In this document: positions 1-49,682 of the stretch, piece by piece
How positions within the stretch are numbered: the first letter of the stretch is position 1
Layout of the letters: each line of letters starts with the position of its first letter
Virus record (IMG/VR): IMGVR_UViG_3300036939_000056
Span: 1 to 49,682 of that record
DNA: 49,682 nucleotides
From: a virus
Strand: one strand, 5' to 3'
Program-made: the position numbers and the translations under genes
The notes under the pieces: generated by a model
Seen by the model: only the letters and a program-made list of their open reading frames with translations
Databases searched by the model: none
Told to the model about the DNA's origin: nothing

Positions 1-126
1 GTCGCCAACAAGTACGACAACGGGGACCCTACCATTCCCCGGGAAGCCACCATCATCGACGCCACCCACCTCAACGCCATTCAGGAGGAGCTGGCGGGCA
101 CGGTGGAGGGCCTCGGGGGCACCCTC
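1..126 (+). repeat. Exact direct repeat, fibre 5' segment (copy A)
   Basis: These 126 bases are identical to 47359-47484. The first mismatch is at base 127 (g here, a in the other copy). The repeat encodes the conserved N-terminal virion-attachment part of two otherwise different fibres. It begins at the window edge, so its true left boundary cannot be seen. Confidence 0.97.
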
Positions 127-1128
127 GACAAGGCGAACAACGGCCAGTTGCTGGCCCGCCTGAATGCGAAGTACGGGCGCCTGGACCTCGTGAACACCTG
201 GGCCTCGGCGCAGACCTTCTCCGGGGGCGTCGCGGGCAACCCAAGCTTCACTGGGAACGTGAGCGTAGGCGGCACCTTCGGACTGACGGGGAATGCTTCG
301 CTCGGAGGGAGCCTCGCCGTCACCGCGACGACAACCCTCACGGGCGCCCTTACCGCCAACGGAGGCAGCACCTTCAACGGCGTCTCCACCGGCTCGGGCA
401 TAACCGCGAACGGGGGGCCCACCAACGGACGTGGCATCACAACGCTGGGCACGGGCAATGCTCCCGGCATCAACGCCACTGGTGGCACCAACAGTGGGGC
501 TGGAGTGGAAGCAACGGGCGGGGCGCCCAGCGGCCCGGGCTTGTTGGCGATTGGCACGGGAGCAAGCCCGGGCGTTCAAGCGACGGGTGGCAACAGTAAC
601 GGCCATGGGGTTGTTGGCATTGGAGGCACCGGGGGGCGCGGCGGCCAGTTCACCGGAAGCGCTGGCAACGAGGGAGTACGCGCCATAGCGGGCACGGCGG
701 CAACGGCAACCACGCCGGCCAACGCCATGGGGGTGGTGAACGGCTACATCGGTTTCGGTGCCGCGAACCCCAACAGCAACGTGGGCTTCAGCAACACCAT
801 TACCCCGACCAACATCCCAAAGGCATGGGGGCTGATAACTACGACCGGTGGAGGCCAGACCACGGCCACGGTTTCTGGGGGGTACAACATCACCAGCGTC
901 TCGGTCTCCGGCATCACGGCAACGGTGACTCTCGCTGCCGCTATGACGGGCCCCTGCATCGTTGTCGGGACATTCCAGGAGCTTGACCCAGGGAGCGTGT
1001 ATGGCACTGTTTATGGAAGCACAGTGCAACTTCGGCTCATTTACGCAACGACAAGCGCAACAACGGCGTACAACCTACAGACCCAGAGCGCTCGAATTCT
1101 TGGGTTTGTAGTGTACGGCGTACAGTAG
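1..1128 (+). CDS. Tail fibre protein, copy 1 (5' end missing)
   Basis: This is the 3' part of a tail-fibre gene. The frame is open from base 1, and its first 42 codons encode the same peptide as residues 10-51 of the complete fibre at 47332-48456, so roughly nine codons lie outside the window. Domains in order: a conserved N-terminal attachment segment (VANKYDNGDPTIPRE, then NAIQEELAGTVEGLGGTL); beta-rich repeats (GNVSVGGTFG, GNASLGG); a Gly-rich region around residues 130-225 with recurring TGG and GTG motifs; and a C-terminal domain holding NGYIGF and NPNSNV. The last two motifs recur in copy 2, while most of the C-terminal half differs, as expected for a receptor-binding region. Placement next to the other fibre cassette supports the call. 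The receptor is unknown. Confidence 0.85.
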   Translation, partial: VANKYDNGDPTIPREATIIDATHLNAIQEELAGTVEGLGGTLDKANNGQLLARLNAKYGRLDLVNTWASAQTFSGGVAGNPSFTGNVSVGGTFGLTGNASLGGSLAVTATTTLTGALTANGGSTFNGVSTGSGITANGGPTNGRGITTLGTGNAPGINATGGTNSGAGVEATGGAPSGPGLLAIGTGASPGVQATGGNSNGHGVVGIGGTGGRGGQFTGSAGNEGVRAIAGTAATATTPANAMGVVNGYIGFGAANPNSNVGFSNTITPTNIPKAWGLITTTGGGQTTATVSGGYNITSVSVSGITATVTLAAAMTGPCIVVGTFQELDPGSVYGTVYGSTVQLRLIYATTSATTAYNLQTQSARILGFVVYGVQ

Positions 1129-1136
1129 AGCCCGTC

Positions 1137-1460
1137 CTACGGCGAGCGTCGGCGAGTATAGCTGACCACATCTCCCTCAAAGACGACGCGGGTGCTCCAC
1201 CAACAGTCGCTGGAACACGATTCCGTTGAGCAGTACACCCACGTCGTCCAGCCCTGCGATGGGGTGGACTCCTCCACTCGACAGGGCTCGCCGCCACAGC
1301 TCATGATTTCCTGCTTCGACTTGCCTTCAAGGCTCTCCTGAAGGCACGCGGGGGGTGCGCGATAAAGCAACGGGTTCGTCGGGTCAACGGTTCCGGGCTC
1401 CACGGGAGCACCGCACCCGAACAGCATGAACGCCACCACTGCAACAATGTGCTTCAACAT
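1137..1460 (-). CDS. Small lipoprotein downstream of fibre copy 1
   Basis: This 107-residue protein starts with a lipoprotein signal: MLKHIVAV, a hydrophobic stretch, then the lipobox LFGC, which predicts lipidation at Cys16. The mature part of about 90 residues has several more cysteines (ACLQE, SCGGEPC, YCSTESCSSDC), suggesting disulfides in the periplasm or outer membrane. Its general form resembles small SmpA/OmlA-like outer-membrane lipoproteins, but this is not a firm assignment. A purine-rich GGAG lies 7 nt before the ATG. It is transcribed against the fibre gene, which ends 9 bp away, so it has its own promoter. The other fibre cassette carries a different lipoprotein in the same place and orientation. 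Confidence 0.8.
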   Translation of the reverse strand: MLKHIVAVVAFMLFGCGAPVEPGTVDPTNPLLYRAPPACLQESLEGKSKQEIMSCGGEPCRVEESTPSQGWTTWVYCSTESCSSDCWWSTRVVFEGDVVSYTRRRSP

Positions 1461-1615
1461 GTTTGACTCCGCTTTGTCGCGACGTGCGACAATGAAGGCT
1501 GTCTACACGGTCTGGCCCAGCAGGGCCATACGTCAACTGGCCGATGACGACGACGCCGGGGGCATGAAATGGTTGGACTGCGCTGGGCACTGCTGCCCAG
1601 GCGGTGGGGTGAGGA

Positions 1616-1991
1616 ATGACACCGGAAGAGGTTGAGCGGGCCCACGTTGAGCGCTTCATGAGGGCGGCCCGGCGGGAGGCCTTCCACGAGGACTGGCAGC
1701 GGCGCCACCGGGTGCGCGCCACCCTGACCCTGGTGCTCGCCCTCATGGTGCCCGCCGGGGTACTGCCGGTGAGCTGCGGCCATGCGGCGCGGCAGGTGGT
1801 TGACGAGGCCCTCGTCGAAGAGTCCCCGCCGGAGGTGTGGGCCACGGACGGGGAGGTGGACGCCGGAGTCATCGCCCGGCCCATGCCGTCCAAGCCCTTC
1901 AAGGGGCAGAAGACGCCCCCGTGCAAGGGGAAGGGAGAGGTGGAGCTCGCCGGTGGGTGCTGGGTGGCCCTGAAAACACCGCCCGAGCCCG
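1616..1991 (+). repeat. Direct repeat, Cys-rich gene (copy A)
   Basis: This segment matches 49307-49682 without gaps at an offset of 47691. About 15 differences fall in the first 175 bases, but only one in the last 200. Weaker similarity extends upstream to about 1528 and 49224. The match ends only because the window ends. Confidence 0.93.
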
Positions 1992-2086
1992 GCATTGGGT
2001 GTGGGCCCTCCTACTTCGAGCACGCGGGCGAGTGCTACCTCCCGGTGAAGAGGGCGGAGCGCCTGCCCACCAGCATGGAGCCGTAG
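1616..2086 (+). CDS. Membrane-anchored Cys-rich protein, copy 1
   Basis: This 156-residue protein has a charged cytoplasmic N-terminus (residues 1-35, MTPEEVERAHVERFMRA), one membrane segment (about 36-55, LTLVLALMVPAGVLPV), then an exported domain. The C-terminal 60 residues contain four cysteines in the pattern GQKTPPC, GGCW, IGCG, GECYLPV, ending PTSMEP. The same C-terminal pattern occurs in the proteins at 21318-21686 and at 49307-49682, so this is a three-member family. I recall similar modules in myxobacterial proteins, which suggests host origin or host interaction, but the function is unknown. A spanin-like or lysis role is possible. Its second half is almost identical at DNA level to the copy at the right window edge. 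Confidence 0.8.
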   Translation: MTPEEVERAHVERFMRAARREAFHEDWQRRHRVRATLTLVLALMVPAGVLPVSCGHAARQVVDEALVEESPPEVWATDGEVDAGVIARPMPSKPFKGQKTPPCKGKGEVELAGGCWVALKTPPEPGIGCGPSYFEHAGECYLPVKRAERLPTSMEP

Positions 2087-2299
2087 TCAGGAGTCGGTGT
2101 CCGAAGCCATGAAGGTGCGCAGGACTTCCACCGCTTCGGCGCTCAGCCCCTCGGTGTCACCGGCTTTCACCCGGGCGCAGAGTGCGTCGAGGGTGCGGCG
2201 GTCCTGGGAATACTCCGCCCAGAACCTTCGGGCCTCAACGGACAACTCGCCGGGGTCAATACGGGCTACGGAGGCGGCCTGCCGGTCGTCGATTTCCAT
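2087..2299 (-). CDS. Small acidic hypothetical protein
   Basis: This is a 70-residue, largely helical protein (MEIDDRQAASVARIDPGE ... VLRTFMASDTDS) with no recognised domain. I start it at the internal ATG at 2299 because the longer frame upstream reads as Arg-rich shadow sequence of the neighbouring gene. It overlaps the 3' end of the exported-protein gene at 2266-2952 by 34 bp, so the two are probably co-transcribed. Its stop abuts the convergent stop of the Cys-rich gene. Confidence 0.6.
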   Translation of the reverse strand: MEIDDRQAASVARIDPGELSVEARRFWAEYSQDRRTLDALCARVKAGDTEGLSAEAVEVLRTFMASDTDS

Positions 2300-2952
2300 G
2301 CCTTTACGGTAGCATCCACGATGTCCTGCTGCGAGGTGTCGAGACTGATGCCCGCGCACGACGCTGTTGCGAACGCCCTGGCTCTCCAGGCGACTGACTG
2401 GGCCCGCCTGATCTTGTCCTCTGCGCCACCTACGCTGGCATGAAGAGCGCGCGCCACATCCAAGAGGCGGGCGGCGCATGCCTCATACAGCTTCGCGGCC
2501 AGGCACTTCTGGGACTCCGGGGGCTGATTGAAGAACCGGACGTGCTGCCTTGCTTGGGCCAGAGCCTTCGTCATGCTCTCGCCACAGAATGCCGTGGGAT
2601 CCAGATCTCGTCGTTCCTGCGCATCTTCCGGATACGGGATCTCGATGCCACCGATGCTCGGCTTCGAGACGGTTCCGGCCCTCGGCGCCTCGTCCGCCGC
2701 CCACAGCCCCGGCTCGTTGGAGGCGGGCAGCACGCGCTTGTTGGGCGAGCGGGGCACCTCCTCCACCTTGCTCGCACCAGGCGCGGAGCCGTGGGAGGCA
2801 CCGGCGCCAGCGGGCGTGTGGACGGGGTTGCCGGTGCTGCCGGGGAAGTAGCCCGGTGTCATCACCGGCGGCGGACGAGCAGGGGCCGGAGCGACGGCCT
2901 GGGCGTGGACGGTGGCGGAGAGCAGCAGGAGAAGCAGTGGGTGTGTTCGCAT
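2266..2952 (-). CDS. Exported hypothetical protein
   Basis: This 228-residue protein has a clear Sec signal peptide (MRTHPLLLLLLSATVHAQA, cleavage near residue 19). A Pro/Gly/Ala-rich linker of about 80 residues follows, then a helical C-terminal domain with four cysteines (FCGES, KCLAAKLYEACAA, ASCAG) that may form disulfides in the periplasm. No catalytic motif is recognised. It is one of several exported proteins around the fibre cassette. An undetected lytic enzyme cannot be excluded, but no lysozyme or amidase signature is visible. Confidence 0.72.
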   Translation of the reverse strand: MRTHPLLLLLLSATVHAQAVAPAPARPPPVMTPGYFPGSTGNPVHTPAGAGASHGSAPGASKVEEVPRSPNKRVLPASNEPGLWAADEAPRAGTVSKPSIGGIEIPYPEDAQERRDLDPTAFCGESMTKALAQARQHVRFFNQPPESQKCLAAKLYEACAARLLDVARALHASVGGAEDKIRRAQSVAWRARAFATASCAGISLDTSQQDIVDATVKAWKSTTGRPPP

Positions 2953-3024
2953 GTGCAGAGCCTACTCCGTTTCGCCGACGCTGGGCGTCACCCCCGTCGG
3001 GACGTGGATGTTGTCGAGGAAGCG

Positions 3025-3056
3025 GCCCGCCCGAGAGGCGTTTCTCCCGAGCGGGC
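3025..3056 (-). terminator. Hairpin after lipoprotein gene 3066-3554
   Basis: An imperfect inverted repeat (outer arms gcccgc and gcgggc, inner GAG/CTC-type pairs, two mismatches) lies 10 bp beyond the stop of the minus-strand lipoprotein gene. There is no clear T-run, so it may be an attenuator or a weak terminator. Confidence 0.4.
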
Positions 3057-3065
3057 AACCCCCGC

Positions 3066-3554
3066 CTACTTCTGGCCGGTGAAGACGAAGCTCAGCCCGC
3101 GCGACGCGCCGCAGCCGACGAGCGCGCCCTCGGCATCAACGCGCAAGGTGTCGATGTCCTGCATGAAAACGGAGGTTTCGGTGAGCCACAGCTCCTCTTC
3201 CGGGCACGTGGCCGTGGGGTGGGGGCATACGATCGGGCCTCGCCACACCGCCCTGCTGCGGTCGTCCCTCGGTGACACGGCGAACGAACCTCCGCCACCC
3301 GGACAGACGGCATCCACATGAACGAGGAACTCCGAGGCCACTGGGATGCTCACCACCGAGGCGATCGTTTCTGTCCCCGAGACAGAGACCGCGAGTTGTG
3401 CATTTCCCGTCCACCGACCAGCGGCGAACGACACCGGAAGGCCACCACCGCCGGTACCGGTGCCCGCGTCCGGAATGGGTGGGGGCGGCCTGCCCTCCTC
3501 GGGGCCACAACCAACCGCAGCCAGCAACAGGACTGCAATCATCACTGCACGCAT
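3066..3554 (-). CDS. Lipoprotein of myxobacterial type
   Basis: This 162-residue protein has a lipobox signal (MRAVMIAVLLLAAVGCGPEE; lipidated Cys16) followed by a Pro/Gly linker with IPDAGTGTGGGG, a typical tether of myxobacterial outer-membrane lipoproteins. The rest is a beta-rich domain (FAAGRWTGNAQLAVSVSG ... LSFVFTG) with three or four cysteines. The ATG at 3554 is chosen because a strong AAGGAGG lies 6 nt upstream; the in-frame upstream extension lacks a signal sequence. Its role is unknown. As a phage-borne surface lipoprotein, lysogenic conversion or superinfection exclusion is plausible but not shown. Confidence 0.78.
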   Translation of the reverse strand: MRAVMIAVLLLAAVGCGPEEGRPPPPIPDAGTGTGGGGLPVSFAAGRWTGNAQLAVSVSGTETIASVVSIPVASEFLVHVDAVCPGGGGSFAVSPRDDRSRAVWRGPIVCPHPTATCPEEELWLTETSVFMQDIDTLRVDAEGALVGCGASRGLSFVFTGQK

Positions 3555-3644
3555 GCTGCCTCCTTGAAACGAAGTGAGGGCCCGTGTTTCGCACAGCCGG
3601 GCCCCTGGCTCCATCCGCCATGTGGCCGATGGGTGCTATGCGAC

Positions 3645-4475
3645 TCACCGGCCGTCGTCCGGGCCGATGCGGTAGTCCTTGCTCACGACGCCTAGTTCCG
3701 GCCGCCCGACCATGTGCGGCCTCACCCATGTGGAACGGCCCGCTGGAAGGCGTCTGATGTGCCCACGCCGCATGTGGAGTCGAGGCGGGGCGTGGGTGCC
3801 ACCGAGTCCAGCAGTCCCCTCGCTACTGGAACTGGGGAGAACCAGGACGTGGTACGAGGAGTGCGGTGGCTTGCAGTTCATGGCGCGCAGCTTGTTCGCG
3901 GCGGGAGGGGGCTCCACCACTCGCGTCGAGACGTTTGCGCACTCCAGCATTGCCAGCGTGGTGATGAGCGCCAAAACGTCCTGCTGGGCTCTCTCGTTCA
4001 CGCGCTCGACCGTGCTGGGCGCCAAGTCGTCCACCCACCCAGAATATCGAGCGAACAAGTCATCCTCCTCGCCTGCCCTCCACAGTGCCACCGTCACGGG
4101 AGACGGGCTCCAACCCATGCTGCTGTCCCAGTGGAACGCGTCGATGAGAAGGCCGGGGTACCCATCCATCAGGCCGCGTTCTCTCGCCATATCGGCCGAC
4201 ACCTCGGTGGCCAGGATAAAGCGCTTCTCGTTGAGAAGCGGGTATTCGACAACGGTCCTGCCGAACGGGAGGCGGAGGTGCGTCGGGACGGCGTCGGCCC
4301 CCGCAATGGCAATCAACGCCTCGTACGACACACGGAACTTGTGGGCCAAGACCGCGTGGGCATAATTCTCCTTCGCGCGCTGGAAGGCCGACTCGAATCC
4401 TGGCTTGGGCAGCGCCTTGCCGACCTTCTTCATGTAGGAATGGGCGCTGGAGACGTAACTGGTGTCGTCGTTCAC
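3645..4475 (-). CDS. Conserved phage protein with basic His/Arg C-terminal motif
   Basis: This 276-residue protein has a GTG start at 4475. The N-terminal two thirds are acidic and helical (YEALIAIAGADAVPTHLRLP ... WDSSMGWSPSPVTVALW). The C-terminus has a cluster APPRLHMRRGHIRRLPAGR followed by TWVRPHMVG. I recognise the 'RRGHxRRLxxGRxxWVxPxxVG' ending from uncharacterised proteins of many phages infecting Proteobacteria. The basic tail could bind nucleic acid. No enzymatic motif is visible. It is transcribed with the minus-strand accessory genes and has its own short upstream gap. Confidence 0.72.
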   Translation of the reverse strand: MNDDTSYVSSAHSYMKKVGKALPKPGFESAFQRAKENYAHAVLAHKFRVSYEALIAIAGADAVPTHLRLPFGRTVVEYPLLNEKRFILATEVSADMARERGLMDGYPGLLIDAFHWDSSMGWSPSPVTVALWRAGEEDDLFARYSGWVDDLAPSTVERVNERAQQDVLALITTLAMLECANVSTRVVEPPPAANKLRAMNCKPPHSSYHVLVLPSSSSEGTAGLGGTHAPPRLHMRRGHIRRLPAGRSTWVRPHMVGRPELGVVSKDYRIGPDDGR

Positions 4476-4570
4476 GGGTTATCCAAACTCCGGACGCCGC
4501 CCGGGTGAAGGGCCGAGCGGCAGTCCGGCAGGCTGCCAAATGTCGGCGGCCACGTGCGGTGTGGGAATCG

Positions 4571-4594
4571 GCGGTCCGCCTTCACTCGGACCGC
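4571..4594 (-). terminator. Possible terminator of the pentapeptide gene
   Basis: A perfect 8-bp inverted repeat (gcggtccg / cggaccgc) with an 8-nt loop lies 31 bp beyond the minus-strand stop at 4625. No T-run follows, so the call is tentative. Confidence 0.35.
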
Positions 4595-4624
4595 AAGGAC
4601 AAGATACGCTCGGCGTGGTCCTCC

Positions 4625-5758
4625 CTACGGAGTGGAGGGCTTCGCAGGGGTGCGCGAAGAGAGCCAGGCTTCAACCCAGGTGGCGGTAATCCTGGCCACC
4701 GCGGACGTTTCCGGGGTGTCTCCGGGACGCAGTGCGAGGAACCATCGCTCTGCGGGACGCTCGGCGTCGGGCTTGAGCGCGCCCAGCTCGCGGTACGAGC
4801 ACCCCCGAGCGCGGGCAATTGTCCCCACCAGGCACGCGCACTCTCCCTCGTACATCGAACCGTCCACCTCGCCACTCCTGATGGCGGCAATGACGGCGGG
4901 CGCCTCGTCGGGCGCCAACTCCAGCACCCGATACAGGTCTTTCCGAATGCGTGCCAGATCGGCCCCGACGAGGCGGGCCCCGTCGAGGCGGGCCCCGACG
5001 AGGCTGGCCCCGTCGAGGCTGGCCCCGTCGAGGCTGGCCCAGTCGAGGCTGGCCCAGTCGAGGCTGGCCCCGTCGAGGCTGGCCCCGTCGAGGCGGGCCC
5101 CGTCGAGGCGGGCCCTGACGAGGCTGGCCCCGTCGAGGCTGGCCCCGTCGAGGCGGGCCCCGTCGAGGCGGGCCCTGACGAGGCTGGTCCCGACGAGGCT
5201 GGCCCTGTCGAGGCTGGCCCCGACGAGGCGGGCCCAGTCGAGGCTGGCCCCGACGAGGCGGGCCCCGACGAGGCTGGCCCAGTCGAGGCTGGCCCAGTCG
5301 AGGCTGGCCCCGTCGAGGCTGGCCCCGTCGAGGCTGGCCCCGTCGAGGCGGGCCCTGACGAGGCTGGTCCCGACGAGGCGGGCCCTGTCGAGGCTGGCCC
5401 CGACGAGGCTGGCCCCGACGAGGCTGGCCCCGTCGAGGCGGGCCCCGTCGAGGCGGGCCCTGACGAGGCTGGCCCCGTCGAGGCGGGCCCTGACGAGGCT
5501 GGCCCCGTCGAGGCGGGCCCTGTCGAGGCGGGCCCCGACGAGGCTGGCCCCGTCGAGGCGGGCCCCGACGAGGCTGGCCCCGTCGAGGCTGGCCCCGTCG
5601 AGGCGGGCCCCGTCGAGGCGGGCCCCGTCGAGGCGGGCCCCGTCGATATCCACGTCGCGCAAGTCGGCACGGACGCCGGTGTCGTTATTCTCAATCCACT
5701 TCAGGTGTTCGACGAGGGTAGCGTCCAGCTGCTCGCGGGAGAGCGTCTTCCAAGACAT
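4625..5758 (-). CDS. Pentapeptide-repeat protein
   Basis: This 377-residue protein has three parts. Residues 1-37 form a helical cap (MSWKTLSREQLDATLVEH). Residues 38-266 are about 45 pentapeptides of the form A(R/S)L(D/V)(G/R/W), which by family knowledge fold as a right-handed quadrilateral beta-helix. Residues 267-377 form a globular domain containing YEGECACLVGTIARARGC and AERWFLALRPGDTPE. I recognise this C-terminal domain from pentapeptide proteins in other phage genomes, function unknown. The ATG is set by AGGAGGA 9 nt upstream. Some pentapeptide proteins mimic DNA and inhibit gyrase, but this is not inferred here with confidence. The repeats are unusually uniform at DNA level. Confidence 0.88.
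   Translation of the reverse strand: MSWKTLSREQLDATLVEHLKWIENNDTGVRADLRDVDIDGARLDGARLDGARLDGASLDGASLVGARLDGASLVGARLDRARLDGASLVRARLDGASLVRARLDGARLDGASLVGASLVGASLDRARLVGTSLVRARLDGASLDGASLDGASLDWASLDWASLVGARLVGASLDWARLVGASLDRASLVGTSLVRARLDGARLDGASLDGASLVRARLDGARLDGASLDGASLDWASLDWASLDGASLDGASLVGARLDGARLVGADLARIRKDLYRVLELAPDEAPAVIAAIRSGEVDGSMYEGECACLVGTIARARGCSYRELGALKPDAERPAERWFLALRPGDTPETSAVARITATWVEAWLSSRTPAKPSTP
4961..5647. repeat. 45 tandem copies of a 15-bp unit
   Basis: Units of the form ggcccCgWcgaggcK run in strict 15-bp phase from 4961 to 5635, followed by a partial unit. Variation is confined to a few positions: t or a in gtc/gac, g or t in gcg/gct, and the third c of ccc. Because the unit is a multiple of three and lacks stops, several frames stay open across it; only the minus frame of the pentapeptide gene has structured flanks. 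Confidence 0.97.
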
Positions 5759-6035
5759 GGGGTTCTTCCTCCTGTAATGGCCGGGACCAACCGGCATGGC
5801 AGGTGTTTTGTTTGTTGATGCCTGTGTTGTGCACCATGTCGCAGCGGGCGTCAAGCGGCTATCTGCGCAAGGGTGGGGGGTGAGCTTGCGTGCGCGGCCC
5901 CACGCCAGCAGAGTCGCGGGCATGGGAGTGCGGAAGCTCGAAAGGGAGGAGAGGGTTGCGCTGGTCGCATGGGTGCTTCTGGTGCTCGGCGGCAGCGCGC
6001 TCCTCGTGCTGCGACTGGCGTAGACGCGGTGGTTG

Positions 6036-6383
6036 TCAGCGCTTCTTCTTCGGCGCCGGCAGTAGCTCCGCGAGGTCTTCGTCCGTCGATGGGCGGAATG
6101 CCGACGAAAGCCGCGCGCCAACGGCCCGTAGCGCATCCTGCGGCGTCTCCACCACGTGGATGGGTCCTCCGCGCCAGATGGCGTGGACGTCCTCCTGGGC
6201 TTCGGTGAGGCCCTTGCCCGGGGACTTCACCTCCAACAGAAAGGTGGCCCCGCGGTAGCCAACAACCAGGTCCGGCAGTCCCTTCTCGGAGATGGACCAG
6301 ACGATGGCGCCAGCCAGGCGCAGGGCTGCGACAATGGCTGCCTCGGAGGCGTCACGCTTCGCTGCTCGCCTGCGCACGCTCAT
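6036..6383 (-). CDS. VRR-NUC family nuclease
   Basis: This 115-residue protein matches the stand-alone phage VRR-NUC fold (PD-(D/E)XK superfamily). It has an N-terminal helix (SEAAIVAALRLAGAIVWSI), the active-site Asp in GLPDLVVG (D38), EVK in FLLEVKSPG (E51, K53) and a downstream Gln (AQEDV). Family members are metal-dependent, structure-specific DNA nucleases. Length is typical for phage versions. The ATG at 6383 overlaps the upstream stop by ATGA, so it is translationally coupled in the replication operon and probably acts on replication or recombination intermediates. Confidence 0.87.
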   Translation of the reverse strand: MSVRRRAAKRDASEAAIVAALRLAGAIVWSISEKGLPDLVVGYRGATFLLEVKSPGKGLTEAQEDVHAIWRGGPIHVVETPQDALRAVGARLSSAFRPSTDEDLAELLPAPKKKR

Positions 6384-6814
6384 GCGGTTCCCGCTTTCGA
6401 TTCGGCCGTGACGCCGATCGCAATTGACAGCAGCGCATCGTAGTTCCCCTGGTATACGCAGCACGTCCATCCGCCGAAAGCGTCTGCCTTCACCCATCCT
6501 CCAGTGCGAGGGGGCGTGGCAAGACCGAACCACGCCCATGCAAGCGAGTCCTTCGGATGCTCGAGCACGCCGCCGAAGTTGCGTACCGCAGTGAGTGCTG
6601 CGGCGAAGCACCCGGCGTCCGCACCCTTGCGGTACTGGTTGGGCTTGCGCGGGGAGCCGCCCCAGCAGCGGCCCCAGCGCTGGCATGGCGGATGAGCTAC
6701 GACGGGGTGGGGCCCGTCGTAGAGGCGTGCGTCTCGCTCGAGTCCCCACACATCCACATCCGGCAAGTTTGCGTAGCAGCCCCGCGGGTCCACGAAGAGA
6801 GCGGCGACTCTCAT
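6380..6814 (-). CDS. Conserved phage protein with HPPCxRWG motif
   Basis: This 144-residue protein starts at the ATG that overlaps the preceding stop (ATGA at 6811-6814). It begins MRVAALFVDPRGCYANLP, followed by VVAHPPCQRWGRCWGG, GGVLEHPKDSLAWAWFGL and a C-terminal GGWTCCVYQGNYDA. I recognise this as a widespread uncharacterised phage family. The 'PPCQRW' segment recalls the PCQ motif of cytosine-C5 methyltransferases and LEHP recalls their ENV region, but the protein is too short for a full methyltransferase. A nucleotide- or DNA-modifying role is inference only. Confidence 0.72.
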   Translation of the reverse strand: MRVAALFVDPRGCYANLPDVDVWGLERDARLYDGPHPVVAHPPCQRWGRCWGGSPRKPNQYRKGADAGCFAAALTAVRNFGGVLEHPKDSLAWAWFGLATPPRTGGWVKADAFGGWTCCVYQGNYDALLSIAIGVTAESKAGTA

Positions 6815-7029
6815 GGCCGCCTCGCCTGGCGCTCGGCACGCACCCGGCCGCAGAAGTCCATGACGGCCAGCGCCACCCTGTGCCCCACGTTGAGGGGAGG
6901 GGCTTCGCGTTGAATGCGGTGTGCCCGGTGGCACTCGCCGCTCTCACGCCAGAGGACCTCGCATGCCTCGCACAGGGGCGAGCGCTCCGCTGGGGACTCG
7001 TTGCCGCACCCGGTTGCGCAGGAAGTCAT
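6811..7029 (-). CDS. Small zinc-binding protein
   Basis: This is a 72-residue protein with CATGCGNES and LCEACEVLW near the N-terminus, a likely four-cysteine zinc knuckle, followed by a basic helical part ending RVRAERQARRP. It overlaps both neighbours by ATGA, so it is part of the tightly coupled minus-strand early operon. A DNA- or RNA-binding role is likely but unproven. Confidence 0.65.
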   Translation of the reverse strand: MTSCATGCGNESPAERSPLCEACEVLWRESGECHRAHRIQREAPPLNVGHRVALAVMDFCGRVRAERQARRP

Positions 7030-7844
7030 GGCTTCACCGCGGGCTCGAGGATGTCCAGCGCATGGAGCCGAGCTCGTGAGATGGCGCCCAGCGCCGAGCA
7101 GGCCAGCGTGCCGCCTCCCCCAGCCCCACAGGCGCAGATTGCTGAGCCCCCGGCCCCGGGCGGGTGCTGCTTGCGGCAGGCGTCCCGCAGCGCCTGGAGT
7201 CGCTCCTCCGCAATCCCCGCCAGGGGTGCGGCCACGCTGCGCTCGAGTTCACCCACACGACGCTCGAGGGCCTTCCGCTCAGACGCGGAGCCACCACCCT
7301 GCGCCTCCAGCGCGTGTAGGGCGTGGTACGGGCAGAGCTCATTGTGAGGCCTGGGGGAGGGCTTGCCCACTGGCGCAACGCGTCCGTCAGTCCCCAGGCA
7401 CACCACGTCCTTGTTGCCGCGGAATGGGCAGAAGCCCTGCCAGTCGCCCCGCGCCCACTCGAGTTCCCTGAAGCGGGCCACCACATCCTCGAGCGCGTGC
7501 AGGCGCTCAAGGGCGCGCCCCACATGCTCCTCCAGTCCGAGCACGCCAGACACCTCGTCCTCCTCGGGAATACCAGCGGCTACGAGGGCCGCATGAATTC
7601 GTTCCGCCCCGGAGGGCTCGGAGTTGACGGACGCGCGGAGTGCCTCCAGCTCCGCCCTCTCCTGTGCCTCCATGGACGCCGCCACCCGCTCGCGCACCAG
7701 GGTTTCTAACTGCTCCGCGTGCTGGCGCCACAGCGCCGCCGCCTCCATCAGCCGCTCCAGCAGCCGCAGCGGTTCCTCCACCAGCAGCCCCCGCGACGCC
7801 TGCGCCTCGAACCACTCCCTCAGCCTCTTCTCGTCCTCGCTCAT
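7026..7844 (-). CDS. Coiled-coil protein with central Cys cluster
   Basis: This 272-residue protein starts at 7844, where GGGAGGA lies 7 nt upstream; the longer frame has no signal. Residues 1-130 are helical and charged (KRLREWFEAQASRGLLVEEPLR, then ALWRQHAEQLETLVRERVAA), consistent with coiled coil. The centre has GFCPFRGNKDVVCLG and ELCPYHALH, a possible zinc site. The C-terminus is another helix plus a Gly/Cys-rich segment (ICACGAGGGGTLAC). No known family is recognised. It lies upstream of the small Zn protein and the HPPC protein, with overlapping starts and stops. Confidence 0.68.
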   Translation of the reverse strand: MSEDEKRLREWFEAQASRGLLVEEPLRLLERLMEAAALWRQHAEQLETLVRERVAASMEAQERAELEALRASVNSEPSGAERIHAALVAAGIPEEDEVSGVLGLEEHVGRALERLHALEDVVARFRELEWARGDWQGFCPFRGNKDVVCLGTDGRVAPVGKPSPRPHNELCPYHALHALEAQGGGSASERKALERRVGELERSVAAPLAGIAEERLQALRDACRKQHPPGAGGSAICACGAGGGGTLACSALGAISRARLHALDILEPAVKP

Positions 7845-8005
7845 GCGTCCTCCCGGGCACCTCTGCCCGCTTTCGTCTCGACATGGGTCATTTCCGACAC
7901 CGTCATAGAATCGCCAGAAACCGGGCGTGGCGCGCAGATTTCCGACTGCCTGCCACAACCACGCCCCTTGAAATCATCTCGCAATGGCGGGCCGTTTCCG
8001 CTCGT

Positions 8006-8233
8006 TTAATCGGCATTGCCATTGTCCGCCCTGGCTGCCTTCTGCCACCAGGGTGAGTTGCAGCGGGGGTGGCACACCGGCCTGAGCTTCACCCCGTCGG
8101 CCGCTTCGAAGGGCCCCAGGGCCGAGTGCCAGCCGCAGAGGGCGCGGTAGCACCAGGCGCACCGGGTGGTGGCGCCCTTACCGCAGGGACAGAGGTAGCC
8201 GAGGGCCACGCCGCCTTCGCTGGGGGGCTTCAT
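8006..8233 (-). CDS. Small zinc-ribbon protein
   Basis: This is a 75-residue protein with LCPCGKGATTRCAWCYRALC followed by GWHSAL and CHPRCNSPWW, giving six or seven Cys plus His, enough for two zinc sites. Its start overlaps the preceding stop (ATGA, 8230-8233). This kind of B-box-like or ribbon protein recurs through the operon. Function unknown. Confidence 0.68.
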   Translation of the reverse strand: MKPPSEGGVALGYLCPCGKGATTRCAWCYRALCGWHSALGPFEAADGVKLRPVCHPRCNSPWWQKAARADNGNAD

Positions 8234-8418
8234 GGGCCCTCCCTGGCCACGCTGGCCGCGTCGAGCAGGTGCAGCCCGCGGTGGGTGCCGAGGCTCCACA
8301 GCCCCTGGGAGTCCTCGGTCCAGCCCGCGCGGCGCAGCTCGTCGGCCGTCCGCTCGGCCCTTGCCTTCAGCCAGGCCAGTAGCCGGGCCATGTCCTCGCA
8401 TCTCAGTCCTCGCGCCAT
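8230..8418 (-). CDS. Small hypothetical protein
   Basis: This 62-residue protein begins at the ATG at 8418, behind GGAGGT. It reads MARGLRCEDMARLLAWLKAR and ends LHLLDAASVAREGP: amphipathic helix followed by a small beta segment. It overlaps the upstream gene's 3' end by 16 bp and couples to the zinc-ribbon gene downstream. No family is recognised. Confidence 0.6.
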   Translation of the reverse strand: MARGLRCEDMARLLAWLKARAERTADELRRAGWTEDSQGLWSLGTHRGLHLLDAASVAREGP

Positions 8419-8894
8419 GGTACCTCCGGAATGTCCGCCCCAACCAGCACTGCCTGGTACACGTCGGCCATGTGCTGCTCGTAGAGTTCCCACGTGGAGG
8501 CCGGGCGTTCCGGAATCCGGGCGGCCTCGCGTAGCAGCCGCTCCGTCTCCGCCGGGGAGAGCCATGGCCGCACGAGCACCCAGCCCCCGCTGACGTGCTC
8601 GAGCCCGCCCGGTGCGAGTTGTGCCCCCTCGTCGTCCGCGAGCCAGTCCGGCAGGCCGGGCAGTTCCGCGATGTAGCGCAGGGGCCACTCCGCCGCGGAC
8701 ACGCCCACGGTGGCGCGCACGTGGTCCAGCGCGGTCAGCCGCCGACAGCCGAGGGCCAGGTTCGTCTCTGGGTCCGTCGCCTGCACCACGTCTCCCGGCC
8801 GCAATTGGGCCAGGGCCGCGCGCCGCACCTCGCGAGAGGCCAGTTGGCGGGCTACGGACCACACGCGCCGCCTCGTCTCGTCCAGCGTCGTCAT
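8403..8894 (-). CDS. Hypothetical protein of the replication operon
   Basis: This 163-residue protein has its ATG at 8894, overlapping the helicase stop. It reads MTTLDETRRRVWSVARQLAS, then LRPGDVVQATDPETNLALG, WLSPAETERLLREAARIPER and a C-terminal YQAVLVGADIPEVPWRED. A 'GDVVQATDP' loop followed by beta strands suggests a small compact fold. No known domain is recognised. Position directly after the helicase suggests a replication accessory role, which is inference. Confidence 0.65.
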   Translation of the reverse strand: MTTLDETRRRVWSVARQLASREVRRAALAQLRPGDVVQATDPETNLALGCRRLTALDHVRATVGVSAAEWPLRYIAELPGLPDWLADDEGAQLAPGGLEHVSGGWVLVRPWLSPAETERLLREAARIPERPASTWELYEQHMADVYQAVLVGADIPEVPWRED

Positions 8895-10378
8895 AGCCCG
8901 AGCGCCCCTTTCTTTCCTGCTGCCTTCTGTGCCGCCGCTTTCTCCGCGTGCTCCTTGGCGAGGTCCACCTCCCGGCACTCCTCCGGGTCCATCATCCCGC
9001 TCTCACCTGCCCATGCCATTTCCACCACCCGGCCAATCCCTCCCGAGCGACGGGACTTGATTATGTTCGAGAACGTCCTCGGCACCCCATCCGTCCGCCT
9101 TCCGGAGCGCCAGAGCGCCAGAATCGTCGCCGCGTTCGCGTCCAGGTAGCCGGACTCTTTCAGGTCTCCCATGGCTGGGGCCGAGTCATCGCCGTTGGTG
9201 CGGTTGAGGTGCCACGCCAGGATGATCGGCACGCCTGTCGCCACCGTGAGCTCCATCAGGCGCTTGATGTTTCGCCCGATGGCGAAGTCCAGCCGCTCGT
9301 CGCGTCCCGGCGCGTAGTCAACCTGGAGGCCGTGGTCCACGACGATGAACTGTGCGCCGTCGTCAATCCACCGCCGACACTTCGCCAGAAGTTGCGGCGC
9401 GGAGATGCCGCCCGCGGCGTGGCGAAACATCCGCTCATCGAGAATCCGCTCATACGCCTCCAGCGCTCGGAAGAACGTCACCCGCGGCGTGAAGTACGAG
9501 TCCCTCGGCCCCGCGGCTTCCGCGTACTCCTCAGGGAACCACGGGCAATCCGCGACCGAGACGGAACGTCGCTCTGGAACCACCGTCCCAACGTCGCCCC
9601 AGGACATGCCGAAGTCCCGAGCCACCCACCTCTCGGATAGCCACCGGGTCCCATCCTCCAGCCCGACCAGCCCCCCGCGCTTCTTCATGCGGCAGAGCCA
9701 GAGATGCAGCAGCGTCGCCAGCATGGCCGTTTTCCCCATGCCCGAGCGGGCGGCAATGACGCCCAGGCAGGACACGCCCTTCTTCGCAGGGAAGCCGCGG
9801 AAGGGGTTGGCGCCCCCGCCGTGCCCCGCGAACGGGGTGGGCAGGAAGGCAGCTCTTGCCTCGCGCTTCTCCTCGGCGGCCACACGGAGCTCGTTGTAGT
9901 CGGCCAGGATGGCGCGCACATCCTCGCCGCCCTTGGCCTCCTCCCGTCCGCTGCCGAGCCCAGCGAGCACCGACGCGGTGGACTCGGCCACCACTTCCAC
10001 CCGGGCCTTCGGGTTCTGAAGCTCGCGGATGCTAGCCTCCATGCGGCGGATGGCCACCCTGCGGGCGTGGAAGTCGAGCAGCCCGTCCACGTACACCGCC
10101 AGGTTGGCTGGCCGGTGCTCCGCGAGGGCAAGCACGTCCACGAGCTCCTGCACGTCCTGGGGGGCCTTGGCCAACTCAAGCTCCGCGCGCACGGTGGCCG
10201 GGTCGACCGCGGTGAGCCGCCGAAGGGCCGAGAGGCAGGCCTCGTACACCTGCCGGTAGGCCGGCACGCTGAAAGCCTCCGGGGGTGCGGCCACGTCGTC
10301 CACCCGTGCCCCAGCCAGCAGGCAGGCCAGGATGGTGCGCTCGATAGCCTCGTCCCGCACGTTGTCCGCGGCGCTCAC
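8891..10378 (-). CDS. dnaB-like: DnaB-type replicative DNA helicase
   Basis: This 495-residue protein has the DnaB layout. Residues 1-105 are the helical N-terminal domain (AIERTILACLLAG). A linker follows, then the RecA-like ATPase with Walker A ARSGMGKTAM (about 210-219) and Walker B FIVVDHGLQ (about 344-352). Downstream are a sensor-like region (ILAWHLNRTNGD) and GDLKESGYLDANAATILALWR, which corresponds to the conserved motif 4 region. It is the ring helicase that unwinds the phage replication fork 5' to 3'. It is translationally coupled (ATGA) to the initiator gene upstream, as helicases often are to their loader or initiator. The C-terminal 40 residues are a Lys/Ala-rich tail. Confidence 0.93.
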   Translation of the reverse strand: MSAADNVRDEAIERTILACLLAGARVDDVAAPPEAFSVPAYRQVYEACLSALRRLTAVDPATVRAELELAKAPQDVQELVDVLALAEHRPANLAVYVDGLLDFHARRVAIRRMEASIRELQNPKARVEVVAESTASVLAGLGSGREEAKGGEDVRAILADYNELRVAAEEKREARAAFLPTPFAGHGGGANPFRGFPAKKGVSCLGVIAARSGMGKTAMLATLLHLWLCRMKKRGGLVGLEDGTRWLSERWVARDFGMSWGDVGTVVPERRSVSVADCPWFPEEYAEAAGPRDSYFTPRVTFFRALEAYERILDERMFRHAAGGISAPQLLAKCRRWIDDGAQFIVVDHGLQVDYAPGRDERLDFAIGRNIKRLMELTVATGVPIILAWHLNRTNGDDSAPAMGDLKESGYLDANAATILALWRSGRRTDGVPRTFSNIIKSRRSGGIGRVVEMAWAGESGMMDPEECREVDLAKEHAEKAAAQKAAGKKGALGL

Positions 10379-11325
10379 GACACCTCCTCGGCGGCTTTCA
10401 GTGCGCGGCCCTCGTACTTGCTACGGCACCGGAGGAACCACTCCAGCGAGAAGGGTGGCTCTCGCGTCCGGCCATCGGGGTCCTCCCCGTAGGCGTCGAA
10501 GGCATCCCGCAGCAGCGCCTTGGCCTCCTCGCTCGCCTCCACCTCGGCAGCCAGGGGTTTGAGCAGCTTGTTGACTCGGGCGAAGGGCCACCGGGAGGGG
10601 ATGAACGTCACCCCCGCTTCCCTGCACAGCACCGCCCGGCCCTCCTCGAACTTCGCGTAGAGGACTTCCGCCTTGCTTGGTGTGCGCTGCTTCCGCACAC
10701 GCCCGGGCGGCTCGGCTTCCTGGGCAACCAGCTCCAGTTCCGGCCGAACCTCCTCGGCTTCGGCCTTCATGTCGGGAAGTTCCTCACCCGGCGGCGGCGC
10801 GGTCAGCGCCTGCGAAGCAGAAACAGGTTCGGCACGGCTAGGTACGGCACGGCTAGGTACGGCACGGCTAGGGGTGACCGATGTCACGGGTTCGGTCACG
10901 ACATGCCCGCGCGTTGTGACCGATGTCACGGATGACGTCACGATGTCACGCACGGATGTCACGTGGCGTGACGCGTTCGCCAGTGCAGTGGCCCGCGCCT
11001 TCTCCCGGTGCTTGCGCTGGCGCGCCGCGTCAGACGACGTTGCTTCCTGGGCCTCCAGGAACTCCGGGAACACGAATCCTCCGGTGGTCGCCTGTAGGCA
11101 CCCATCCTCCAGGAGGACCGCCAGGGCGCGAGTAGCGACGTCGGGGGGCATGCCCACCAGGGCCGCCAGACCACGCACGCCGGACCTGCCGCACTGAACG
11201 ATGCCCGCGCGATCTGCCTTGCGCTGCAAGAGCAGGAATAGCGCCTGCGCCTCCCAGCCCAGCGCCAACCAGTCGGCGGTGTCGCGCGTGTAGACCCGGA
11301 TGTAGCGCTCATCGGCCCAATTCAT
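10375..11325 (-). CDS. Replication initiator (lambda O/DnaD-like role)
   Basis: This 316-residue protein starts at the ATG at 11325 (GGAGGT upstream; TGATG overlap with the HNH gene). Residues 1-100 look like a winged-helix DNA-binding domain (MNWADERYIRVYTRDTADWL, GLAALVGMPPDVATRALAVL, EDGCLQATTGGFVFPEFLEA). Residues about 115-235 are low complexity and encoded by repeats (SVTSVTT, PSRAVPSRAVPSRAEP). The C-terminal 90 residues (FEEGRAVLCREAGVTFIPS ... PFSLEWFLRC) are a helical domain found in phage initiators and helicase loaders. By analogy with lambda O it would bind the repeats inside its own gene and recruit the adjacent helicase. The function is inferred from architecture and neighbours. 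Confidence 0.8.
   Translation of the reverse strand: MNWADERYIRVYTRDTADWLALGWEAQALFLLLQRKADRAGIVQCGRSGVRGLAALVGMPPDVATRALAVLLEDGCLQATTGGFVFPEFLEAQEATSSDAARQRKHREKARATALANASRHVTSVRDIVTSSVTSVTTRGHVVTEPVTSVTPSRAVPSRAVPSRAEPVSASQALTAPPPGEELPDMKAEAEEVRPELELVAQEAEPPGRVRKQRTPSKAEVLYAKFEEGRAVLCREAGVTFIPSRWPFARVNKLLKPLAAEVEASEEAKALLRDAFDAYGEDPDGRTREPPFSLEWFLRCRSKYEGRALKAAEEVS
10831..10971. other. Candidate replication origin: iteron-like repeats
   Basis: Two repeat families sit inside the initiator gene. At 10831-10875 there are three consecutive 15-bp units (ggcacggctaggtac, the third ending differently). From 10874 there are two copies of gtgaccgatgtcacgg (10874-10889 and 10916-10931) and further gatgtcacg copies at 10942-10950 and 10955-10963, plus inverted or variant sites around 10894, 10934 and 10967. 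Each gatgtcacg carries GTGAC-type half sites. In lambda and relatives the origin iterons lie inside gene O, so the position fits. No AT-rich unwinding element is obvious next to it. Confidence 0.55.
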
Positions 11326-11876
11326 CACGCAACCTCCGCTCGCCACTTCCGCAGGATGCCGTGAAAGTACCGGGCCTGTTGCGTGGATGTGTAGGTATCG
11401 AACTCCTCGCCGGGACACCCGAGCTTCCAGGCGGTGATGTTGATGGCCTCTATGAGGCGGTCATGCGGCCACTCCCTCATGATTCCCTCCAGCCGTCGGT
11501 GCATGTCCTGGGACATGGGGCCAACCCGGTCCTCCCAGTAGGCCGCGAGTTCATCGGTCGCGCGCTTGCGTACCTCGGCCATCTCGCGCTGGTAGGCCAG
11601 GAACGCCTGCATCTGCTCCAGGTGCTCGCGGTCCTCTGGACCAGCCGTGTACCGGCGGGTCTCCAGCGGGACGGCGCTCTTGCCGCTGTTGCACGCACCG
11701 CAGGACGTCACGAGGTTGGCGGGGTCGTTGCCGCCCCCATTCGCGACGGCCACCACATGGTCAACCTGGAGCGTCGAGTTCAACGGGGTGGCGCCGCAGT
11801 AGATGCAGCGGAAGCCGTCCCGCTTGAAGATCTCGAAGCGTGTCCGTACCGAAAGTGCTTGTCGTTTCTTGCCCAT
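11325..11876 (-). CDS. HNH endonuclease
   Basis: This 183-residue protein has a complete N-terminal HNH site: FRCIYCGATP (C24, C27), LQVDHVVAVANGGGNDPANLVTSC (Asp39-His40, with Asn54) and CGACN (C59, C62, N63). The two CxxC pairs bind a structural zinc and the beta-beta-alpha core binds the catalytic metal. The C-terminal 110 residues are helical with no named domain (EMAEVRKRATDELAAYW ... ARYFHGILRKWRAEVA). It lies just upstream of the replication initiator and overlaps it by one base. It may be a DNA-processing enzyme of the phage or a homing-type nuclease. Only a weak purine tract precedes the ATG. Confidence 0.88.
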   Translation of the reverse strand: MGKKRQALSVRTRFEIFKRDGFRCIYCGATPLNSTLQVDHVVAVANGGGNDPANLVTSCGACNSGKSAVPLETRRYTAGPEDREHLEQMQAFLAYQREMAEVRKRATDELAAYWEDRVGPMSQDMHRRLEGIMREWPHDRLIEAINITAWKLGCPGEEFDTYTSTQQARYFHGILRKWRAEVA

Positions 11877-11897
11877 GGCCGCTACCCCATGAAAGGC

Positions 11898-11959
11898 GAA
11901 GCCCCGCGCAGTGGTTGGCGTGCGGTAGCGGGCGCACGTTGGCCGACTGGCGGGGCTTC
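11898..11959. repeat. Inverted repeat upstream of the HNH gene
   Basis: A perfect 10-bp inverted repeat (gaagccccgc at 11898-11907, gcggggcttc at 11950-11959) spans the 5' leader region of the HNH-initiator-helicase operon. The 13-mer ctggcggggcttc also recurs at 12066-12078. It could be a protein-binding site or a hairpin of the transcript. Confidence 0.45.
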
Positions 11960-12050
11960 AGAAGGTTTGAACATCATGCCGGGCCGCTACGCACCAGCGG
12001 CCCAAGAGTACGCCCGCCCATCAGGAAGGCAAGCCCTGGAGCGAGGGGCG

Positions 12051-12464
12051 TTACAGCAACACCCCCTGGCGGGGCTTCGTGGGCTGTCGGGCGCACCGCG
12101 GACAGAAGTCGAGGGTGTCGGGCGGTACCTGCACGCGCGTGGGCCGGTTCGGGTCCGGCGCCACGTCATCCCGCATGCGCGTTGCGGGCCGCTGAGCGCG
12201 GAGAGCAAGCCGCCTGTCGTGGTGGAGGATGCGCATGTCGTTCATCCACCCGCCGCGGTGGTCGGGCAGCATCACGACGTTCGGGGCCGGACGGGTGGTG
12301 CACGCCTCGCACAGCTTGGCGTCGCACGTCTTCCCGGGGGAAACCTCGCCGTCGCACAGAAGGGTGCTCCAGGCGGAGCGGCACACGCTGCACTTCGTCC
12401 GGCGCTCGCGCGGGAACCTGCCGCAGATGAAGACGGGGCCGCCCATGTTGTCACCGAGAGCCAT
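12051..12464 (-). CDS. Zinc-ribbon protein
   Basis: This 137-residue protein has many cysteines arranged as metal sites: KCSVCRSAW, LCDGEVSPGKTCDAKLCEAC and, near the C-terminus, FCPRCARQPTKPRQG. The middle of the protein carries WMNDMRILHHDRR. Such B-box or ribbon proteins are common in phage early regions and usually uncharacterised. The start at 12464 falls 2 bp after the upstream stop, consistent with coupled translation. Confidence 0.7.
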   Translation of the reverse strand: MALGDNMGGPVFICGRFPRERRTKCSVCRSAWSTLLCDGEVSPGKTCDAKLCEACTTRPAPNVVMLPDHRGGWMNDMRILHHDRRLALRAQRPATRMRDDVAPDPNRPTRVQVPPDTLDFCPRCARQPTKPRQGVLL

Positions 12465-12465
12465 G

Positions 12466-12831
12466 TCACCCCTCCCCCAGTTCGCGGGTGACGCCGGGGA
12501 CCGTCGCGTGCACCTTGTAAGTGGTGCCTGGGCGCGTGGCGCTCAGGCAGGCCACCACGTACGCAGCACACGCGGCCCGGGCCTGGGCGGGCGGCGCCCC
12601 GACCTCGCCGCACGAGTTGCGGTACTCGATGCCGGGCCGCTCCGGGGCCACGTAGTACCAGCCGACGAGGTTGCGCGAGAGCCCGTAGAAGAGCGGCCTG
12701 ACGTGGGCAAGTCTCTCGGCTCCCATGAAGAGATCCCATCCGCGCAGGCCTTGGGAGACGCGGGCGAGGCCCCGTTCGTTGGGCTGGCGCTTCCAGCGGA
12801 GGATGACGGAGGACGTCTTGGGCTTGGTCAT
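12466..12831 (-). CDS. Hypothetical protein
   Basis: This 121-residue protein starts at the ATG at 12831 (MTKPKTSSVILRWKRQPNER), adjacent to the preceding gene's stop; the longer upstream frame is a shadow. It contains WDLFMGAERLAHVRPLFY and GWYYVAPERPGIEYRNSC, then a small-residue helix AARAACAAYVVACLSATRPG. No domain is recognised. It appears to be a small soluble alpha/beta protein of the early operon. Confidence 0.62.
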   Translation of the reverse strand: MTKPKTSSVILRWKRQPNERGLARVSQGLRGWDLFMGAERLAHVRPLFYGLSRNLVGWYYVAPERPGIEYRNSCGEVGAPPAQARAACAAYVVACLSATRPGTTYKVHATVPGVTRELGEG

Positions 12832-12832
12832 G

Positions 12833-13150
12833 TCACCCCTCCCCATGCCCGCGAGCCTCTTCACACCCGCCGCACTCGCAGGCGGATCCGGGTGCCGCAC
12901 CGAAGCGGGCGGGCTGAAGCCATGAAATCGTGACGATGTTGACCGACCTGTCAGCGCCACCGTCCTCCACTCGCCCACACGCCGCCAGTCCGCCGCGGCA
13001 ATGTGGACAATAGAGAAGGTCGCCGGGATCGAGGGCCATGCGGTCCAGCGCACCCCCGCATCTCGGACAGCCGGTGTTGGCGACGAGGGTGTGCGTCCGC
13101 GCGAGATTGGAGGGATGCGGAGCTGCGCGGGTCTGCCTGTAGTGGGGCAT
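12833..13150 (-). CDS. Zinc-ribbon protein behind a hairpin
   Basis: This 105-residue protein has two CxxC pairs typical of a zinc ribbon (TGCPRCGGALDRMA and LYCPHCRGGLAAC) and a third Cys cluster near the end (SACECGGCEEARGHGEG). The assigned ATG at 13150 lies only 9 bases after a strong hairpin and has no Shine-Dalgarno sequence, so the true start could be later or translation may be controlled. Its stop abuts the next start. Confidence 0.6.
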   Translation of the reverse strand: MPHYRQTRAAPHPSNLARTHTLVANTGCPRCGGALDRMALDPGDLLYCPHCRGGLAACGRVEDGGADRSVNIVTISWLQPARFGAAPGSACECGGCEEARGHGEG

Positions 13151-13159
13151 GAAAGAACA

Positions 13160-13193
13160 CCGCCCCGCCCTGACGCGACTCAGGGAAGGGCGG
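13160..13193 (-). terminator. Hairpin terminator or attenuator after the XRE gene
   Basis: On the minus strand, outer arms ccgccc/gggcgg and inner arms ccctga/tcaggg (perfect, separated by a 2-nt internal loop) enclose a 6-nt loop, followed by tgttctttc. It lies between the XRE regulator and the next ORF. Confidence 0.6.
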
Positions 13194-13309
13194 CGGACTC
13201 CTTTCGATGTCCTGCGGAGTCTGGGAAGCTTGTACCGCCGGTGGTCGCGTGTTCGCCAGCGGGTGATGCGCAAGATGTACGCTCGTCACCGCGCCAGTCA
13301 AGCGGGTCA

Positions 13310-13528
13310 CTACAGACCCCGCAGCAACTCCTCCACCGGGACGGAGTACAGGCGCGCGAGGGAGGCGAGCTCCAGGGCCCCCACGGCCCTGGCCCCACGC
13401 TCCATGTTGGTGACGGAGGGCCTGGAGAGGCCCAGCACCTCGGCAACCAGGCGCTGGGACAGCTTCGCCCTCCCCCGCGCCTCGCGAAGCCGGTGAGCCA
13501 GCAGGCGGACGCGCTCGTCGGCGGCCAT
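13310..13528 (-). CDS. XRE-family HTH transcriptional regulator
   Basis: This 72-residue protein is a single helix-turn-helix domain of the Cro/CI (XRE) class: RVRLLAHRLREARGRAKLSQ, then VAEVLGLSRPSVTNMERGAR, then LELASLARLYSVPVEELLRGL. It has no oligomerisation or cleavage domain, so it resembles a Cro-like or minimal repressor. Its ATG overlaps the upstream stop (TGATG at 13528). As the only HTH_3 protein found here it is the best candidate for the lytic/lysogenic switch or early-gene control, possibly acting at the divergent region near 14734-14841. Confidence 0.87.
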   Translation of the reverse strand: MAADERVRLLAHRLREARGRAKLSQRLVAEVLGLSRPSVTNMERGARAVGALELASLARLYSVPVEELLRGL

Positions 13529-14076
13529 CACTCCACCACTGGGAAGAGACTCACCTGACGCTCGGCGTTGTCGCGCGCAACACACGGGGCACACGGCCGC
13601 TCCCGGTCCACGAAGAGGGGGCCGTTGCAGCGCTGGCACCCCCGGTCCTGGTGAATCAGCCCGTCCTCGTAGAGCTCCCAGGCCCGTGCCGCTCGGTGCG
13701 TCTTCGCCACGTCCTCGGCGCTGCCGATGCGGCCGTGTCCGCAAGTGGCACAAGCGATGCGTGTCCCTGCTGGGCCACCGTGGCCGTTGGGCATGCTGCT
13801 GGCGGGTACCATGGGCCCGCCGCAGCCTGGCAGCTCGCACGTCGCCGTGTCGTGCCAGGGAAGGGGACGCCCGCCATTGGCCGCCAGGGCCTCTTCTTCC
13901 GTCTGAAGAGAGCTTGAACACCGGGGAAGGTCCTCTGCGAGAATGCTCGCCCAAGGGCCTCCTTCCCGCCGCTGCCACTCAGAATTTGACCACCGGACCC
14001 GTACAGAGCACCCGTTGCGAACGCAGTGCTGCACGCCCTCCCTGTCCGCATGGCTCCAGATATGGTGGTGGGCCAT
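13528..14076 (-). CDS. Cys/His-rich zinc-binding protein
   Basis: This 182-residue protein has its ATG at 14076 behind GGAGGA. It begins MAHHHIWSHADREGVQHC and contains several metal-binding pairs: CELPGCGGPMVP, IACATCGHGR, GCQRCNGPLF and CAPCVARDNAE. The N-terminal HHH...H and C..C pattern resembles a small phage 'HWSH..G....C...GC' zinc module. A central acidic helix (AKTHRAARAWELYEDGLIH) separates the last ribbons. The function is unknown. It is coupled to both neighbours by 1-bp overlaps. Confidence 0.68.
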   Translation of the reverse strand: MAHHHIWSHADREGVQHCVRNGCSVRVRWSNSEWQRREGGPWASILAEDLPRCSSSLQTEEEALAANGGRPLPWHDTATCELPGCGGPMVPASSMPNGHGGPAGTRIACATCGHGRIGSAEDVAKTHRAARAWELYEDGLIHQDRGCQRCNGPLFVDRERPCAPCVARDNAERQVSLFPVVE

Positions 14077-14282
14077 TACAGTTCCTCCGGTGCGCAACCG
14101 CGTTGGCCGCTCTCCGGACCCGGGTCGCACAGGATGCGATAGCTGTCGTCGGGCGCGTTGTCCGAGCACGAAGAGCAACAGTCCGCACCGCAGTCGTCGC
14201 ACGAGTAGATGACACGGCCATACATCGAAGTAGTGGTCGCGCAGAAGTCACAGCCCACTTGCCCGCTGTCGAGTTCCATCAT
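14076..14282 (-). CDS. Small Cys-rich zinc protein
   Basis: This 68-residue protein has CDFCATTTS, SCDDCGADCCSSCSD and ILCDPGP, at least nine cysteines in a short protein, compatible with two zinc sites. It starts at the first of two Met codons because that Met overlaps the upstream stop (ATGA). Its TAA overlaps the next ATG. No family is recognised. Confidence 0.65.
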   Translation of the reverse strand: MMELDSGQVGCDFCATTTSMYGRVIYSCDDCGADCCSSCSDNAPDDSYRILCDPGPESGQRGCAPEEL

Positions 14283-14545
14283 GCCTTCCTCCCGCCGCTG
14301 CCGAAGGTGCGCCGCCTAAGACTTGGCGGATTCTTCACCCGGGATTGCCAGCCCGCCTCGACAAGGGCGGCCCGCAGGACGGGCTCCGGCACGTTCCGGT
14401 TGCGCAGCGCCTCCGTGAGCGTCACCGTGCCATCCAGCACGTCCGCCACAGCGCGGCGCACTCGCCTCGCCTTCTCCTCTTCCTCGAGCTGCCTCAGGGC
14501 CGCGCGCTCCTCGAGCGCCACCCTCATCTCGTTGTTGTGGCTCAC
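14279..14545 (-). CDS. Small charged helical protein
   Basis: This 88-residue protein is assigned the GTG start at 14545 because AAGGAGGGGG lies upstream at suitable spacing and the GTG overlaps the previous stop (GTGA). It opens SHNNEMRVALEERAALRQLE and has a long charged helix (EEEEKARRVRRAVADVLDG), then a helix-turn-helix-like part (VTLTEALRNRNVPEPVLRAA) and a basic tail. It may bind nucleic acid. The evidence is shape only. Confidence 0.62.
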   Translation of the reverse strand: MSHNNEMRVALEERAALRQLEEEEKARRVRRAVADVLDGTVTLTEALRNRNVPEPVLRAALVEAGWQSRVKNPPSLRRRTFGSGGRKA

Positions 14546-14733
14546 CGCTTCCCCCTCCTTGTCATCGCCGACGTTGCCTGCCTGGCGTCCAGCGCCTCGT
14601 TCACCAGCATGTCCACCACCTGGGATGCCGATAGAGTCAAGCGCGCTTTCTCTTGGTACTCCGCCAGCTCCTGCGCCACCCGGGCTCTCGTTTCCGGCCT
14701 CAGCCGCACCTGTTCCACCGCCTGCTTCGTCAT
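14542..14733 (-). CDS. Ribbon-helix-helix-like DNA-binding protein
   Basis: This is a 63-residue protein, the first gene of the minus-strand early operon. The pattern is a short strand (AVEQVRLRPETRARVAQEL), a helix, and SASQVVDMLVNEALDAR, which fits the CopG/Arc ribbon-helix-helix fold. GGAGGTGGCAC precedes the ATG at 14733. Proteins of this type are autoregulators of phage and plasmid operons. It faces the divergent control region and may bind there. Confidence 0.68.
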   Translation of the reverse strand: MTKQAVEQVRLRPETRARVAQELAEYQEKARLTLSASQVVDMLVNEALDARQATSAMTRRGKR

Positions 14734-14841
14734 GTGCCACCTCCAGGCAGCAACATACTGAGTGCAGCAATGTGGGGCAACTTGCAGCACTTTGCCCCGC
14801 GTGTTACGTGTGTCTCGTGGCGTGTTCGCAGGGGGATTGAA
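14734..14841. promoter_or_regulatory. Divergent early control region
   Basis: This 108-bp gap separates the leftward early operon from the rightward recombination operon, so it should hold two promoters. It contains a perfect 7-bp inverted repeat ggggcaa / ttgcccc at 14774-14798, 11 nt apart, and repeated gcagcaa/ttgcagca segments. A rightward TTGCAG ... TTACGT pair (16-nt spacer) is a weak promoter candidate. It is a likely operator for the XRE or RHH proteins. Confidence 0.55.
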
Positions 14842-15087
14842 ATGGAAATGAAGGTGCTGGAAGCGACGTGGACTGCCGACATCCTCGAGGGGTGTGTGGT
14901 GGATGAGCGTGGCCGGGTTGTCCTGCAAATATCGAATTTGCCGGACGACGAGTTCGCCATGCTGGCGATATTTGTCGCCGGTGCTCCGGAGATTGCCCGG
15001 CAGCTCCTGAAGGTGGTGCAGGACCACCAGGAGGGGTGTCAGTGCGACTCGTGCGCGGCCTTGCGCCGGGCCGGGGTGTACCCATGA
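14842..15087 (+). CDS. Small hypothetical protein, first of recombination operon
   Basis: This 81-residue protein (MEMKVLEATWTADILEGCVV ... CDSCAALRRAGVYP) has a beta-rich first half, a helix (APEIARQLLKVVQDHQEG) and a C-terminal CQCDSC cluster. The ATG at 14842 is preceded by AGGGGG. Its last codons overlap the next start (ATGA at 15084-15087). No family is recognised. Confidence 0.68.
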   Translation: MEMKVLEATWTADILEGCVVDERGRVVLQISNLPDDEFAMLAIFVAGAPEIARQLLKVVQDHQEGCQCDSCAALRRAGVYP

Positions 15088-15311
15088 CGCTCCGCCTGCG
15101 CTGCATTCGGTGCGGTGACTGGGAGGACATGAGTCCGCTAGACGTTGGACTCTGCTGCAACTGCTGGTTGTTCCGGGGGAAGGCCCCGCCCCACCGCTGG
15201 CTCCGCTGGCAGAATGGCATGGAGACGCACCCCACCCACAAGGCGCTGGTGGCGGCCCTGGAGGACTTGGAGCGCGTGCCGCACGGGTCGTTGGTGGAGA
15301 GCCCGGCATGA
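15084..15311 (+). CDS. Small zinc-ribbon protein
   Basis: This is a 75-residue protein beginning MTLRLRCIRCGDWEDMSPLD with GLCCNCWLFRG after it, forming a C2-C2 zinc ribbon, then HRWLRWQNGMETHPTHKALV and a C-terminal helix. It is coupled to both neighbours by ATGA overlaps. Function unknown. Confidence 0.68.
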   Translation: MTLRLRCIRCGDWEDMSPLDVGLCCNCWLFRGKAPPHRWLRWQNGMETHPTHKALVAALEDLERVPHGSLVESPA

Positions 15312-15592
15312 GCGAGGAGCGCGTGAAAGTGGAGCCCTGCCCGCGCTGCCCCACCATGAAGCCCCGCGGTTCGCGGTACCACGCACCGCTGCTCCTCGTG
15401 GTGGACGGCCTGCGGTGCCAGCACGGCGCCGTGTACTGGTGCGACTGCGCGGGGAGGATTCCGCCCCCGTGCTGCTGGGGGGACTACAGGGCGGCGCCGA
15501 CAGGGGCCACGCCGAGGAGCGAGGCAAAGTCTCGGCTCTCGGCATTCGAGGCGCGCATGTCAGGCGGCGGATTACAATCCGAGGGAACATGA
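15308..15592 (+). CDS. Small Cys-rich protein
   Basis: This 94-residue protein has EPCPRCPTMKPRGSRYHA, LRCQHGAVYWCDCAG and IPPPCCWGDYR, two probable zinc sites. The C-terminus is a short Arg/Ser-rich tail. Both ends overlap the neighbouring genes by ATGA, which fixes the frame in this dense operon. No homologous family is recognised. Confidence 0.65.
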   Translation: MSEERVKVEPCPRCPTMKPRGSRYHAPLLLVVDGLRCQHGAVYWCDCAGRIPPPCCWGDYRAAPTGATPRSEAKSRLSAFEARMSGGGLQSEGT

Positions 15593-16215
15593 AAGAGGCA
15601 ACGGTAGAAGCGTTGGAGGCCCGAAGCATTCCAGAGCCAAACACAGGGTGCCTCCTTTGGTTGGGCGCCACGTATTCCAACGGGTACGGCTCCGTGCGGG
15701 TCGGCGGCTCGCGGGGCGTCGTGCATAGAACCCACCGACTAATGTACATGCTGGCGCACGGACCCATCCCTGCCGGCCACATGGTAATGCACCGCTGCGA
15801 TCAGCCGGCGTGCATCAATCCTGCCCACCTCACGACAGGGACGCCGCGAGATAATGTACAGGACATGGTCCAGAAGAGGCGACACGCGCACGGCCAGACG
15901 AGCGCAATGGCGCGGCTGTCCGAGGCGGATGTGCTCTCGATACGTAGCCGCCGCTCAGAAGGGGAACCGATTGCCGTTATCGCAAAGGACTTCGGCACAT
16001 CCCCTATGTACGTGTCGCACATCGTCCACGGGCGAACCTGGAGGCATTTGCCTGCGCCGCAGCCACATCCGCGTGTCGCCCGGCCTCGGAAGACATTTTG
16101 CGTGAAGGGCCATCCATACGATGCCGCGAATACATATGTCGCGTCGAGCGGCAAACGAACGTGTCGGGCCTGCAACCGCGCTGCCGCGGCACGTGTGGCG
16201 CGGAGGCGGAAATGA
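15589..16215 (+). CDS. HNH homing endonuclease
   Basis: This 208-residue protein has an HNH_3-type core: CLLWLGATYSNGYGSVRVGG, HRTHRLMYMLAHGPIPAGH, then MHRCDQPACINPAHL, which carries the catalytic His69 with Asn77 and His80 and the Cys pair. Residues about 108-155 (LSEADVLSIRSRRSEGEPIA ... SPMYVSHIVHGRTWRHL) form a helix-turn-helix DNA-binding segment. The last 45 residues hold another Cys pair (FCVKGHPYD, RTCRACNRAAA). Such modular proteins are mobile homing endonucleases. The overlapping start and stop with its neighbours suggest it is well settled in the operon. Confidence 0.88.
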   Translation: MKEATVEALEARSIPEPNTGCLLWLGATYSNGYGSVRVGGSRGVVHRTHRLMYMLAHGPIPAGHMVMHRCDQPACINPAHLTTGTPRDNVQDMVQKRRHAHGQTSAMARLSEADVLSIRSRRSEGEPIAVIAKDFGTSPMYVSHIVHGRTWRHLPAPQPHPRVARPRKTFCVKGHPYDAANTYVASSGKRTCRACNRAAAARVARRRK

Positions 16216-17201
16216 GCCTCACCGAAGAGCAGTTGCGCATCCGCCGCGGTGGCGTGACCGGGACGGACATCTGCGCCCTGCTCGGCAGCTCGCCCTTCTC
16301 CACGCCCTTCGACGTGTGGCTGGAGAAGCTTGGAAAGGCCGAGCCGAAGGAGGACACCCCGGACACGGAGCGGGGGAGATTTCTGGAAGATGGTGGCCGG
16401 CGCTGGTACGCGCACCGCACCGGTGCCATCCGCGTGGAGCAGCCGGGCACTGTGGTGAGTCGGCGCCACCCGCTCATCATCGCCACCCCAGACGGGGTGG
16501 CCCATCACCGGGACGGCGTGCGCGTCCTCGAAATCAAGATGCCCCGCCGCGCCCATGGCTGGGGCGAGCCGGGCACGGACGCGGTGCCACCCTGGTACCT
16601 CCCACAGGCGCTGTGGCAGCTCGCGGCGCTGGATATGGAGCGCGCAGATGTCTTCGCCGTGCTGGAGGGCGAGCCGTGTCTCTACCGCGTGGCTCGCGAC
16701 GTGGAGGTGGAGGGCCTGCTGGTGGAGACGGCCGAACGCTTCTGGAGGGACCACGTGCTCACCGGCAAGCCACCCGAGGTAACGGCGGCGGACTTGCCGA
16801 GCGCCTCCCGGTTCTTCCGCCGGCCCGACACGGAGGAGTACCTGGACTTCGCCGCCCTCCAGCCTGAGGCGCGTGCGGTGCTGGAGGAGTACTTGCGCGC
16901 GTACCAGGAGGAGTCGGCGGCGGCCGAGCGCCTGGCAACCTGGGAGGCGCGAGCGAAGCTGCTGCTGGGCGGTGCGCCTGGCGTGCGAGGGCTGCCCGAG
17001 GAGATGGGGTATTCCCGGCTGGATTGGAGGCAGAACAAGGCCCGCATGCGCACGGACTGGAAGTCCGTCCTCGCGGCGCTGGATGACGAGGACCCGGCCT
17101 TCGCCACGCGCATACGGGCGCTGGTGCAGCAGCACACCACGGTGGTGGAGGGAGAGCGCCCGTTCGTCCCCCGCCGCCTCACGAAGAAGAGGGGAAGATG
17201 A
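16212..17201 (+). CDS. YqaJ-type viral recombinase exonuclease
   Basis: This 329-residue protein matches the YqaJ/lambda-exonuclease family (PD-(D/E)XK fold). It has the N-terminal GVTGTDICALLGSSPF box, ERGRFLEDGGRRWYAHRTG, and the active site ATPDG (D94) with VLEIKMP (E107, K109), followed by WYLPQALWQLAALDMERADV, the usual Gln-containing helix. It degrades the 5' strand of double-stranded ends to expose single strands. Paired with the RecT gene 265 bp downstream it forms a two-component recombination system. The helical C-terminal third (EEYLRAYQEESAAAERLA) is typical. Confidence 0.92.
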   Translation: MSLTEEQLRIRRGGVTGTDICALLGSSPFSTPFDVWLEKLGKAEPKEDTPDTERGRFLEDGGRRWYAHRTGAIRVEQPGTVVSRRHPLIIATPDGVAHHRDGVRVLEIKMPRRAHGWGEPGTDAVPPWYLPQALWQLAALDMERADVFAVLEGEPCLYRVARDVEVEGLLVETAERFWRDHVLTGKPPEVTAADLPSASRFFRRPDTEEYLDFAALQPEARAVLEEYLRAYQEESAAAERLATWEARAKLLLGGAPGVRGLPEEMGYSRLDWRQNKARMRTDWKSVLAALDDEDPAFATRIRALVQQHTTVVEGERPFVPRRLTKKRGR

Positions 17202-17470
17202 ACATGGATAAAATCCATGAGGCGCTGGCCATTGCGAAGAATCTCGGAGCCCATGTCGGACTCATCGAGGAGGCCCGGTCTGAGTTGGCGGCAATCCGCC
17301 AGGCCTGCCGGATACTCAGTGCTGAGGGCATTGAGGACTTCGTCTACACGGTGCGAGACCGGGCGGGGCCTGACGCCTCGTTCACCGGCAACCCCTGGGA
17401 GCACCCGCGCGTCGAGGCGTATGCGAAGGCAGCATCCCTCATCACCAAGATTGCGAAGGAGAGCGCATGA
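17198..17470 (+). CDS. Small helical protein between exonuclease and RecT
   Basis: This is a 90-residue protein (MNMDKIHEALAIAKNLGAHV, EEARSELAAIRQACRILSAE, VEAYAKAASLITKIAKESA), almost all helix. It overlaps the exonuclease stop and the RecT start by ATGA. No family is recognised. Its fixed place between two interacting recombination proteins suggests an accessory role in recombination, which is inference. Confidence 0.7.
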   Translation: MNMDKIHEALAIAKNLGAHVGLIEEARSELAAIRQACRILSAEGIEDFVYTVRDRAGPDASFTGNPWEHPRVEAYAKAASLITKIAKESA

Positions 17471-18384
17471 GCGGCCAGGCAATTCAGAAGGCGCAGCCAG
17501 GGGCGGTGGACAAAATGCTTGCCGTCATCATGCAGGACATCGCCTCCCGGCAGGCGAAGCTGGAGGACTTGCTGCCGCCGGACATGACCCCTGCGCGCTT
17601 CACCGCCTCCGTGGGCCTGGCCCTGGCGCAGCAACCCGCTCTGCTGAAGTGCGATCGGGGAAGCATCGTCCTATCGGTGATGAAGGCCGCGAAGCTCGGG
17701 ATTGACGTGGCTGGTGGCGCGCTTGGACACGGCGCCCTGGTGCCGTTCGGCACCGAATGCACCTTCGTCCCCATGTACAAGGGCCTCGTCATGCTCGCGG
17801 TGACGTCGGGGGTGGTGAAGGATGTGACACCGGTCCTCGTCTACGAGAAGGATCACTTCGCGCTCACCGAGGGTGACACCCCCCACGTGGAGCACAGGCC
17901 GTACGTGCCGCGAAAGGCGACGGACGGCCGCGGAGACATCATCGCCGCGTACACGCGCATCACCCTTCCGGATGGCACCAGGGTCATCAAGGGCATGCTG
18001 TACGCGGACGACATCGCCCGGGTGGAGGCTTCCACCAAGGGGAGGAATACGCCATGGAGCAGCCCCCACCGGCCGGAAATGGTGAAGAAATCCACGCTGA
18101 AGAACGCCTTCAAGACATTGGGGGTACCAGCCGGAGAGCAGGCGGCGCGGCTGCGCGAGGCATTGGCGGCCGACATCGAGGCGGAGGCCCGCGGCGTGGA
18201 CGAACATGCCACGCACACGCTCATGCCGGAGCCGACGAGTGGAGTGGCTGGCCTCAAGGCGGCGCTCAAGGCGAAGAAGACGCCACCTCTCGAGGAGGCG
18301 CAGGTGGAGCTCGTCTCCCACAACCTCGCGAACCCGAACGCCGAGCCGCCCGACGACATGCGCCTGCCGGGGCAGGAGGGCTGA
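17467..18384 (+). CDS. recT: RecT-family single-strand annealing protein
   Basis: This 305-residue protein carries the RecT family sequence: PARFTASVGLALAQQPALLK, SIVLSVMKAAKLGIDVAGG, ALVPFGTECTFVPMYKGLVM, DDIARVEAST and the W...HRPEMVKKSTLKNAFKTLG block near residue 200. RecT coats the single strands produced by the exonuclease and anneals them to homologous DNA, serving phage recombination and concatemer formation. The acidic, Pro-rich C-terminal tail (about 250-305) is variable in the family and may contact host SSB or other partners. Confidence 0.94.
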   Translation: MSGQAIQKAQPGAVDKMLAVIMQDIASRQAKLEDLLPPDMTPARFTASVGLALAQQPALLKCDRGSIVLSVMKAAKLGIDVAGGALGHGALVPFGTECTFVPMYKGLVMLAVTSGVVKDVTPVLVYEKDHFALTEGDTPHVEHRPYVPRKATDGRGDIIAAYTRITLPDGTRVIKGMLYADDIARVEASTKGRNTPWSSPHRPEMVKKSTLKNAFKTLGVPAGEQAARLREALAADIEAEARGVDEHATHTLMPEPTSGVAGLKAALKAKKTPPLEEAQVELVSHNLANPNAEPPDDMRLPGQEG

Positions 18385-18400
18385 GCATGCCTCGCCACGA

Positions 18401-18844
18401 ATGGGGGTTCCGGACTCCGAGAGGGTGCGGACATGCCTGCGTTTTGGTTGCGGTGTGCAGCAGACGCCGTCCATCGGCTTCCTCCGCGCCGTCGGCTGGC
18501 GCCACGACCCAGACGAGCCGTGGAGCACCAACATGATTGAGTGCGAGGGAGAGATGAAAAGCATGACGAGCGAAGAGAAGGCGGGTGCAGTCCCCGATGA
18601 AGGCCGGCAGTGCCGCTGCCCGCTGCGCCCCCACTGCAACCCGGGAAGCCTGGGTGGTGGCTCCAACCTGGAGGCATCGCTGCTCGCTCGCTGGGAGAAC
18701 GAGCACGCGGCGCACCCCTACGCCCGCGCGCGTGACGAGCTCGCCCGGGCCCTCCAGGCCGCCGAGGCGGAGGTGGGCGGCGGCGAGGCGGTGCTGGACA
18801 TGGTGGGGGACATCTTCGGCCTTCCCCGGGGCCGCTTGCGGTAG
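18401..18844 (+). CDS. Hypothetical protein, start uncertain
   Basis: This frame encodes up to 147 residues: VRTCLRFGCGVQQTPSIGFL, RAVGWRHDPDEPWS, then CRCPLRPHCNPGS and a helical C-terminus (ARDELARALQAAEAEVGGG ... IFGLPRGRLR). The ATG at 18401 lacks a well-placed Shine-Dalgarno. One with good spacing (GGAGGG) serves the ATG at 18387, which opens a different frame (MPRHEWGFRTPRGCGH) ending at 18536. An internal ATG at 18554 also has GAGGGAGAG in front, giving 96 residues. The 5' part may therefore be frameshifted or the gene may start at 18554. Confidence 0.5.
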   Translation: MGVPDSERVRTCLRFGCGVQQTPSIGFLRAVGWRHDPDEPWSTNMIECEGEMKSMTSEEKAGAVPDEGRQCRCPLRPHCNPGSLGGGSNLEASLLARWENEHAAHPYARARDELARALQAAEAEVGGGEAVLDMVGDIFGLPRGRLR

Positions 18845-18945
18845 GGCCAGCCCGGCAGTAGAAGAAGGACGGCTGCAAGCCGCCTGACTCGTCCTCGTGG
18901 CGGCCCAAGACCTGACCAGAAGCCCCTCTGGGCCAGCAGTGAGGC

Positions 18946-18987
18946 ACGAATCCCCGGCACGACCTTCCCCCGGTGCCGGGGATTCGT
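18946..18987 (+). terminator. Strong terminator ending the recombination operon
   Basis: A perfect 15-bp stem (acgaatccccggcac / gtgccggggattcgt) with a 12-nt loop is followed by cttgtttgtgttt. It lies 100 bp after the last gene of the operon and before the next transcription unit. It is a typical intrinsic terminator. Confidence 0.85.
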
Positions 18988-19053
18988 CTTGTTTGTGTTT
19001 ACCGTTGCCGGTGGTACCATGCTGGCGCCGCAGAGGTGCGGCGGGGGAAATAA

Positions 19054-19269
19054 ATGAAACGTTTGATTGGGACGCTGCTCGTGAAGAAGCGCGCGGGCGG
19101 TGGGAAGAGAGTCGTTGTAGAAGCCGCGTGGGTTGAGGGCGACGTGAGGTACGTGCGGCTGCGCTCCACGGCGAGGACGAACAACCGCAGGTACCAGGCG
19201 CGCTACTGGAGGTTGCCGGTGGGCGAGGACGGGCTGCCCGAGGGGTACCGGCTGGCGGTGAAACCATGA
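19054..19269 (+). CDS. Small basic beta-rich protein
   Basis: This 71-residue protein (MKRLIGTLLVKKRAGGGKRV, VEGDVRYVRLRSTARTNNRR, YWRLPVGEDGLPEGYRLAVK) looks like a small basic beta-barrel or strand-rich protein. A GGGGGAAATAA stretch precedes the ATG. Its stop overlaps the next start (ATGA). No family is recognised. A promoter is expected in the 67 bp between it and the terminator. Confidence 0.62.
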   Translation: MKRLIGTLLVKKRAGGGKRVVVEAAWVEGDVRYVRLRSTARTNNRRYQARYWRLPVGEDGLPEGYRLAVKP

Positions 19270-20582
19270 GTCCACAGAAGATGAGCAATGCTGCCGCGAT
19301 CGCGTTCCAGCGGATGGCGCGCGGAGACCTCGCAGTGAACGAGGCGCAGCTGCGTGAGTGGGTTGTGCATGCTGCTGACCACATTGCAGCGCTCGAGACG
19401 GAGCGAGACACGCTCGCTGAACAGCTACGCACGGCGCACGGGCAGGTGGCGGAGGTGGCTCGGCTGCTGGACCCCGAGGTGTGCCCAGATGCCTGGGGGC
19501 TGCACGCCGCCGCCCAGAAAGTGTTGGCGCAGCGGGACGAAGCCTTGCGCCTGCATGCGGCGGGCGTGGAGGCGGCGGAACGGATGAGCAAAGAGTTCAA
19601 CCGGAGAATGGTTGGCAGCCCTTCTGACGGCGTGTTCATCCGTACGCGAGGGCTGTTGTCGGAGCTCGACATTCTCCATGCGCGAAAGGGGACTCTGGAG
19701 GAGGAGCTGGGCGGCGTTCGGAGCCAGGTGGCTGGCTGGCGGGTGCGGTGCAAGACCGCCGAGGCCAGGCTCGCCGCCATCCACCGGCGAGCGGAGAACG
19801 GACAGGGCCTGCTTGACGCCTTCCTCGATGGGATAAACGAATCGCTTGAGCACACCACGTCCGATGGGCTGGGTGCCGTCGCCCGCTTCCTGCTCGGAGA
19901 GGTCGCCGAGGCCACAGTACAGGGTGCGCACAAACCCGGCACAAACTCTGGATGCACCTGCATCCCTGGCCACCGCCGCGTGGACTGCCCGGCGTTGCTC
20001 TCCGCCCCGCCGTTTCCCTGCTGCGGCGGCTCCGACGAGCACCCTCCGCAGCACACGCGGGACTGCGGCAAAGCGCCGGGTGAGATCGACTGTGACGTGG
20101 ATGGGAAGGGACGCGCGGTGCTCCCGGGAGTCCGCGCAGTAGTGGCGCCGCGACCTGTACGGCCCGCCCGGGAGCGCGAGGAGCCCAGCACGGCCGAGGC
20201 GTTCGCCGCGGTGAACGGACTCGTTGACGAGCTCTCCGAGGGCCGGGAGGATGGCCCAGGGTGGCGCGTACTGAGGAAGAGGCTCGCCCTGCTGGAGCGA
20301 CGCATGGGGGCGATGGTGCGGGCAATGAGGGCCATCCAGGACGACGTGCGGGCGTGCCCCTGCACCTCGTACAGCGCGGACGCAGTGTGTGGCAGGTGCG
20401 AGCGACTGGCCCAGCTGGTGGACGAGGCTCTCACGGACGCCCCGGCCGTCTTCACCATGGAGGAGGTGGAGCGGGAGCACCGGAAGTGCGCTGCTGGGGC
20501 CGTGACCCAGGAGGAAATTCAGGAACTGCGCGAACGTCTCGCGCAACTGCACAAGAAGGCCCACCCGAAGGAGAAGCCATGA
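19266..20582 (+). CDS. Large coiled-coil protein with Cys clusters
   Basis: This 438-residue protein starts with a helical region (MARGDLAVNEAQLREWVVHA, then ALETERDTLAEQLRTAHGQ) that continues as coiled coil to about residue 190. The middle has GCTCIPGHRRVDCPALL, FPCCGGSDEHPPQHTRDCG, likely metal- or disulfide-linked. The C-terminus returns to helices (LALLERRMGAMVRAMRAIQD, IQELRERLAQLHKKAHPKEK) interrupted by RACPCTSYSADAVCGRCERL. Phages often carry such proteins with helical ends in early or middle operons. No catalytic motif is visible. It is coupled to the exported protein downstream. Confidence 0.68.
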   Translation: MSPQKMSNAAAIAFQRMARGDLAVNEAQLREWVVHAADHIAALETERDTLAEQLRTAHGQVAEVARLLDPEVCPDAWGLHAAAQKVLAQRDEALRLHAAGVEAAERMSKEFNRRMVGSPSDGVFIRTRGLLSELDILHARKGTLEEELGGVRSQVAGWRVRCKTAEARLAAIHRRAENGQGLLDAFLDGINESLEHTTSDGLGAVARFLLGEVAEATVQGAHKPGTNSGCTCIPGHRRVDCPALLSAPPFPCCGGSDEHPPQHTRDCGKAPGEIDCDVDGKGRAVLPGVRAVVAPRPVRPAREREEPSTAEAFAAVNGLVDELSEGREDGPGWRVLRKRLALLERRMGAMVRAMRAIQDDVRACPCTSYSADAVCGRCERLAQLVDEALTDAPAVFTMEEVEREHRKCAAGAVTQEEIQELRERLAQLHKKAHPKEKP

Positions 20583-21166
20583 AGCCAACCCTGCTGTCCA
20601 TGGTGCTGCTGTTGTCCTCACTCGCCCATGCCGCCGCCCTGGGCCCTTCCAACCCGCCGCCCGGCGTCGCTTCCGAGGCGTGGGGCAAGATGACCGGGCG
20701 AGCCGACTGGGTGGCGCGTTCCGTCGCGAAGCTCGCGCCTGGCGCCAACAAGGAATGCGTGTACGCCGTGGTGCTGGAGCTTCTCGGGGAGGTGGAGGTG
20801 GCCTGGTCGCAAGACGAGAAGGGCCGAGGCCAGGGGACGAAGAGGAGCGTGGCCAAGGGGAGGGAGGCGGCCTTCAGCGATGCGCTGAAGAAAAACAGCC
20901 TGGACTCCTGCGGCGGCGGAGGCGGCGGCTCGACTGCCCTTGTTGAGTCCCTGAAGGGGGTGCTGCGCTTCACCGCAGACCAGGAGGGTTGGGACGTGGC
21001 CAACCACGAAAAGCTGAAGCGCGAGGTGGTGCGTGCCGCGCAGGGCCTCGTTGGAATGGGCCTCTTCGCTCCAGCTGCTGGTGGGGCCGCGGTGCCGGCC
21101 GGAGTGCCCCTGCCGATTCTCAACCCGGAGCTCTTCATGCCCCGGGAGCGCAACGACGGGACGTAG
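20579..21166 (+). CDS. Exported hypothetical protein
   Basis: This 195-residue protein has a signal peptide (MKPTLLSMVLLLSSLAHAAA, cleavage about residue 19-20). The mature part has ADWVARSVAKLAPGANKEC and ALKKNSLDSCGGGGGGSTAL, two Cys probably bonded, and a helical C-terminal region ending LPILNPELFMPRERNDGT. It lies just before the possible lysis genes. It is one of few candidates here for an exported lytic factor, though no peptidoglycan-hydrolase motif is seen. Confidence 0.68.
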   Translation: MKPTLLSMVLLLSSLAHAAALGPSNPPPGVASEAWGKMTGRADWVARSVAKLAPGANKECVYAVVLELLGEVEVAWSQDEKGRGQGTKRSVAKGREAAFSDALKKNSLDSCGGGGGGSTALVESLKGVLRFTADQEGWDVANHEKLKREVVRAAQGLVGMGLFAPAAGGAAVPAGVPLPILNPELFMPRERNDGT

Positions 21167-21236
21167 ACGAGCCTGCGGAGGGGGCGTATTCTCCCAGTCC
21201 CTCAACGAGGTAAGGCGGGTTCGTGTTAGAGTCTTG

Positions 21237-21269
21237 AAGGGCCCTGAATTGCAATGATTCAGGGCCCTT
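21237..21269 (+). terminator. Hairpin terminator
   Basis: A perfect 13-bp stem (aagggccctgaat / attcagggccctt) with a 7-nt loop lies 71 bp after the exported-protein stop. The downstream sequence is only moderately T-rich (cgtcgcttcc). Confidence 0.7.
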
Positions 21270-21317
21270 CGTCGCTTCCGGGAGGACATGGGCCAGGGGC
21301 GGCGGTAGGGTGCGCGG

Positions 21318-21686
21318 GTGACCGGGAATCGTCTCCAGCACGTCTACCCCTTCCTCCGGGCAGCAGCCGTCCTGGCGCTCGGTGGTGCCCTGTTGTACTC
21401 GCCGCGCAGGAAGCCGGCATTCAGCCCCCCGGCGCCGTCCGTATGGGCCGTGGACGTGGACCCCTCCGCCCCCGCGTGGTTGCAGGTTGGGCTGAAAGCT
21501 ACCGCACCACTACCAGGACAGAAGCGGCCACCCTGTACGCCGGTGAGGGAGCGGGAGGCGGTGGGGGCCTGCTGGATAGGGACCGAGCATTCGCCGCCCT
21601 GCCCAGAAGCTGTATACGAGGTGCAGGGCCGTTGCGTATTGCCTGTGCATGCCGCCAACCGCCCGCCTACGAGCCTGGAGGAGTAG
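21318..21686 (+). CDS. Membrane-anchored Cys-rich protein, third family member
   Basis: This is a 122-residue protein with a GTG start at 21318. It has a short cytoplasmic N-terminus, a membrane segment (about 10-28, PFLRAAAVLALGGALLY), a Pro-rich linker, and a C-terminal domain GQKRPPC, GACWIGTEHSPPC, GRCVLPV, PTSLEE. This domain aligns with the C-terminal domains of the proteins at 1616 and 49307 (GQKTPPC, GGCW, GECYLPV, PTSMEP), but the N-terminal parts differ. All three would place the Cys domain in the periplasm. Here it opens a gene group ending in a holin-like protein, so a lysis-related role is possible. Confidence 0.7.
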   Translation: MTGNRLQHVYPFLRAAAVLALGGALLYSPRRKPAFSPPAPSVWAVDVDPSAPAWLQVGLKATAPLPGQKRPPCTPVREREAVGACWIGTEHSPPCPEAVYEVQGRCVLPVHAANRPPTSLEE

Positions 21687-21690
21687 CGCC

Positions 21691-22005
21691 TTGTCCACAA
21701 CTTCCGAAGTGGCGTCTTCCGTGGTGAGCGAGAAAACCACCTTCTCGTGGCCTGTCGTGGTGGTGCTGAGTGGGTGTCTGCTGGCCGTGGGCGGGGGAAT
21801 GGTGCGGGTAGAGGCCATTCAACGAGACGCGGACCTGCTCCGGGCCCGGGTGGACTTGCTCGAGCACCAGCAGGGCGCGGACCGCGGCCAGCTGCACACT
21901 CAGGGGGCCACGCTCAACGAGGTGAAAACCCTGCTGATGGAACTCCGGGTGGACGTGCGAGACGCCCTGCGCACCGTGGTGCGGACGGCGGACCATCGGG
22001 AGTAG
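21691..22005 (+). CDS. Membrane-anchored coiled-coil protein
   Basis: This 104-residue protein is assigned a TTG start at 21691 because GGAGGAG lies 7 nt upstream, within the previous stop region. It has one membrane segment (about 15-40, FSWPVVVVLSGCLLAVGGG) followed by a coiled coil (VEAIQRDADLLRARVDLLEH ... VKTLLMELRVDVRDALRTV). The layout resembles inner-membrane spanins and holin-associated phage proteins. The position before a holin-like gene agrees with a lysis role. Confidence 0.65.
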   Translation: MSTTSEVASSVVSEKTTFSWPVVVVLSGCLLAVGGGMVRVEAIQRDADLLRARVDLLEHQQGADRGQLHTQGATLNEVKTLLMELRVDVRDALRTVVRTADHRE

Positions 22006-22014
22006 ACTGGGGCC

Positions 22015-22251
22015 ATGACCTCCCCTGTCAGCCAGCCGCCCGAGGACTCCTCCCCCGGCCACCGGGGCCCCGTTGCCCCAGGCGCTATCATCCCGCCGAA
22101 GGTGGTGCCGTACCTCACCGCCCTCGTCGCCGCTGCCCTGGTGGCAGGCAGGGCCCTTCCCGCGGGCCACCCGGTGAAGGCCGTGGCCGACGCGCTCACC
22201 GACGTGGCGGTGCTCTTCGGGCTCGCCTCGCCGGGCTGGCGGCGCACGTAG
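22015..22251 (+). CDS. Holin-like membrane protein
   Basis: This 78-residue protein has a Pro-rich N-terminus and two short hydrophobic segments (about 30-46, VVPYLTALVAAALVAG, and about 55-70, VKAVADALTDVAVLFGLA) with a basic C-terminus (PGWRRT). Size, topology and position at the end of a membrane-protein group fit a small class II holin, which would open the inner membrane at lysis. Sequence alone cannot prove this, and no endolysin lies next to it. Confidence 0.6.
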   Translation: MTSPVSQPPEDSSPGHRGPVAPGAIIPPKVVPYLTALVAAALVAGRALPAGHPVKAVADALTDVAVLFGLASPGWRRT

Positions 22252-22264
22252 CCCCGAAAGACGA

Positions 22265-22292
22265 AGGGCCCGGAACCGGAGTCCCGAGCCCT
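22265..22292. terminator. Terminator hairpin between convergent operons
   Basis: An inverted repeat (agggc ... gccct outer arms, CGG/CCG inner pairs with one mismatch) lies 13 bp past the holin-like gene, in the gap between it and the leftward genes starting at 22686. It could serve both directions. Confidence 0.45.
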
Positions 22293-22440
22293 CGCCAGCC
22301 GTTCGGAGGTGAGTCCTGGAGGCCAACCACCCGGGAAGGAGCGCCCGGCCGCGTCCCGCTTTCGCGGTACATCCGCAGCAGTACAAAAGGCTGCGGCGCC
22401 TTCTGTAGGAGACGATGCGCCCGCCATCGCCCTGATGCAA

Positions 22441-22686
22441 TTACGCGGGCGGCGTGTAGTCGCATCCGCAGTTTCTGGTTGCCCCATTCATGGCTCGCCG
22501 GGCCTCGTCTCTTGCGGCGGTGAGGTTCTTCAGCCGGTACTCCTGGTTCGCGACGCTCGAGCGGAGCTCTCGGAGGTCAGCCAGCAGCTCCGCGAGGGCC
22601 CTTTCAGCCTTCTGCGCGAGCTGTGGGTGGCTCGCGTCGCGTAGGGTCGCGATGGCCTCTCGGAGAATCGTTTCGTGCTCAATCAT
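22441..22686 (-). CDS. Small coiled-coil protein
   Basis: This is an 81-residue protein (MIEHETILREAIATLRDASH, ERALAELLADLRELRSSVAN, EYRLKNLTAARDEARRAM) ending with a CGCD cluster. GGAGGGGG precedes the ATG at 22686. It is the last gene of the small-gene operon running left from 26037. No function is known. Confidence 0.62.
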   Translation of the reverse strand: MIEHETILREAIATLRDASHPQLAQKAERALAELLADLRELRSSVANQEYRLKNLTAARDEARRAMNGATRNCGCDYTPPA

Positions 22687-22889
22687 TCCCCCTCCAGTGC
22701 TTCGGCGGCGAGGTGCGCCAGGTGGGAGTAGCCCGCGGCGGCTGCGGGGGTGGTTGCCGCGGTGGCCATGAGGCCTCCGAGGTCTCGCAGATGCTCGAGC
22801 GTTGCGCGCAACCTGGACGCCTCGTCGCGGAGGGCCGCGTACTCCTCCGCCAGGGCCTCGAGCTCGGAGACGGCGAGGGCGGCGCTCAC
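22683..22889 (-). CDS. Small helical protein
   Basis: This 68-residue protein (MSAALAVSELEALAEEYAAL, RDEASRLRATLEHLRDLGG, HLAHLAAEALEGE) is helical with heptad-like hydrophobic spacing. It overlaps both neighbours by ATGA. It may pair with the coiled-coil protein downstream. No family is recognised. Confidence 0.6.
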   Translation of the reverse strand: MSAALAVSELEALAEEYAALRDEASRLRATLEHLRDLGGLMATAATTPAAAAGYSHLAHLAAEALEGE

Positions 22890-23098
22890 GGTGCTTCGTC
22901 CTTCCAGGCGTCGATGGCGGCGTCCACCCGGGCGGCCTCGCGCGCCTCGGAGAGTCCCAGGTCATCCCGCATGCAGTCGGAGCAGCCGTCTCCCCAGAAG
23001 AGCTCGGCCGTGCGGCTGTGGCATTCGCGGCAGGGGCCGTGGTGGCGCGCGCTCAGCCAGGGACGCTCGAGGTGAAGGGCCTCGGCCATGCTCCTCAT
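22886..23098 (-). CDS. Small zinc-binding protein
   Basis: This 70-residue protein starts at the ATG at 23098, overlapping the upstream stop. It contains PCRECHSRTAELFWGDGCSDCM, arranged as CxxC-H ... CxxC, the classical short zinc ribbon found in DksA/TraR-like and other phage proteins, then an acidic helix (SEAREAARVDAAIDAWKDEA). The role is unknown. A DksA/TraR-like function is possible because the motif lies in a helical context. Confidence 0.62.
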   Translation of the reverse strand: MRSMAEALHLERPWLSARHHGPCRECHSRTAELFWGDGCSDCMRDDLGLSEAREAARVDAAIDAWKDEAP

Positions 23099-23307
23099 GA
23101 CAGCGCCCTCAACAGGATTTCGACGCTCACCTCCAGCCGGGCGCACAGGATGCCTCGAGCCTCGTTCCGGGCAGGGAAGGTGCCGGCTTCCGGGAACACC
23201 CCGGTCCGCAACGAGTGCTCGTACATCTGGAGCGTCGTCTCGTCATGGGCGCGAATCGCGGCGAGCTTCTCCGCGCAGTCATTTTTGAAATACGAAATGT
23301 TGTCCAC
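23095..23307 (-). CDS. Small hypothetical protein
   Basis: This 70-residue helical protein (MDNISYFKNDCAEKLAAIRA, LQMYEHSLRTGVFPEAGTFP, ILCARLEVSVEILLRALS) is coupled to the zinc protein downstream. Its leader contains AT-rich sequence. No domain is recognised. Confidence 0.6.
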   Translation of the reverse strand: MDNISYFKNDCAEKLAAIRAHDETTLQMYEHSLRTGVFPEAGTFPARNEARGILCARLEVSVEILLRALS

Positions 23308-23343
23308 GTCGTCCTCCCCGGGGCGAATCTGCCCCGCAACGCC

Positions 23344-23568
23344 TCAAGCCCGCCGTGGTGGCGGGCGCGGTTGGTGCTGGCGTCGTCCCATGTACCGGGG
23401 GACGCTCGGGTTGACTGGGTGGCGGCCCGTCTTCGCCAGGTGCTGGGGCCTTCGTCCCCGGGAGCGGTTGGCCCGGTGGTTTCTGCACCAGCCGTGGGCG
23501 CCGGTGCACCTCTCGTGGCAGGGCACCTCACGGCAGGGGCCGTGGTACAGGTGGTAGCGGTCAGCCAT
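23344..23568 (-). CDS. Small basic Cys/His protein
   Basis: This 74-residue protein has its ATG at 23568 with GGAGGA 5 nt upstream. It reads MADRYHLYHGPCREVPCHER, CTGAHGWCRNHRANRSRGRR and is strongly basic to the end (RRQHQPRPPPRRA). The C/H-rich first half may bind zinc and the basic tail nucleic acid. It overlaps the upstream gene's end by 8 bp. Confidence 0.6.
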   Translation of the reverse strand: MADRYHLYHGPCREVPCHERCTGAHGWCRNHRANRSRGRRPQHLAKTGRHPVNPSVPRYMGRRQHQPRPPPRRA

Positions 23569-23779
23569 TGTCCTCCTCGGCACGGCATGTGGCGTTGGGC
23601 GGGCTGGTGAAGAAGTCGAAGACGCACACGCATTTCAAGCAGTAGCCGCCCGGCCCGCTCCTGTACGCTCCAGGCCCTGCTGCGTCAGAAGCCTTCGCGG
23701 ACGAGCCCATGCGCACGCGGAGCTCCCCGCACAGGGTGAAGATGCTGGCGTCTGATGTGTGTAGGTGGGTGGCCGTCAT
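23561..23779 (-). CDS. Small hypothetical protein with Cys motif
   Basis: This 72-residue protein (MTATHLHTSDASIFTLCGEL ... YCLKCVCVFDFFTSPPNATC) has a CxxCxC motif near the C-terminus. It resembles other short phage proteins with 'TH....C....C..C' spacing that carry a zinc knuckle. Its ATG overlaps the upstream stop (ATGA, 23776-23779). Confidence 0.6.
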   Translation of the reverse strand: MTATHLHTSDASIFTLCGELRVRMGSSAKASDAAGPGAYRSGPGGYCLKCVCVFDFFTSPPNATCRAEEDNG

Positions 23780-23994
23780 CGACGCGCCTCGGCGTCCAGG
23801 GCCGCTTCTTCGAGCTCGGCGCGACACTGCTCGGCATCCCTGTCGCGCTCCATCTTCTGGCAGGAGGGGCACAGCATACCCTCCTGGCGAGGGCGCAGGC
23901 GGTAGCGCTTGCCACCCGCGGCGTACGCGCATTCGAGGCATAGGGGGACAAGGCCTCCCGTGGCGTCGCGGACGCGGACTCTAACAAAGTGCAT
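23776..23994 (-). CDS. Small zinc-ribbon protein
   Basis: This is a 72-residue protein with VPLCLECAYAAGGKRYRLR and MLCPSCQKMERDRDAEQCR. The two CxxC pairs give a ribbon, followed by a charged helix (AELEEAALDAEARR). It begins a run of overlapping genes. Function unknown. Confidence 0.65.
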   Translation of the reverse strand: MHFVRVRVRDATGGLVPLCLECAYAAGGKRYRLRPRQEGMLCPSCQKMERDRDAEQCRAELEEAALDAEARR

Positions 23995-24048
23995 GACGTG
24001 GCTCCTTGAGCCGGGCCCATGCTGGCACCCGGCCGTGGTAGCTGCGGC

Positions 24049-24228
24049 CTACTTCGCGCCCCGCCAGTAGGAGGGGGCCTGCATCCGCTTGAGCTCCGCG
24101 TTGAGCTGGGCGCGGAGGGCGTCTCGCTTCTGGGCGGCCTCGTCGCGCACTTCCGCGGTGGCGCCGTCGCTCATCAGCAGGCTGAGGCTCTTGATTTGGG
24201 AGGCAAGCTGGGTGGTGGTGGTAGTCAT
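24049..24228 (-). CDS. Short helical protein
   Basis: This 59-residue protein reads MTTTTTQLASQIKSLSLLMS, then DEAAQKRDALRAQLNAELKR and ends MQAPSYWRGAK. It is mostly one charged helix. The frame has natural codon use, a purine-rich GGGGAAG before the ATG, and fills a gap between the zinc-ribbon and SLOG-like genes. Function unknown. Confidence 0.6.
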   Translation of the reverse strand: MTTTTTQLASQIKSLSLLMSDGATAEVRDEAAQKRDALRAQLNAELKRMQAPSYWRGAK

Positions 24229-24299
24229 TGTGTCTTCCCCTGCGGCAGCGCCGCGTTGATGAAAGGACTATGCACCTCGCCGCTGTTGGTGTCAAGCGC

Positions 24300-24815
24300 T
24301 CATGGTTTCACCAGCTCAACGGAGACGATGCCGCCGGCCTGGCTCACCCAGACGTGCCAGTACGCAATGCCTGCCGCGATGAGGAGCGATGCCGTCATGC
24401 TGCTGCCTATCGAGGCCTCCAAGTTGGTGTGAATGCAGTACGCCCTGTCGGGCCGGGCCTCCACCATCTCCCGGTTGCGCCTGCCAGCGGCCTCGGCCCA
24501 GGACTCGTTGCCCACGGGCTCGGGGGGAAACCAGCGCATGCGGCGGCGTCCCTCGGGCCATGCCTCCATGCAAGCGAGGACGGCGAGCTTGTCCGCTCCG
24601 ATGGCGCCCCGCTCCTTGCCCGGCGGCCCGTCGCCGTTGAGGAGCTGGAGCGGCCCGGGCAGCAGCTCCACGGGCCTCGTGACGCCGGAGGCGGTGAGCC
24701 ACTCCTCCAGCGGCGGAGGCGTGACGAGGGCTGCGTGGCTCGCCACGAGGCGCATCACCGGGAGGTGCTTCCAGGTGAGGGAGCGGGAGCCGAAGATGAG
24801 GATGCGTGCAGTCAT
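24300..24815 (-). CDS. SLOG-like (YspA/DprA-related) protein
   Basis: This 171-residue protein begins MTARILIFGSRSLTWKHLP, a Rossmann-type first strand and glycine loop, and later has RGAIGADKLAVLACMEAWPE, the second conserved motif of phage SLOG proteins (GAxGAD). Between and after lie RRMRWFPPEP and ARPDRAYCIHTNL. Phage and bacterial SLOG proteins bind nucleotides or derived ligands, but most are uncharacterised. The length fits the single-domain 'YspA cpYpsA-related' type. The final strand-helix part (SMTASLLIAAGIAYWHVWVS) completes the fold. Confidence 0.7.
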   Translation of the reverse strand: MTARILIFGSRSLTWKHLPVMRLVASHAALVTPPPLEEWLTASGVTRPVELLPGPLQLLNGDGPPGKERGAIGADKLAVLACMEAWPEGRRRMRWFPPEPVGNESWAEAAGRRNREMVEARPDRAYCIHTNLEASIGSSMTASLLIAAGIAYWHVWVSQAGGIVSVELVKP

Positions 24816-24884
24816 TGCGCCACCACTTTCAGGTTTTCGAGGACGGCCGCCGCAAGCCGCACGGCCTCAGCGCAGATGCTGATG

Positions 24885-25190
24885 CTAGGTGCGACGGATG
24901 GTGTGCCACGTCACTTCGTATCGAACGCCGTCCGCTTCGACGTCGGCACGCAGGTGCGGCCCGTACCGGCGGCGCAGCCGGTTGGCGAGCAGTTCCACGG
25001 TCAACCCGGGGGCGTTGGCCTCATCCAGCCAGTCCGGTGGGTCTTCGGGGTGGTCCATGCGGCAGACTGACACGCGGAAGTGCTTCGGGACGTTGTTCAT
25101 GCGCCGCCCTACAGGTGAAGAGACTCGGGACATCGACGATGAAGAGGGGCCAGACGGCGGGGTAGTCGGTGGTACGGGGTTGCGCGTCAT
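24885..25190 (-). CDS. Small hypothetical protein
   Basis: This 101-residue protein has a Ser/Pro-rich N-terminus (MTRNPVPPTTPPSGPSSSSM) and a compact C-terminal part (NNVPKHFRVSVCRMDHPEDP, VELLANRLRRRYGPHLRADV, YEVTWHTIRRT). The ATG at 25190 overlaps the previous stop; an alternative start is the Met before NNVPK, which would remove the low-complexity leader. No family is recognised. Confidence 0.58.
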   Translation of the reverse strand: MTRNPVPPTTPPSGPSSSSMSRVSSPVGRRMNNVPKHFRVSVCRMDHPEDPPDWLDEANAPGLTVELLANRLRRRYGPHLRADVEADGVRYEVTWHTIRRT

Positions 25191-25528
25191 GGCGTCCTCT
25201 TCGGGAGGCACACCACCACCTCGACGCCACCGGCACGCAGGGCGTCCTCGTTGTCACGGCCCGGGCTCCAGTCGTTGGCGTAGGTGACGGTGAATCCCGC
25301 CTCGGCGGCGGCCAGGGCGAAGCGCACGCCCACGTCCGTCGCCCGGTAGCGCGCGGTGGCGATGGCTGACGAGATGTCCGGGCCGCTTCCCTTGGGGCTG
25401 CCACTGCCGCGCCTGGGGCGGGCCTGCCGGGGCATGGCTGGGACGGGGCTCCCGCCGTGTATGTCCTCGGTGCCGTAGCGGCGGGAGTTGGTCTCGCGGT
25501 TGGTGCGCTCGTACTTGAGGCGGGTCAT
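25187..25528 (-). CDS. Hypothetical protein
   Basis: This 113-residue protein starts at the ATG overlapping the upstream stop (25525-25528). Its N-terminus is basic and polar (MTRLKYERTNRETNSRRYGT, ARPRRGSGSPKGSGPDISSA) and its C-terminal half is an alpha/beta segment (VRFALAAAEAGFTVTYANDW, ALRAGGVEVVVCLPKRTP) resembling part of a Rossmann-like fold. Function unknown. Confidence 0.58.
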   Translation of the reverse strand: MTRLKYERTNRETNSRRYGTEDIHGGSPVPAMPRQARPRRGSGSPKGSGPDISSAIATARYRATDVGVRFALAAAEAGFTVTYANDWSPGRDNEDALRAGGVEVVVCLPKRTP

Positions 25529-26037
25529 GGGTTTGGCTCCATCAGCGCGAACATCTCGCGCCAGTTCGCGACGCGGCGGCCGGTGGCGGGATGCATCCAA
25601 AAGCCCTCCTTCTTCACCCAGCCTGCTGCGCGAGCGTCGCGGAAGCGCCGGACGCGCTCTCGGGTGTCGTACCGCTTGCGGAGCGTGGGGAGGTAGCGGT
25701 TCTGGATGTCCGTCACCACGAGCCCTCCCTCAACCCTCTGAAGCACGCCGCCCTCAACAAGCGCGGCGAGCACGTCCTGCGCCGTGCGCTCGGGGTAGCC
25801 GAGGTGCTCCACGAGTAGCGGAGCCATTGTCGGGCTGATGAAGATGGCCCGGCGCAACTCGTCGGCAGGGGGGCGGTACGGGTCAATGCGGCTGAGCGCC
25901 CAGAGGTGGGTCTGCACCATCGCCCAGAGACCTTGGGCTTCCGCGCGGCGCCACCCACGTAGCGGGGGCAGCCCAGGCGCAAGCAGCGCCGCCCTCCCGC
26001 TGGTCCATTGGTGGGGCACCTGCAAATAGTCCATCAT
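25525..26037 (-). CDS. Winged-helix-like phage protein
   Basis: This 170-residue protein starts at MMDYLQVPHQWTSGRAALLA with GGAG upstream. The central region (SRIDPYRPPADELRRAIFIS, VEHLGYPERTAQDVLAALVE, GVLQRVEGGLVVTDIQNRYL) looks like a winged helix, followed by a basic helix and WVKKEGFWMHPATGRRVANW. It could be a DNA-binding regulator or replication-type protein. A second upstream Met (at about 26085) is less likely because it has no ribosome-binding site. It is the first gene of the leftward accessory operon. Confidence 0.62.
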   Translation of the reverse strand: MMDYLQVPHQWTSGRAALLAPGLPPLRGWRRAEAQGLWAMVQTHLWALSRIDPYRPPADELRRAIFISPTMAPLLVEHLGYPERTAQDVLAALVEGGVLQRVEGGLVVTDIQNRYLPTLRKRYDTRERVRRFRDARAAGWVKKEGFWMHPATGRRVANWREMFALMEPNP

Positions 26038-26296
26038 CAGCACGCTCCATGTACGAGGTACGATACATAGTACGCGAGCCCTCATGCACCGCAAGGCGCC
26101 GCCCCTGGTCCCGGATGACACGACCCCAAAAGTACACGCCAAGCAGTACCAATGAGGTCTTACATTTAAGCGCCACACACTTTGGCGCCTTTTCGTAACC
26201 GAATTTCCTCACCGCTCCACTCCGAGGTGTGGTTGGTAACGGTTTCCGTCTCAATTACACCCGTTGGGTGGGAAAGGCTCCCGTCGTGACGTGCGT
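26038..26296. promoter_or_regulatory. Non-coding, AT-richer leader and hairpin region
   Basis: No convincing gene is seen. Three gtac tetramers occur at 26051, 26058 and 26070, close to where the leftward promoter for the 26037 gene should lie. At 26170-26188 gcgcca/tggcgc arms with a 7-nt loop are followed by ctttt, an intrinsic-terminator-like structure on the plus strand with no obvious gene to end. The stretch 26130-26260 has clearly lower GC than the rest of the window. Confidence 0.4.
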
Positions 26297-26678
26297 GCGC
26301 GGCGCTCGCACCGCCTGCGGTTATCGCCGGTGGTTGCACTCACGCTGCCGCGCCACTCCGGCGAGACGCCGGGGCACCGCAGCTCGCCACCGACATCTCG
26401 GGCGCTCTGGAGGCCACGGGCAACCGGGGAGAGGTTCCGGGTGCGGTTGCCCTCCGGGAGACACCCTTGCCGGCCGTGGCGTGCTTTCCTCGCGGCTTGC
26501 GCCGCTTGGTCGTGTTCTCCGTGCGCTGCGCGCCCGTCGCCTCGCCGGTTGCTCTCGAGGCTGGCAGCGCGCCGCGAGAGGCCACCGACTTGCTGCGCTA
26601 CCCCGCTGCCTCGCCGAAGTGGCGCGGCAGCGTGAGTGCAACCACCGGCGACAACCACAGGCGGTGCGAGCGCCGCGC
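26297..26678. repeat. 382-bp imperfect palindrome with 66-bp near-perfect inverted arms
   Basis: Bases 26297-26362 and the reverse complement of 26613-26678 agree at all but about three positions. Similarity continues inward with more mismatches (gcgag, cgggg, gcagc, then ctctcg, gcaaccgg), so the whole element is two inverted copies of a ~190-bp sequence. Each arm can be read as the same short peptide (KWRGSVSATTGDN / EWRGSVSATTGDN), a by-product of the symmetry. No flanking target duplication is obvious. It looks like a MITE or REP-like mobile element or a structured locus. Confidence 0.75.
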
Positions 26679-26847
26679 TCAGGCGGCCCACGTCGGTCGG
26701 CTTCGTCGTGCAGGGCAGCCGAGACTCCACCCGCGTGCGCGCGGGCCGTTCGCGAGCAGCGGCTCTGCGGTGCCCGGTCTGTTTCTGGACGCGGCGCGTT
26801 TCACGTGTACGGTGCGTGGGCCGACTGACTTGGGTGAGGAGGACACC

Positions 26848-27147
26848 GTGGCCATTCACGAGTTGAAGACCGACGTCGATGCGTTCTGTGCGGTGAAGGA
26901 TGGATTCCAGCACGCGGAGTTCCGAAAGGACGACCGCGGCTTTCGTGTCGGGGACACGCTCGTCCTGAAGGCGCACGTCCGAGGGGAAGGGCAGTTCGCC
27001 GGCTATACCGGGGCCGAGCTTCGGGTGCGGGTGACGCATATCGTCCGGGACGCGTACGGCGTTCCGCCCGGCTTCTGCATGATGAGTTTCGCGCGCGAAG
27101 CCACTGGCGCCCATCAGTGCGAAGAAGAGTGCTGTCTGCCGAAGTAG
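26848..27147 (+). CDS. DUF3850 (ASCH/PUA-like) protein
   Basis: This 99-residue protein has a GTG start at 26848 preceded by GAGGAGG. It opens AIHELKTDVDAFCAVKDGFQ and then FRKDDRGFRVGDTLVLKAHV, the signature of DUF3850, a PUA/ASCH-like family common in phages and thought to bind RNA or modified bases. The C-terminus is Cys-rich (HQCEEECCLPK), unlike typical members. It is isolated, on the opposite strand to both neighbours, so it needs its own promoter in the palindrome-containing gap. Confidence 0.8.
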   Translation: MAIHELKTDVDAFCAVKDGFQHAEFRKDDRGFRVGDTLVLKAHVRGEGQFAGYTGAELRVRVTHIVRDAYGVPPGFCMMSFAREATGAHQCEEECCLPK

Positions 27148-27246
27148 CGTGCCCCGGGAAGGCCCCTGGCGGGCCCGTGGCGCGACGAAGCGGCCTTGGG
27201 CTGGCGCTCGTGCGGGCGAGGGGCTCTCAAGCGCTCCTGGGGCTGT

Positions 27247-27441
27247 CTACGGCGCACCGCGCGTCAGCATGTCGGCCAGCGGCGGGCGGGGGCGTTCGTG
27301 CTCGGCGACGAAGTCCTCCACCGCCTGTCTCACATATGCCGACACTGGCACACCTGTGCGGGCCGCCAGCGACTTCAGGCGGGCGAGAGTCTCCGGGCGC
27401 AGCGACACCACGGTCAGCTCGGTGGCGGGGGTCATGTGCAC
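27247..27441 (-). CDS. Ribbon-helix-helix DNA-binding protein
   Basis: This 64-residue protein (start GTG at 27441, or ATG at 27435) has TELTVVSLRPETLARLKSLA, then TGVPVSAYVRQAVEDFVAEH, the strand-helix-helix pattern of MetJ/Arc-type repressors. No good Shine-Dalgarno is visible for either start. It may repress its own operon or the nearby late promoter region, which is inference. Confidence 0.72.
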   Translation of the reverse strand: MHMTPATELTVVSLRPETLARLKSLAARTGVPVSAYVRQAVEDFVAEHERPRPPLADMLTRGAP

Positions 27442-27473
27442 ATGGTGGGCACTCGGGTGGCCCCTGGGCAGCC

Positions 27474-28028
27474 CTACTTCAGGCCCTCCAGTTCCAGCGC
27501 CAGCAGCCGGTAGAAAACCGACTCAAGCACCGCGGCGCCCCGTCCCAGTGCCGCCCCGGGCACCCTCCCGTCGGCCATGGAGTCCGCCACCGAGGGGCCC
27601 AGCCGGTGGCCCATGGGGTAGCGCTTCGCCGAGGGCCGCAGGAAGACACCCCTCCTCGGGGCCCGCCCCTTCGCCAGAAAGGCGCTCTCCACCACCGCCC
27701 GCTTCCCCCGCTGCACCTCCACCGAGACACCCTTGCGCACCTGGCGCACCGGGTACTCGCCCAGCGGCACCTCCCTGCCCGAGACGCCAAGCGTCCAAAC
27801 CAAATCAGACAACTCCCTGCCCCTGGGGAAGGTGAGAGGCATTGCCCTGTCAGCGAGGTAGCTCGCACGCAGCCTCACCCTGGTGCGTACTCCGCGCTTG
27901 CTCTCCGCACGCACCGCCCGAATGGCGTCACCTCCTGCCTTGCGCATGGCACGCACCACTGCGCCCAGTAGCTGCTTGTCATTGAGGTTGAAGCCACGCT
28001 GCTCGAGTCGAAAGGAAATGGATGTCAT
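27474..28028 (-). CDS. GpZ-like minor tail protein
   Basis: This 184-residue protein starts at MTSISFRLEQRGFNLNDKQL and contains AVVRAMRKAGGDAIRAVRAE, TRVRLRASYLADRAMPLTFP, then VFLRPSAKRYPMGHRLGPSV and ALGRGAAVLESVFYRLLALE. This pattern resembles the prophage minor tail protein Z family, whose lambda member acts in tail maturation or connection to the head. It is encoded on the strand opposite to the structural operon and outside it, so it must be expressed separately. No clear Shine-Dalgarno precedes the ATG. Confidence 0.68.
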   Translation of the reverse strand: MTSISFRLEQRGFNLNDKQLLGAVVRAMRKAGGDAIRAVRAESKRGVRTRVRLRASYLADRAMPLTFPRGRELSDLVWTLGVSGREVPLGEYPVRQVRKGVSVEVQRGKRAVVESAFLAKGRAPRRGVFLRPSAKRYPMGHRLGPSVADSMADGRVPGAALGRGAAVLESVFYRLLALELEGLK

Positions 28029-28056
28029 TGGTGGAAGAGTAGCCTGGAGCACACGC

Positions 28057-28085
28057 TTGTGCGGCTGTGTGTGCCCACTTGTAAT
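28057..28085 (+). promoter_or_regulatory. Sigma-70-like late promoter candidate
   Basis: TTGTGC (28057-28062) and TGTAAT (28080-28085) are separated by exactly 17 bases and point towards the terminase genes. A perfect 12-bp palindrome, cacacatgtgtg (28100-28111), overlaps the expected transcription start and a further inverted repeat aattccg / cggaatt lies at 28194-28214. Both are operator candidates. Spacing is good; activity is untested. Confidence 0.5.
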
Positions 28086-28281
28086 ACAGTGCTGGTGACC
28101 ACACATGTGTGATAGGGTGGGTGGGGTAGGTTCTTCGGTGTGGGTGTGGAGACTACGGGTGCGCACAGCGCGGGATTCAACTTGTGATGGTGGAATTCCG
28201 GTCCTAACGGAATTAGTCGACGCCGAGGTTGAGTGGCGTGGTCGTTTCGGTGTTACGGGGCGCCGTGTTACATTCGCCCGC

Positions 28282-28845
28282 ATGGCTGCTCTCTCACAGC
28301 GGGAGTTCGCGAAATTGCTGGGCGTGTCTCACGTCCAGGTCAACCGAGCGATCAAACGCGGGCGGGTGACGCGCGGCGTCACCGCAGACGGCAAGATTGA
28401 GGACCCGGAGGCAGCGCGAGCCGAGTACGAAGCCACGCTGGACCTGACCCGTGCCGCCCCTCACGTCCACATGCAGGCCGCGCAGCGCCAGGGAAGGGCG
28501 CCCCGTCCCGGCCCGACATCGTCGGCTGCCGACGCCGCACCCCCAGGCGGTGCCCCCCCGGTGGCGGTGCTCGGGGGCTCGTTCAACGAAAACAACGCGG
28601 CAAAGGTGTACTGGCAAGCGCGACAGGCACAACTGGATTTCGAGCGGGAGTCAGGCGAACTGATTCCGGCTCGGGAGGTTGAGGCCGAGTGGACGACCCT
28701 CCTGGTTGCCGTTCGAACGCGCCTGATGGGGATTCCCACGCGCCTAAAGCAGGCCGTTCCGGAGATGACGACTGGGGCGGTGGCCGAGGTCGAGGAGCTG
28801 ATCCGCGAGGCGCTGGAGGAGTTGGTCGCGACCGAGGGGAGATGA
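28282..28845 (+). CDS. Terminase small subunit
   Basis: This 187-residue protein begins MAALSQREFAKLLGVSHVQV, a helix-turn-helix like that of phage Nu1-type small subunits, followed by IKRGRVTRGVTADGKIEDPE. A Pro/Ala-rich linker leads to a helical part (NENNAAKVYWQARQAQLDFE, LIPAREVEAEWTTLLVAVRT) with the ARxAQLxxER-type motif of terminase small subunits. It recognises phage DNA and recruits the large subunit for packaging. No strong Shine-Dalgarno is seen before the ATG. The GIY-YIG gene follows immediately. Confidence 0.85.
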   Translation: MAALSQREFAKLLGVSHVQVNRAIKRGRVTRGVTADGKIEDPEAARAEYEATLDLTRAAPHVHMQAAQRQGRAPRPGPTSSAADAAPPGGAPPVAVLGGSFNENNAAKVYWQARQAQLDFERESGELIPAREVEAEWTTLLVAVRTRLMGIPTRLKQAVPEMTTGAVAEVEELIREALEELVATEGR

Positions 28846-29595
28846 ATGAGCCTGTTTCTCGTCTACGCACTTGTCGATCCGCGCACCCAGCAGGTTCGAT
28901 ACATCGGGAAGTCGTGCAGTGGGATGGAGCGCCCCAGGCAGCACGCCATGCCCTGTTTCCTGCGGGGAAAGACGCACAAGGAGAACTGGGTGCGTGCCGT
29001 CCTGGGTGCGGGACTGGAACCAGAGATTCGCGTTCTGGAAGCCGTTTCCGGACCAGAGGCACTGAGCGAGGCGGAGCGGGCGTGGATTACCCACGGGCGC
29101 GAGGCAGGATGGCCGCTCACGAACGCGACGAGCGGGGGCGACGGGCTCCCGGGGTTGGTTCGGACGGCGGAGCATCGACGGAAGGTTTCCGAGGCGCTGA
29201 AGGGTCGCCCCCTGCCTGATTCCACCCGAGCCGCCATGGCAGCGGCTTTCCGAGCGAGAGTGGCGCAGGATCCCGAGGGGGTTCGGGAGTTGTCTCGAAA
29301 GGCAGCGAGTGCCGCGTGGGCGAAGCCTGGGGCGAAAGCGCTCGCCTCCGCTCGTGCGCGTGCTGCGTGGGAAGACCCCGCCACGCGCGCGCGGATGATA
29401 GAGGCCCGTGCCGGGATCAAGCACACGGAGGAGCACAAAGGGAAGATCGGGGCCGCGTCGAAGAAGGCGTGGCAGGATCCGGAGTACCGAGAAAAAGTCC
29501 TGGCCTCTCGCCGAGGTCGGAAGCTCTCGCCGGAACACCGCGAGAAACTACGCATCGCCGCCGTCGCGAGAGAGGCCAGGAAGCGCAATGGCTGA
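28846..29595 (+). CDS. GIY-YIG homing endonuclease
   Basis: This 249-residue protein has the N-terminal GIY-YIG-type core (VYALVDPRTQQVRYIGKSCS, with E..W ... TNATSGGDG downstream) and a C-terminal set of NUMOD3-like repeats (HRRKVSEALKGRPLPDSTR, KHTEEHKGKIGAASKKAW, KLSPEHREKLRIAA) that bind DNA. It cuts sites lacking the insertion, which spreads its gene. It sits exactly between the terminase subunits, with its start 3 bp after one stop and its end overlapping the other start by 8 bp, so it is an intergenic insertion tolerated by the operon. Confidence 0.9.
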   Translation: MSLFLVYALVDPRTQQVRYIGKSCSGMERPRQHAMPCFLRGKTHKENWVRAVLGAGLEPEIRVLEAVSGPEALSEAERAWITHGREAGWPLTNATSGGDGLPGLVRTAEHRRKVSEALKGRPLPDSTRAAMAAAFRARVAQDPEGVRELSRKAASAAWAKPGAKALASARARAAWEDPATRARMIEARAGIKHTEEHKGKIGAASKKAWQDPEYREKVLASRRGRKLSPEHREKLRIAAVAREARKRNG

Positions 29596-31564
29596 CGTCA
29601 AGAGCGTCCGCATGGCTGCCGTCCGGTCCGGGTTGAGGCCGCCTCCGCGCCTGTCGTTGTCGGCATGGGCGGACGAGCATTTCCGCTTGAGCGCCGAGAG
29701 CGCGGCCCAGCCCGGGCGCTGGCGAACACTGCCATACCAGCGGGGGATTCTTGACGCGATCACCGACCCGAAGGTCACACACATCAGCGTGCTCAAGAGC
29801 GCTCGTGTGGGTTACACGCTGATGGTTAGCGCCGCCATCGGGTACTACATCCATCACGCGCCGGCCCCCATCCTCGTGGTGATGCCCACGGTGGACGACG
29901 CTAAAAATTTCTCCAAGGAGACCATCGCGCCGATGTTGCGAGATGTACCCGTTCTCTCGCGGATCGTGTTCGAGGATGCGGACGAAAGGGGAGGCAAGGA
30001 CGGCGGCAATACCTTGCAGCACAAGAAGTTCGCCGGCGGCATCCTGTCGTTGATTGGTGCCAACTCTGGCGCGGGCTTCCGGCGTGTGTCTCGGAAGGTT
30101 GTGATCTTCGACGAGGTAGACGGGTACCCGTTGAGCGCCGGAAGCGACGGAGACCCAATCAGCCTGGGCGTGAAGCGTAGCGAATACTTCTGGGACCGGA
30201 AAATCATCGCCGGGTCCACACCACTCGTCGCTGGCGTCTCCAGAATTGAGCGCCTCTTTGAGCAGGGCGACCAGCGGCGCTATCACGTCCCTTGTCCCCA
30301 CTGTGGGCACTTCGCTCCGCTAGTGTTTCGAGGCGACAAGGGCCACCGAATGGAGTGGCCGGAAGGCAAGCCAGAGGAAGCGTTCTTTTCCTGTCAGGCA
30401 AACGGCTGCGTCATCGAGCACAAAGAAAAGCGGGAGATCGTCGAGCGCGGCGAGTGGCGGGCGGACAACCCGCACACGGATAAGGAGAAAGAGGCCGGCG
30501 GCCTGCACGTCAGTTTTCATCTCTGGGCGGCATATAGCTACAGCCCGAACGCGGCGTGGGGGGCGATAGCCAAGGAGTTTCTGGAGGCCAAGGATGACCC
30601 GGAGACCCTGCGAACCTTCGTGAACACGGTGCTCGGAGAGACGTTTCAGGAGACCGGCGAAGCCCCGGACTGGGAGCGGTTGATGGCCCGGCGCGAGCCC
30701 TACCCCATCGGCGCCGCGCCAGAGGGCGCCCTGTTTCTCACCGCCGGCGTGGATGTGCAGAAAGACAGGTTCGTCTACGAGGTGGTGGGGTGGGGCATGG
30801 GCAAGGAGTCCTGGAGCGTGGACGCCGGAGTCCTCCCCGCCGACACCTCGGACATCCGCAGTTACGAGCGCCTGGACGAACTCCTGGACAGGGACTTCGG
30901 CGGCCTGTCCATTCGTTGCCTCGCCGTGGACTCGGGCTTCAACACCAACGCCGTCTACTCCTGGGTGCGCACCAAGCCGGCTTCCCGGGTGCTGGCGGTC
31001 AAGGGCGCAGCGGGGGCCCGCTCACTGGTGTCGAGTCCCACGAAGGTGGATGTGACGCTGAAGGGCAAGCGGCTTGCCCGGGGCTGCCAGGTGTGGCCCG
31101 TGGGCGTGGACGTGGCGAAGTCGGAGCTGTACGGCTGGCTGGGGCTCCAGCGGCCTGAGGAGGGGCAACCCTACCCCCCAGGCTGGTGCCACTTCCCGGA
31201 GTATGGCGAGGAGTTTTTCAAGCAGCTGACGGCCGAGCACCTGGTGCAGGAGAAGGACGCCAAGGGCTTCCTCCGTCACGTGTGGACCCCACAGCCGGGC
31301 AGGGAGAACCACTTCCTCGACGCCCGGGTGTATGCCCGCGCCGCGGCGGCCGTGGCGGGGTTGGACCGAATGCGGCGAACTCCGACGCCAGCGCAGGAGA
31401 TTGCCGAGTTTGCCCGCGCGGTGGCAGACGCACAGGGCGCCGCGAAACAGACACCGCCCCCGCCAGCCCCAGCGCCACAACGGACTTTCCCGCACGAGCC
31501 CCGGCGGCCCGGCGGCTTCCTCTCGGATGCACGGCGTCCACGTAGTAAGGGATGGCTGAGATGA
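29588..31564 (+). CDS. Terminase large subunit (GpA family)
   Basis: This 658-residue protein matches the lambda GpA terminase family. It has the N-terminal ATPase with the Walker A-like KSARVGYT (about 70-77), the VVMPTVDDAKNFS motif (about 97-109) and Walker B VVIFDEVDGYP (about 171-181). A CPHCGH ... SCQANGC zinc site lies near 240-280, and the C-terminal nuclease region includes TAGVDVQKDRFVYEVVGWG and AVDSGFNTNAVYSW. The last 60 residues are Pro-rich. It powers DNA translocation into the capsid and cuts the genome. Length is normal for the family. Confidence 0.94.
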   Translation: MADVKSVRMAAVRSGLRPPPRLSLSAWADEHFRLSAESAAQPGRWRTLPYQRGILDAITDPKVTHISVLKSARVGYTLMVSAAIGYYIHHAPAPILVVMPTVDDAKNFSKETIAPMLRDVPVLSRIVFEDADERGGKDGGNTLQHKKFAGGILSLIGANSGAGFRRVSRKVVIFDEVDGYPLSAGSDGDPISLGVKRSEYFWDRKIIAGSTPLVAGVSRIERLFEQGDQRRYHVPCPHCGHFAPLVFRGDKGHRMEWPEGKPEEAFFSCQANGCVIEHKEKREIVERGEWRADNPHTDKEKEAGGLHVSFHLWAAYSYSPNAAWGAIAKEFLEAKDDPETLRTFVNTVLGETFQETGEAPDWERLMARREPYPIGAAPEGALFLTAGVDVQKDRFVYEVVGWGMGKESWSVDAGVLPADTSDIRSYERLDELLDRDFGGLSIRCLAVDSGFNTNAVYSWVRTKPASRVLAVKGAAGARSLVSSPTKVDVTLKGKRLARGCQVWPVGVDVAKSELYGWLGLQRPEEGQPYPPGWCHFPEYGEEFFKQLTAEHLVQEKDAKGFLRHVWTPQPGRENHFLDARVYARAAAAVAGLDRMRRTPTPAQEIAEFARAVADAQGAAKQTPPPPAPAPQRTFPHEPRRPGGFLSDARRPRSKGWLR

Positions 31565-31791
31565 GTGCTTGGAGCGCAGAGGACATCGAGAAGCTGAAGG
31601 CGGCCATCCTGGCCCTGGCCACCGGCACCGCCGTGCTGACGGTGCGCTATGGCGGCCCGCCTCCCCGCGAGGTGACGTACCAGCAGCAGAATCTACAGCA
31701 GATGCGTGAGTTGCTCGCCAGCATGGAAGCCTCAGCCGTCGGTTCCAGGCGCCGTGGGTACATGCGCACCTCGAAGGGGTTTCGCCGATGA
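31561..31791 (+). CDS. gpW-like head-tail joining protein
   Basis: This 76-residue protein starts at the ATG overlapping the terminase stop. It reads MSAWSAEDIEKLKAAILALA, TGTAVLTVRYGGPPPREVTY, NLQQMRELLASMEAS, which follows lambda gpW (helix, beta hairpin with VRYG...VTY, helix). gpW sits at the portal opening after packaging and provides the site for FII. Its place between terminase and portal is the classical lambda order. Confidence 0.88.
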   Translation: MSAWSAEDIEKLKAAILALATGTAVLTVRYGGPPPREVTYQQQNLQQMRELLASMEASAVGSRRRGYMRTSKGFRR

Positions 31792-33281
31792 AGGGCATGA
31801 CGGGCTGGGACCGGTTCACCGCCGCGTTCGCGCCGCGCTGGACGCTGGAGCGAGTACGTGCGCGGGCGGCGCTCGACACCATGCAGCGCCACTACGAGGC
31901 CGCGCAGCCGGGCCGACGTACCTCTGGCTGGGCGCGCAACCGAGGTGATGCAAATGCCCTGGCAGGCGTGGCCATCGCCGAGCTGCGCATGCACGCGAGG
32001 GACTTGGCGCGCAATAACGGCTGGGCAGGCAAGGCCCGTCGCGTCATCGCCAACAACACCACCGGGGGCTGGGGGCTGACGCCGCGTCCCACGGGCCCGT
32101 ATGCGGCCCTTGCGCGCACCTTGTGGACGGCCTGGGCGGACACCACCGACTGTGATGCGGACGGCATCTCCACCTTCTCGGGCATGCAGCACCTCGTCAT
32201 GCGCACCATCGCCACCGACGGCGAGGTGCTGCTGCGCAAGCGCCCTCGCCGCGTCATTGACGGCCTGGCCATTCCCCTTCAGGTGGAGGTGCTGGAGGCC
32301 GACCACCTGGACACCTCGCGCGACAGGGCGATCGGGCAGGAGGGCGGCCCCATCATCCACGGGGTGGAGCACGACGCCCTCGGCAGAAGGGTGGCCTACT
32401 GGCTTTTTCCCGAGCATCCTGGTGGCGCCAATGGCTCCGGGGTGAGCCGGCGGGTCCCCGCCTCAGAGGTGCAGCCCGTCTTCTACCGCGACCGCCCCAA
32501 GCAGGTGCGCGGCGTGTCCTGGTTCGCCGCTGGCATCGTGCCGGTGAAGGACCTGGACGAGTTCGAGGACGCCGAACTCATGCGGCAGAAGATCGCCGCG
32601 TGCTTCGCTGGCTTCGTCACTGACATTGACGGCGCAGGCGCTCCACTCGGCGCCCTGGACGAAGAGGCCGGGGAAGAGGTGGAGTCCCTCGAGCCGGGGA
32701 TGATTCGCTACCTTGCCCCCGGACAGCAGGTGCAATTCGCCTCCCCACCGGCCACCACCACCGATGGCTTCACCGCGCGTCACCTGCGCAAGGCGGCCGC
32801 CGCCTTCCGCGTCACCTATGAAGATCTCACAGGGGACTACAGCCAGAGCAATTTCAGCTCCGCCCGTATGGCCCGCCTCGCCCATTGGGCAGATGTGAGA
32901 GACTGGCAGTGGAACATGCTTGTGCCGCAAATGTGCCAGGTGGTGTGGGGATGGGCCATGGAGGCAGCGGTGCTGGCGGGGAAGCTTCCCGAGGTGGTGG
33001 GGGCCGAGTGGACGGCGCCTCCCATGCCGATGATTGAGCCGGACAGGGAGGGGCTCGCCATCTCCCGGCTGGTGCGCAACGGGGTGAAGACACCAAGCGA
33101 GGTCATCCGCGAGCAGGGCGGGGACCCCGCCTCCTTCTGGGTCGAGTACGCCAGGGACCTCCAGCAGCTCGACGAGCTGGGCATCGTCCTCGATTCCGAT
33201 GCCCGCCGCGTCACCCAGGCGGGCCTCTCCCAGGAGAGAAACAACAAGTCGGCAACCACGACGCCTGGTGGTGAGTCTTAG
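31788..33281 (+). CDS. Portal protein (lambda GpB family)
   Basis: This 497-residue protein carries the lambda portal sequence: RARAALDTMQRHYEAAQPGR, DLARNNGWAGKARRVIANNT, EVLLRKRPRRVIDG, VEVLEADHLD, PKQVRGVSWFAAGIVPVKDL, FEDAELMRQKIAACFAGFV and NFSSARMARLAHWADVRDWQ. It forms the dodecameric ring at one vertex through which DNA enters, and is the docking site for terminase and the head-tail connectors. It overlaps gpW by ATGA. Length agrees with lambda-family portals. Confidence 0.94.
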   Translation: MKGMTGWDRFTAAFAPRWTLERVRARAALDTMQRHYEAAQPGRRTSGWARNRGDANALAGVAIAELRMHARDLARNNGWAGKARRVIANNTTGGWGLTPRPTGPYAALARTLWTAWADTTDCDADGISTFSGMQHLVMRTIATDGEVLLRKRPRRVIDGLAIPLQVEVLEADHLDTSRDRAIGQEGGPIIHGVEHDALGRRVAYWLFPEHPGGANGSGVSRRVPASEVQPVFYRDRPKQVRGVSWFAAGIVPVKDLDEFEDAELMRQKIAACFAGFVTDIDGAGAPLGALDEEAGEEVESLEPGMIRYLAPGQQVQFASPPATTTDGFTARHLRKAAAAFRVTYEDLTGDYSQSNFSSARMARLAHWADVRDWQWNMLVPQMCQVVWGWAMEAAVLAGKLPEVVGAEWTAPPMPMIEPDREGLAISRLVRNGVKTPSEVIREQGGDPASFWVEYARDLQQLDELGIVLDSDARRVTQAGLSQERNNKSATTTPGGES

Positions 33282-33319
33282 TGGACACCACCACCCTTTG
33301 TGTGTGAGCCTGGAGGCCC

Positions 33320-35335
33320 ATGACGACAGCCACGCAGACTCGCAGCGTTCCCCCTTTGTCCATGCGCGCGGAGCTCGTCCCCGGAAGCCTCAACGAGGAG
33401 GCCCGCACGGTGGACATCATCTGGACGACGGGCGCCCGGGTGTTGCGCCGCTCCTTCTGGGACGGGGACTTCTACGAAGAGCTGAGCCTCGACCCGAAGC
33501 ACGTCCGCATGGGCCGCCTTGAGTCCGGCCGGGCCCCGTACCTCCGTGCCCACAATATCTGGGACCCGGATGCGCACGTGGGTGTCGTCGTTTCCGCTCG
33601 CCTGGAGGACAGGCGCGGAGTCGCCACCATCCGCTTCCTCCAGGGAGACGCGGAGGCGGACAAGGAGTGGAACAAGGTCCGCCAAGGAGTGCTCACTACC
33701 TTCTCCGTGGGCTACCGCGTCTACAAGTTCGAGAAGACGGAAGGGGGCGATGGCGCCACACCCGTCATGCGCGCCACGGACTGGGAGCCGGTGGAGCTCA
33801 GCGGCGCGGCCATTCCCGCCGACGCTGGGGCCCACGCACGCAGCAGTCCCGACCTCAATCCCTGTGAATTTGTCAATGCCACTCGCGGCGCCGAGCCGCA
33901 CATGAAGGAGAACAAGGTGCCCGAGTCCAACGCAACCTCCCCCGCCAGTCCCCAGGGCCAGGACGCCCTGCGCGCCGCCGCCGTGGAGGCGGAGCGCGCG
34001 CGTGTGGCCGAGATCACCGCGCTCGTCCGGAAGGCCGCGCTGCCCCCGGAGACGGGGGACGCCCTCATTGCCGGGGGCAAATCGGTGGACGAGGCCAGGG
34101 CTGTCATCTTCGACAAGATCATGGAGCGCAGCGCCTCTCACGGACCAATCCCAACCCCCAGCGGCGCCGTGGAGGTGGCACGCAGCGAGCGCGACAAGCG
34201 TTTGGAGGGAATGACGGCGTGGATGCTCGAGCGCTCGGGCTACGCGGACCTCATCGCCCGTGCCCAGCAGGACGCGAAGCATGGCCGACGCCTCAAGGGC
34301 ACGCCGCTGGACGGGGGAGAATTCCGGGGCACGCGCCTGCTCGATCTGGCGCGGATGTGCCTGGAGAGCGCGGGCGTGAAGACGCGGGGCATGGATGCCA
34401 TGACGCTCGTGGGCCACGCCTTCACGCACCGGGCAGGGGGCTACCAGACAACCGCCGAGTTTGGAGTCCTCTTCGAGAATGTCATGCACAAGCTGGTGCT
34501 GGGGGCCTACGCCACCACCCCGGACACGTGGAGCCGCTTCTGCGCCACCACCACCGTTTCGGACTTCCGGCCGAGCAATCGCTACCGGGCGGGCAGCCTG
34601 GGCGAGCTGGACTCTCTCAACGAGCACGGAGAATTCAAGAACAAGAATCTTCCAGACGGGGAGAAGTTCGCCGTCTCCACCGGCACCAAGGGGAACATCG
34701 TCGCCCTGTCGCGGCAGGCCATCATCAACGACGACCTGGGCATGCTTGCGGACATGGCGACGAAGCTCGGCAGGGCCGCCCGTTTGAGCATCGAAATGGA
34801 CGTATACCGGCTGCTTGCCGCCAACAGTGGCATGGGCCCCACCATGGCGGACGGCAACCCCTTCTTCCATTCCAGCCGCGGCAATGTGAATTCCACGGGC
34901 TCGGCCCTGTCTGTCGCTGGCCTCGATGCGGACCGGGTGGTGATGGCGCAACAGAAGGACCAGAGCGGAAACGAGATTCTGGACTTGCGTCCCGCGGTGC
35001 TGCTGCTGTCCACCGGCCTTGGCGGGGAGGGGCGCCTCCTCAACGATGCGGCGTATGACCCGGGGGACAACAAGTTCATGAAGCCCAACCGGGTGCGCGG
35101 CCTCTTTCGTGACGTCGTGGACACCGCCCGGCTGTCTGGCACTCGTCGCTACCTCTTCGCGGATCCGGCGATCGCCCCCGCTTTCATGGTGGCCTTCCTC
35201 GAGGGACAGGGGCAGGAGCCCGTGGTGGAGAGCGAGAATGGCTGGCGCATTGACGGCACCGAGTGGAAGGTGCGCCTGGACGCGAAGGCCCAGGCGTTTG
35301 ACCCGCGTGGCGCCGTCACCAACGCGGGCGCGTAG
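33320..35335 (+). CDS. Fused prohead protease and major capsid protein
   Basis: This 671-residue protein joins two functions. Residues 1-190 are a capsid maturation protease of the S35/U35 type, with LRAHNIWDPD (His78) and TTFSVGYRV (Ser129) as expected catalytic residues. A linker follows (about 190-290, PESNATSPASPQGQ plus a charged helix likely serving as scaffold). The C-terminal ~370 residues are the major capsid protein, with AGGYQTTAEFGVLFENVMHK, WSRFCATTTVSDFRPSNRYR, GNIVALSRQAIINDDLG and NKFMKPNRVRGLF. The precursor should be cleaved during prohead assembly. GGAGG precedes the ATG. Confidence 0.92.
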   Translation: MTTATQTRSVPPLSMRAELVPGSLNEEARTVDIIWTTGARVLRRSFWDGDFYEELSLDPKHVRMGRLESGRAPYLRAHNIWDPDAHVGVVVSARLEDRRGVATIRFLQGDAEADKEWNKVRQGVLTTFSVGYRVYKFEKTEGGDGATPVMRATDWEPVELSGAAIPADAGAHARSSPDLNPCEFVNATRGAEPHMKENKVPESNATSPASPQGQDALRAAAVEAERARVAEITALVRKAALPPETGDALIAGGKSVDEARAVIFDKIMERSASHGPIPTPSGAVEVARSERDKRLEGMTAWMLERSGYADLIARAQQDAKHGRRLKGTPLDGGEFRGTRLLDLARMCLESAGVKTRGMDAMTLVGHAFTHRAGGYQTTAEFGVLFENVMHKLVLGAYATTPDTWSRFCATTTVSDFRPSNRYRAGSLGELDSLNEHGEFKNKNLPDGEKFAVSTGTKGNIVALSRQAIINDDLGMLADMATKLGRAARLSIEMDVYRLLAANSGMGPTMADGNPFFHSSRGNVNSTGSALSVAGLDADRVVMAQQKDQSGNEILDLRPAVLLLSTGLGGEGRLLNDAAYDPGDNKFMKPNRVRGLFRDVVDTARLSGTRRYLFADPAIAPAFMVAFLEGQGQEPVVESENGWRIDGTEWKVRLDAKAQAFDPRGAVTNAGA

Positions 35336-35341
35336 CAACCT

Positions 35342-35357
35342 GGGGCCACAGGGCCCC
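35342..35357 (+). terminator. Short hairpin after the capsid gene
   Basis: ggggcc / ggccc(c) arms form a perfect 6-bp stem with a 4-nt loop, 7 bp after the capsid stop, followed by gcttctc. It may lower transcription into the tail genes or stabilise the capsid mRNA end. Confidence 0.4.
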
Positions 35358-35473
35358 GCTTCTCAAGCCGGGCTGGTCCAATTCGCACGACGCGAGGCTT
35401 CCTCCTGTGGCCTCGAAATCCAGGCGCAAACCCTGGGCCCGGCACCACCACACCACCTGCACTGGAGAGCCTG

Positions 35474-35806
35474 ATGTCTTCCTTCATTCAGCCCGGCGCC
35501 GTCCTCACCCTCGCCGCGCCGTATGCCGTCACCCCTGGCGCGGGCGCCAAGGTGGGCGCCATTTTTGGCGTGTCCACCGGCACCTACGCGCTCGGCGAAA
35601 CCGGCGAATTCAACACCGAGGGGGTGCATGCCCTCGCCAAGGTGAGCGCCCAGGCCTGGACGGTGGGCGCGCTCATCTACTGGGACAACACCGCGAAGCT
35701 CGTCACCACGGTGAGCACCTCCAACATGCTGATTGGATTCGCCACCGAGGCCGCGGCCAACCCCTCCCCCACGGGCCGGGTGAAGTTGGTGCACTCGCTC
35801 ATCTGA
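35474..35806 (+). CDS. Capsid decoration protein (DUF2190-like)
   Basis: This 110-residue beta-rich protein (MSSFIQPGAVLTLAAPYAVT, KVGAIFGVSTGTYALGETGE, FNTEGVHALAKVSAQAWTVG, YWDNTAKLVTTV) matches the DUF2190 family, which cements the expanded capsid. The position directly after the capsid gene is typical. It is preceded by a 138-bp gap with the short hairpin. Confidence 0.88.
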   Translation: MSSFIQPGAVLTLAAPYAVTPGAGAKVGAIFGVSTGTYALGETGEFNTEGVHALAKVSAQAWTVGALIYWDNTAKLVTTVSTSNMLIGFATEAAANPSPTGRVKLVHSLI

Positions 35807-35812
35807 ACCGCC

Positions 35813-36133
35813 ATGAGCTTCCGGGACTTGCTCCGCGTCACCGACAGAGTCCTCCAGGCGAGCCTCCTGGCGGACACCGTGCGCTACACCGCGAGTGACG
35901 GCGCGGCGGCCGACGTGAAGGGCATGTTCGATATGGCCTATGTCCAGGTGTCCGGTGGCGAGGCGGGGGTGGCGAGCTCTGGGCCCGCGGTGTTTCTCCG
36001 CCTGGCCGACTTGCCAAGCAACCCGGGCGAGGACTTGGAAGCGCGAGTGCTGGCCGAAGGCGTGGTGTACCGTGTGCGAGAAGTCCAGCCCGATGGCCAC
36101 GGGGGCATTCTTGTCCTCCTCCACGAGGTGTAG
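35813..36133 (+). CDS. Head-tail connector (FII-like)
   Basis: This 106-residue protein (MSFRDLLRVTDRVLQASLLA, SGPAVFLRLADLPSNPGEDL, VVYRVREVQPDGHGGILVLL) resembles the lambda FII tail-attachment family, with the C-terminal 'YxVREVQPDGxGGxxLxL' strands. It would bind gpW at the portal and create the tail docking surface. The start is 6 bp after the decoration gene. Confidence 0.8.
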   Translation: MSFRDLLRVTDRVLQASLLADTVRYTASDGAAADVKGMFDMAYVQVSGGEAGVASSGPAVFLRLADLPSNPGEDLEARVLAEGVVYRVREVQPDGHGGILVLLHEV

Positions 36134-36135
36134 CG

Positions 36136-36642
36136 GTGCACCCCCGGCAGAGAATCCGCGAGGCGGTGGCGGCCCAACTCACCGGGAAGACGGCGGCCGG
36201 CAACCGCGTCTTCCCCACCCGCGCGGTACCCCTGCGGCGCGTGGAGCTGCCAGCCCTTGCGGTATACACGCCGAGCGAGTCCGTGGAGCCTGCGAGCCGG
36301 CAGACGGCCCCACGGGAGCTGCGGCGCGTGGTGCAGGTGGTGGTGGAGGGGGTGGTGAATCGGGCCGCAGGCGTGGATGATGCTCTCGACGCGCTGGCAC
36401 TCGAGGTTGAGACGGCCCTCCATGTGGATGACTCCCTGGGGGGCGCCGCCTCCGACTTGCTGCTTCTCTCCTCGGAGCTGGATGTCTTCGATGATGCGGC
36501 GCAGACGGTGGGCGTGGTGCGACTGGAATTCGAGGCGACGTACTACACGCTCGCCCCTGAGCCGGGCGAGCTGGATGAATTCAAGACGGCCGGCGTGAAG
36601 CACGGGGAGTTGGCCGAGGACGTGGTGCATGTGGAGGAATGA
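36136..36642 (+). CDS. Tail terminator / connector (gpU-like)
   Basis: This is a 168-residue protein with a GTG start at 36136. It opens HPRQRIREAVAAQLTGKTAA, then NRVFPTRAVPLRRVELPALA, VVQVVVEGVVNRAAGVDDAL, and ends with a strand-rich part (VVRLEFEATYYTLAPEPGEL). This arrangement fits the gpU/Mu gp37-type protein that caps the tail tube and joins it to the head. The position between FII and the sheath supports this. Confidence 0.78.
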   Translation: MHPRQRIREAVAAQLTGKTAAGNRVFPTRAVPLRRVELPALAVYTPSESVEPASRQTAPRELRRVVQVVVEGVVNRAAGVDDALDALALEVETALHVDDSLGGAASDLLLLSSELDVFDDAAQTVGVVRLEFEATYYTLAPEPGELDEFKTAGVKHGELAEDVVHVEE

Positions 36643-36645
36643 CTC

Positions 36646-36834
36646 ATGAGAGTACAGCCGAAGCCCGGGGTATTGGTGCGCCACCCCGTTACCAAGCAAC
36701 CCCTTCCGCCCGGGGGAGCGGAGGTGGAGGACTCCTCCTTCTGGTTGCGCCGTCTGCGTGACGGGGACGTGGGGGCCGTGCCACCCCCGCAGCAGCAGCA
36801 CAACGAGCCTTCGAGCAATGAGGTGAAACCGTGA
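36646..36834 (+). CDS. DUF2635 protein
   Basis: This 62-residue protein (MRVQPKPGVLVRHPVTKQPL, PPGGAEVEDSSFWLRRLRDG) is a DUF2635 member, a small protein always found just upstream of the sheath in Mu-like tails (Mu gp38 position). Its role is unknown. Its last codons overlap the GTG of the sheath gene. Confidence 0.85.
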   Translation: MRVQPKPGVLVRHPVTKQPLPPGGAEVEDSSFWLRRLRDGDVGAVPPPQQQHNEPSSNEVKP

Positions 36835-38315
36835 GCATTCCCTTCGGCTCTGTACCTGCGGCGCTGCGGGTGCCATTCGTCGCGGTGGAGATTGACTCCT
36901 CGGGCGCCCAGCAGGGCCCGGCCCTCCTCTCCTACCGCGTCCTCCTCCTCGGGCAGAAGACGGCCGCCGGCAGCGCGGAAGCCGACTCCCTCCACCGCGT
37001 CACCAACCCCGACGCCGTGGCCACGCTGGCGGGCCGTGGCTCCCTGCTGCACCGACAGGCCCTCGCCTACTTCGCCAACAACACCTCGACGGAGACGTGG
37101 GTGGGCGTGCTGGAGGACGAGGGGGCTGGCGTCGCGGCGACGGGCACCCTCACCGTCACCGGGCCGGCAACGGCCACTGGCACCCTCTCTCTCTACGTCG
37201 CTGGCACTCGCGTGCCGGTGGGCGTGTCGAGCGGCTCCACGGCGGCCACGGTGGCCGCCAGCATCGCAGCGGCCATTACCGCCAGGCCCAATCTCCCGGT
37301 GACGGCGGCGGTGGGCAGCGGGGGCAACACGCACATCGTCACCCTCACCGCGCGCAACAAGGGCACCCACGGCAACGGAATTGACGTGCGGCTCAACTAC
37401 CAGGACGGTGAGGCCACCCCGGCAGGCGTGGGTGTGACGGTGGCCCCCATGTCCGGAGGAGACACCAATCCCTCCCTCGCCGGCATCATCGCCACCATGG
37501 GAGATTCCTGGTTCCAGGTGGTGGCCCACCCCTACACGGATGCCACCAGCCTCTCGGCGCTGGAGACGGAGCTCGCCAGCCGCTTCGGGCCCATGCGGAT
37601 GATTGACGGCCTGGCCATCACCTCGGCAGCAGGCTCCTTCGCGACGCTGACAACGCTGGGCAACAGTCGCAACAGCCCGCACAGCTGCATCGTGGCGCAG
37701 CCCGGCGCCAACCCCCTCACGCCTCCGGCCGAGTACGCGGCCATGGTGGCGGGCGTGGTGGCCCGCTACGCGCCGCAGGACCCGGCCCGGCCCCTCCAGA
37801 CGCTACCCGTGGTGGGTGCGCTGGCGCCAGCCGAGGCGGACCTGTTCACGCTGGAGGAGCGCAACCTACTGCTCTTCGACGGCATCGCCACCACCACGGT
37901 GGCCGGCGGCGGGCTGGTGCAGCTCGAGCGCCTCATCACCACCTACCAGACGAATGCCTCCGGCTCCGAGGACACGGCGTACCTCGACGCCACGACGCTG
38001 CTGAATCTCATGTTCCAGCGCTTCTCCTTCCGCACCCGCATCCGCACGCGCTACCCCCGGCACAAGCTCGCCGACGACGGGACGCGCGCGGGCGCCGGCC
38101 AGGCCATCATCACCCCGAGCACCGGCAAGGCCGAGGCGGTGGCGTGGTTTCGGGAGATGGAGGCGCTCGGGTTGGTGGAAAATTTCGAGCTCTTCAAGAA
38201 GTCGCTGGTGGTGGAGCGCAACGCGCAGGATCCCAACCGGCTCGATTTCATGCTGCCTCCAGACCTCATCAATCAACTCATTGTCTCGGCGGCGAATATT
38301 CAACCCCTTCTGTGA
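36831..38315 (+). CDS. Tail sheath protein (Mu gpL-like)
   Basis: This 494-residue protein (GTG start) is the contractile sheath subunit. It has the N-terminal domain (VPAALRVPFVAVEIDSSGAQ, SYRVLLLGQKTAAGSAEADS), an inserted beta domain around 100-190 (TLTVTGPATATGTLSLYVAG), and the conserved C-terminal part (LQTLPVVGALAPAEADLFTL, ERNLLLFDGIATTTVAGGG, LNLMFQRFSFRTRIRTRYPR, FMLPPDLINQLIVSAANIQ). It packs around the tube and contracts on infection, proving a myovirus-type tail. Length is usual for Mu-like sheaths. Confidence 0.94.
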   Translation: MSIPFGSVPAALRVPFVAVEIDSSGAQQGPALLSYRVLLLGQKTAAGSAEADSLHRVTNPDAVATLAGRGSLLHRQALAYFANNTSTETWVGVLEDEGAGVAATGTLTVTGPATATGTLSLYVAGTRVPVGVSSGSTAATVAASIAAAITARPNLPVTAAVGSGGNTHIVTLTARNKGTHGNGIDVRLNYQDGEATPAGVGVTVAPMSGGDTNPSLAGIIATMGDSWFQVVAHPYTDATSLSALETELASRFGPMRMIDGLAITSAAGSFATLTTLGNSRNSPHSCIVAQPGANPLTPPAEYAAMVAGVVARYAPQDPARPLQTLPVVGALAPAEADLFTLEERNLLLFDGIATTTVAGGGLVQLERLITTYQTNASGSEDTAYLDATTLLNLMFQRFSFRTRIRTRYPRHKLADDGTRAGAGQAIITPSTGKAEAVAWFREMEALGLVENFELFKKSLVVERNAQDPNRLDFMLPPDLINQLIVSAANIQPLL

Positions 38316-38323
38316 GGTGACGA

Positions 38324-38686
38324 ATGGCTGACATGCGACGCAGCGGGACGATTGAATTCAACGTTGATGGCGTAAGGCATGACGCCATCGGCAGCTTTAC
38401 CTATAGCCTAGGCCAGCCGCTGCGCGAAGGACTGGTGGGCTCCGACGGCGTGCACGGATTCAAGGAGATGCCACAAATTCCGTACATCGAGGGTGAGGTG
38501 AGAGACAGGCGCGGCCTGGACGTGAAGGCCATGCAGAACCTCACCGACGCCACGGTGACGCTTCGGCTTGCCGTTGGGAAAACGGTCGTCCTCTCCGGTG
38601 CGTGGTATGCGAACGAGGGCGCCATCGGCACCGAAGACGCCAATATCCCCGTGCGCTTCGAGGGCATGGGCGCGGAGGAAATCTAG
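38324..38686 (+). CDS. Tail tube protein (Mu gpM-like)
   Basis: This 120-residue protein (MADMRRSGTIEFNVDGVRHD, AIGSFTYSLGQPLREGLVGS, GVHGFKEMPQIPYIEGEVRD) is a tail tube subunit of the Mu type. The GxxGFxExPxxPxIEG pattern and position between sheath and chaperone are characteristic. It stacks in rings to form the channel for DNA. Confidence 0.92.
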   Translation: MADMRRSGTIEFNVDGVRHDAIGSFTYSLGQPLREGLVGSDGVHGFKEMPQIPYIEGEVRDRRGLDVKAMQNLTDATVTLRLAVGKTVVLSGAWYANEGAIGTEDANIPVRFEGMGAEEI

Positions 38687-38688
38687 CC

Positions 38689-38985
38689 GTGAGCACCACG
38701 CAGACGTACGTCCTCGTGCACCCCGTCGAGCTCGGCAAGGAGAACATCACCGAGCTGGTGCTGAAGCCGACGGGCGGTGCATTCCGAAACTTCAAGCAGC
38801 GGGGTAATGCCGACGGCACGGTGGAGGTCTGCCACTATGACAATGCCGTGGTGGCGGTGCGCATGTCGGGCCGCCCCGACGTCCTGGTGGACAGGCTTCA
38901 CCCCGAGGACATGATGGCGCTGTCAGGGCTGGCGATGAGTTTTTTCGGCAGTGGCCAGAAGACGGAGACCTCGCCATCGCCGTAG
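38689..38985 (+). CDS. Tail assembly chaperone, short form (gp41-like)
   Basis: This is a 98-residue protein with a GTG start at 38689. It reads STTQTYVLVHPVELGKENIT, LVLKPTGGAFRNFKQ and HPEDMMALSGLAMSFFGSGQ. Tail chaperones of the E/41/14 family have the 'LxxPxxxGxxxixxLxL..PtxgxLR' start and 'Lxxxdxxxl...v..FF' end seen here. It binds the tape measure protein during tail assembly. Ending as SGQKTETSPSP in the zero frame, it also feeds a -1 frameshift. Confidence 0.88.
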   Translation: MSTTQTYVLVHPVELGKENITELVLKPTGGAFRNFKQRGNADGTVEVCHYDNAVVAVRMSGRPDVLVDRLHPEDMMALSGLAMSFFGSGQKTETSPSP

Positions 38986-39101
38986 TCACCGGCACCTTCC
39001 ATTTCCCGCCGGACGTGGTGCTTGGCATGTGGGTGGATGAGCTGGGCTACTGGCTTGCCCGCGCGAAGCAGTATCTCGAGGTGACGCATGGCCGCAGGTA
39101 A
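38689..39101 (+). CDS. Tail assembly chaperone, frameshifted long form
   Basis: Ribosomes slipping back one base at 38940-38946 (base 38946 read twice) continue in the -1 frame to the TAA at 39099-39101, giving about 137 residues. The extension reads FRQWPEDGDLAIAVVTGTFH, then FPPDVVLGMWVDELGYWLAR and AKQYLEVTHGRR. The FPP ... ELGYWLARA pattern matches the GpE-type second domain that joins the tape measure. The extension has no start of its own and overlaps the tape-measure start by 14 bp. Confidence 0.88.
38940..38946 (+). promoter_or_regulatory. Slippery heptamer T TTT TTC for -1 frameshift
   Basis: In the zero frame the codons are AGT TTT TTC, placing the canonical X XXY YYZ heptamer exactly in register. 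Both tRNAs can re-pair after a one-base slip, as in tail chaperone genes of many tailed phages. Confidence 0.9.
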
Positions 39102-40983
39102 ATCCTTCCCAATCAGCCTCATTGTTCGCGCGGTGGATGAGGCCACCGCGCCCATCCGCAAGATGAGCGCCAGCCTCGGGGACCTCTCCAAACAGGTGAG
39201 CGCCGTGGGCCGCACCATGACGGCGGGGGTGACGCTGCCCCTGGCCGGCATGGCCGCGGCCAGCGTTGCCGCCTTCGGACGCTTCGAGGCCGGCATGGCC
39301 AGCGTCTCCACCCTGGTGGACACGAGCGTGGAGAGCGTCGACGCCATGGGGCGGAGCGTGCTGGACATCAGCCGCCGGGTACCGGTAGGCCTGGCCGACC
39401 TGACGGATGCGCTCGCTTCGGCACGCGGCGCGGGCGTGAGTGCGGCTGAGCAGTTCAAGGTGCTGGAGAATTCGGCGAAGCTGGGCGCTGCTGCGCTGGG
39501 CTCGACGAAGGATGCGGTGGATGTCGTCACCTCGGCCATCAACGCCTTCGGCCTCCAGGGCAAGGAGGCGGACGGCGTCTACAACGTCCTCTTCCAGGCG
39601 GTGAATGCGGGCAAGATGAGTCTCGCCCAGTTCGCCCAGGGCTTCGGTGGCGTGGCCGGCACGGTGGCTGCCGCCGGGGTGAAGCTCGACGAGTACGCCT
39701 CGAGCGTGGCGGCGCTCACCACCACGGGACTCCCGGCAGCTGAGGCACACACGCAGCTGCGAGCCGTCATCTCCGGCCTGACGCGAGAGTCGCCCATGGC
39801 GGCGGCAGCATTCAAGAAGCTGGGGGCGAAATCCTTCAAGGACCTCATCGCCCAGTCCGGCGGCCTCGTGCCGGCGCTGGAGAAGGTGCGTGCCACCCTC
39901 AAGGGCAACGAGAAGGCCATGCTCGATGCGCTCGGCTCCACCGAGGCCCTCAACGCGGTACTTGGTCTCACCGGCAACCAGGCCGGCACCTTCCGCACGG
40001 CGCTTGCCTCCACCCGCTCCGGTGTGGACGGCATGGCGGCGGCCTTCGAGAAGCAGAACCGGACGGCGGCGGCCACCGCGCAGCGCCTGCGAAACACCTT
40101 CGAGGGGATCGCCATCTCCGTGGGCCGTGTACTGGTGCCGGTGTTGGAGCAGCTTGCACCGGTGCTTGAGCGTGCGGCCTTCAAGTGGGAGGAGATGGGC
40201 AGCGAGGGGCAGAAGTCCGTTGTCGTCCTCGCGGCGGCGGCGGCGGCCCTGGGACCCACCATCCTGGTGGTTTCCGGGCTCACCACCGCTCTGTCGGCGG
40301 CAGCTGGGGCATTCGTTTTCGTTGGCGGGTGGGCGAAGTACCTGTGGATGATGCGCGCGAGCATCATGGCGGGATTCGTCCCCTCGCTGAGTGCGGCGGC
40401 GGCGTCCATGTGGGGCTTCACCGCCGCGCTGCTCGCCAACCCTCTCACCTGGGTGGTGTCGGGAGTGGCCGCCCTCGCTGGTGTGGCCTACCTCGTCTAC
40501 CGCAACTGGGAGCCCATCAAAGCCTTCTTCCTCGACACCTGGGAGACGGTGCGCGGCGCGTTCGCCACGGCCTTCGGGTGGATTGGGGAGAACCTCGCGT
40601 GGACGCCGCTCGGCATGCTCATCAACAACTGGGAGCCCATCCGGGCCTTCTTCTCCGAGCTTTGGGACGGCATCGTCGAAACCTTCCGGGGGGCGTGGGA
40701 GGCCATCCGGCCCATTGTGGGGTGGGTATCCTCGGGCCTTGGCGGGGGAGAACTCGCGGTGACGGCGGGGGTGGCGGGAAGCGGGCAGTCGCTCGGCGCC
40801 GCGACAGATCGGGCTCTGCTGGGTGCGGCCTCGGCGGCCCCTGCCCCGGGCGCGCCGCAGTCCACCGAGGCCCGGGTGCGGGTGGACTTCGCAAACCTCC
40901 CGCCTGGCGCCCGGGTGCGTCAGGAGCCGGGCGGCACGGCCCCGTTGGATTTGAACCTCGGCTACGGGATGCTCACCCCATGA
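39088..40983 (+). CDS. Tail tape measure protein
   Basis: This 631-residue protein has the TP901-type tape measure core in residues 60-330 (RFEAGMASVSTLVDTSVESV, DLTDALASARGAGVSAAEQF, AVDVVTSAINAFGLQGKEAD, SLAQFAQGFGGVAGTVAAAG, AVISGLTRESPMAAAAFKKL). Hydrophobic segments follow at about 380-415 and 450-470 (TGALLANPLTW-like), then repeated NWEPIxAFF motifs and an Ala/Pro-rich end. Such proteins fill the tube and set its length. At about 0.15 nm per residue this suggests a tail near 90-95 nm. The chaperone long form overlaps its start. Confidence 0.93.
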   Translation: MAAGKSFPISLIVRAVDEATAPIRKMSASLGDLSKQVSAVGRTMTAGVTLPLAGMAAASVAAFGRFEAGMASVSTLVDTSVESVDAMGRSVLDISRRVPVGLADLTDALASARGAGVSAAEQFKVLENSAKLGAAALGSTKDAVDVVTSAINAFGLQGKEADGVYNVLFQAVNAGKMSLAQFAQGFGGVAGTVAAAGVKLDEYASSVAALTTTGLPAAEAHTQLRAVISGLTRESPMAAAAFKKLGAKSFKDLIAQSGGLVPALEKVRATLKGNEKAMLDALGSTEALNAVLGLTGNQAGTFRTALASTRSGVDGMAAAFEKQNRTAAATAQRLRNTFEGIAISVGRVLVPVLEQLAPVLERAAFKWEEMGSEGQKSVVVLAAAAAALGPTILVVSGLTTALSAAAGAFVFVGGWAKYLWMMRASIMAGFVPSLSAAAASMWGFTAALLANPLTWVVSGVAALAGVAYLVYRNWEPIKAFFLDTWETVRGAFATAFGWIGENLAWTPLGMLINNWEPIRAFFSELWDGIVETFRGAWEAIRPIVGWVSSGLGGGELAVTAGVAGSGQSLGAATDRALLGAASAAPAPGAPQSTEARVRVDFANLPPGARVRQEPGGTAPLDLNLGYGMLTP

Positions 40984-42101
40984 AAGCCACCTTTCGAGGG
41001 GTCCCCTTCTTCCTGTCCACGGCCGAGGTATCCGGTGGACGCCGCGGGGTGACGCACGAGTACCCCGGCCGGGACGAGCCCTTCCGTGAGGATCTGGGGC
41101 GCCAGGGCCGCTCATTCCCCGTAGAAGGCTACGTGGTTGGCGCGGACTACGCGGCGCAGCGGGACGCGCTGCTGGCTGCCTTGGAGGGGCGCGGCCCCGG
41201 GGAGCTTGTGCACCCGCGCTTCGGCACGCGCCGGGTGGCTGTGGTCGGCTTCTCCATTCGAGAGTCCTCTACCGAGGGGCGGCTGGCGAGCTTCTCGGTT
41301 GAATTCATCGAGACGCCCGCCCAGGCAGCCCAACCCGCCTCGGTGCCGGACATCCAGGCGGCGGCCCTCACAAGCGTGGGGGCGGTTCAGGCATCCATCA
41401 CCGAGGAGTTCCTCGCCACATACACCCCAGCCATCAGCACCATCCAGGTGGAGGCACAGCTAGGCAACGTGGCCGAGTCGGTGAAGGCTGTAGCGGCAGA
41501 GCTGGTGCTCACCACCCAGGAGCGGGCCGAGTTGCTGCGGGACGTGGCGCGGCTGGGGGCGGGACTCTCTCGTGACGCGGCAGCCCTGGTGGAGTCCCTG
41601 CTGTCCATTCTCTGGAGGCTGCCTGGGGGGCTTATGGAGGTGTACAGCTTCAGCCCCGGCGAGCGCCCCCCCTCCACCGCGCCCAACCGGGTGGCAGAGC
41701 AGAGCAACTTCGACGCCGTCCATAGGCTGGTGCAGCAGCTATCCCTGGTGCGCGCGGTGGAACTCGCCCTGGTGGAGAGCTTCGAGAGCGCCGATGCGGC
41801 GCTGGAGCGGCGCACGGAGTTGTTGGAGGCGGTGGACGAGCAGGCCGCGGTGGTGAGCGATTCCGTGTACCCCGCCCTGGTAGCGTTGCGGGCGGACGTG
41901 GCGCAGGCTGTGCCACCACCCGGAGCTGGGCTGCCCCGGCTTTCCTCGTACACGCCTCCCGCCACCGTGCCCTCGCTGGTGCTGGCCCACCGCCTCTACG
42001 GAGACGCCCTGGCTGAAGCCGACGTGGTGCGGCGCAACCGCCCAATGCGCCCGGGCTTCCTCACCGGCGGGGTGGAGCTGGAGGTGCTGAGCCGTGGCTG
42101 A
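40980..42101 (+). CDS. DNA circularisation protein-like baseplate protein (Mu gpN-like)
   Basis: This 373-residue protein begins with the DNA_circ_N domain (FRGVPFFLSTAEVSGGRRGV, HEYPGRDEPFREDLGRQGRS, VEGYVVGADYAAQRDALLAA, GELVHPRFGTRRVAVVGFSI). In Mu-like phages this protein is part of the baseplate near the tail tip. The rest is helical (VPDIQAAALTSVGAVQASI, SFESADAALERRTELLEAVD). It overlaps the tape measure stop by ATGA. Confidence 0.9.
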   Translation: MKATFRGVPFFLSTAEVSGGRRGVTHEYPGRDEPFREDLGRQGRSFPVEGYVVGADYAAQRDALLAALEGRGPGELVHPRFGTRRVAVVGFSIRESSTEGRLASFSVEFIETPAQAAQPASVPDIQAAALTSVGAVQASITEEFLATYTPAISTIQVEAQLGNVAESVKAVAAELVLTTQERAELLRDVARLGAGLSRDAAALVESLLSILWRLPGGLMEVYSFSPGERPPSTAPNRVAEQSNFDAVHRLVQQLSLVRAVELALVESFESADAALERRTELLEAVDEQAAVVSDSVYPALVALRADVAQAVPPPGAGLPRLSSYTPPATVPSLVLAHRLYGDALAEADVVRRNRPMRPGFLTGGVELEVLSRG

Positions 42102-43164
42102 CGTCACCCTCAAGGTGAATGGCCGGGAGTACACGGGTTGGACTTCAGCCCGCGTCACCCGAAGCCTGGAGTCCGCCTCGGGATCCTTCGAGCTCACCGT
42201 CTCCGACAGGTGGGCGGGCACGGGCGCGGCCTGGCCCATTCTGGAGGGAGATGAGTGCGCCGTGGCCGTGGCCGGGGAAACGGTGTTGGTGGGCTATGTG
42301 GACGGGCGGGAGTCCTCGCTCTCCGCCGAGGAACACTCCGTCTCCGTTTCGGGACGGGACAGGGTGGGGGATCTGGTGGACTGCACGCCCCTGCTGAAGT
42401 CCTGGGAGTTTCAGCGAACGCCGCTCCTCACGCTCGCCCAGCAGGTAGCAAAGCCCTTCGGCGTTTCGGTATCCCTCGCGCCTGGCCTGGCCGCGCCCCC
42501 TCTGGTGGAAAAGCTGGCGGTCGACCCGGGGGACACGGCCTTCGAGATGATTGAGAAGGCATGCCGGACGGCGGGGGTGCTGGCGGTGTCCGACGGCAAG
42601 GGCGGGTTGCAGCTCATGCGCCCGGGAAGCGAGCGCACCCACACAGCCATTGTGGAGGGAGAGAATCTCCTTTCGGGCAGCGTTCGCCACGATGCGACGG
42701 GACGCTTCCGCCGGGTGGTGGTGCGCGGGCAGACCGCCGGTGGAGACGCCCTCTCCGGAGAGGAGGCAGCGGCCGTGGAGGCGAGCGCGGAGGACTTGAA
42801 TGTGAAGCGCGCCGCGCGGGTGCTGTTGGTGCGGCCCGAGGGCGCGGTGAACCGGGCCACCGCGAAGCGCAGGGCGGAGTGGGAGACGACGGTGCGCGCT
42901 GCCCGGGGGCTTTCCGTGGAGGTAGCGGTGCAGGGGTGGACTCAGGGCAACGGCAATCTGTGGCCCATCAACGCGCTGGTGCGGGTGAGGAGTGCGCTGC
43001 TGGAGCTCGACGAGGAGTTGCTCGTCGTCAGCGCCACGTATTCGCTGGACAGCGGGGGCACGCGCACGGCGCTGACGCTGCGACTGCCTGGGGTGTACAC
43101 GCCGGAGCCTGTCATCCCCCAGAGGAAGAAGACGAAGGCGGACCCACTCGCGGGACTCACATGA
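42094..43164 (+). CDS. Baseplate hub protein (Mu gpP-like)
   Basis: This is a 356-residue protein with a GTG start at 42094, overlapping the previous gene by 8 bp. It has VTLKVNGREYTGWTSARVTR and SLESASGSFELTVSDRWAG, the start of Mu gpP/gp44-type hubs, then GYVDGRESSLSAEEHSVSVS, GRDRVGDLVDCTPL and RRVVVRGQTAGG. The protein joins the tail tube to the spike in the baseplate centre. The C-terminus is Lys/Pro-rich. Confidence 0.92.
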   Translation: MADVTLKVNGREYTGWTSARVTRSLESASGSFELTVSDRWAGTGAAWPILEGDECAVAVAGETVLVGYVDGRESSLSAEEHSVSVSGRDRVGDLVDCTPLLKSWEFQRTPLLTLAQQVAKPFGVSVSLAPGLAAPPLVEKLAVDPGDTAFEMIEKACRTAGVLAVSDGKGGLQLMRPGSERTHTAIVEGENLLSGSVRHDATGRFRRVVVRGQTAGGDALSGEEAAAVEASAEDLNVKRAARVLLVRPEGAVNRATAKRRAEWETTVRAARGLSVEVAVQGWTQGNGNLWPINALVRVRSALLELDEELLVVSATYSLDSGGTRTALTLRLPGVYTPEPVIPQRKKTKADPLAGLT

Positions 43165-43775
43165 AGCTCACCGACTTGCAGAAGCTGCTGCGCCCGCTGC
43201 ACGTGCGCCTCTCCAACCTCGTCTCCCGGGGAGTGGTGACACGCGTCACCGACAGCGGGAAGCTCCAGACACTTCAGCTCGGCCTGCTCTCCGAGGAGAC
43301 GCGCGACGCGGTGGAACGCTTCCAGCAATACGGTTTCACCTCGGTGCCGATCGCGGGCGCGGAAGCGGTGGTGCTCTTCGTTGGCGGCCGGAGAGACCAC
43401 GGCCTCGTGGTGGCGGTGGACGACAAGCGGCATCGGAAGTCGGGGCTGCAAGCCGGGGAGGTGGCCGTGTACAGCCAGGCGGGCGCCTCGGTGGTGTTGA
43501 AGGCGGATGGCTCCGTGGAGGTGACGCCGAAGCCCGGCGCCACGGTGACGCTGGCGGGCTCCGCAGACGCGGTGGCCAAGGGAAGCGCCCTCAACACGGC
43601 CATCACCAACCTGGGGACCGCCATTGCCAGCGCCCTGACGGCCATGGGCGCCTCACCCGCTACGCCAATGCCGGGTGCCCTCGCGGTGACAGCCGGCTCG
43701 TCAGTGGCTGCGGCGGTGACGGCCTTCAATTCAGCGGCGGCGGCGGCCCTCTCCCAGCAGGTGAAGCTCTCGTGA
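43161..43775 (+). CDS. Baseplate spike protein (Mu gp45 / gpV-like)
   Basis: This 204-residue protein has an OB-like N-terminal domain (VRLSNLVSRGVVTRVTDSGK, ERFQQYGFTSVPIAGAEAVV) and a beta-helical C-terminal region (EVAVYSQAGASVVLKADGSV, VTPKPGATVTLAGSADAVAK). These match Mu gp45, the cell-puncturing tail spike. The ALNTAITNLGTAIASAL helix near the end is usual for Mu-type gp45. It overlaps its neighbours by ATGA and GTGA. Confidence 0.92.
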   Translation: MKLTDLQKLLRPLHVRLSNLVSRGVVTRVTDSGKLQTLQLGLLSEETRDAVERFQQYGFTSVPIAGAEAVVLFVGGRRDHGLVVAVDDKRHRKSGLQAGEVAVYSQAGASVVLKADGSVEVTPKPGATVTLAGSADAVAKGSALNTAITNLGTAIASALTAMGASPATPMPGALAVTAGSSVAAAVTAFNSAAAAALSQQVKLS

Positions 43776-44239
43776 GCGACCTGCGCCTGACATGGCAGCC
43801 CACGCGCGGCGCGGCGGCCCTCTCCCTTGAGGCGAACGACCTCGCCACGGAGGAGGGACTGGAGACGGCCGTCTTCCTCTCCCTCTTCCTCGACAGGCAG
43901 GCCGAGCCGGGTGACGTGCTACCCGACGAGACAGGGGACAAGCGCGGCTGGTGGGGGGACAGCTTCCCGGTAGTACCGGGCGACAAGATGGGCAGCCGCC
44001 TCTGGCTCCTCGCCCGCTCCAAGCAGCAGCCCGAGGTAGCCCTGCGCGCGGAAGAGTACGCCCGCGAGGCCCTGACGTGGCTGCTGGAGGACAGGGTGTC
44101 CGACAAGGTGGACGTATCGGCACGGCTGGCGGGTAACGGCGTGCTGGCCCTGTCTGTGGTGATTCACCGCCCCCTGCGCGCCACGGCGGAATACCGCTAC
44201 AACTACGTATGGGCCTCGCAGGAGGCGCGCCGTGCATGA
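43772..44239 (+). CDS. Baseplate wedge protein (Mu gp46-like)
   Basis: This 155-residue protein (GTG start) contains LETAVFLSLFLDRQAEPGDV, RGWWGDSFPVVPGDKMGSRL, WLLARSKQQPEVALRAEEYA and VIHRPLRATAEYRYNYVWAS. The 'RGWWGD...GSRLWLL.R.K' segment is diagnostic of gp46 of Mu-like phages, a T4 gp25-type wedge component. It precedes the reverse-strand gene at 44241-44513, then baseplate J. Confidence 0.92.
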   Translation: MSDLRLTWQPTRGAAALSLEANDLATEEGLETAVFLSLFLDRQAEPGDVLPDETGDKRGWWGDSFPVVPGDKMGSRLWLLARSKQQPEVALRAEEYAREALTWLLEDRVSDKVDVSARLAGNGVLALSVVIHRPLRATAEYRYNYVWASQEARRA

Positions 44240-44240
44240 G

Positions 44241-44513
44241 TCATCGGTATTGACATTCGCTACTGGTGACGTATCGCCCGTCCAGAAGTCGGAAGATGGT
44301 GAGGAAGGGGGATTCCATGTCGTCGCGGACGCACTGCGCCGACGTCTCGGTGGTGGCGTCATGGTCGAACATCACGCGCACCTGCTTCCCCAGCAATTCC
44401 CCCTGTTTGGGGAATCGATTCCACCCCACATTCGCGTGTACGCCCATATCACAATCCTCCCGCCGGTCGTTCGCCGGCCCGACCACCATACACACGCTGA
44501 CGTGAATCGCCAT
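44241..44513 (-). CDS. Reverse-strand hypothetical protein inside the tail operon
   Basis: This 90-residue protein starts at the ATG at 44513 with AAGGAAAAGGAA in front. It reads MAIHVSVCMVVGPANDRRED, VGWNRFPKQGELLGKQVRVM, FDHDATTETSAQCVRDDMES and PFLTIFRLLDGRYVTSSECQ. The mix of strands with conserved-looking DHDA, C-R-D and SSECQ motifs and the good ribosome-binding site make it a real gene. The local DNA is lower in GC than the genes around it. No function is recognised. It lies back to front between gp46 and gp47 genes and fits the definition of a moron. Confidence 0.78.
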   Translation of the reverse strand: MAIHVSVCMVVGPANDRREDCDMGVHANVGWNRFPKQGELLGKQVRVMFDHDATTETSAQCVRDDMESPFLTIFRLLDGRYVTSSECQYR

Positions 44514-44543
44514 TTCCTTTTCCTTGCGGGAGGCGCTTGACGC

Positions 44544-45593
44544 ATGCCCTTTTCTCGTCCCTCCCTCGCGGAGTTGGTGACTCGGACGCAGCAGGATCTC
44601 GTCTCCCGCCTCGGGCTGACGGGGGACGTGCTGCGCCGCTCCGTGGTGAGCGTCCTCGCCCGCGTCCTCTCCGGTGCCGTGCACATGCTTCACGGCCACC
44701 TGGAGTACCTCGGCGTGCAACTCTTCCCCGACACCAGCGACAGAGAATTCCTCCTGCGTCAGGCCTCCGTCTACGGGTTGAGTCCCACGCCGGCCGACTT
44801 CGCCCGGGGCACGGTGACGGTGACAGGCACCAACGGGGCGGTGCTGCCCGCCGGGGCGGTGCTGCTACGCGCGGACGGCATGGAGTACACCACGGACGCG
44901 GATGCCACGGCAGCGCTGGGGGTGGCCACCGCCCAGGTGACGGCCACCCTCGCTGGCGCCGCGGGCACGCTCAGCGCTGGACTGGTGCTGACGCTCCAGT
45001 CCCCCGCACCGGGCCTCGCCACGGTGGCCACGGTGACGGCCAGCACCTATGACGGGGTGGACGAGGAGAGCACCGAGGCCCTCCGGATGCGGCTCCTCGA
45101 GCGCTTGCGCCAGCAGCCCCAGGGCGGGGCCGCGCCGGACTATGTGGCCTGGGCCAAGGGCGTCCCGGGCGTCACCCGGGTATGGGTTTCGCCGCTGGCC
45201 CTCGGCGTGGGTACCGTGGTGCTGCGCTTCGCCCGCGACAACGACGCGAGCCTCATTCCGGACTCGGCAGAGGTAGCGGCCGTGCAGGCGTACGTGGACG
45301 CGCGCCGCCCTGTTACCGCGGCGGTGACGGTGATGGCGCCCACCTCTGCTCCCCTCAACCTCACCCTTGCCGTGGTGCCCAACACGGTGGCGGTGAGGGA
45401 CGCGGTGGCGGCGGAGCTGCGCGACATGTTGGAGAGGACAGCCGCCCCGGGGGCAGCAGTGCTGCTGTCCAGCATTCGCACAGCCATTGGCGTGGCGGAA
45501 GGCCTCACGGACTACACCCTCACTTCTCCCACCGGCAACTTCGTACCGCCTGCGGGCGGGCTGCCCGTGCTGGGGACACTTACATGGCTGTAG
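44544..45593 (+). CDS. Baseplate J protein (Mu gp47-like)
   Basis: This 349-residue protein has the J-family features: PSLAELVTRTQQDLVSRLGL, HMLHGHLEYLGVQLFPDTSD, LRQASVYGLSPTPADFARGT, GAVLPAGAVLLRADGMEYTT and DEESTEALRMRLLERLRQQP, then AAPDYVAWAKGVPGVTRVWV and the C-terminal FVPPAGGLPVLGTLTWL. It builds the wedges of the baseplate and passes the signal for sheath contraction. Length and order match Mu-like phages. GCGGGAGGCGC upstream supports the start. Confidence 0.93.
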   Translation: MPFSRPSLAELVTRTQQDLVSRLGLTGDVLRRSVVSVLARVLSGAVHMLHGHLEYLGVQLFPDTSDREFLLRQASVYGLSPTPADFARGTVTVTGTNGAVLPAGAVLLRADGMEYTTDADATAALGVATAQVTATLAGAAGTLSAGLVLTLQSPAPGLATVATVTASTYDGVDEESTEALRMRLLERLRQQPQGGAAPDYVAWAKGVPGVTRVWVSPLALGVGTVVLRFARDNDASLIPDSAEVAAVQAYVDARRPVTAAVTVMAPTSAPLNLTLAVVPNTVAVRDAVAAELRDMLERTAAPGAAVLLSSIRTAIGVAEGLTDYTLTSPTGNFVPPAGGLPVLGTLTWL

Positions 45594-46141
45594 GTGCAGA
45601 GGCATACGCGCGGCAGTTGAAGCAGCTGCTGCCCCCCGGGAAGCTGTGGCTGCTGGAGGAAGACAGCGTCCTCTCCGCCTTCATGTTGGGCCTGGCCGAG
45701 GAATTCGCCCGGGTGGACGCGCGCGGCCAGGCCCTGCTGGAGGAGGCCGACCCACGCACCTCGACGGAGTTGCTTGCCGAGTGGGAGAGGGTGCTGGGCC
45801 TCCCTGACGACGCCGTGCTGTCCATTCCCTCCACCGAGGAGGGCCGCCGCCTGGCCGTGGTGACGAAGCTGCTCGCCACGGGCGGGCAGAGCAAGGCGTA
45901 CTTCCAGGCATTGGCGGCCGTCGCTGGCTACTCGGTGAGCATCTACGACGCCTTTGGGCTGACGGTGGCCCGCGTAGGCCGCACCCGGGCCGGACAGCGC
46001 TGCGTGGGGACGGCGTGGGCGCACACCTGGCGGGTAACGGTTTCGCCGCCCACGGGCCCGGCCCTCACCACGCAGGAGTTGGAGCGCTTCATCCGCCGGG
46101 CCGCGCCCGCGCACACAGCCGTCATCTTCACCTACCTGTAG
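45584..46141 (+). CDS. Baseplate protein (Mu gp48-like, DUF2313)
   Basis: This 185-residue protein begins MAVGAEAYARQLKQLLPPGK, LWLLEEDSVLSAFMLGLAEE, FARVDARGQALLEEADPRTS, LLAEWERVLGLPDDAVL, the standard start of DUF2313/gp48 proteins, and ends with FIRRAAPAHTAVIFTYL. It links the baseplate wedges and fibres in Mu-type tails. It overlaps gp47 by 10 bp. Confidence 0.92.
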   Translation: MAVGAEAYARQLKQLLPPGKLWLLEEDSVLSAFMLGLAEEFARVDARGQALLEEADPRTSTELLAEWERVLGLPDDAVLSIPSTEEGRRLAVVTKLLATGGQSKAYFQALAAVAGYSVSIYDAFGLTVARVGRTRAGQRCVGTAWAHTWRVTVSPPTGPALTTQELERFIRRAAPAHTAVIFTYL

Positions 46142-46155
46142 CACTGGAGTCGCCC

Positions 46156-46911
46156 ATGCGAAGCGTTGTCCTCACCCTCTGCCTGCTGCTCGCAAGTGCA
46201 GCCCCGGCGGCCACCCTCAGCGGCACAACCTGCCCGGGCGTAGGGTGTGCCACCAGCTACACCCCCAACACCACGGCCATGCTGGTGGCAGTTTCCGGCA
46301 CCTGGAGCGGGACGCTCGCCTTCGAGGGTAGCGCCGACGGCGCCCTCTTCTTCAGCCTCCGCGGCTACCCAGTTTCGGGTGGGGCGTATGCGGCCACCAC
46401 CACGGGCAACGGCGCCTGGACGGTGCCGACGGGTGGCTTCTCCTACTTCCGGGTGCGCGCCCTCGCGTGGGACTCTGGCAGCGCGACGGTGACGCCCCTG
46501 CCCACGGCCTCCGTGGTGACGCCGGACGTGGTGCGCGCCACGGGCACTTCTTTCGGTGAGGTGCAGGTGGCGGGCGTGGTGGGGCTCGACTCGGCTACCC
46601 GAGCGCAGTTGGCCTCGCCCGTCTGCACCTACTCGGCGGCGCCACCCATCCTCACGCTGACGACCACCACGACCGAGGTGCCGGCCGTGGCCCTGACTGG
46701 GCGGACGCAACTCATCGTCCGCAACCTCTCGGGTGGCCCGATCGTCTGGTGCTGCAAGGGGGTGGGCTGCGAGCCCTCCTCCACGGCCGCCTACGTCATT
46801 CTCCCCGCCGGGGACTTCCAGTCCTTCCCTGCCCGAGCCACCGACACCATCCGCTGCCGTGCGGCCACGGGCACCGCCAGCGTCAACGTACAGGAGGCCG
46901 CATGCGGCTGA
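46156..46911 (+). CDS. Exported beta-rich protein next to tail fibre
   Basis: This 251-residue protein carries a signal peptide (MRSVVLTLCLLLASAAPAAT, cleavage near residue 19). The mature part is beta-rich and resembles an adhesion or carbohydrate-binding fold (GTWSGTLAFEGSADGALFFS, GYPVSGGAYAATTTGNGAWT, GFSYFRVRALAWDSGSA), with a C-terminal domain containing TQLIVRNLSGGPIVWCCKGV and Cys pairs. Despite a virion-gene position it would be secreted. It may assist fibre function or remain in the infected cell's envelope. No named family is recognised. Confidence 0.72.
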   Translation: MRSVVLTLCLLLASAAPAATLSGTTCPGVGCATSYTPNTTAMLVAVSGTWSGTLAFEGSADGALFFSLRGYPVSGGAYAATTTGNGAWTVPTGGFSYFRVRALAWDSGSATVTPLPTASVVTPDVVRATGTSFGEVQVAGVVGLDSATRAQLASPVCTYSAAPPILTLTTTTTEVPAVALTGRTQLIVRNLSGGPIVWCCKGVGCEPSSTAAYVILPAGDFQSFPARATDTIRCRAATGTASVNVQEAACG

Positions 46912-47318
46912 GCCTTGGGGTGGTGACGGGCGTGGCGCTGGCGGCTGGCCTGGGCGTTGGTGTGGGCCGGGCACCCAGCGGGGACATGCTGGCGGTGCGC
47001 TACTCGGACGAGCTGCCCAACCCCACGCACCTGGGGGACTGGACGACGCCGCTGGAGGGGCACGCCGTCCTCATTGCCCCCAACATGGCGGAGCCTGGCA
47101 CCGGCGCGGGCAGCGTCACCTTCTCGGTTGTCGTCACCGGCACGGGCACCGTGTGCAGCATGAGTGCCCCCTGTACCACGGGGGCAACCGAGTACCTCTC
47201 GGCGGGCTGCCCCGAGGGCACCATTCCGGCGGGTGCCCAGGTGCACCTGGAGTTTTCCCACACCTGCGACACCTCCCCACGAGGGACGGTAACCTTCGGC
47301 TTCACCTGGGCCCACTGA
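46902..47318 (+). CDS. Exported small protein preceding the fibre
   Basis: This 138-residue protein starts MRLSLGVVTGVALAAGLGVG, a signal peptide or short membrane anchor, followed by a beta-rich domain (AVRYSDELPNPTHLGDWTTP, SVTFSVVVTGTGTVCSMSAP, CTTGATEYLSAGCPEGTIPA) and ends GTVTFGFTWAH. Four cysteines could form disulfides outside the cytoplasm. It overlaps the preceding gene by 10 bp and is 13 bp before the fibre ATG, so both are co-expressed with the fibre. Confidence 0.7.
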   Translation: MRLSLGVVTGVALAAGLGVGVGRAPSGDMLAVRYSDELPNPTHLGDWTTPLEGHAVLIAPNMAEPGTGAGSVTFSVVVTGTGTVCSMSAPCTTGATEYLSAGCPEGTIPAGAQVHLEFSHTCDTSPRGTVTFGFTWAH

Positions 47319-47331
47319 GGAGGCAGCACGC

Positions 47332-48456
47332 ATGTACCGCACGGACGCCGCTGGACACGTCGCCAACAAGTACGACAACGGGGACCCTACCATTCCCCGG
47401 GAAGCCACCATCATCGACGCCACCCACCTCAACGCCATTCAGGAGGAGCTGGCGGGCACGGTGGAGGGCCTCGGGGGCACCCTCAACAAGGCCGACAACG
47501 GCCAGCTGCTCTCCCGCCTCAACGCCACCTACGGTCGCCTTGGCACCACCAACACCTGGACGCTCGCTCAGACGTTCAGCGGCAACGTCAGCGTGGGCGG
47601 AACCTTCGGCGCCACCGGCAACGCCTCGCTCGGTGGTGGACTTTCGGTGACGGCCAGCACCACGCTTACGGGCCCCCTCACCGCCAACGGAACCACCCGC
47701 GTCAACGCCTCCGTGGGCTTCAACGCGACGCCGGGCACCTTCGGCTTCGACTACCAGACGGCCCCCACCGGGGATGCCCTGGCCCGGTGGGGCAGCAACA
47801 TGCCGCTCGTCATCCGCTCCGGGTCCACCAACACCCCGGGGCTGGGCTTCAATATGTACGCCAACAGCGGCAACCAGCGGGTCGTCTCGGGCTACGCCTC
47901 GGAGATGCTGCAAGTCGCGGACGGCACCATCCGCTTCAGCACGGGCGGTACGGGGGCGGCAGGGGCCATTGCGACCCTGACGGAGAAGGTGCGGATTGGT
48001 TCGGCGGCGCCTGCCACTCCATCAGCCCCCCAGAATTCGTTTAGCGTGCTGAACGGGTACATCGCCTTCGCGTCAGACAACCCCAACAGCAACGTGGCGT
48101 TTCAGAACACGATCACCCCCCGAAGCACCGAGAAGGTGTCAGCCTCAATCACCACTTCCAGCAGTGGGCAGACCATCGTCGATGGCCTGAACGTCACTGG
48201 CGTAAGCCTCGTCCCGGGAACCAGCAACCAGGTGCTGCGGATAACGTTCGCGGCGGGCTTCTCAACTTCGAACTACCAGGTTTCTTTGACGCCGGACGCT
48301 GGCGCCAGCGGGGCCAACATGTTCGTTCCTGGATTCACCAACAAGACGTCGACAAGCGTCGACGTCCGTGGCTACATCCTGGCAGGGGGAGGCGCCGTCG
48401 ATTTCAACACCGGTGTCATCTACCGCTTCGACATCCGGATTGTAGGCGCCCAGTAG
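47332..48456 (+). CDS. Tail fibre protein, copy 2
   Basis: This complete 374-residue fibre starts MYRTDAAGHVANKYDNGDPT, the conserved attachment domain shared with copy 1. Beta repeats follow (GNVSVGGTFGATGNASLGG, TASTTLTGPLTANGTTRV), then a unique middle (FDYQTAPTGDALARWGSN, VIRSGSTNTPGLGFNMYANS) and a C-terminal domain with NGYIAFASDNPNSNVAFQNT, ending IRIVGAQ. The first 50 residues probably bind the baseplate, while the unique C-terminal parts contact the host. GAGGAGGCAGCACGC precedes the ATG. No chaperone gene is recognised. Confidence 0.88.
   Translation: MYRTDAAGHVANKYDNGDPTIPREATIIDATHLNAIQEELAGTVEGLGGTLNKADNGQLLSRLNATYGRLGTTNTWTLAQTFSGNVSVGGTFGATGNASLGGGLSVTASTTLTGPLTANGTTRVNASVGFNATPGTFGFDYQTAPTGDALARWGSNMPLVIRSGSTNTPGLGFNMYANSGNQRVVSGYASEMLQVADGTIRFSTGGTGAAGAIATLTEKVRIGSAAPATPSAPQNSFSVLNGYIAFASDNPNSNVAFQNTITPRSTEKVSASITTSSSGQTIVDGLNVTGVSLVPGTSNQVLRITFAAGFSTSNYQVSLTPDAGASGANMFVPGFTNKTSTSVDVRGYILAGGGAVDFNTGVIYRFDIRIVGAQ
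47359..47484 (+). repeat. Exact direct repeat, fibre 5' segment (copy B)
   Basis: This segment is identical to bases 1-126. It lies 27 bp inside the fibre gene and ends where the two fibre genes start to differ. Confidence 0.97.
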
Positions 48457-48463
48457 TTGGCGG

Positions 48464-49138
48464 CTACTGGCACAGGTCGTTGCCCTCCGGGTCCTTGAGA
48501 ACCGGGTTGTCACGAATTACAATGGGCGCCCATGTCTGTTGGAAATCGACGCCAATCTCGTCGAAGTAGATGGGACTAGAGGGCATGCTGGCCGTGGGCC
48601 CGCCAACAGCCAACGAAAAAAAGCGTGCTTCCTTGGTGACAAGCATGTCCAGAGTTTTTGTCACCCACTCACCGGTGGTGACGGGCCCAGCGTTGTCGTA
48701 CTGCTTGTAAAGGAATTTCTTGTTTGTGTCGTACCAGTATATCGCCACCTCTGCGCACGGCGAGCCCGTGCATGTGTCGAGCCCCTTGTAGACAGATAGA
48801 CCAATACGATAGGGGCGGAGTGGGCATCGCGGCTGGGGGTCATTGGCGATGGCGGGCACGCCCGAAATCCTGCTGTGGACGAGACAGCCGCTCTTGGTAA
48901 TGCGAAGCGCGCCTGGCCCTGCGACGGTGGGACTCGATACGATGGCTGCGCCATTGTCCCAGTCGCAGTTGCGGCCTGGGTACCAGAAGTCCGCATCATC
49001 TGGCGCGTACGAGCCACGCAGGGGCGATGGCGGGTCAAACAACCACTGCTCGGCGTCCGGGTCCTGTACTGATGGGGCGTTCTGACCACATGCAACGATC
49101 AGCAACATGCACACGAGAAGGTACAGAAACGGCTTCAT
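48464..49138 (-). CDS. Lipoprotein downstream of fibre copy 2
   Basis: This 224-residue protein has a lipoprotein signal (MKPFLYLLVCMLLIVACGQN; lipobox IVAC, Cys17) and strong AAGGAGAT before the ATG. The mature domain is beta-rich and looks like a jelly-roll carbohydrate-binding module: NCDWDNGAAIVSSPTVAGPG, LRITKSGCLVHS, LRPYRIGLSVYKGL, AEVAIYWYDTN, TGEWVTKTLDML and PIYFDEIGVDFQ. Local base composition is lower in GC than the fibre gene. It points against the fibre with only 7 bp between stops. In the other cassette an unrelated lipoprotein has the same position. Confidence 0.82.
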   Translation of the reverse strand: MKPFLYLLVCMLLIVACGQNAPSVQDPDAEQWLFDPPSPLRGSYAPDDADFWYPGRNCDWDNGAAIVSSPTVAGPGALRITKSGCLVHSRISGVPAIANDPQPRCPLRPYRIGLSVYKGLDTCTGSPCAEVAIYWYDTNKKFLYKQYDNAGPVTTGEWVTKTLDMLVTKEARFFSLAVGGPTASMPSSPIYFDEIGVDFQQTWAPIVIRDNPVLKDPEGNDLCQ

Positions 49139-49306
49139 GCTTATCTCCTTGTCTTCCAAGCACCGGTTTGGCCCCGGCGGGTTGAGCCACTACCATTTCA
49201 TGGCAATCCACACCCCGCCATCCGTCAACCGGCCGATGGTGGCGACCTGGGTCATGTGGGAAGGTGGGACTGCGCCGGGCGCTTCTGCCCGGGCGGGGGG
49301 TGTGGA

Positions 49307-49682
49307 ATGACACCGGAAGAGATTGAGCGGGCGCACGTGGAGCGATTCATGAGGGCGGCCCGGCGTGAGGTATTCCATGAGGAGTGGCAGCGGCGGCACC
49401 GGGTGCGCGCCACCCTGGCCCTGGTGCTCACCCTCATGGTGCCCGCCGGGGTGCTGCCGGTGAGCTGCGGCCACGCGGCCCGGCAGGTGGTTGACGAGGC
49501 CCTCGTCGAAGAGTCCCCGCCGGAGGTGTGGGCCACGGACGGGGAGGTGGACGCTGGAGTCATCGCCCGGCCCATGCCGTCCAAGCCCTTCAAGGGGCAG
49601 AAGACGCCCCCGTGCAAGGGGAAGGGAGAGGTGGAGCTCGCCGGTGGGTGCTGGGTGGCCCTGAAAACACCGCCCGAGCCCG
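49307..49682 (+). CDS. Membrane-anchored Cys-rich protein, copy 2 (3' end missing)
   Basis: The window ends after 125 codons of a protein nearly identical to that at 1616-2086: same charged N-terminus (MTPEEIERAHVERFMRAARR), membrane segment (LALVLTLMVPAGVLPVS) and first part of the Cys domain (GQKTPPC, GGCWVALKTPP). It is the third member of the family in the window. The truncated C-terminus would supply the remaining cysteines. Function unknown. Confidence 0.82.
   Translation, partial: MTPEEIERAHVERFMRAARREVFHEEWQRRHRVRATLALVLTLMVPAGVLPVSCGHAARQVVDEALVEESPPEVWATDGEVDAGVIARPMPSKPFKGQKTPPCKGKGEVELAGGCWVALKTPPEP
49307..49682 (+). repeat. Direct repeat, Cys-rich gene (copy B)
   Basis: This segment matches 1616-1991 without gaps. 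Differences are concentrated in the first half, and the last 200 bases differ at one position only. Confidence 0.93.

Follow-up and report, generated by a model that had tools for sequence, protein, structure and literature searches.

Two fibre-lipoprotein-Cys-rich cassettes at the ends of a viral contig, probably co-existing alleles of one locus

Phage Mu switches between S and U fibres, in which the N-terminus is constant and the C-terminus variable. Tail-fibre variation between near-identical phages has been documented in metaviromic islands, where co-existing phages differ at host-recognition genes and the fibre N-terminus is conserved while its C-terminus varies (PMC3909814). The lipoprotein Llp of phage T5 causes superinfection exclusion by blocking a protein receptor (PMC9586334). 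On the assembly side, Chen and Banfield simulated contig breaks, with within-population variation among the causes, and reported that contigs broken by metaSPAdes overlap at their ends by the maximum k-mer size, maxK; one of their benchmark assemblies used k up to 127 (COBRA, PMC10914622).

The DNA analysed here, designated the window, is the complete record IMGVR_UViG_3300036939_000056 (virus, IMG/VR), positions 1-49,682, which is classed as 'linear'. Its gene content is that of a contractile-tailed phage with tail genes of the Mu type: terminase (29408-31564), sheath (36831-38315), portal, fused capsid/protease, tape measure and baseplate J-like proteins are encoded, the left half carries replication genes and a RecT/YqaJ pair, and the baseplate genes (J-like, Mu gp48-like) extend to 46141. 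Exact 26- and 30-base patterns found no near-identical DNA in the viral contig collection, which may leave out close records, and the only match in a single sheath scan of genome contigs for chromosomal relatives was a Chthonomonas MAG contig. Three other features were observed in the window: a pentapeptide-repeat protein at 4625-5758 on the minus strand (PF00805, 2.6e-51) with a strong DNA period of 15 b at 4961-5646; an 87-b inverted repeat, 90.8% identical, at 26297-26383 and 26592-26678, about 210 b apart and upstream of the packaging genes; and, at 28846-29595, immediately preceding the terminase gene, an ORF that contains a NUMOD3 motif and may encode a homing endonuclease.

The initial annotation had reported the gene order fibre (+), lipoprotein (-), Cys-rich protein (+) at 1-2086 and again at 47332-49682, with both edges of the window lying inside these cassettes. 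Gene calls confirmed this arrangement, fibre 1 being open at its 5' end at the window start and Cys-rich gene 2 at its 3' end at the window end. The features of the two cassettes are as follows.

1-1128, plus strand: fibre 1 (putative allele 1), 5' cut, with conserved N-terminal module, glycine-rich middle and C-terminal tip; phrog_6859, tail fiber, 3e-5
1137-1460, minus strand: lipoprotein 1, 107 aa, lipobox LFGC (MLFGC), GGAG ribosome site
1616-2086, plus strand: Cys-rich protein 1, membrane/lipoprotein-like, complete; C-terminal domain common to Mx8 p2/p60, Mx9 p38/p94 and Mx4 p02/p71
45584-46141, plus strand: Mu gp48-like baseplate protein, which in relatives anchors the fibre locus on its upstream side
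47332-48456, plus strand: fibre 2 (putative allele 2), complete; phrog_1858 1e-9, phrog_2617 2e-9
48464-49138, minus strand: lipoprotein 2, 224 aa, lipobox IVAC (LLIVAC), AGGAG ribosome site
49307-49682, plus strand: Cys-rich protein 2 (putative allele 2), 125 of 156 codons, truncated at its 3' end where the contig stops

The likeness of the two cassettes is no chance match, because both main shared segments gave blastn E values of 5e-75 or less. The spacing was also alike, with 8 b in cassette 1 and 7 b in cassette 2 between the fibre and lipoprotein stops, and 155 b and 168 b, respectively, between the lipoprotein and Cys-rich starts. The reported identity of 126 bases in the fibre genes proved exact, the first mismatch falling at base 127; it spans fibre codons 10-51, and fibre 1 lacks the first 9 codons if its start is that of fibre 2. 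The next 60 b are about 73-87% identical and the middle is barely alignable. The fibre C-terminal parts and the lipoproteins had been described as different, which holds for the fibre middles and for the lipoproteins, which have no real mutual similarity, but not for the fibre tips, which are homologous yet divergent (about 35-38% amino acid identity) and have homologues in Mx8 p64 and Mx9 p14. Similarly, the Cys-rich gene was said to be common to both cassettes, and its 3' part is indeed near-identical, but 12 of the first 50 codons differ (7 synonymous, 5 non-synonymous); in the next 75 codons only 3 differ, all synonymous. In each cassette, identity thus lies towards the outer edge while the inside has diverged, a pattern that alleles between common flanks would show. 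Neither cassette yielded a useful signal when scanned for promoters and terminators.

Among approximately 50,700 phage records, the Cys-rich protein matched only Myxococcus phages, and no relatives were found in viral contigs or plasmids. These matches, together with the Mx8 p64 and Mx9 p14 matches of both fibre tips, make a myxobacterial host likely, as judged from gene content. The Mx phages share with the window the Cys-rich C-terminal domain (Mx8, Mx9 and Mx4) and the fibre tip (Mx8 and Mx9), but Mx9 has a short tail, as has its close relative Mx8, the gene order differs and the Mx phages have no fibre-lipoprotein-Cys cassette of the same order. A similar neighbourhood occurs in Mx8 (L060) at 33297-34593, where, beyond the virion genes, the lipoprotein-like p58 and p59 and the Cys-rich p60 are neighbours on one strand.

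Both lipoproteins have a signal peptide with a lipobox by direct reading of the sequence. No relatives of lipoprotein 1 were found among the phages searched, or of lipoprotein 2 in viral contigs, phages or the PDB. An AlphaFold model of lipoprotein 2, made without an alignment, had a pLDDT of 38.5 and was discarded, and a carbohydrate-binding jelly roll, an impression from reading alone, was set aside.

The ends of the window are each repeated once within it, and a second identity run, of 127 bases at the right end, was absent from the initial annotation. The two end repeats are listed below.

1-126 = 47359-47484, plus strand: contig start repeat of 126 b, the identical fibre segment and presumed conserved N-terminal anchor; probable graph breakpoint on the left, with the putative allele branch point at its end
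49556-49682 = 1865-1991, plus strand: contig end repeat of 127 b; probable graph breakpoint on the right and closing point of the proposed 47,691-b circle

Exactly one 127-mer is repeated in the whole window, and it is the last 127 b; no 127-mer is repeated in inverted orientation. For k=127, an end repeat of exactly k was therefore found at the right end, while that at the left end, 126 b, was one base short. None of 28 control contigs had end repeats of this kind. Because of the end overlaps, the unique repeated 127-mer, the clean controls and the maxK overlaps reported for metaSPAdes, the window ends are best read as assembly-graph breakpoints rather than phage termini. As in the COBRA breaks, which repeats or within-population variation bring about, the overlap at the contig end is exactly one k-mer long; the difference is that here it is internal to the contig, as in a circle plus a tail, and that the opposite end falls short by one base.

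The initial annotation had offered two readings, a tandem pair of cassettes in one circular genome or allelic cassettes from a mixed population that had been linked during assembly. Graphs with an assumed k of 127 were built for each. In model B, two circles had a common backbone and differed in one cassette; in model A, one circle contained both cassettes with an assumed junction. The model B graph had 2 branch vertices and 3 unitigs (45,620, 1,992 and 2,325), with a shared backbone of about 45.6 kb, and the path arm 1, backbone, arm 2, minus its first base, was the window, letter for letter. The model A graph had 4 branching vertices and 6 unitigs; the window was also a path through it once repeats were resolved, but this graph needs the unseen junction and two further repeats resolved. 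Mixed-population alleles are consequently favoured, since they reproduce the window to within one base, over the tandem pair, which needs an unseen junction and is rare in relatives. The 0.1-0.3 kb thought to be missing at the join is not required, because the two-allele path reproduces the window without added sequence.

The preferred explanation, to which we assign a probability of about 0.62, is that the contig contains two co-existing alleles of one fibre-lipoprotein-Cys locus, from two near-identical phages of one sample, that were joined by the assembler and are exchanged by homologous recombination. One genome would be a circle of 47,691 bp (window 1865-49555) carrying cassette 2; the other, otherwise near-identical, would be a circle of 47,358 bp whose cassette arm (window 127-1864) became attached to the contig. 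That the alleles reside in otherwise near-identical, co-existing genomes is implied by the single shared backbone of the graph model. Each genome would have one such locus, downstream of the baseplate genes. The alleles would have in common the N-terminal anchor of the fibre (codons 10-51 at the least) and the Cys gene towards its 3' end, and would differ in the shaft and tip of the fibre, in the lipoprotein and in the Cys gene towards its 5' end. The N-terminus, predicted to attach the fibre to the baseplate, would be kept constant, and specificity would lie in the shaft and tip.

Some observations speak against this explanation. To attach a different arm on either side of a common backbone is not what an assembler normally does, the tandem model yields the same path, two relatives have tandem modules and the left overlap is 126 b. 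The last may have a technical origin. Where a branch has weak coverage, the assembler metaSPAdes removes its first k-mer, and the one-base deficit was attributed to this step. If so, arm 1 would be the minor allele, although the removal should then act at its other end as well.

Recombination through the identical segments, as first proposed, is plausible, since similar exchange occurs in relatives and the window encodes two candidate recombination proteins.

16212-17201, plus strand: viral exonuclease of the YqaJ type, which may act with RecT in recombination; PF09588, 5e-23
17467-18384, plus strand: annealing protein of the RecT family, which may drive the exchange of cassettes; PF03837, 7e-24

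The homology in the fibre start and in the Cys gene would provide two crossover zones, so that everything between them is exchanged, either between co-infecting relatives or with prophages, probably with the assistance of the phage RecT and YqaJ. Exchange of alleles would alter receptor specificity, and we infer that it may switch host range.

In relatives, a profile of the fibre N-terminal module was run on those loci in which 5 kb or more follow the baseplate genes; a few of these loci are duplicates of one contig. Comparison of cassette number in related genomes, counted as fibre modules, gave one module in 27 of 30 loci, none in 2 and two in 1, so that tandem arrangements exist but are rare. 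Two modules in tandem were seen in L005 and L007, the former with 4.9 kb downstream, which is below the 5-kb cut-off; in both, a small same-strand gene lies between the fibres instead of a lipoprotein and a Cys gene. The loci L102 and L103 are 94.6% identical upstream, diverge at about 240 b into the fibre gene and are again 98.9% identical downstream, while in the group of L010, L087 and L089 (96.6-97.7% identical) the break falls 460-570 b past the start of the fibre gene. On this sequence comparison, exchange at a single locus, broken within the fibre gene, appears to be recurrent among relatives. A conserved fibre N-terminus and a divergent C-terminus at one genomic place, the mark of a variable tail-fibre locus, are found in the window and in the relatives likewise. 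A separate feature of L103 is a 106-b direct repeat (92%) at 5854-5959 and 7935-8040 that brackets a DNA methylase/restriction-type ORF (5958-7877); ORF and repeats lie between the variable fibre and the endolysin region and are absent from the near relative L102.

The possibility that both cassettes belong to one genome, in the order fibre 2, lipoprotein 2, Cys 2, fibre 1, lipoprotein 1, Cys 1 on a circle of about 49.8-49.9 kb, with virions that would have two fibre types, is unlikely but has to be taken seriously. Assembly would have failed where two repeats (Cys, at least 127 b; fibre, at least 126 b) adjoin at the junction, and failure at that point alone is plausible because the junction needs fragments longer than about 375 b plus the spacer, as against about 154 and 222 b for the outer repeats. 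The window is a path in the corresponding graph and L005 and L007 provide a precedent, but this arrangement requires 0.12 kb and a spacer that are not seen in the record, two modules occur in only 1 of the 30 adequately long loci of relatives, and the gene between the fibres of L005 and L007 is small and on the same strand, not a lipoprotein and Cys pair. Moreover, outer edges that are 100% identical around unrelated middles would imply recent gene conversion limited to the edges.

A chimera or contamination, in which arm 1 came from another, more distant phage with nothing but the identical edges in common and was misjoined at base 1865, is improbable. The G+C content of both arms (65.1 and 63.7%) is below that of the whole window (68.0%), and codon bias is weaker in fibre 1 (GC3 of 76.9%, compared with 84.5% in fibre 2), as such an origin might leave. 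However, gene order, strands and spacing are alike in both arms, and the Cys copies are still about 91-93% identical outside the exact repeat, which indicates that the arms are homologous alleles of one locus. It is very improbable that both arms arose in one lineage by programmed switching, whether by Mu-type inversion, a shufflon or a diversity-generating retroelement. The resemblance to Mu is real in that the tail is of the Mu type and the constant N-terminus and variable C-terminus recall the Mu fibre architecture. Unlike in Mu, the cassettes are in direct orientation rather than that of an invertible segment, and neither an inversion nor an inverted copy of them is seen. No serine invertase, integrase or reverse transcriptase was found among the ORFs scanned, which were part of those in the window; the arms differ by modules and not by point changes, and there is no silent store of alternatives besides the arms themselves.

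Fibre swapping among near-identical phages is already well known; here a different lipoprotein gene accompanies each fibre. In contrast to the metaviromic islands, which the locus otherwise resembles, the opposite-strand lipoprotein and part of the Cys-rich gene are exchanged too, the host is probably a myxobacterium, and the basis is one contig and not read recruitment. The co-variation of lipoprotein and fibre is the sole part unmatched to a described case, and two alleles in one contig set no rule. Since a lipoprotein with its own ribosome site and lipobox lies within the exchanged unit, its inclusion suggests a surface function linked to the fibre. As a working idea, the lipoprotein is perhaps a receptor blocker like T5 Llp, also a small phage-encoded lipoprotein linked to a receptor-binding function; the likeness is one of possible action, by analogy and not by sequence relation. 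A stricter version, in which a fibre tip and a lipoprotein that blocks exactly that tip's receptor travel together as a matched pair, is doubtful.

If the preferred explanation of two alleles is correct, what looks like a duplication of the host-recognition cassette in a 'linear' viral contig can be understood as a pair of alleles at one locus on a complete circle, so that gene counts and genome completeness change for records of this type. If the lipoprotein pairs with the fibre, fibre swapping would bring its own exclusion gene along, and, were the two a matched pair, one cassette exchange would change host recognition and superinfection exclusion together.
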